DNA from: a virus
IMG/VR virus record: IMGVR_UViG_3300015371_000221
Span: 1-20,964 of that record
Length of the DNA stretch: 20,964 bases
Direction: 5' to 3' (one strand)
Shown piece by piece: positions 1-20,964 of the stretch. Made by a program: the position numbers and the translations under genes. How positions within the stretch are numbered: position 1 is the first letter of the stretch; each line of letters begins with the position of its first letter. The notes below the pieces were generated by a model. That model did not search any database. It was not told the origin of the DNA and saw nothing but the letters and a program-made list of their open reading frames with translations.

Positions 1-1091
1 ACGGCGGACAGCTTGTCGAACGGGATGACGCGCGTGAAGTTGCGCCCGCCGTTTCCCCAATTGTCGAGGAGCGTCACGGACACCTTGTTAACCTTCTGGA
101 TGTAGGCCCAGCCGCCGCGCGGGCTGGCCCAGCACTTCGCGCCGCCGCCTTTCTCGGGCGTCGTCTTGTCCGCGGCGGTGCCGCCGGCCTCGGCGAGCAT
201 GGCGCGCTCGTAGGCGAGGCGGTTTTCACAGTGCGCGCGCCAGCGGGCGCGGCGCTCGGCGGGGCGTACCTCGTTGGCGGCGACGGCGGCGATTACGTCG
301 TCAATGCTGACGGTCGGAACGCCCTTGTAACGCTCCTCGACGGGGAGGCGCAGCAAGTCGTAGGCGTCCCAATACCCTTTCCCGCCGTCCTGGGGAACGA
401 TGGCGCCGGAGCGGAACCGGCCGGCGATGTAGGCGGCGCGTTCCTCGCGGGTGAGGGTGGAGCCATCCGGGCGGGGCTTCCATTTCTCGGGCTGGTCGAT
501 GAGGGCGAACGCGCGCAGGGTGGCGGCGCTCTCCTTGTCGGCGCGGTCCAGCTTGCGGGCGTCGGCCTCAATGGTCTTGATGCGGCGCGCGCGGACGGCG
601 GGGAGTTCCTTGTACTTGGCGTGGCGCAGGGCGCCGGCCGCGCGGTCGGTCCAATACTTCGATGTCTCCCACATTTTCACGGCGCGGCGCATGCCGTTCT
701 CGATCTTCTCGGCGTCGCGCCGGGCGTGGCGCTCGGAGTGGTGTCCAACGAGGATGGGTTGACCGAACGGAATCCCGTCCGCGATGGCGGCTACTGCCTT
801 GTGCGCGCTCGCGGCGTCCGCGGCGCGTTTGTCGCTGTAGTTGTCGAAGCGCTCGGCGCGTTCCTCCGCGCGCTCGGCAAGCGAGGTGTCTTCGTCCGTG
901 ATCTCGCCGGCCAGTTCTTCGCAGAGGTCGGCGCGCTCGGGCGTCCATGCGGGCGCGACAAAGAGGTCTTGTTTCGGTGCCCAAATGAATCCGGCCGCGC
1001 GGACGCGGTCGTAGAGGTCTTTCGGTAGGCGGGTCGATGCGTATAAACGCAGCTTGTTGTCGTCGGGTGAATACGTCGCGGTGATGGTCAT
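1..1091 (-). CDS. DUF3560 domain protein, C-terminus cut by window edge
   Basis: The reading frame begins at ATG 1089-1091 and stays open to base 1, giving 363 visible codons. Residues 108-130 hold the DUF3560 hallmark, PFGQPILVGHHSE followed by RHARRDAEKI, with paired histidines and a basic helix. A charged helical stretch (about 68-100) precedes it and a long basic helical stretch follows. DUF3560 proteins occur on plasmids, phages and other mobile elements, and I know of no established biochemical role. The start overlaps the stop of the upstream 52-aa gene (ATGA), so it is the last visible gene of the leftward operon. A good ribosome-binding site, AAAGGAG, lies just upstream. The family call is firm; the function is unknown. 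Confidence 0.9.
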   Translation of the reverse strand, partial: MTITATYSPDDNKLRLYASTRLPKDLYDRVRAAGFIWAPKQDLFVAPAWTPERADLCEELAGEITDEDTSLAERAEERAERFDNYSDKRAADAASAHKAVAAIADGIPFGQPILVGHHSERHARRDAEKIENGMRRAVKMWETSKYWTDRAAGALRHAKYKELPAVRARRIKTIEADARKLDRADKESAATLRAFALIDQPEKWKPRPDGSTLTREERAAYIAGRFRSGAIVPQDGGKGYWDAYDLLRLPVEERYKGVPTVSIDDVIAAVAANEVRPAERRARWRAHCENRLAYERAMLAEAGGTAADKTTPEKGGGAKCWASPRGGWAYIQKVNKVSVTLLDNWGNGGRNFTRVIPFDKLSA

Positions 1092-1246
1092 GCGCTCTGC
1101 TCCTTTCTCGGTTGGCAGTCGGTACGGCAAGCGGGACAGTGAACGGCGCAGCAAACCCCGGAGCCGGCGTGGGGCTCGGGGCATGGCGCGCAATTCGGGT
1201 TAGTGGGTTCGTGCTTGTAGGCGTCGGCGACACACGGCGGCGTCAT
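1088..1246 (-). CDS. 52-aa cysteine-rich small protein
   Basis: This short gene has a strong ribosome-binding site (AAGGAGAG, about 6 nt before the ATG), and its TGA overlaps the start of the DUF3560 gene as ATGA. The product has eight cysteines and three histidines in 52 residues. They include NCAPC, VCC and HCPACRTDC, a spacing that suggests one or two zinc-binding knuckles. No membrane segment or signal peptide is visible. I do not recognise a family. Tight coupling to DUF3560 suggests co-expression, but nothing shows that the two proteins interact. Confidence 0.75.
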   Translation of the reverse strand: MTPPCVADAYKHEPTNPNCAPCPEPHAGSGVCCAVHCPACRTDCQPRKEQSA

Positions 1247-1280
1247 GGTCTTCTCTCCTTTTGTCTGACGGCTCGACTCC

Positions 1281-1315
1281 TGCCCGCCGTGGCCTTGCCG
1301 GCGCCACGGCGGGCA
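1281..1315 (-). terminator. Perfect 13-bp GC hairpin between operon genes
   Basis: TGCCCGCCGTGGC (1281-1293) pairs perfectly with GCCACGGCGGGCA (1303-1315) across a 9-nt loop. It lies just after the stop of the SpoVG-like gene and before the leader of the 52-aa gene on the minus strand. No T-run follows, so it could be a weak or factor-dependent terminator, or an RNA stability or processing stem. Confidence 0.6.
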
Positions 1316-1325
1316 CGCATTCGAG

Positions 1326-1649
1326 CTATCGGACGGCGGCGCGGGCCTGGGCGGCGGGGCGTCCGTGCGCGGCGGCTTCGTGCGCGCGGTACGCCGTGAG
1401 GATCCAGTCCTTGACTCGCTTCACGTCAGCGGAAAGCCCCTCGGTGCTGCGCAAGTAGTCGAAGTATCGGCGCTCGTTACCCAGGCCGAACGCGCGCGAG
1501 GGGAAGGTCACGTAAACCTCTCCGTCCGCGGACCGCCACAGGCTGAAGCCAACGAGTTTCATGTTTTCGAGTTCTTCCGAAAGGATGACTTCGGCGTCAC
1601 AGATGAGACGCTCGGGGCTGTTCTGGTGCTGGATGAATTGAACGCGCAT
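1326..1649 (-). CDS. SpoVG-like protein (tentative)
   Basis: The product is 107 residues from ATG 1647-1649, which is preceded by GGAGAAGCAAACCA. The frame extends further upstream, but those extra residues lack a ribosome-binding site and read through the intergenic hairpin. The pattern resembles SpoVG: short strands with a conserved core at 32-51 (LVGFSLWRSADGE, then VYVTFPSR), an aromatic segment RYFDYLR at 61-67, and a terminal helix ending VKDWILTAYR. SpoVG proteins are small nucleic-acid-binding regulators found in Bacillota and other bacteria; phage copies are known. The last about 20 residues are Ala- and Arg-rich and probably disordered. Similarity was judged by eye, so the assignment is moderate. 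It is bounded by hairpins on both sides. Confidence 0.6.
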   Translation of the reverse strand: MRVQFIQHQNSPERLICDAEVILSEELENMKLVGFSLWRSADGEVYVTFPSRAFGLGNERRYFDYLRSTEGLSADVKRVKDWILTAYRAHEAAAHGRPAAQARAAVR

Positions 1650-1699
1650 TGGTTTGCTTCTCCTGTTATCGGTTCGCGTTGTGCGAGCCGTCCGAATCT

Positions 1700-1726
1700 G
1701 CCCGCGCGCCACGGTGGCGGGCGGGC
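1700..1726 (-). terminator. 13-bp hairpin after the 66-aa gene
   Basis: GCCCGCGCGCCAC (1700-1712) and GTGGCGGGCGGGC (1714-1726) pair with one mismatch around a minimal loop. The hairpin lies 15 nt past the stop of the 66-aa gene, before the SpoVG-like leader. Its core sequence resembles the hairpin at 1281-1315, which suggests a repeated intergenic element. No T-tract follows. Confidence 0.55.
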
Positions 1727-1740
1727 AGTTGCGGGCGTCT

Positions 1741-1941
1741 CTACTTCTTGTGCGGCTCGATGGCTTCGAACGCGGCGGCGATCTCCTCGGGCGTGGCCTT
1801 GGCGGTGCGCGTCTTGGCCTTCTTCAACCATTTCTCCATCATGGTCAGTTGCTTGACGACACGGCGGGCCAGTCGCTTGATGTGCCGGACGTGTTCAAGG
1901 TCGAATTCAATTTCGGATGCGGGGCGGCGGCGCTTGGGCAT
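1741..1941 (-). CDS. 66-aa basic helical protein, unknown function
   Basis: The start ATG (1939-1941) overlaps the upstream stop by one base (TAATG), which supports translational coupling. GGAG also lies upstream inside the previous gene. The product begins MPKRRRPASE and ends with EPHKK. It is largely helical, with basic residues at both ends and an acidic centre near 54-62. It has no cysteines and no membrane segment. A nucleic-acid-binding or small structural role is possible but unproven. I do not recognise the family. Confidence 0.7.
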   Translation of the reverse strand: MPKRRRPASEIEFDLEHVRHIKRLARRVVKQLTMMEKWLKKAKTRTAKATPEEIAAAFEAIEPHKK

Positions 1942-2183
1942 TAGTCGATGATCTCCGCGACGGCGCGCAGTTCCTCGTCGGAGTAGTAGCCGGACAGGAC
2001 GGCGGCGGTGCCGTCGGCCTCAAGCTCGTTGGTGAACCAACAGACGGAGTAGGCGTTGGGGTCGGTGGCGGCGGCGTCGGCCAGTTGGCGCGTAGCCTTG
2101 CCGTAGGCTCCGAGAACGGCGTGACGCTCCTTTCCCGCGTCGTCACTGTCAACGGAGTGGGCTTTCTTGCACTTGATGAGCAT
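1941..2183 (-). CDS. 80-aa hypothetical protein
   Basis: This gene has one of the best ribosome-binding sites in the window (AAGGAGAG before GAAAGCAAACCC and the ATG). It ends in TAATG overlap with the next gene. The product starts MLIKCKKAHSVDSDDAG and has an alanine-rich helix in the middle, the phrase YSVCWFTNELEADG, then an acidic tail. The balance of helix and strand suggests a small globular protein. Only two cysteines are present, so zinc binding is unlikely. No family is recognised. Confidence 0.75.
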   Translation of the reverse strand: MLIKCKKAHSVDSDDAGKERHAVLGAYGKATRQLADAAATDPNAYSVCWFTNELEADGTAAVLSGYYSDEELRAVAEIID

Positions 2184-2203
2184 GGGTTTGCTTTCTCTCC
2201 TTG

Positions 2204-2785
2204 TTACGTGCGGCTTTTGATCGTGAAGACTTCGTCACAGGCGTTGCACGTGGCGTCGAAGTCGTCGGAGGCGGTGCGCACCTTGACGACCGGATCGCAC
2301 GCGCACTCATACAGGCGCATGCGCGAGGTCTGCTTCTTCTTCTCAACGAGGGCGAGGGGCGCGTGTGGGAACGGACCAAGCTGTGCGGCGAGGGCGCGGA
2401 GGCGCTCGGCGCACTCGGGGCTCGGGGTGGTGGCGGTCCAGGGCTTGACGAGTCCGAAGGCGCGAGCCTTCTCAATGAATGGCTTCTTGTGGCCGGCGCC
2501 GGGCGTGGCCGCGTGGCAAAGCTCGTGCGCGAGCGTCGAAAGGAAGTCGAGCGGATCGGCCAGCGTGGGACAGAGGAACATATGCGCGCGGCCGTCCGCG
2601 GACAGCCGGCCGTCCCAGCACTCACCGATCCGGCGACCCTTCTTGCCGCTGCGACCCTTGGGGAATCCAACGGACACGTACGACGGCGGGGCTCCGATTT
2701 CGGGGGAGATAATGGCGGATGCGGCGATAAGCCAGTCTTCGCGCGTCGCGTGCGTGGCGGGGAGGATGATGGCGGCGGCGCTCAT
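2204..2785 (-). CDS. SprT-like zinc metalloprotease with C-terminal zinc ribbon
   Basis: The start is ATG 2783-2785, which overlaps the previous stop as ATGA; upstream codons in the same frame are read-through of that gene. The 193-residue product carries HELCH at 87-91 and GAGHKKPF at 97-104. These are the HExxH catalytic and zinc-binding helix and the third-ligand region of SprT/Spartan-type proteases. A zinc ribbon follows at 161-183 (CAC, then CNAC). SprT-like proteins in eukaryotes cut DNA-protein crosslinks, while bacterial and phage members are less well defined. A role in protecting or processing phage DNA is an inference. The residue layout matches the family, and the length is typical of phage members. 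Confidence 0.85.
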   Translation of the reverse strand: MSAAAIILPATHATREDWLIAASAIISPEIGAPPSYVSVGFPKGRSGKKGRRIGECWDGRLSADGRAHMFLCPTLADPLDFLSTLAHELCHAATPGAGHKKPFIEKARAFGLVKPWTATTPSPECAERLRALAAQLGPFPHAPLALVEKKKQTSRMRLYECACDPVVKVRTASDDFDATCNACDEVFTIKSRT

Positions 2786-2985
2786 TCGGTGGGCCTCGCC
2801 GCGTTGATTGCTTCGGTGGACGTGGAACCCTCTCCGTAGAGGGATGGGAAGCGTTCGCCGCGCGGGATGAATCGCGCCCGGAAGGGCTGCGCGACGGTGG
2901 CGGGCTGTAGGACTTCCCACAATCCGCGGTCGGTGGTGATGTCGAAGCCTAGGGCGTTCGGCCACGGCTGAACGTGGGGCTTCAC
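2782..2985 (-). CDS. 67-aa hypothetical protein with GTG start
   Basis: The frame is open much further upstream, but its plausible protein begins at GTG 2983-2985. That codon overlaps the stop of the 69-aa gene (GTGA), and the stop of this gene overlaps the SprT-like start (ATGA). The product begins VKPHVQPWPNALGFD and contains TTDRGLWEVLQP and ERFPSLYGEG. It is proline- and aromatic-rich, with no cysteine. No family is recognised. The chain of overlaps at both ends is the main support for this reading. Confidence 0.65.
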   Translation of the reverse strand: MKPHVQPWPNALGFDITTDRGLWEVLQPATVAQPFRARFIPRGERFPSLYGEGSTSTEAINAARPTE

Positions 2986-3191
2986 AGGCTGTGCCGGTAG
3001 CGCAGCAAGGCGCGATAGATGCGGCGCTGCTCGTCCGACTCGAAACCGCGGCCGTTGCGGATGGTGATGCCGGGGCGATAGCCGGCGCGGGACAGGCGGC
3101 AGAGGATCCGATACCCGCGCGAGGTCTGGCCGGAGTGCCACCGGACGCAAAGCAGGTAGAGGGCGCCGTACAGGTCGAAGCGGTCGATCAT
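2982..3191 (-). CDS. 69-aa basic protein, unknown function
   Basis: ATG 3189-3191 overlaps the stop of the upstream 127-aa gene as ATGA, and the gene's own stop overlaps the next GTG. The product reads MIDRFDLYGALYLLCVRWH, followed by an Arg- and Tyr-rich segment that includes FESDEQRRIYRALLRY. The N-terminal 18 residues are hydrophobic but interrupted by charge, so this is probably a buried helix rather than a membrane span. No family is recognised. Confidence 0.7.
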   Translation of the reverse strand: MIDRFDLYGALYLLCVRWHSGQTSRGYRILCRLSRAGYRPGITIRNGRGFESDEQRRIYRALLRYRHSL

Positions 3192-3571
3192 GCTTGCCTC
3201 CGGAGGAACGCGCGCGCGCCGTCAAGGGTGACTTCAGCGAGGCGCGAGCCGTCCCACGTGAAAAAGCGCTTGTCCGGCTCGAACGCGCGGGCGATGCAGT
3301 CAAGCTCGCGCGTGCTGTAGAGGGGCTCGGAGGTGTTGCGGTACGTGAGCGGGCCGGAGGTGGCGGCGGTGGCGGCGATGATGTGCGTTCCACACGGGCG
3401 GATGATCCAGACGAACGCGGGCGGGTTCTGGCGCGCGATGAAGTCGGCGTCATGGTCAAGGTCGGTGCGGAAGGCCACCGGCCACCCGATGCGCTCGGCC
3501 TCGGCCGTGATGGCGCGGAAGGCGGGCGAGTCGGAGGTCATGAGGGTGTGTCCGCAGTTGTGCGCGCTCAT
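3188..3571 (-). CDS. 127-aa hypothetical protein
   Basis: The start is ATG 3569-3571, which overlaps the stop of the zinc-ribbon gene (ATGA) and has AAGAAGG upstream. The longer frame upstream is read-through. The product has a helical N-terminal half (SPAFRAITAEAERIGWP), then a strand-rich segment (FVWIIRPCGTHIIA). A C-terminal half with RELDCIARAF and FFTWDGSRLAEV follows. It has four scattered cysteines with no paired CxxC, so zinc binding is not indicated. The function is unknown. Confidence 0.75.
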   Translation of the reverse strand: MSAHNCGHTLMTSDSPAFRAITAEAERIGWPVAFRTDLDHDADFIARQNPPAFVWIIRPCGTHIIAATAATSGPLTYRNTSEPLYSTRELDCIARAFEPDKRFFTWDGSRLAEVTLDGARAFLRRQA

Positions 3572-3762
3572 CGGCTGGCCTTCTTTCTCTTGGTTGCTTC
3601 GGAGTGTCCGCAGGCGCCGCACAGCTTGTAGATGATTCCGACGAAGTGGGCGATGCGGTCGAGGTTCTTGCCGTCGATGTACTGGACGTGTCCGCCACAT
3701 CGGGAACAGTTGGCGCGGCGGCGGTTGCGTTCTCTGAGTGCGTCTCTCTGGTCCTGGTCCAT
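3568..3762 (-). CDS. 64-aa zinc-ribbon protein
   Basis: The chosen start is ATG 3760-3762, one base after the stop of the previous gene. The longer frame upstream reads the neighbour in the wrong frame. The product starts with a very basic helix (MDQDQRDALRERNRRR). It then carries CSRC (19-22) and CGAC (48-51), a four-cysteine zinc ribbon separated by 25 residues, and ends in a basic tail. Small zinc ribbons of this kind often bind nucleic acid or partner proteins. No specific family is recognised. Confidence 0.75.
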   Translation of the reverse strand: MDQDQRDALRERNRRRANCSRCGGHVQYIDGKNLDRIAHFVGIIYKLCGACGHSEATKRKKASR

Positions 3763-3763
3763 G

Positions 3764-4018
3764 TCAGTAGCCGTAGCCGGGGAAGGGTTCGGAGCCGTTG
3801 CCGGTGTCGCAGCATCCACAGCAGGGAGCGTCTTCGCACCGGCCGCGCGGGCGCGAGGGGTAGCGCGACGCGCGGGGCGAGTTCTCGCCCGCGTTCGCGT
3901 GACAGGTGGTGCCGTACACGCGCCCGCGGCCGTAGAAGCGGGCGCGGGAGCCGGCGGGGAGTTCAGCGCCACAATCGCGGCAGGTGGCGGCGAAGCGGAG
4001 TGTGATGGTTGCGGCCAT
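3764..4018 (-). CDS. 84-aa zinc-ribbon protein with cysteine-rich tail
   Basis: ATG 4016-4018 overlaps the TAA of the upstream gene (TAATG). Residues 13-16 are CRDC and 39-40 are CH, linked by a Gly/Arg-rich strand segment (GSRARFYGRGRVYG). This matches a zinc-ribbon type common in phage hypotheticals. A second cluster, CEDAPCCGCC, lies at 61-70, followed by a Gly- and Tyr-rich tail. The two clusters could bind two zinc ions. The function is unknown. Confidence 0.75.
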   Translation of the reverse strand: MAATITLRFAATCRDCGAELPAGSRARFYGRGRVYGTTCHANAGENSPRASRYPSRPRGRCEDAPCCGCCDTGNGSEPFPGYGY

Positions 4019-4428
4019 TAGCGGGTGCCTCCCAGGATGTCCGCGGCCGTCTCTCCCGTCTCTTCTCCCCAGCACTCGCGGGCGGCGAGGCGCTGCCCGC
4101 TCATGTTGTAGTCGGCGCCGCACTCGCAGGTGTTCGTGAAGCCTTCCAGGGTGACGGGGCGGCGGCACGCGCAGCGGATGACGGCGGGGTCCGTCCGGCG
4201 CCATGCGTACGTGTGAACGTACGGCGGCTGGAAGGTGGCGGAGTCGGGGTGTGTGCCCGTCAGAAGCTCCATCAAGTTGACGGCGGCGAAGTCGGCGAGG
4301 TCGGCGGACACTCGGCCGTCCGTGTCGATGGGGAAGGCGTAGCCGGAGCGAGTCTCGCCGATGCGGTCGAAGACGAGCGAGGATTCTGTGCCTTCGTGGT
4401 AGGTGCGGCGTTTGATCCAGTTCACCAT
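4018..4428 (-). CDS. 136-aa conserved phage/plasmid hypothetical with CxC...CxC and WGEETGE
   Basis: The gene has a good ribosome-binding site (CAGGAGAACGAAAGCAC before the ATG). The C-terminal part holds CAC at 86-88, CEC at 101-103, then GADYN, GQRLA and WGEETGE (120-126). I recall this arrangement as a recurrent small-protein motif in mobile elements of high-GC bacteria, but I know of no function. The cysteine pairs suggest a zinc site next to the conserved WGEETGE tail. The N-terminal 80 residues are mixed strand and helix. It opens a sub-cluster downstream of a double hairpin. Confidence 0.75.
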   Translation of the reverse strand: MVNWIKRRTYHEGTESSLVFDRIGETRSGYAFPIDTDGRVSADLADFAAVNLMELLTGTHPDSATFQPPYVHTYAWRRTDPAVIRCACRRPVTLEGFTNTCECGADYNMSGQRLAARECWGEETGETAADILGGTR

Positions 4429-4447
4429 GTGCTTTCGTTCTCCTGTG

Positions 4448-4491
4448 CCGGGCCAAGTCCCGGAGGGTGCCCACCGTGTCAGGCGGGCACC
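4448..4491 (-). terminator. Double hairpin between operon genes
   Basis: In minus-strand order, after the stop of the 90-aa gene, a 10-bp stem (4466-4475 with 4482-4491, one mismatch, 6-nt loop) is followed by a 5-bp stem (4448-4452 with 4459-4463). The next gene's ribosome-binding site follows at once. There is no T-run. A partial terminator or an RNA processing or stability element is likely. Confidence 0.55.
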
Positions 4492-4505
4492 GTCCGGACC
4501 TTGGG

Positions 4506-4778
4506 TCAGCGCTTGCGGAAGTTGTCGAGGATGCGGGCCAGCGCGACGCGGTCACCGCTGTTGATTCCGCGCGCGATCAGTTGATCGGCGAGGATGCGCG
4601 CATCTTCGGAGATGGGCGCGGGGTGGGCGAGGTAGAGGATTGCGTTTCCCAGCATGTTGAAGGCGCGCGCGGTGCCGAGTTCGCCGGCCTCGCGGATCTC
4701 GTCGCGCTTGGCGTGGAGGATCTCGACGGCGGCGTCTGTGGGGTCGGTGTCGAGTTCGGGGCGGCGGCGGGCGCTCAC
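4506..4778 (-). CDS. 90-aa helical hypothetical protein
   Basis: ATG 4776-4778 overlaps the stop of the upstream 229-aa gene (ATGA). The product is almost entirely helical. It includes DAAVEILHAKRDEIREAG, then RAFNMLGNAILYLAH and DRVALARILDNFRKR. It has no cysteines and no clear membrane span, although the central LGNAILYL segment is hydrophobic. A small helical-bundle protein is likely; no family is recognised. Confidence 0.75.
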   Translation of the reverse strand: MSARRRPELDTDPTDAAVEILHAKRDEIREAGELGTARAFNMLGNAILYLAHPAPISEDARILADQLIARGINSGDRVALARILDNFRKR

Positions 4779-5464
4779 CGGGCCACCTTGGCGGCGCGCT
4801 GCGCGAATTCTTCGATGGTCTGTCCCCAGGCGGCGCGGATCTTCGCCTTGTTCGTCGCGTCGGCGCTGAACCAGAGGCGCGCCAGCGCGTGTGCAAAGGC
4901 GCTCGTGTCTTCTTCCATGAGGCGGAAGGCGTGGTGTTCACGGTCGGACTGCGACCAGAGCGACGTAGGCTCGACGGCGGGCGCCTGGGCGGCGGCGGGT
5001 GCCACCTTGGCCTTGGCGCAGGGGTAGACGCGGGCGGTGAATCCGGCGGCACCGAACGAGCCGCCGGGGAATCCGTCCGCGGCGGGGTGTTCGCTCTCGT
5101 CTGAGAACTCCTCGGCGAGAACGGCGAACGCGGCGGCGTCGGCGCTCACGGCCTCGACGGTGTGGGGCTTCTCGCCGGGCACCATGTTGTAGTCGCGAAC
5201 CTTCCGCGGCTGGGCGAGGTCGCGACAGTCGGCGGCATGGATCTCGAATTCGCCCGTCTGCGAGTTCAAGGGGGCGGCGTAGGTCTTCTTGGGCTGCTCG
5301 TGTTCGCCCGCGGCGCAGCAAGGCAGCATCAATTCGCGGTGCCGCGGGTGCGTCGGCTCGTAGCGGTCGTCACGCTTCGGCGTCGGCTGTCCGGCCGGCC
5401 GGCCGTGGTAACAGGCGTCACCCGTGAAGGTGCGGCCGCATGCGGGGCAAGTCGTCTTTCTCAT
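4775..5464 (-). CDS. 229-aa protein with N-terminal zinc-ribbon motif
   Basis: The ATG at 5462-5464 is preceded by GAGAAGGACTGAAAGCAC. The N-terminus has CPACGRTF (6-13), CYHG (18-21) and a CC pair near 49-50, so a small zinc-binding region is likely. A middle region contains IHAADCRDLAQPRKVRDYN. An Ala/Glu-rich helical region near 100-130 and an Ala/Pro linker (about 155-170) follow. A C-terminal helical domain includes FRLMEEDTSAFAHALARLWF. Of the complete genes in this operon it is the longest. Domain order suggests a nucleic-acid- or protein-binding adaptor, but this is inference, as I do not recognise the family. Confidence 0.75.
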   Translation of the reverse strand: MRKTTCPACGRTFTGDACYHGRPAGQPTPKRDDRYEPTHPRHRELMLPCCAAGEHEQPKKTYAAPLNSQTGEFEIHAADCRDLAQPRKVRDYNMVPGEKPHTVEAVSADAAAFAVLAEEFSDESEHPAADGFPGGSFGAAGFTARVYPCAKAKVAPAAAQAPAVEPTSLWSQSDREHHAFRLMEEDTSAFAHALARLWFSADATNKAKIRAAWGQTIEEFAQRAAKVAR

Positions 5465-5509
5465 GTGCTTTCAGTCCTTCTCAAAGTGCCGGCGAGCGGC
5501 CGGCGCGCT

Positions 5510-5671
5510 TTATCGTGTTCCGCGCCACCGCTCAGAGCGGGTGATGATCCGGCCGCATTCGTCGCACCGGAAGCGCTGAACGATCCGCAGTCCTTCGGAG
5601 TGTTGGCCTAGGCGCGTCAGCGTGTGGCCGGCGCCTGTGTGCTTGCACCGTCGTGTGCGCGTCTTCTTCAT
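5510..5671 (-). CDS. 53-aa zinc-ribbon protein
   Basis: The start ATG 5669-5671 overlaps the previous stop as ATGA; the longer upstream frame is read-through. The product is strongly basic (MKKTRTRRCKHTG) and contains CKH near the N-terminus and CDECG at 36-40. These could form a C-x-H...CxxC zinc site. The order of basic segment then knuckle fits a small nucleic-acid-binding protein. The 45-nt gap to the next gene holds a short GCCGG/CCGGC stem (5489-5505). Confidence 0.7.
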   Translation of the reverse strand: MKKTRTRRCKHTGAGHTLTRLGQHSEGLRIVQRFRCDECGRIITRSERWRGTR

Positions 5672-5856
5672 CGCGCGCTCGTCTTGCGGGCGGGAACGAG
5701 AGCGGTGCCCGTGGCGTACTTCGATTCGGTCACTACGGCGCGGCAACGGAGGCAGCGCGCGGCGTGGTAGTGGCGCGATCCCCAGGCGTAACCGGGCACG
5801 GTCTTCCCGCAGAGCGTTTCGCGGTTGCCGGCGGCGTTCATGTGCGTTGTCTTCAT
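5668..5856 (-). CDS. 62-aa protein with zinc-binding motif, first gene of the leftward operon
   Basis: This is the promoter-proximal gene of the left operon. GGAGAAGCAG lies directly before ATG 5854-5856, and a promoter is predicted about 40 nt further upstream. The product has a single LCGK followed by HYHAARCLRCRAV, a C...H...CxxC pattern typical of small phage zinc proteins. The C-terminus is basic. It overlaps the next gene by ATGA. The function is unknown. Confidence 0.75.
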   Translation of the reverse strand: MKTTHMNAAGNRETLCGKTVPGYAWGSRHYHAARCLRCRAVVTESKYATGTALVPARKTSAR

Positions 5857-5894
5857 CTGCTTCTCCGTGCCGCGATGGAATTCCCGGCGCCCCC

Positions 5895-5924
5895 AATGTA
5901 GGGCCGAGCGACACGGTATTACAA
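5895..5924 (-). promoter_or_regulatory. Predicted promoter of the leftward operon
   Basis: On the minus strand, TTGTAA (5919-5924) and TACATT (5895-5900) are separated by 18 bp; each matches the sigma-70 consensus at four of six positions. The expected start near 5888 would give a leader of about 30 nt containing the ribosome-binding site of the 62-aa gene. The region is much richer in A+T than its surroundings. Confidence 0.5.
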
Positions 5925-5952
5925 GAGGAGAGTTTCCCGAAGATGTAAAGAT

Positions 5953-5982
5953 TTGTTAAACCGCGGTATTCGGACCTATCCT
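5953..5982 (+). promoter_or_regulatory. Predicted rightward promoter of the TerS-like gene
   Basis: TTGTTA (5953-5958) and TATCCT (5977-5982) are spaced by 18 bp, four of six matches each. The same -10 box and spacing recur upstream of the gene at 18410. It lies back to back with the leftward operon promoter. The leader to ATG 6042 would be about 50 nt. Confidence 0.5.
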
Positions 5983-6041
5983 GTCCTGGCGCGGTCGGAC
6001 CCTTGAGGAAGTCGAAGGAAGCGCGCAGGAAGGGCGAGCCG

Positions 6042-6671
6042 ATGAGCGAGGGCGAGGAAGGGAAGGAAGGGCAAGAGAGGGATCCGGGGGAATTGGGGGA
6101 GCCTGAGGGGGAAAGGGGGGTTTCTCTCCATGTCACCGCGGCCGTTGACGTGCCTTCGTTGACGCCAGTTGCGACGGGTCCGGAGGCGGCGTCAGTGACG
6201 GTGCAAAGTCCTGAAAAGGTCCCGGGGCCGAAGCGCGTACGGCGTCTTCTGAAGGGAGTGAATCCGCGTCACCGGAAGGCGGCGCGGTTGCTTGCGCAGG
6301 GCAAGCGGACGGGCGAGGTCGCGGAGGTCGTTGGGTTCGGGCCGGCGTACCTTTCGCGCGTGGTGCAGACGCCGGAGTTTCGGGCGGAGCTTGACAGGAA
6401 TCTCCGGCAAATCCAGGCCCAAGCGCAGCGTCTCATCGCGTACGGTCTGACGCGGAGGCTTGAAGCGGTGGACCCTGAGGCGGCGGCGCGGCGTCTCACG
6501 CCTGGGGGCTTGCCGGAGCCTCCGATCTACACCGCGCGCGAGGTGGCGGACGATGCGCTGTCACCGGCGCTCATGCGTGCGGCGGGCGTCTCGGAGCGCG
6601 TGAGCTTCGACGTTGACACGATGATAGAGCGCGAACTGGCCCGGATCCGGGGCGAGCGGCCGGCCGAGTAG
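6042..6671 (+). CDS. terS: Probable terminase small subunit (TerS)
   Basis: I chose ATG 6042, which has AGGAAGGGCGAGCCG upstream; a TTG at 6003 would add 13 residues. The 209-aa product has an acidic, probably disordered N-terminus (1-60). A helix-turn-helix region at about 75-113 follows (HRKAARLLAQG, EVAEVVGFG, AYLSRVVQT, PEFRAEL). Next comes a helix suited to oligomerisation (118-145), then an acidic C-terminal tail. In phage small terminases, an HTH with this PEFRAEL ending binds the packaging site, and the central helices form the ring. The large subunit is 7.1 kb away, which is unusual. A transcription regulator with a similar HTH is the alternative. Confidence 0.65.
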   Translation: MSEGEEGKEGQERDPGELGEPEGERGVSLHVTAAVDVPSLTPVATGPEAASVTVQSPEKVPGPKRVRRLLKGVNPRHRKAARLLAQGKRTGEVAEVVGFGPAYLSRVVQTPEFRAELDRNLRQIQAQAQRLIAYGLTRRLEAVDPEAAARRLTPGGLPEPPIYTAREVADDALSPALMRAAGVSERVSFDVDTMIERELARIRGERPAE

Positions 6672-6723
6672 CGCCGGCTCCGGCCAGGTCGGACGCGCCC
6701 GCGGCCGGCCTCGGCGGTTGTCC

Positions 6724-6740
6724 GTGTCCTAGCAGGACAC
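6724..6740 (+). terminator. Hairpin downstream of the TerS-like gene
   Basis: GTGTCCT and AGGACAC form a perfect 7-bp stem with the loop AGC, 52 nt after the TerS stop. No T-run follows, so termination strength is uncertain. Confidence 0.45.
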
Positions 6741-6792
6741 GCCAGGATGGCCGCATCTTACTGTATGCGCTACTGATCCGCCCCCAGGCAGC

Positions 6793-6818
6793 ATGCACCA
6801 TGCACCAAGGATGCACCA
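6793..6818. repeat. Three tandem ATGCACCA repeats
   Basis: ATGCACCA occurs at 6793-6800, 6800-6807 and 6811-6818, the last two followed by AGG. Spacing is irregular (7 and 11 nt). They could be protein-binding iterons or simple slippage products. Confidence 0.6.
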
Positions 6819-6995
6819 AGGCAGGGGCGAGGGCTCGTGTTCGGCGGGGTGAGGGGCGCGACCTTGCTTGGGACCTTGGTCCTAACGGTCGGGCCGGCCT
6901 CGGGCTCGGGCTCGGCCAGGGGCTCGGCGGGGCGGGGTGGGCGGGGTGCCGGCCTCCCCCGGGGGTGCCCCCGGTTTGGGGGTGCCCCTCCCCCC

Positions 6996-7145
6996 TTATT
7001 GGAGTCCCAGGAACCTCGCCCACGCCCACGCCCGCCCACGCCGCGCACACCCGACCAGGACCATCCGCCACTCCCGCTCGCCCGCCAGTCTCGCCCGCCC
7101 ACGCTCGACGGCGAGCATGTACTCGTACTGCTCCTCGATGCTCAT
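6996..7145 (-). CDS. 49-aa basic helical protein
   Basis: ATG 7143-7145 follows CCAGGAGGGGC, a strong but close ribosome-binding site. Codons end mostly in G or C, as in the surrounding genes. The product begins MSIEEQYEYMLAVERGRARL and continues with basic, Trp-rich segments (EREWRMVLVGC, RAWAWARFLG), so it is an amphipathic helical protein. It lies divergent to the C2H2 gene, with the palindrome 7175-7185 between them. Its stop runs straight into the G-rich hairpin region. No family is recognised; the short length limits certainty. Confidence 0.5.
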   Translation of the reverse strand: MSIEEQYEYMLAVERGRARLAGEREWRMVLVGCARRGRAWAWARFLGLQ

Positions 7146-7174
7146 GCCCCTCCTGGAGTCCCGTTCCGTCCGAC

Positions 7175-7185
7175 TGTCACTGACG
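7175..7185. promoter_or_regulatory. Operator-like palindrome, site 1 (10/11 match)
   Basis: TGTCACTGACG matches the six-copy palindrome CGTCA-C-TGACG with one mismatch at its first base. It lies between the divergent starts at 7145 (-) and 7224 (+), about 24 bp upstream of the extended -10 box of the C2H2 gene. Confidence 0.7.
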
Positions 7186-7205
7186 TTCCACGTGGCACTC
7201 ACCCA

Positions 7206-7214
7206 TGGTATACG
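7206..7214 (+). promoter_or_regulatory. Extended -10 promoter, probably leaderless
   Basis: TGGTATACG fits an extended -10 element (TGn plus TATACG at 7209-7214). The expected transcription start, about 7 nt downstream, falls within 3 nt of ATG 7224. No ribosome-binding site exists, so a leaderless message is likely. No good -35 box is seen; the palindrome lies in that area. Confidence 0.45.
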
Positions 7215-7223
7215 TCTGGTCAA

Positions 7224-7640
7224 ATGCCTGAAGTCTTCCGATGTACCGCGTGTGATTTCGAGGCGCCGTCCTTCGGCCGTCTGCACGCTCACGTTCGAGA
7301 GACGGGCCATGGATGGGAGGGCGATCCCGCGAAGGTCGCGGAGTTGCTTGCTGACCAGCACCGCCACCACTGGCAACGTCGTCGTGATGGCTGGTGGTGC
7401 CCTGACTGTACCGCGGTGTCGTACACGATGGAGCCGCCCGACGACGACCCGCCCTACCTCGGTGCCGGTCCGTTCGCTGGCTTCGTCTTCCTCCCCGGCA
7501 CGGACATCGCCGGCCCCGTCCACGAAGGCTCCCCGTGCATCGTCTGCCACATGCCCGTGGAGCCCGGCACGGGCGCGCAGGCGATGCCGCCGCTACCCGC
7601 GCTTCACTCCGCGTGCCTTCGGACGATCAAGCTCCCCTGA
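7224..7640 (+). CDS. C2H2 zinc-finger protein with two further zinc-site candidates
   Basis: The 138-residue product starts at ATG 7224 without a ribosome-binding site, directly behind an extended -10 box. Residues 7-29 form a classical C2H2 finger: C7, C10, H23 and H29, with the expected Phe and Leu core positions (FRCTACDFEA, then GRLHAHVRETGH). WWCPDC follows at 57-62. CIVCH (105-109) and HSAC (128-131) may form a third site. C2H2 fingers are uncommon in phages and usually bind DNA or protein. With an operator-like palindrome just upstream, an autoregulatory DNA-binding role is attractive but inferred. It ends in convergent overlap with the 65-aa gene. Confidence 0.75.
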   Translation: MPEVFRCTACDFEAPSFGRLHAHVRETGHGWEGDPAKVAELLADQHRHHWQRRRDGWWCPDCTAVSYTMEPPDDDPPYLGAGPFAGFVFLPGTDIAGPVHEGSPCIVCHMPVEPGTGAQAMPPLPALHSACLRTIKLP

Positions 7641-7824
7641 CGGGAGTCCCGTTCCATACGTCCTGGAACGCCGACCGGAGCGCGCGCAGGAGACGCCGGC
7701 ACCTTCGCAGATGCGCCTTCTGGCGACGGGGCCCGATCGGGTGCCACTTCCCGCTCTTCGTCCACACGTAGCCGGGCCGGAAGTAGTGGGCGAGCGCGCG
7801 GTCGATGAGTTCGTCGGCATTCAC
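7627..7824 (-). CDS. 65-aa basic protein, unknown function
   Basis: ATG 7822-7824 overlaps the previous stop as ATGA. The product begins MNADELIDRALAHYFRPGYVW and continues into a very basic helical half rich in Arg. It ends over the last 14 bases of the convergent C2H2 gene. An N-terminal helix followed by a basic segment is consistent with a small nucleic-acid-binding protein. No family is recognised. Confidence 0.7.
   Translation of the reverse strand: MNADELIDRALAHYFRPGYVWTKSGKWHPIGPRRQKAHLRRCRRLLRALRSAFQDVWNGTPVRGA
7640..7652. terminator. Palindrome at the convergent gene ends
   Basis: ACGGGA-G-TCCCGT is a perfect 13-bp palindrome at the stop of the C2H2 gene, inside the 3' end of the opposing gene. 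It could act as a bidirectional terminator. A 13-nt copy of its right half (GGAGTCCCGTTCC) recurs at 7155-7167. Confidence 0.4.
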
Positions 7825-8000
7825 GCCTGTCGCGCGACGAGGTCCGACTCAACGGTCCGCCACTGAGCGTCCCCGTCTTCCTGGAGTCTCCGCGCCATCT
7901 CCAGGAGCACGGAGCGCGGGGAGAGGGCAAGCTCCCACCGGCGCGCCGCGAACTCGCGCACGATCTCCGCGGCCGTGGGGGAAAGGTCCACTTCGCGCAT
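7821..8000 (-). CDS. 59-aa helical protein, unknown function
   Basis: GAGGAGGGACGA precedes ATG 7998-8000, a strong ribosome-binding site that fixes the start within a longer frame. The product is helical and acidic to neutral: MREVDLSPTAAEIVREFAAR, then LSPRSVLLEMARRL, then a tail. Two helices flank a possible turn at ELALSPRSV. This could be a minimal ribbon-helix-helix or HTH-like fold, but the pattern is not decisive. It is coupled to the 65-aa gene by ATGA. Confidence 0.7.
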   Translation of the reverse strand: MREVDLSPTAAEIVREFAARRWELALSPRSVLLEMARRLQEDGDAQWRTVESDLVARQA

Positions 8001-8059
8001 TCGTCCCTCCTCGTGTGGCACCCCGCCCCAGGCTCGCGCCGGGGCGGGGCGATCGTGGG

Positions 8060-8179
8060 CTACCAGGGCTCGATTTCGATTTGCCCGCTGTTCGGATCCG
8101 GCACCGGCGCGTCCTTCGCCCATGGGTCAATCTCGATCTGACCGGACAGCAACCGGATCACCGCCAAGAAGAACCTCAT
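8060..8179 (-). CDS. 39-aa peptide with a duplicated SGQIEI(D/E)PW motif
   Basis: GGAGGTAGAC precedes ATG 8177-8179, an excellent ribosome-binding site, and a promoter is predicted 38 nt upstream. The peptide has a short hydrophobic N-terminus (MRFFLAVIRLL). SGQIEIDPW (12-20) is repeated at the very C-terminus as SGQIEIEPW (31-39), separated by a Pro/Asp linker. The frame is too short for standard gene finders. A repeated short linear motif suggests a protein-binding peptide, possibly membrane-tethered. The function is unknown. Confidence 0.65.
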   Translation of the reverse strand: MRFFLAVIRLLSGQIEIDPWAKDAPVPDPNSGQIEIEPW

Positions 8180-8194
8180 GTCTACCTCCAGCGT

Positions 8195-8233
8195 GCAGCC
8201 AGTCTGCACGGCACGGAAGGTAGCCAGTCTGTA
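8195..8233. repeat. Two direct repeats, G(C/T)AGCCAGTCTG(C/T)A
   Basis: GCAGCCAGTCTGCA (8195-8208) and GTAGCCAGTCTGTA (8220-8233) differ at two positions and are spaced 25 nt start to start. They overlap the -10 box, spacer and start site of the promoter for the 39-aa peptide gene. Tandem operator half-sites are the likely meaning. Confidence 0.6.
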
Positions 8234-8246
8234 TGCAAAGCGTCAA
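8217..8246 (-). promoter_or_regulatory. Predicted leftward promoter of the 39-aa peptide gene
   Basis: On the minus strand, TTGACG (8241-8246, five of six) and TACCTT (8217-8222) are spaced by 18 bp. The start would fall near 8210, giving a 30-nt leader with a strong ribosome-binding site. Confidence 0.55.
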
Positions 8247-8277
8247 TGATACGCGTCATTTACAACGTAAAGGGAAT

Positions 8278-8565
8278 TCACTCATGGGGCACGACGATCG
8301 GCGGCGGGCTGACGTCGATCGTGAAGCACGTGAGCGGCCGGTTGGGCTTTCCGTCCGTGTCCCTGACGGGCACCGTCCGCGAGGTCTGAGTCCAGAAGGC
8401 CATCGCCGCCTCCGTGCTCTCGAACACGCGAGCCCGCGCGGGATCCGCCGTCAGCGAGAGCTTCCCGTACCCCGCGTCGTTCTCCTCGCTGTTGTCGTAG
8501 TCTTCCATCCACAGGTTGACGGGCTCGCCCCCTTGCTCGATGACGAACATCACGACGTCCGTCAC
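8278..8565 (-). CDS. 95-aa hypothetical protein with GTG start
   Basis: GTG 8563-8565 overlaps the previous stop as GTGA and has GGACGGAAG just upstream; an internal ATG at 8548-8550 is an alternative. The product begins VTDVVMFVIEQGGEPVNLW. It has an acidic Asp/Glu/Asn stretch, then strands ending in a Pro-rich tail (VSPPPIVVPHE). EQGGEPVNLW and ESTEAAMAFW suggest a small mixed fold. It has one cysteine. No family is recognised. Confidence 0.7.
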   Translation of the reverse strand: MTDVVMFVIEQGGEPVNLWMEDYDNSEENDAGYGKLSLTADPARARVFESTEAAMAFWTQTSRTVPVRDTDGKPNRPLTCFTIDVSPPPIVVPHE

Positions 8566-9359
8566 CGCTTCCGTCCCTTCACGTAGTCCTCCACTTCCCG
8601 CGCCGTCTTCTCCGTGACGACCAGCTTGGAGTTCGGGTCCTCGTCGTCTTCCAGGGCCCTCACGCCGCACTCGATACAGACCTTCACGGACGGCTCCGGG
8701 TTGTGCGGGCGCCAATGAATCGGTACCCCACACTTCGCGCAGACGCCGTACTTGTCGTCGTCGAACCTGCCCGGGTTCCCCCACTTGGTCGGCGAGCAGA
8801 TGACGAAGAGTTCGTCCGGTTTGTCGCCCATCACTCCCCCGAAATCTTCCGTGCGCAGGCGCGCAAGCTCGGGGCGGTCGGGATCGGGCAGCGCTGCGAT
8901 GGCCCGCGCCACCTTCCGTGCCTGTTCGCGCAAAATCTCGAGCCCGGCCTCCGCGGACACGTTCGATGTGGGCACGCCGGGAACGTCCGGCGGACCGAGC
9001 ATGGCGGCGAGTTCCCGCTCCAGTTGCCGCGCGATGTAGTCGCGGTACATACACCGCGGGTCCTCCGGCTTGCACTTCGTCGTACAGCCGCATCCGACTT
9101 CGCCGCAGGAGCCGCACACGGGGCACTCGTAGTCGTCGATGGTGTTTTCGTCGGCGGCGAGCGGCCGTTCTTGGTCGGAGCGGAACTCCGCCGCCGCCTT
9201 CGGAGTCGGTGCGGGAATGGGCCAGTACGCCTTTTCGTACTCCTCCGCGTCACACGCGAGCCGGTGGAGTTCGAAGCCTTCCGCCTTCGTGAGATCACCC
9301 TTGTCCATCAGGACGTTGATCCTTGCCATCGCGTCCTTGTACTGCTCGTCGGTCAGCAT
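8562..9359 (-). CDS. 265-aa protein: HigA-like N-terminal segment plus zinc clusters
   Basis: The start is secured by AGAGGAGGAATCCCCC before ATG. Residues 3-60 (DEQYKDAMARINVLMDKG; GFELHRLACDAEEYEKAY; WPIPAPTPKAAAEF) resemble the region before the HTH in HigA/HipB-type antitoxins, but no HTH follows. Residues 79-103 are unusually cysteine-rich (CPVCGSCG, then CGC, C and C). A second ribbon lies at 207-231 (CAKCG, CIECG), with a helical segment between. The protein probably binds several zinc ions. Database annotation as an antitoxin would be misleading, because the DNA-binding half is absent and no toxin partner is evident. The role is unknown. Confidence 0.75.
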   Translation of the reverse strand: MLTDEQYKDAMARINVLMDKGDLTKAEGFELHRLACDAEEYEKAYWPIPAPTPKAAAEFRSDQERPLAADENTIDDYECPVCGSCGEVGCGCTTKCKPEDPRCMYRDYIARQLERELAAMLGPPDVPGVPTSNVSAEAGLEILREQARKVARAIAALPDPDRPELARLRTEDFGGVMGDKPDELFVICSPTKWGNPGRFDDDKYGVCAKCGVPIHWRPHNPEPSVKVCIECGVRALEDDEDPNSKLVVTEKTAREVEDYVKGRKR

Positions 9360-9394
9360 GGGGGATTCCTCCTCTCTATGCGGATCGCAACCGG

Positions 9395-9424
9395 ATCATG
9401 CCGTGGCGGTGGTGACAGTGTCCA
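9395..9424 (-). promoter_or_regulatory. Predicted leftward promoter of the 265-aa gene
   Basis: On the minus strand, TGGACA (9419-9424, five of six) and CATGAT (9395-9400, four of six) are spaced by 18 bp. A start near 9388 would give a leader of about 29 nt containing the strong ribosome-binding site. Confidence 0.4.
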
Positions 9425-9456
9425 CGGGAATCGTGGCGGATAGCCGAGCCAGACGG

Positions 9457-9472
9457 AAAAAGGGGCCCCCCT
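9457..9472 (-). terminator. Terminator-like stem with T5 after the 90-aa gene
   Basis: In minus-strand order, AGGGG-GG-CCCCT is followed by TTTT, overlapping the stop codon of the 90-aa gene. The loop is only 2 nt and the stem short, but the T-run makes this the best rho-independent candidate in the window. Confidence 0.5.
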
Positions 9473-9744
9473 CAATCGCATGAGCATAGGTGGAGTGTCC
9501 TTCGCGTCCACCGGAGCGCGCGCCTCCACCACGGCCTCCGCCGCTCGACACACTCGCACTTCACGACGACGACGGTAGGCTCTGTGACGACCACGCGGGA
9601 GTCCGGTTGCGGCTCGCCGGGCACGTCCACGGGCGGAAGGTCGAAGGGGACGGGCGAGACAACGACAACCGGGGCCGGATGCTTCTTCTTGGCCGGCGCG
9701 GCTGGCGCGTCCAGGGCGAGCGCAAGCAGGAGGTCGATCAGCAT
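9472..9744 (-). CDS. 90-aa proline/valine-rich protein with hydrophobic N-terminus
   Basis: GGAGGCGCC precedes ATG 9742-9744. The N-terminus, MLIDLLLALALDAPAAPA, resembles a short signal peptide, although it lacks an initial positive charge. It is followed by KKK and a long Pro/Val-rich region. A basic, Trp-rich C-terminus follows, with a CECV and a final CSC motif. It may be exported or envelope-associated; a lysis-accessory role is possible but there is no lipobox. The gene is divergent from the next plus-strand genes, with the palindrome at 9774-9784 just upstream. No family is recognised. Confidence 0.65.
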   Translation of the reverse strand: MLIDLLLALALDAPAAPAKKKHPAPVVVVSPVPFDLPPVDVPGEPQPDSRVVVTEPTVVVVKCECVERRRPWWRRALRWTRRTLHLCSCD

Positions 9745-9773
9745 GGGCGCCTCCGTATTGACGCCGATGATAC

Positions 9774-9784
9774 CGTCACTGACG
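9774..9784. promoter_or_regulatory. Operator-like palindrome, site 2 (exact)
   Basis: This is an exact CGTCACTGACG, 30 bp upstream of the leftward ATG 9744. On the minus strand it directly precedes GGTATCAT, whose TATCAT is a good -10 box, so the palindrome would sit in the promoter spacer. It also lies upstream of the rightward genes from 9856. Confidence 0.75.
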
Positions 9785-9787
9785 TGC

Positions 9788-9802
9788 CCTCTCGACGAGA
9801 GG
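9788..9802. repeat. 15-bp perfect palindrome CCTCTCG-A-CGAGAGG
   Basis: This perfect inverted repeat lies 3 bp from operator site 2. On the plus strand T5 follows after a further 16 nt, too far for a classic terminator. A second protein-binding site in the divergent control region is as likely. Confidence 0.5.
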
Positions 9803-9855
9803 TTCTAGGAAGCCTTTTTGCCCTCGCCATCTTCCCCCCGCTACAGCGGTCCAGG

Positions 9856-10032
9856 GTGGCGTCTCCGAGAGCGTTCGGGATTCGCGGCCTCGTCGATGAC
9901 GGCACACACCGTTGCCTTCTGCACGGAATCTCGCGGACGACGTACCCGCAGTTGAAGGCCAACATCACGCGGACGCCGACTGTCTTCCTGAACGAGTCGC
10001 TCCTCCGCCGGTACATGGAGCTTGTCCGATGA
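9856..10032 (+). CDS. 58-aa hypothetical protein, start uncertain
   Basis: The 3' end is supported by ATGA overlap with the next gene and by G/C-ending codons. The best start is GTG 9856, giving VASPRAFGIRGLVDDG, then HGISRTTYPQLKANI and ending RRYMELVR. An upstream GTG at 9784 would place the start inside operator site 2 and translate the 15-bp palindrome with atypical codons, so it is less likely. No ribosome-binding site is strong. The product has one cysteine and mixed helix and strand. No family is recognised. Confidence 0.45.
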   Translation: MASPRAFGIRGLVDDGTHRCLLHGISRTTYPQLKANITRTPTVFLNESLLRRYMELVR

Positions 10033-10217
10033 CGTGCCCGCACGAGCGGAAAGAGCGGTGCCTGTTCTTCGGTGGCGCCTGGCGTTTCGTCTGCCTCGCG
10101 TGTGGCGCGGTCTTCGATGCCGAGCCCTACGTCCCCGTCTGGCGAACCCTCGTGGCGCTGTCGGAGAGCGTCCAGGCGCCTCACCGTGGGCCGATCGGCG
10201 GCGGGCCCGTCTCATAG
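10029..10217 (+). CDS. 62-aa zinc-ribbon protein
   Basis: ATG 10029 overlaps the upstream stop (ATGA). The N-terminal half carries CPHE (3-6), C11 and CLACG (22-26), a compact zinc site with aromatic residues between (LFFGGAWRFV). The C-terminal half, YVPVWRTLVALSESV, is helical and ends in a Gly-rich tail. This arrangement is like many small phage ribbons. A stem-loop follows immediately, so the two-gene unit probably ends here. Confidence 0.7.
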   Translation: MTCPHERKERCLFFGGAWRFVCLACGAVFDAEPYVPVWRTLVALSESVQAPHRGPIGGGPVS

Positions 10218-10218
10218 A

Positions 10219-10239
10219 GCGTCCGGCTCGTCCGGACGC
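10219..10239 (+). terminator. 8-bp perfect hairpin after the 62-aa gene
   Basis: GCGTCCGG and CCGGACGC flank the loop CTCGT, starting 2 nt after the TAG stop. There is no strong T-run, but the position supports a terminator. Confidence 0.55.
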
Positions 10240-10249
10240 GTCCTACGGC

Positions 10250-10260
10250 CGTCACTGACG
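10250..10260. promoter_or_regulatory. Operator-like palindrome, site 3 (exact)
   Basis: This is an exact CGTCACTGACG between the hairpin at 10219-10239 and the promoter of the 131-aa gene, 55 bp upstream of its ATG. It is followed by TTCGGGAAACTCTCC, a 15-mer that also occurs inverted at 5927-5941 between the divergent promoters. Confidence 0.75.
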
Positions 10261-10301
10261 TTCGGGAAACTCTCCACTGGAACCGGCCGGCCCGGCTGTC
10301 G

Positions 10302-10307
10302 TATGCT
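10302..10307 (+). promoter_or_regulatory. -10-like box directly before the 131-aa gene
   Basis: TATGCT (four of six) ends 8 nt before ATG 10316, so the expected start is at or next to the A of the ATG. No ribosome-binding site is present. This suggests a leaderless transcript, like that of the C2H2 gene. The -35 region is weak. Confidence 0.4.
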
Positions 10308-10315
10308 TATTGCAT

Positions 10316-10711
10316 ATGCAACACCTCATGTCGGCTTTCTACCACGGCCCCGCCGATCTTCTCTGGCGCGATCATCCAAGCTGGCAGGGCCCGCGGTCAC
10401 TGACCAAGGCGGAGGCCGATGCCGAGCGTGCGGGGAAGGCGCGGCCGAAGGCGCTCATGCACGTCTGTGCCTTCTCCATCTTCGCGGAGGGCCCGACGCC
10501 GTCGAACCAGGACCCCATTGATCCGCGCTCGCGGCCGGCTCGCGACGATTACTACGGCGAGCTACACGCCGCGGGCGCCGTTCGCCTCATGGGCGTGGCC
10601 GAGTGTCGCTTCTGCGAAGAGACGTTCGGCACCTGGCTCGCGAACCACTACCCGGAGCCGCGGAAGGGCCCGCGGTACCAGGCCATCGTCGCGCCCGCGG
10701 TGTTCCACTGA
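10316..10711 (+). CDS. 131-aa hypothetical protein with a CxxC
   Basis: ATG 10316 is preferred because a -10 box lies directly upstream and no ribosome-binding site exists for it or for the ATG at 10328. The product begins MQHLMSAFYHGPADLLWRDH. It has an Ala/Lys-rich helix (31-47), a central strand region (MHVCAFSIFAEG) and CRFCEETFGTWL near 97-108. The sole CxxC is unlikely to form a full zinc site unless it pairs in a dimer. Its TGA overlaps the next ATG by one base. No family is recognised. Confidence 0.7.
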   Translation: MQHLMSAFYHGPADLLWRDHPSWQGPRSLTKAEADAERAGKARPKALMHVCAFSIFAEGPTPSNQDPIDPRSRPARDDYYGELHAAGAVRLMGVAECRFCEETFGTWLANHYPEPRKGPRYQAIVAPAVFH

Positions 10712-10911
10712 TGGACCGGAAGGAGCCGAAGCAACTGGCGCTCACCTTCGCGACGTCCGTCGTGATCCCGGCGCTCGACGCTGCGCAGCAGAAGCAACTG
10801 CGCGAGGCGATCGACGGCCCGCGCCCGTCCGACGTCGCGGAGTGGGTCCGTACCCTGCCTCCCGGCGGGACGATCCACTACGTCCCCGGCAAGCCGAAGG
10901 CGGCGAACTAG
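10711..10911 (+). CDS. 66-aa hypothetical protein
   Basis: ATG 10711 is coupled to the upstream stop (TGATG). The product, MDRKEPKQLALTFATSVVI and onward, has helices around AAQQKQLREAI and PSDVAEWVRTL, then ends with IHYVPGKPKAAN. It has no cysteine. Its TAG shares bases with the stop codon of the opposing phosphoesterase gene inside a 14-bp palindrome. No family is recognised. Confidence 0.7.
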   Translation: MDRKEPKQLALTFATSVVIPALDAAQQKQLREAIDGPRPSDVAEWVRTLPPGGTIHYVPGKPKAAN

Positions 10912-10917
10912 AGTTCG
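10904..10917. terminator. 14-bp inverted repeat spanning two convergent stop codons
   Basis: CGAACT-AG-AGTTCG is an inverted repeat in which the plus-strand TAG (10909-10911) and minus-strand TAG (10908-10910) are embedded. It is too short and loop-poor to be a strong terminator, but its placement is exact. Confidence 0.4.
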
Positions 10918-11603
10918 ACGACGATCGGCGGGCGCGTCGCCTCGTACTTGTCGTCGCACGTGACCGCGTTCACGAAGATGGTGCCCTCGCCCTCGATCAT
11001 CCCCGGGTGAGAGTGGATGTGCCCGAAGACGTGAAGCCGCGGGCGAATCCTCTTCACGGCCTCCAGTAGCTCCGCGTCCCCCACGTGGCGGACCATGCGC
11101 GTGTGAAGGTCGAGGCCCGTCGAGTCCAGGATCCCGCGCGGGGGCCCGTGCGTGACCAAGATGTCGATGCCGTCCGGTAGCCTCGCCCAATGCTCCGCGC
11201 TCGTCCGCGGCCCGCTGCCGCCCAGGAGAAAGGGCCGGTCACCCTCCGGGCGCCGGTCCTCAAGCTGGAAGGCCCAATCGTAGAAGCGGGGCGTCCAGGG
11301 GGAGCCGAAGATGCGGAATCCCGCGATGGTCTTGATGTCGTCCTGAAGGTACGTGATCCCGTCGTAGCCGTCGCCGAGCGCCAGGCGCGCGAGCGCGAGG
11401 TCTTTCTGGAACAGCTTGTCGTGATTGCCGGCGATCACCACCTTGTGCTTGTGTGGCAGTTCCGCCAGTTGCTCACCCGCGGTCTTGATCTCGCGGAACG
11501 TACCGTTGCACGTGAGGTCGCCCGCGTGAATCAGGATGTCTCCATCCGGGATCGGTGGGAGCTTCACCGGCACGTGCGTGTCGGAGATACAGACGATTCT
11601 CAT
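10908..11603 (-). CDS. Calcineurin-like metallophosphoesterase, MPPED-like
   Basis: The 231-residue product has the complete metallophosphoesterase signature: SDTH (D8, H10), HAGD (D29), GNHD (N60, H61), THGPP (H152) and GHIHSH (H195, H197). GSPWTP and DWAFQ at 100-113 are characteristic of the MPPED1/MPPED2-like branch, whose members hydrolyse phosphodiesters such as cyclic nucleotides in vitro. No signal peptide is present, so it is cytoplasmic. It overlaps the upstream gene by ATGA and is the last gene of a five-gene leftward operon starting at 12933. Possible roles are nucleotide second-messenger removal or nucleic-acid end processing; neither is shown. Confidence 0.9.
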   Translation of the reverse strand: MRIVCISDTHVPVKLPPIPDGDILIHAGDLTCNGTFREIKTAGEQLAELPHKHKVVIAGNHDKLFQKDLALARLALGDGYDGITYLQDDIKTIAGFRIFGSPWTPRFYDWAFQLEDRRPEGDRPFLLGGSGPRTSAEHWARLPDGIDILVTHGPPRGILDSTGLDLHTRMVRHVGDAELLEAVKRIRPRLHVFGHIHSHPGMIEGEGTIFVNAVTCDDKYEATRPPIVVEL

Positions 11604-11830
11604 TTCGCCTTACGTGCCTTCTTCCAGTCCTGGATGGCTTCGCGGGCCCACTGGCATTCGGCCTGATGTTCCGCGCCCGGGTACTGACTCTTACCACACC
11701 AACACGGGCGCAGGATGGTGCCTTCAAGGCGGACGTCCATGAGCGCGCGCACGAGCGCGTCGCCGAGTTCCGTCTGCTCGTCGTAGACCTTCAGGAGTTC
11801 GTGGACGGCGCGGCCGAGTCGTTTCATCAT
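11600..11830 (-). CDS. 76-aa protein with CxC...H...C motif
   Basis: Three start codons lie in a row (GTG 11833, ATG 11830, ATG 11827). I chose ATG 11830, which gives a TGATG overlap with the previous gene. The N-terminal half is helical (GRAVHELLKVYDEQTELG). The C-terminal half has CWCGK (43-47), H55 and C59, a compact zinc-site candidate, then a basic tail KKARKAK. The gene is coupled to the phosphoesterase by ATGA. No family is recognised. Confidence 0.7.
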   Translation of the reverse strand: MMKRLGRAVHELLKVYDEQTELGDALVRALMDVRLEGTILRPCWCGKSQYPGAEHQAECQWAREAIQDWKKARKAK

Positions 11831-12069
11831 CACCCCATCGTCTTTCTCACGGCGTCCATGAGGTCTTCGTACCGCCAGAGGTCGCTTTCGCCGGGCGCGC
11901 GGAGGCGGGGCGGCGACCGGACGAGCCGGACCCGCTCTCCGCTCGCGGCCTCGAACGAGACTTTCCAGACGGTCTTGTCCTCCTCCGCGTACTTGAAGGC
12001 TTGAGCGACGGTCCGAAAGTACCGGAGGCCGGTTTCCTCGGAGCGAACCTGGACGCGTTCTTCACTCAT
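11830..12069 (-). CDS. 79-aa hypothetical protein
   Basis: ATG 12067-12069 lies inside the end of the upstream gene (8-nt overlap), and its stop abuts the next start. The product has an acidic N-terminus (MSEERVQVRSEETG). Aromatic helical segments (RYFRTVAQAFKYAEEDKTVW) and a strand pair around VSFEAASGERVRLV follow. It ends with LWRYEDLMDAVRKTMG. It has no cysteine. No family is recognised, but codon use fits the neighbours. Confidence 0.7.
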   Translation of the reverse strand: MSEERVQVRSEETGLRYFRTVAQAFKYAEEDKTVWKVSFEAASGERVRLVRSPPRLRAPGESDLWRYEDLMDAVRKTMG

Positions 12070-12310
12070 CGACGAGGTCCATTCGCTCGTACGCGTGACC
12101 GCCGCGGTGTTCGGCCGGGAGCGGGCAGCGGAAGAACGCCCCGCAGGCGGGCCCGCCCCTGTCGTCCTGGCCGTAGCTGATGCGGCCTTCCGCCCACGCG
12201 TGCCGGATGGAGATGGCGACGGGATCGACGAGCGACGCGTGCTCCACGTAGTCGCTCTCGACGAGCCCGAGCGCTTTGAGCGCCAGTAGCCGCGCGTCGT
12301 GGATCGTCAC
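12062..12310 (-). CDS. 82-aa protein with C-x5-C-x5-H-x3-H motif
   Basis: GTG 12308-12310 overlaps the stop of the 208-aa gene (GTGA); the longer frame upstream is read-through. The N-terminal 40 residues are helical (VTIHDARLLALKALGL, then VAISIRHAWAEG). The C-terminal part contains C56, C62, H68 and H72 in CGAFFRCPLPAEHRGGH. I recall this layout from small proteins of actinobacterial mobile elements, where it probably binds zinc. The function is unknown. Confidence 0.7.
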   Translation of the reverse strand: MTIHDARLLALKALGLVESDYVEHASLVDPVAISIRHAWAEGRISYGQDDRGGPACGAFFRCPLPAEHRGGHAYERMDLVDE

Positions 12311-12933
12311 TTCTTCCTCCGCGCCTTCGCCTTGCGCGTCTTCTCGCCGGACGTCCACGCGTCCACCACTTGCGAAAGGGTCGTGGGCTGCGCCTCGCCG
12401 GGCTTGGTCGCGGGCGTCTGTTCGCCGATGTGGTGGGCGAAGAACGCGTCACCCTGATTGAAGCGCAGCGGCCGGTCCGGAAAGATGTCTTCGAACGTCT
12501 TCGGGATCTCGTCCGCGCGCGCGGCGTCGTGAATGCGCATGCGGAACGAGAACAGCGAGTCCTCGCGCACGCCCTCGAACGGCACTTCCTTCGCCGTGTC
12601 GTTGCCCTTCAGGCGTTCCCGCTGCCCGTAGCCGTACACGCCGGCCGCGAACATCGCCGTGAAGGGTTTCTCCGCCGAGCCGAATCCGCTCCAGACGATC
12701 AGGTACACGCCCTGTTGCGGGCCGCGGAAGGCGTAGATTTCCACGTCCTTGTAGCGGAGGCTTCCCGAGTTCACGGTGAGGAGCGGGAAGACGCCATCGC
12801 CCTCCGCCTTCTCGAACACCTGGATCCAGTTCTTGCGGACGCTGACGACGACACCCTGGGGCGAGACGAAGACACCGTGGGTCGGCTCCTTCTTCTCGTT
12901 CCAGGCGATCGTGTCCCAATTCGATAGCGCCAT
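12307..12933 (-). CDS. 208-aa conserved-looking phage hypothetical protein
   Basis: GGAGGTGCC precedes ATG 12931-12933, fixing the start of this first gene of a leftward operon. The N-terminal 100 residues alternate short strands: NWDTIAWNEKKEP, THGVFVSPQGVVVSVRKNW, then LRYKDVEIYAFRGPQQG and VYLIVWSG. This suggests a beta-sandwich or barrel. A helical, charged middle and a Lys/Arg-rich tail (KARRKK) follow. The NWDT opening and RGPQxGVYLIVWSG phrase recall unnamed metagenomic phage proteins, but I cannot name a family. It lacks a signal peptide. Confidence 0.75.
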   Translation of the reverse strand: MALSNWDTIAWNEKKEPTHGVFVSPQGVVVSVRKNWIQVFEKAEGDGVFPLLTVNSGSLRYKDVEIYAFRGPQQGVYLIVWSGFGSAEKPFTAMFAAGVYGYGQRERLKGNDTAKEVPFEGVREDSLFSFRMRIHDAARADEIPKTFEDIFPDRPLRFNQGDAFFAHHIGEQTPATKPGEAQPTTLSQVVDAWTSGEKTRKAKARRKK

Positions 12934-13070
12934 GGCACCTCCGGCGGTAGTCCCGGCGGGCCGGTAACGGCGACCCCGCCGCTATCGGCGCGTGATTCTC
13001 AATTCGCCCCGCGCCGCCCCTGATGGCCGACCCGCCGGAATGGGCCCAGCTTACACCTACGTTCACGGAT

Positions 13071-13081
13071 AGTCACTGACG
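13071..13081. promoter_or_regulatory. Operator-like palindrome, site 4 (10/11 match)
   Basis: AGTCACTGACG differs from the consensus at the first base. It lies 138 bp upstream of the leftward ATG 12933 and directly left of a TTGACA box at 13091-13096. Site 5 lies 55 bp away, so this pair could support looping or cooperative binding. Confidence 0.7.
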
Positions 13082-13125
13082 TTTAGCGTCTTGACAGTGG
13101 GCGCAAGCTCGCTCTGTGGGTGCTT

Positions 13126-13136
13126 CGTCACTGACG
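13126..13136. promoter_or_regulatory. Operator-like palindrome, site 5 (exact)
   Basis: This is an exact CGTCACTGACG, centre to centre 55 bp from site 4, flanking the same TTGACA box. It stands at the left border of the hairpin-rich region upstream of the terminase operon. Confidence 0.75.
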
Positions 13137-13644
13137 CTTCGGGCGCGTCGCGCGTTGTACCTGCTCTGCCGTTTCTCCGGGCACCGTCTTCATCTCTGCC
13201 GCTGGTGCGAACCCATCCGGCATTCGAGCGGCCGGATGTACCGCTTCCGGAGATGGGGCGCCTAGCGGTTCATCCCTTGGAAGGGCCCTTACCGCAGTTC
13301 GCGCGGACGCGGGGCGGCGCCGCCCGGTCCCTTCAACAAGGACGAACCGTTGGCGAGAGGACAGCAGGACCGCACCGGGAGGGTGTCCCGGCACATGGCG
13401 ACGACGTGAAACCCACTCGTCGCGTCGCCGCGCGATCTCGTAGCCCTGACCGGCTGGTAAGGCCCCTTCGAGGGGGTGAGCGCCCAGTTCTGGTACGGCT
13501 GGGGGGAATGTCGAAGCCAAGCCGATGCCCGAGAGCGCCGCGAACAAGGTGGGATACCAGAGGGCTCATAACCCAACCTGGCCCGTGTGTCCTGTGGTGG
13601 TCCACGGTGCGGTCCCGAACGGTCGGCATGGGCATGGACCTACC

Positions 13645-13794
13645 GTGGAGCTAGCCCCTCCGCCGCTCATCCTCTCGGACCGTTGGGACCAGGACGCGGG
13701 GCGGCCTCCGCTCTGTCCTCAGTGCGAGAAGCCGCTCACGTCGTTTCGCAAGGGCCGTTGGATCTGTCGGAAGTGCGGCTACGTGTGGCCCTGA
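13645..13794 (+). CDS. 49-aa zinc-ribbon protein upstream of TerL
   Basis: The C-terminal half is a clear four-cysteine ribbon: LCPQCEKPL and WICRKCGYVW. The start is uncertain. GTG 13645 gives 49 residues with a Pro-rich N-terminus, whereas ATG 13525 would add 40 residues of low quality spanning a hairpin. No start has a good ribosome-binding site. The stop lies inside the TerL gene, 7 nt past its first codon, so the two are translationally coupled. Small zinc-binding proteins next to terminases can be nuclease cofactors, such as HNH proteins, but no HNH motif is visible here. Confidence 0.6.
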   Translation: MELAPPPLILSDRWDQDAGRPPLCPQCEKPLTSFRKGRWICRKCGYVWP

Positions 13795-15455
13795 GTGATC
13801 CCCTTGTTGACTCCGACTGGCGGAGTCTTCCCGACCAGGCCAAGCTCGCGCTGCTCGCCAAGCTGCGCAAGGTCGCGCCGCTCCCCGGCGCCGCCGCCAT
13901 CCTCCGCCGTGATGATCCCGTCGAGTTCTTCCGCGATGTCCTCGGGTGGGAACCGAGCGAGGCCGCGCTGCGCCACGGCTACACGGATCCCATCACGCCG
14001 GACCAGCGGCTCGTCGTCGAGTCCGTGCGCGACAACCGGCGCACCGCGGTACCCGCCGGCCACGGCGTAGGCAAGACGTTCCTCGTCGCCGGCACGGCGC
14101 TGTGGTTCCTGCTCTCCCAGGAAGACTCCATCGTTCTCACCACAGCTCCCACGTGGAATCAGGTGGAGTCGATCATGTGGCGCGAGATCCATCGCGCCCA
14201 CCGCCGCGCCAAGCTGCCGCTCCCCGGCACGCTGAATCAGACCGAGCTACGGCTGAACGAACGATGGTTCGCGCTCGGCCTGTCCACGGACGACTCGTCA
14301 CGCTTCCAGGGGTACCACGGCCGGCGCATGCTCGTGATCCTCGACGAAGCCACGGGCGTACGTCCGGAGATTTGGGAGGCGATCGAGGGCGTGACCGTCC
14401 GGCCGGACGATCGCATCATCGCGATCGGGAACCCCACGGATCCCGTCTCGGACTTCAAGGCCGCGTGCGACTCCGGCCTGTGGAACGTGATCCGGCTCGA
14501 CTGCCGCCAGCATCCCAACGTCGTCCAGAACGATCCGGAGATCATCCCGGGCGCGGTCACGCGGGAGTGGGTGCAGGAACGCGAGATCGAATACGGCGGC
14601 GAGAACTCTCCGCTCTTCCAGGCGCGCGTCGCCGGCATCTGGCCGGATCAGTCCTCGAACAGCCTCATCTCGCTCGCGTGGGTGGCGCAGGCGCAGACGC
14701 GCCGCGTTCCGGATCCGCCGGACCGCCGCGGGGTCGCGCTCGGGCTCGACGTCGCGGGCACGGGCGATGATCTGACCGTGCTGTCGAAGGTGGAAAACTC
14801 GAGGTGGGACGTCGCGCATTGGCACACGGGCAAGGACGTGATGGAAGGTGTCGGCGCCGTGCGGCGCGTGGCGATCGAGACGGGGGCCCGCATCCTCGTC
14901 GTGGATGACACGGGCATCGGCCAGGGGCTTTCCGCGCGCATCCGGCAGATGCAGCGCGAGGGGCAGTTCCCGACCGGGTGCCGGATCGTCGCCGTCAACT
15001 TCGGCGCGAGCGCGTGGCGCGAGGACTTGTACCGGCACACGAAGGACGAGATGTACTGGTACGCGCGGGAGCGGCTCCGGCTCCAGGAATTGACGCTACC
15101 CACGGACCGCGAGCTACTCCGATTGGGCCTCCCCCGGGGCTCGTCCGTGGTATCTCAACTGACCGCGCCGATTTACATGCAAACAGCAACGGGCAAGATC
15201 AACGTCCTGGACAAGCGCGACGGCAGGGAGGACACGAAGACGCTCCCGACGAAGAGTCCGGACTTCGCGCACTCGTGGATCCTGGCGTGTTGGGCCTGGC
15301 AGTTCCTCCGGTCCGACAAGCGGGAGGAGCCCGCGAAGACGACGCAGGAGATCCGCTCCAGGGAGTTCCACGGTGACGTCGCCAAGCGGCTCAAGGAACT
15401 GGCGAAGTTCGGCGCCCGGCGGGAGCGGCGCCTCAAGAAAGCGAGGATGTGGTGA
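13785..15455 (+). CDS. terL: Terminase large subunit (TerL), packaging ATPase-nuclease
   Basis: The start is GTG 13785, with GGAAG upstream and a 10-nt overlap with the zinc-ribbon gene; upstream codons in this frame are read-through. The product has 556 residues. The ATPase domain has Walker A AGHGVGKT (91-98), Walker B MLVILDEAT (182-190) and IGNPT (214-218), a motif-III-like coupling segment. The RNase H-like nuclease domain shows LGLDVAGTGDDLTVL (D322), ILVVDD (D374, D375) and SPDFAHSW (D493), the acidic metal-binding residues. The C-terminus is very basic. TerL powers DNA translocation into the procapsid through the portal and cuts the concatemer. All key residues are present; this is the firmest call in the window. 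Confidence 0.97.
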   Translation: MALSDPLVDSDWRSLPDQAKLALLAKLRKVAPLPGAAAILRRDDPVEFFRDVLGWEPSEAALRHGYTDPITPDQRLVVESVRDNRRTAVPAGHGVGKTFLVAGTALWFLLSQEDSIVLTTAPTWNQVESIMWREIHRAHRRAKLPLPGTLNQTELRLNERWFALGLSTDDSSRFQGYHGRRMLVILDEATGVRPEIWEAIEGVTVRPDDRIIAIGNPTDPVSDFKAACDSGLWNVIRLDCRQHPNVVQNDPEIIPGAVTREWVQEREIEYGGENSPLFQARVAGIWPDQSSNSLISLAWVAQAQTRRVPDPPDRRGVALGLDVAGTGDDLTVLSKVENSRWDVAHWHTGKDVMEGVGAVRRVAIETGARILVVDDTGIGQGLSARIRQMQREGQFPTGCRIVAVNFGASAWREDLYRHTKDEMYWYARERLRLQELTLPTDRELLRLGLPRGSSVVSQLTAPIYMQTATGKINVLDKRDGREDTKTLPTKSPDFAHSWILACWAWQFLRSDKREEPAKTTQEIRSREFHGDVAKRLKELAKFGARRERRLKKARMW

Positions 15456-15457
15456 GG

Positions 15458-15556
15458 CTAGCTCGGCTGGGAGATCAGGAACGCGAACAGCAGGAACAGC
15501 AGGATCGCGTAAAAGCCCCAGGGCTGCGTGGACGCCCAACGGCGTACATTGCTCAT
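15458..15556 (-). CDS. 32-aa single-pass membrane peptide
   Basis: ATG 15554-15556 starts a peptide with a basic N-terminus (MSNVRRWASTQPWG). A single hydrophobic span follows (FYAILLFLLFAFLI) before a TAG two bases from the TerL stop on the opposite strand. A start five codons earlier (15571) is possible. TTGACT (15586-15591) and a weak CACATT box (15563-15568), spaced by 17 bp, would place the transcript start at the ATG, again leaderless. Holin-like or other membrane roles are possible; the sequence alone cannot tell. The frame is short, so confidence is limited. Confidence 0.5.
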   Translation of the reverse strand: MSNVRRWASTQPWGFYAILLFLLFAFLISQPS

Positions 15557-15565
15557 CCATCCAAT

Positions 15566-15697
15566 GTGCATGTTGCGCGGGGAAAAGTCAACGATTGCCT
15601 GTGTAACTGCCACGATTCCGCCTACAGGAAGGTGTTCCGCGTCCGTGAGCACCGGACCAACGTCGGCTGTCAGCGGGCCCTCGTGCGCGAGGCGTGA
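15566..15697 (+). CDS. 43-aa cysteine-containing small protein, start uncertain
   Basis: The 3' end is supported by TGATG overlap with the next gene. The segment NDCLCNCHDS followed by VREHRTNVGCQ gives C-x-C-x-CH and a later C, a possible zinc knuckle. GTG 15566 is the most economical start; a GTG at 15449 would extend the frame through sequence that looks non-coding and opposes the membrane peptide gene. No ribosome-binding site is clear. The tail is basic. No family is recognised. Confidence 0.45.
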   Translation: MHVARGKVNDCLCNCHDSAYRKVFRVREHRTNVGCQRALVREA

Positions 15698-16026
15698 TGG
15701 ATCGGTCGCTGGAGCACGCGCGCATGCTGGTGACGCTCCAGAACTGGACGACGGACGCCCGTATCCTTGCCGCCGCTCTCCGGGAGGGGCTCGCCAGCGA
15801 AGCCGGCCTCCTGGCCCTCGGCCACGCGGCGGAGCATATGGACGAGCGGATGGTGGCGGCGGCGCTGTACCTGTTCATGAAAGACAAGAAGGTTCGCGGC
15901 GAGGTCGTGAAGCACGTCCAGGGGGAGCTTGGTCCGTCAACGACGTACCGTCACGCGGCTAAGTCGGTGCGTCAATTGAGGGACTATATTCTGCTTGAAT
16001 ATTTTCGGACGGAGGGGATACAGTAA
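15697..16026 (+). CDS. 109-aa helical hypothetical protein
   Basis: ATG 15697 overlaps the previous stop (TGATG) and has GAGG 5 nt upstream; a GTG one codon earlier is an alternative. The product is nearly all helix: LEHARMLVTLQNW, ARILAAALREGLASEAG, HMDERMVAAALYLFMKDKKV and RQLRDYILLEYF. It has no cysteine or membrane span, although ALYLF is hydrophobic. The helical repeat-like layout suggests a bundle. The next gene starts 25 nt on, after operator site 6. No family is recognised. Confidence 0.75.
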   Translation: MDRSLEHARMLVTLQNWTTDARILAAALREGLASEAGLLALGHAAEHMDERMVAAALYLFMKDKKVRGEVVKHVQGELGPSTTYRHAAKSVRQLRDYILLEYFRTEGIQ

Positions 16027-16027
16027 G

Positions 16028-16038
16028 CGTCACTGACG
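16028..16038. promoter_or_regulatory. Operator-like palindrome, site 6 (exact)
   Basis: This is an exact CGTCACTGACG filling the 24-bp gap between a stop codon and the next gene, directly before the ribosome-binding site ACGGAGG (16039-16045). GATACAGT just upstream could be a -10 box. Binding here would block transcription starts or elongation at this internal boundary. Confidence 0.75.
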
Positions 16039-16050
16039 ACGGAGGCCCCC

Positions 16051-16572
16051 ATGGCGACCAAGCGCGACCTGGCCCGGTTCGCGGCGGAGATGGAAAAGGC
16101 CCGGCCCTCGTGGGCCCGCGGCGAGTGGGACAACGAGCCGGACCGGGTCGAGTGGGCGGACGAGAAGACGGGCCTCCCGTGCCTCGTCGTTCGAGGGCCC
16201 CTCGGCGCCCTTTGCGGGTACGTCGGTGTTCCGAAGGGGCACCCTCTGTACCGCGTCAAGAGGGAAGCGCTGCCCAACCTGGACGTCCACGGCGGGATCA
16301 ACTATGCGAAGCGGGGTGTCTTCGTGATCTGCCACGCGAAGCGGAACGATCCGCGGTGGTGGCTCGGTTTCGACTGCGGGCACATGCAGGACTTGGTTCC
16401 GGGGTTCGAGCCCATCATGAAGCGCGTGGACGCGGAGATGGAGGCGAAGGGGATTGGGCCGGCCAGGTTCGGTCCGGATCTCGCCGGCATGTTCGGGCGC
16501 CACTACTGCTCCGTGGACTTCGTCAAGGCGGAGTGTCGGCAGCTAGCCGCGCAGCTTGCCGCGATGAAGTGA
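16051..16572 (+). CDS. 173-aa conserved phage hypothetical (HGG-x2-YA family)
   Basis: GGAGGCCCCC precedes the ATG. The product carries a pattern I recognise from many phages and actinobacterial elements: WDNEPDRVEW, TGLPCLVVRGPLGALCGYVG, LDVHGGINYA (77-86), ICHAK, WWLGFDCGHMQDL and a tail AECRQLAAQL. The function is not known. Conserved His, Cys and acidic residues hint at a metal site or enzyme. It opens a tightly overlapping set of six genes that runs to 18353. The family is firm; the role is unknown. Confidence 0.85.
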   Translation: MATKRDLARFAAEMEKARPSWARGEWDNEPDRVEWADEKTGLPCLVVRGPLGALCGYVGVPKGHPLYRVKREALPNLDVHGGINYAKRGVFVICHAKRNDPRWWLGFDCGHMQDLVPGFEPIMKRVDAEMEAKGIGPARFGPDLAGMFGRHYCSVDFVKAECRQLAAQLAAMK

Positions 16573-16847
16573 GGATCGCCGATGCCCACTGGACGCCGGC
16601 CCGCAACGTCCTCGAAATCGAGTGCGACTGCGGGAAAACGTTCGAGCACCCCGCCGACCGCGCCGCCGTCCGATGCCCGCACTGTGGCCGATGGCGGAAC
16701 CTCTTCAAGCTCCGGTGGGAAGAACTCCGAAGGATGGACGTCCGAGCGCGACGTGGAGTTCCGGGAGTGGCTCAAGGGCCGGCCGGCGGTGATCCGGGCG
16801 GCGGCGACCGCGTACCCGCCCAACGTGTGCTACCGGGCGAAGAGTAA
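16569..16847 (+). CDS. 92-aa zinc-ribbon protein with aberrant C-terminus
   Basis: GTG 16569 overlaps the upstream stop (GTGA). Residues 1-55 look real: MRIADAHWTPARNVLEIECD, then CGKTFEH and CPHCGRW, a C19, C21, C36, C39 ribbon. After about residue 55 the frame gives a low-quality Gly/Pro/Arg sequence, while the true-looking coding signal moves to another frame (the 111-aa gene). The natural protein may be about 55-60 aa, with its stop lost to a one-base change near 16731-16740. Phage relatives that I recall are about that size. Confidence 0.6.
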   Translation: MRIADAHWTPARNVLEIECDCGKTFEHPADRAAVRCPHCGRWRNLFKLRWEELRRMDVRARRGVPGVAQGPAGGDPGGGDRVPAQRVLPGEE

Positions 16848-17088
16848 CGCCGGCCACTACGTCATCATGGGGTACGCCGAGCCCGTGGGTGATGGTGAAG
16901 TGACGGTCCGGCTCCTGCACGGCAAGGACAGCTACGGCGCGGGGCATCAGGTGTTCGGTGTGTACGTCTCGGATCTCGTCCCGTGCGACTGCGGCAAATG
17001 GGACATGGCGAGCGCGGAGGACCTGGAGCGCTCGGTGGCGCGGGCCATCGCGATTCTCGTGGCTCCGAAGTCGGGGACGATCCATTGA
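16753..17088 (+). CDS. 111-aa hypothetical protein, start unresolved
   Basis: The frame carries a convincing protein from about SERDVEFREWLKG onward. It includes PAVIRAAATAYPPNVCY, GHYVIMGYAEP, EVTVRLLHGKDSYGAG, QVFGVY and LVPCDCGKWD (74-83), consistent with a strand-rich phage protein ending in a CxC. GTG 16753 is the nearest start; ATG 16582, with GAGGAT upstream, would add 57 Ser/Thr/Pro-rich residues that read the zinc-ribbon gene out of frame. A one-base change near 16738 would instead give a clean ATG at 16734. The stop overlaps the phosphoesterase start as TTGA. Confidence 0.65.
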   Translation: MEFREWLKGRPAVIRAAATAYPPNVCYRAKSNAGHYVIMGYAEPVGDGEVTVRLLHGKDSYGAGHQVFGVYVSDLVPCDCGKWDMASAEDLERSVARAIAILVAPKSGTIH

Positions 17089-17621
17089 TCTACGTGTGGT
17101 CGGACACGCACTTCAATCACCGCGGGATCATCCAGTATTGCGCACGCCCATATCCGGACGTGGACGCGATGAACCTGGGACTCATCGAGCGGTGGAACAG
17201 TGCCGTGAAGGACACGGACGACGTCTATCACCTGGGCGATTTCGGGTTCGGGAACGAGGCTCGCCTGGCCGTCATCTTCGCGGCGCTGCGCGGGCGCAAG
17301 CACCTTGTCGTCGGGAACCACGACGAGAAGAACCCGAAGGTGTTCAAGCTGGCCTGGGAGAGCACGGAGGATCTCGTGACGCTGCGCGAAGAGGGCGTCC
17401 GCGCCGTCGCCTGTCACTATCCGATGGAGACGTGGAAGAACGCGCACCGCGGGTACCTGATGCTGCACGGGCACTCCCACGGTTCGCTCAAGCGGAAGAT
17501 GGCCCACCGCTTCGACGTTGGCGTGGACGTAGAGCCGGTGCCGGTGAGTCTCCAGGCGCTCGCGGCGCGAGCCGCGGAGGAGCCGTTCGAGGTCACGGAC
17601 CATCACGGGCGGGAGATGTGA
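17085..17621 (+). CDS. Calcineurin-like metallophosphoesterase
   Basis: The start TTG 17085 overlaps the preceding TGA (TTGA); the longer frame upstream is read-through. The 178-residue product has all motifs: WSDTHFNH (D7, H9), LGDFGFG (D52), VGNHD (N78, H79), CHYP (H111) and HGHSHG (H128-H132). Length and motif spacing fit the short phage/bacterial phosphoesterase group often annotated as phosphohydrolases. No signal peptide is seen. Substrates in this group vary (cyclic or dinucleotides, phosphodiesters), so none can be named. It is coupled to an 88-aa gene and a SLOG-like gene. Confidence 0.9.
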   Translation: MIYVWSDTHFNHRGIIQYCARPYPDVDAMNLGLIERWNSAVKDTDDVYHLGDFGFGNEARLAVIFAALRGRKHLVVGNHDEKNPKVFKLAWESTEDLVTLREEGVRAVACHYPMETWKNAHRGYLMLHGHSHGSLKRKMAHRFDVGVDVEPVPVSLQALAARAAEEPFEVTDHHGREM

Positions 17622-17884
17622 GGACAATCAATATCAAGGCGCTTGGCCGCGTGAATCGCTTCGACCGTACGATGGAGCGCTTCGTGGCCTTCATCGAGCA
17701 CTTCGGGATCATCGGTGGCGGTGGGTGGAATTCGAAGAAGCAGACCGCGACGTTCTACATGGATCTGCACAAGCCCGGCTGTTGCGCCAAGATGCCCACG
17801 CTCTCGCGACTGACGCCGGATATCCGCGCCAAGATTGATGGATGGCTGGTCGGGCGGGGCCTGTCGGTGCGGTGGTCCCGCTGA
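17618..17884 (+). CDS. 88-aa hypothetical protein
   Basis: GTG 17618 overlaps the phosphoesterase stop (GTGA). The product begins VRTINIKALGRVNRFDRTMER and has a helix FVAFIEHFGI. A glycine-rich turn (IGGGGW) follows, then a strand KKQTATFYMDLHKPGCCAKM and a C-terminal helix (TPDIRAKIDGWLVGRG). A CC pair is present but no full zinc site. The position between two putative nucleotide-handling genes suggests a related role, by context only. No family is recognised. Confidence 0.75.
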   Translation: MRTINIKALGRVNRFDRTMERFVAFIEHFGIIGGGGWNSKKQTATFYMDLHKPGCCAKMPTLSRLTPDIRAKIDGWLVGRGLSVRWSR

Positions 17885-17885
17885 C

Positions 17886-18353
17886 ATGCGTAGCCTGACG
17901 ATCGTCTCTGGCGGGCAGACGGGCGCGGACCGCGGCGCGCTCGACGCGGCGATTGAGCTTGGCCTTTCCGTGGACGGCTGGTGCCCGCGCGGCCGTCGCG
18001 CGGAGGACGGGCCCGTGCCGGCGGAGTACCCGATGCGGGAGACGCCGTCGAATCGGTACGCGGAGCGGACGACGTGGAACGTGCGCGACTCGGACGCGAC
18101 GCTGATCCTTCACGCCGGGAAGACGGGTCCGGGCACGGCGCTGACGGTCCGCCTGGCCGGCCGGCTCTCGCGCGCGTACCTCGTCGTGGACGTGCGCGAG
18201 CCCGAAGCGAAGAGGACCGTGAAGGCGTGGATCGAGGGGCAGAAGATCGGCCGGCTCAACGTCGCCGGCCCGCGGGAGAGCGGCTCGCCCGGGTTGCAGG
18301 ATGCGGTCAAGCGGTTCCTCGTGAGCGTCCTCGGCGGGATCGTAACCCGGTAG
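17886..18353 (+). CDS. SLOG-type putative molybdenum carrier (MoCo_carrier) protein
   Basis: ATG 17886 lies one base after the previous stop. Near the N-terminus, IVSGGQTGADRGALDAAI (6-23) is the nucleotide-binding loop of the putative molybdenum carrier family (MoCo_carrier, Rossmann-like SLOG superfamily). GWCPRGRRAEDG and YPMRETPSNRY, then RTTWNVRDSDATLIL and GPGTALTV, are the following conserved segments. The 155-residue length is typical. Despite the family name, SLOG proteins are more often tied to nucleotide ligands, including in conflict systems. The true role in phages is unknown. A nucleotide-sensing or processing role beside the phosphoesterase is an inference. Confidence 0.88.
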   Translation: MRSLTIVSGGQTGADRGALDAAIELGLSVDGWCPRGRRAEDGPVPAEYPMRETPSNRYAERTTWNVRDSDATLILHAGKTGPGTALTVRLAGRLSRAYLVVDVREPEAKRTVKAWIEGQKIGRLNVAGPRESGSPGLQDAVKRFLVSVLGGIVTR

Positions 18354-18369
18354 AAAATCCCGAATTACC

Positions 18370-18399
18370 TTGACAGGGTAAATTTCCCGCGCGTATCCT
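18370..18399 (+). promoter_or_regulatory. Near-consensus promoter with dyad over the -35 box
   Basis: TTGACA (18370-18375, consensus) and TATCCT (18394-18399) are spaced by 18 bp. The predicted start (near 18406) is about 4 nt before ATG 18410, so the message is essentially leaderless. TTACC and GGTAA (18366-18370 and 18377-18381) form a dyad over the -35 box, a possible operator unrelated to the CGTCA sites. This is the strongest promoter seen and would drive the portal operon. Confidence 0.7.
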
Positions 18400-18409
18400 C
18401 GGCCAAAAC

Positions 18410-18718
18410 ATGGCCGAGTGTCCAGGCTGCGCAGCGCTAGATCGGGAAATTATCCTTCTTCGGGAGGAACTCACCACCGTCCGGACTGAGCGGCGGGAGC
18501 TTCTCGACCGGATCCTCGCGCTCGCGAATCCCGCGGTCTACCGGACCATGAATCCACAACTGACCGCGTCGAGTCCTGGGAGCGCGCAGAACGCTCGTCA
18601 CTCGCCGCCCCGCCCCAACTTCCCCGGGTTCACTCCGAACCGGCGGCCTCAGTCTCCGCAGTCCTCGCAGCCGGCGCCGGCTGCGCTCGCCTTGCCGCAG
18701 GCGGACGGTAGCGGGTAG
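18410..18718 (+). CDS. 102-aa coiled-coil protein with Pro-rich tail, before the portal
   Basis: ATG 18410 follows the -10 box by 10 nt. Residues 4-7 are CPGC, and 9-40 form a short coiled-coil-like helix (LDREIILLREELTTVRTERRELLDRIL). From about 50 on the protein is Ser/Pro/Asn/Gln-rich and likely disordered. Its TAG overlaps the portal GTG by one base, so the two are translationally coupled. A structural or assembly helper is plausible from position, but there is no family match. Confidence 0.75.
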   Translation: MAECPGCAALDREIILLREELTTVRTERRELLDRILALANPAVYRTMNPQLTASSPGSAQNARHSPPRPNFPGFTPNRRPQSPQSSQPAPAALALPQADGSG

Positions 18719-20964
18719 TGCCGCCCTCTCGCGTCGTGATCCCGCCGAAGGGCTCGAACGCGGGCGTGCTCCGCGATTTCCTGGACCGGCAGATCAACCG
18801 CGAGTCCGTGTACCGCGCTCGGAACATGGAACGGATGGCGCTGAATCTCTTCTACTACTACGGGCGCCAGTGGATCGAGCCGGACACTCAGGTCGATCCG
18901 CTCCGCGGGTTCACGTTCCGCGACACGTACGCGGGCGGCTACGAAGAGATGCCGCGGCCCATCTCGAACCATTGCGCGCCCGCGGTCGAGAACGAGGTCG
19001 CGCGGCTCGGCAAGCTGGAGCTACGGCCCGACGTCCGGCCGGACAGCAACGATCCGAAGCTGGAGTCCGCGTCACGTACGTCGAAGGACGTTCTTCTCCA
19101 CCGGCTCGACGAGGAGCGGTGGCCGGAGATCCGCGACCTGGGCACGCTCGTGTTCGTCGTGTGCGGGACGCTCACGTACCGCTCGTGGTGGGACCAGAAC
19201 ATCTACAACCTGAGCATGGTGGTCGCGCCGGAGGCGGTCCAATGCTCGAATCCCGAATGCGACTTCCGCCTGTCCTCGCCGACGATCGACCGCGAGACGC
19301 TTGGCGCGATCGACTCCGAGACGAAGGAAGCGCGGACCACGGAGATTCCGGGGACGGAGCCGGGCGAGGATTCCACGTTCCTCGTGAACGAGTGCCTCCA
19401 GTGCCAGGACTCCACGCCGATGATGCCGGCGACGCTGACGCTGGAGGACGCGCAGAAGAGTCCGGACACCTTCGGCCGGCCGCTCCACAGCTTCACGCCG
19501 CGTGGCGACACCGCGCAGGATCTCGTCGTCCCCTTCGACTACTACCCGCCCAACGGTGGCCTGGGTGTGGACCCGCATACGTGCCGGGCCCACTACCAGG
19601 AAACGCCGCGGGACATGGACTGGATTGATGCGCGGTTCGAGAACGGCCAGCAGGTACAGCCGGAGAACCCGCAGGAGATCATGCGGTGGCATCCCGTCAT
19701 GGGGGAGTGGGGTTACCTCGGCTGGTACAACGTAGACGCTGACCGCGGCATCTTCGACAATCACGCGCTCGTTCGGGAGGCTCATCTACAGCCGACCCTG
19801 GATCATCCGCGCGGCCGTTCGATCATCATGGCCGGCGACGTTGTCCTCCTGGATGACGACTTGATGATCCCGTTCGAAGACAGCTCGGGGAAGACGCGCT
19901 ACGTGGAGCGCGTCCGCTACGACTCCGCCCGCTACAAGACGCGCGTCGGCGAGTTTTGGGGCCTGGGCATCATGGACGACATCGTGAGTCCTCAGAACCG
20001 CGTCAACGGAATCGACGCGCAGATCATCGAGGCGCGCGAGCGCATGGGGAGTCCGAACCTTCTCGTAACTGAGGGGATGGAACTCCGCGGGCCGGAGTGG
20101 TTCAACGACTACGGCGCCGGCAAGATGATGACGTACGCGCTCGATGCCGGGAATCCTCAGGCGAAGCCGGAAGTCTTCGGCTCCATGCTCATGCCGGAAG
20201 GGGTGTACCAGGAGCGGCAGAACTGCATCGAGGATCTCCGGATCATCGCCGGCAACGTGGACGTCCAGCTTGGCAACGCCCCGAAGAACATCTCCACCAC
20301 GAGCGGCATCCAGCTTTTGAACGAGCAGGCGAACGAGCGCCGCGGGCCGCGGGCGCGTGCGCTCACGGGCCTGTACGAGCGCCAGTGGAGCCACAAGCTC
20401 GAACTCATTTGGGCCCTTCGCCGCGAGCCGGCGTACTACGAGGTCGAGGGCAAGAACGGGAAATGGGAGACGCGGCAGTTCCTCGGCACGGACCTTCTCG
20501 GCCAGACGCGCGTGAAGATCCAGGCGGAGGGGACCTACGATTCGAAGTTCTACCAGCGCGAGGCGGCGCGCGAGGCGCAGGCGGACCAGCTATACACGGT
20601 GGACAGTCCGCTCGCCCGCTACCGTCTCCTGAAGCTCCGCGGTCTGCCCACGGACGTGAACGAGGAGCAGAACCTTCAGATCACGCGCGCGGACCAGGAG
20701 TGGGTGGACTTCCGGGACAAGGGCATCGTGCCCGTCATCGACACCACGCTGGACGATCACTCCATCCGCTTCCAGGCGCTCGGCAAGTATCTCCTGACGG
20801 ATGACGGGATCGACATGCGCGATGCCGTGGGGTTCCCGGCGATCCTGCGCGTCATCGTTGGATGGCAGGAGGAGCTAGCAAAACTCGAGTCCGTGGACGC
20901 GATGATGACCGGCTCGCAGATGGAAATGCTTCTCCCGCAGCAGCAGGCAGAGGTCCAGCAGAAG
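18718..20964 (+). CDS. Portal protein, P22-like, C-terminus cut by window edge
   Basis: GTG 18718 (TAGTG overlap) opens a frame that stays open to the right edge, 749 codons. The layout fits the long P22-type portals (about 700 residues): helical N-terminus (NRESVYRARNMERMALNLFYY), RPISNHCAPAVENEVARL, and DYYPPNGGLG. A core segment follows with GEFWGLGIMDDIVSPQNRVNGIDAQ, GSPNLLV and SGIQLLNEQANERRGPRAR. A charged helical C-terminal region comes last. Portals form the dodecameric ring through which TerL pumps DNA. An unusual feature is C176, C181, C226 and C229, a zinc-knuckle-like insertion. Position after TerL supports the call. Confidence 0.93.
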   Translation, partial: MPPSRVVIPPKGSNAGVLRDFLDRQINRESVYRARNMERMALNLFYYYGRQWIEPDTQVDPLRGFTFRDTYAGGYEEMPRPISNHCAPAVENEVARLGKLELRPDVRPDSNDPKLESASRTSKDVLLHRLDEERWPEIRDLGTLVFVVCGTLTYRSWWDQNIYNLSMVVAPEAVQCSNPECDFRLSSPTIDRETLGAIDSETKEARTTEIPGTEPGEDSTFLVNECLQCQDSTPMMPATLTLEDAQKSPDTFGRPLHSFTPRGDTAQDLVVPFDYYPPNGGLGVDPHTCRAHYQETPRDMDWIDARFENGQQVQPENPQEIMRWHPVMGEWGYLGWYNVDADRGIFDNHALVREAHLQPTLDHPRGRSIIMAGDVVLLDDDLMIPFEDSSGKTRYVERVRYDSARYKTRVGEFWGLGIMDDIVSPQNRVNGIDAQIIEARERMGSPNLLVTEGMELRGPEWFNDYGAGKMMTYALDAGNPQAKPEVFGSMLMPEGVYQERQNCIEDLRIIAGNVDVQLGNAPKNISTTSGIQLLNEQANERRGPRARALTGLYERQWSHKLELIWALRREPAYYEVEGKNGKWETRQFLGTDLLGQTRVKIQAEGTYDSKFYQREAAREAQADQLYTVDSPLARYRLLKLRGLPTDVNEEQNLQITRADQEWVDFRDKGIVPVIDTTLDDHSIRFQALGKYLLTDDGIDMRDAVGFPAILRVIVGWQEELAKLESVDAMMTGSQMEMLLPQQQAEVQQK

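Follow-up and report, generated by a model that had tools for sequence, protein, structure and literature searches.

The stretch of DNA analysed here (hereafter the window) is the whole of an IMG/VR record of 20,964 bp, a G+C-rich fragment of an unclassified bacterial virus that is a tailed phage, as shown by the terminase large subunit encoded at 13791-15455. The best matches of this terminase are ~28-34% identical and are spread across phages of many hosts, and the product of 18718-20964 resembles, at ~22% identity, the portal proteins of phages from Arthrobacter and Microbacterium. Close relatives of the phage were found neither in the phage collection nor in IMG/VR or the GTDB representatives, and searches for syntenic relatives via the terminase, the portal, the phrog_2164 protein and a helix-turn-helix (HTH)-like ORF returned distant single-gene matches at most. 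Relatives that are 25-47% identical to the phrog_2164 family gene (ORF 16051-16572; function unknown) occur in Bacillus phage G as well as in 31 IMG/VR contigs, genomes that are otherwise unrelated, which makes it a travelling phage gene. A strong Pfam match to cpYpsA (circularly permuted YpsA, SLOG superfamily; E 6.5e-57) was obtained at 17886-18353. Intergenic DNA makes up 11.8% of the record, with gene starts that are ORF-based and on which every intergenic call rests.

A short palindrome recurs in this sequence. The shortest unit common to all copies is the 9-bp GTCACTGAC, which is present eight times in the window (at 6191, where the plus strand reads GTCAGTGAC, and at 7176, 9775, 10251, 10396, 13072, 13127 and 16029), in the following settings:

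6190-6200, minus strand: exact copy CGTCACTGACG (CGTCAGTGACG on the plus strand, with G at the centre), inside the likely ORF 6042-6671
7175-7185, plus strand: TGTCACTGACG, intergenic, 38 bp upstream of the ATG at 7224 of a C2H2-type zinc-finger gene (ORF 7224-7640)
9774-9784, plus strand: CGTCACTGACG, between the divergent ORFs 9472-9744 (minus) and 9784-10032 (plus)
10250-10260, plus strand: CGTCACTGACG, intergenic, with the ATG at 10316 beginning 55 bp on
10396-10404, plus strand: 9-bp core GTCACTGAC, in the context GGTCACTGACC, inside ORF 10316-10711
12934-13524, no strand: longest intergenic region (591 bp), flanked by the leftward ORF 12307-12933 on one side and the terminase transcription unit on the other, with two sites
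13071-13081, plus strand: AGTCACTGACG and then TTTAGCG, within the divergent non-coding region of 591 bp
13126-13136, plus strand: CGTCACTGACG, in the same 591-bp region, 55 bp from the 13071 site
13791-15455, plus strand: terminase large subunit (phrog_2, E 1.8e-36)
16028-16038, plus strand: CGTCACTGACG, in a 24-bp gap that separates two ORFs of the same direction; GGAGG, the ribosome-binding site for ORF 16051-16572, follows after 2 bp

An earlier note on this DNA had listed six of these copies, and its coordinates, sequences and mismatch counts are all exact, but the exact palindrome at 6190-6200 and the 9-bp core at 10396-10404 had been overlooked. Because of these two, its statements that all copies are intergenic and that their orientation is fixed by a central C apply to the listed six and not to the family, in which two copies (6190 and 10396) lie inside ORFs and one (6190) has G on the plus strand. 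The leftward operon (up to 5856) is free of copies, as had been stated. The centre base is C or G in every copy and never A or T. Beyond ~11 bp the copies have little in common and no long flanks alike, apart from a continuation, GTCACTGACGTT, that is found in three of them (7176, 10251 and 13072). They are scattered singly through the window, with neither a tandem array nor an iteron array. At 8242-8263, in the gap at 8019-8277, GTCAATGAT and GTCATTTAC nearly match the palindrome core at a distance of 13 bp from each other, and are possibly degenerate sites.

The excess beyond chance that had been claimed for the motif was borne out by our counts. Under an order-3 Markov model 0.11 occurrences of GTCACTGAC were expected against the eight observed (tail ~4e-13), which places it at rank 1 of all 9-mers, and for CGTCACTGACG shuffles gave 0.02 where the window has five. 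By itself, finding a gapped 5+5 palindrome of some kind five times is not rare in G+C-rich sequence like the window, and what is significant is the particular motif family (0.08 expected) together with the k-mer rank. Placement is uneven as well: six of the eight family copies fall in intergenic DNA, which is a fraction of 0.118 of the record (P 6e-5). Seven of the eight point one way, which is not significant (two-sided sign P ~0.07), and since the site is a dyad the call of orientation rests on one base; the reversed copy lies in a rightward ORF.

The motif is also far denser here than elsewhere. Exact CGTCASTGACG reaches 238 sites per Mb in the window, compared with ~0.5-4 per Mb in ten bacterial genomes (3-14 occurrences in 3.3-16 Mb), a background that is, if anything, overstated because these genomes were picked for holding a close motif pair, some of the copies being local repeats. 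Likewise, the 9-bp core GTCASTGAC occurs eight times in 21 kb (~380 per Mb) as against six times in ~664 kb of comparison phage records (14 other records, mostly of G+C 0.59-0.66). In Gordonia malaquae and an Actinomycetes MAG, CGTCASTGACG forms clusters of 3-5 copies (one copy being the 9-bp core only), often flanked by TTCGTCASTGACGAA, that look like intergenic repeats. Where paired motifs turned up in other contigs, they were mostly Val-Thr-Asp repeats in long ORFs, with spacing in multiples of 3; such a coding origin was rejected for the window, where the sites are single and lie in gaps. None of the papers returned by a literature search for the exact motif strings dealt with phages or bacterial operators, judging from title and abstract, and in a motif-pair scan of IMG/VR and GTDB two actinophage-like contigs were the only other phage sequences in which this dispersed palindrome came up.

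These contigs, IMGVR_UViG_3300043313_001192 (177 kb), which was reached by scanning for the palindrome beside a ribosome-binding site, and _001352 (114 kb), each carry ~20 copies of ACTGACGTTTACGCAG. The copies are intergenic, upstream of TATGCT-like promoters, nearly all in one orientation and mostly ~0.6-1.5 kb apart. Weak matches to phages of Rhodococcus and Mycobacterium were obtained for part of _001192, and the terminase of the window has no match in either contig. Like the window sites, the ACTGACGTTTACGCAG element is dispersed, intergenic and upstream of genes, and in about a quarter of its copies the left arm is completed (AACGTCACTGACGTTTACGCAG) so that they extend to a palindrome, AACGTCACTGACGTT, that shares the window core and includes the same 11-mer. 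Unlike the window dyad, it has an asymmetric 16-bp core with a variable left half, is present in some 20 copies, and has an invariant right arm, TGACGTTTACGCAG, that is absent from the window (the best match is GTCACTGACGTTTAGC at 13072, with 2 mismatches; all others have at least 3). The common core of 9-12 bp is suggestive of homology between the two kinds of site and is not proof of it, and it may be a coincidence because the search itself selected for the core. There is a slim chance that CGTCA-S-TGACG, with an optional GTT extension, represents one specificity used by unrelated G+C-rich phages via a shared regulator (perhaps a repressor family that is mobile, or else a conserved factor of the host), the same dispersed operators then allowing unrelated phages to sense or silence each other.

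Around the window sites, promoter-like features are irregularly placed. The 9774 site lies in the 17-bp spacer of a TCGAGA...TATCAT sigma-70-like match on the minus strand (9795-9767), TATACG is found 23 bp downstream of the 7175 site and TATGCT 41 bp downstream of the 10250 site. A consensus promoter search of the window yielded few promoters. The description of the sites as lying beside -10 boxes, ribosome-binding sites or divergent starts is fair, as 9774, 16028, 7175 and 10250 illustrate, but it fits the sites unevenly: the distance from site to start codon ranges from 12 to ~390 bp, and that to a -10 box is not constant either. Such variable distances speak more for operators than for an element with a fixed place in a promoter or in translation. 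At 10310-10321, right after the TATGCT box, the likely start codon of ORF 10316-10711 lies within a perfect 12-bp palindrome, TTGCATATGCAA. The 591-bp gap is probably non-coding because its ORFs have a third-position G+C of 0.64-0.65, compared with 0.75-0.93 in the other measured ORFs. A structured RNA or tRNA in this gap, hinted at by a GGGCTCATAACCC stretch, was considered and rejected, since no tRNA and no Rfam match above the gathering score were found. Nearby, GAGGGCTCATAACCCAAC at 13561-13580 looks like an initiator-tRNA anticodon arm, but no tRNA is predicted there.

We consider it probable, though well short of certain, that the sites are dyad operators through which one dimeric DNA-binding protein controls several transcription units of the phage together. 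The reading of the sites as operators of a single dispersed regulon, already proposed in the earlier note, is the one best supported by the dyad, the excess and the promoter-sized gaps, although the regulator itself was not found. Its direct support is statistical and positional, and it is from this that we infer binding, the sign of regulation and the protein. A dimer would bind the half-site CGTCA on either side of a single central C/G, and its targets would be the accessory genes, the terminase unit and a structural-region gene, each with sites in promoter-sized upstream gaps. Since bacterial genomes seldom contain the motif, the regulator would be phage-encoded, and it may mostly repress, with sites lying over the spacer of the leftward promoter at 9774 and over the start region of gene 16051. 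Its likely role would be to silence accessory and late genes in a coordinated way, either in a lysogen or in early infection. No repressor family was detected among the scanned proteins of the window, the record being a fragment; the HTH-like ORF 6042-6671, taken as a repressor candidate, gave a poor single-sequence model (pLDDT 51) and no match in a fold search. The top rank among 9-mers, the excess over shuffles, the intergenic bias, the C/G centre, the promoter match around 9774, the high density relative to other phages and bacteria and the precedent of SPBRE/MrpR in SPbeta speak for operators, whereas the two in-ORF copies, the variable distances, the small yield of the promoter search, the failure to find a repressor gene and a length of 11 bp, which is short for a helix-turn-helix dimer, speak against. 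The in-ORF copies could be auxiliary sites near upstream operators, that at 10396 being 145 bp from 10250. The copy at 6190 may alternatively lie in the control region of its own gene, if the ORF starts later than annotated; an alternative start, GTG 6201, would put the site at the gene start, and a good ribosome-binding site precedes 6042.

Other explanations account for parts of the same evidence. The sites could instead mark a promoter class of a phage activator or alternative sigma factor that switches a gene set on, which we regard as unlikely yet deserving of some weight: at 7175, 10250 and 16028 they lie on the coding side upstream of ORFs, the GTCACTGACGTT continuation is common to three copies, and the comparable element in the two actinophage-like contigs precedes clear TATGCT-like promoters. 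Start-codon distances of 12 to ~390 bp are at odds with such an element, as is the 16028 site, which abuts a ribosome-binding site, and the near-perfect dyad is more in keeping with a dimeric regulator than with a sigma factor. The dyad and the dispersed layout also recall the KorB operators of RK2, and two of the sites lie 55 bp apart in the largest non-coding region, so that centromere or replication sites for a ParB/KorB-like protein or a phage-plasmid initiator, with regulation secondary, have to be weighed; with no par or rep gene among the tested window proteins, no iteron array and a preference for gene starts, we give this reading a low probability.

Repeat debris, in the form of a REP- or MITE-like recombinogenic palindrome copied into gaps or of gene-cassette junction remnants with no bound regulator, would be consistent with the tandem or clustered occurrence of the same 11-mer as intergenic repeats in some bacterial genomes, and the genes adjoining the sites do resemble accessory cassettes. 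Copied repeats would, however, share long flanks, whereas nothing past ~11 bp is common to the window copies, which are single and dispersed rather than tandem, and we give this origin a similarly low probability. That the sites belong to a host regulator, either exploited by the phage or silencing it, is harder still to credit: the GTCA-N-TGAC core equals the core of one site of the Deinococcus RDRM, TTATGTCATTGACATAA, a host stress regulon motif (PMC1978522), but the window contains nothing within 3 mismatches of this full 17-bp RDRM, and in the ten bacterial genomes the motif is rare.

If one protein does bind all the sites as operators, the adjoining genes would form a regulon and thereby a testable control network for an uncharacterised phage lineage. 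Such a regulon would help to place the unknown accessory genes and to tell whether the phage is temperate, and dispersed-operator systems, of which few are known in phages, would gain a palindromic example.

The sequence of the motif is new, and its arrangement is familiar. On plasmid RK2 the KorB operators are dispersed odd-length palindromes with a C/G centre, located at promoters and elsewhere, KorB being a ParB-family protein; the window differs in the sequence of its motif and in having no ParB-family gene among the proteins scanned. The repressor of phiC31 binds conserved inverted repeats that are dispersed at actinophage early promoters, and these are palindromic repressor sites like those proposed here, with a different sequence. 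The RDRM/DdrO operator of Deinococcus is likewise a palindrome, with TTAT/ATAA flanks, that serves a host regulon and has in one site the core GTCA-T-TGAC (PMC1978522); those flanks are found at none of the window sites, and the likeness stops at the core. A resemblance to L5-type stoperators had also been suggested, and it extends to the dispersal of copies in short intergenic gaps but not to the site itself. The L5-type sites of cluster A mycobacteriophages are 13-bp, asymmetric, monomer-bound and transcription-oriented, and stop elongation (PMC9283540, PMC6550527), whereas the window sites are dyads with one copy reversed, and the L5 consensus GGTGGMTGTCAAG has no match in the window at 0-1 mismatch, the best (2 mismatches) lying in an unrelated place and none at the sites. 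In layout, the closest proven analogue is that of the low-G+C Bacillus phage SPbeta, in which about ten 15-bp SPBRE elements lie in intergenic promoter regions under the master repressor MrpR, and in which the element was first noticed as a repeated intergenic motif and later proven to be a repressor site (PMC10516654). MrpR is known for SPbeta, and the window motif differs from SPBRE in its sequence and in belonging to a G+C-rich phage; like SPBRE, it is short, over-represented and present at several places between genes or at promoters within a single phage.
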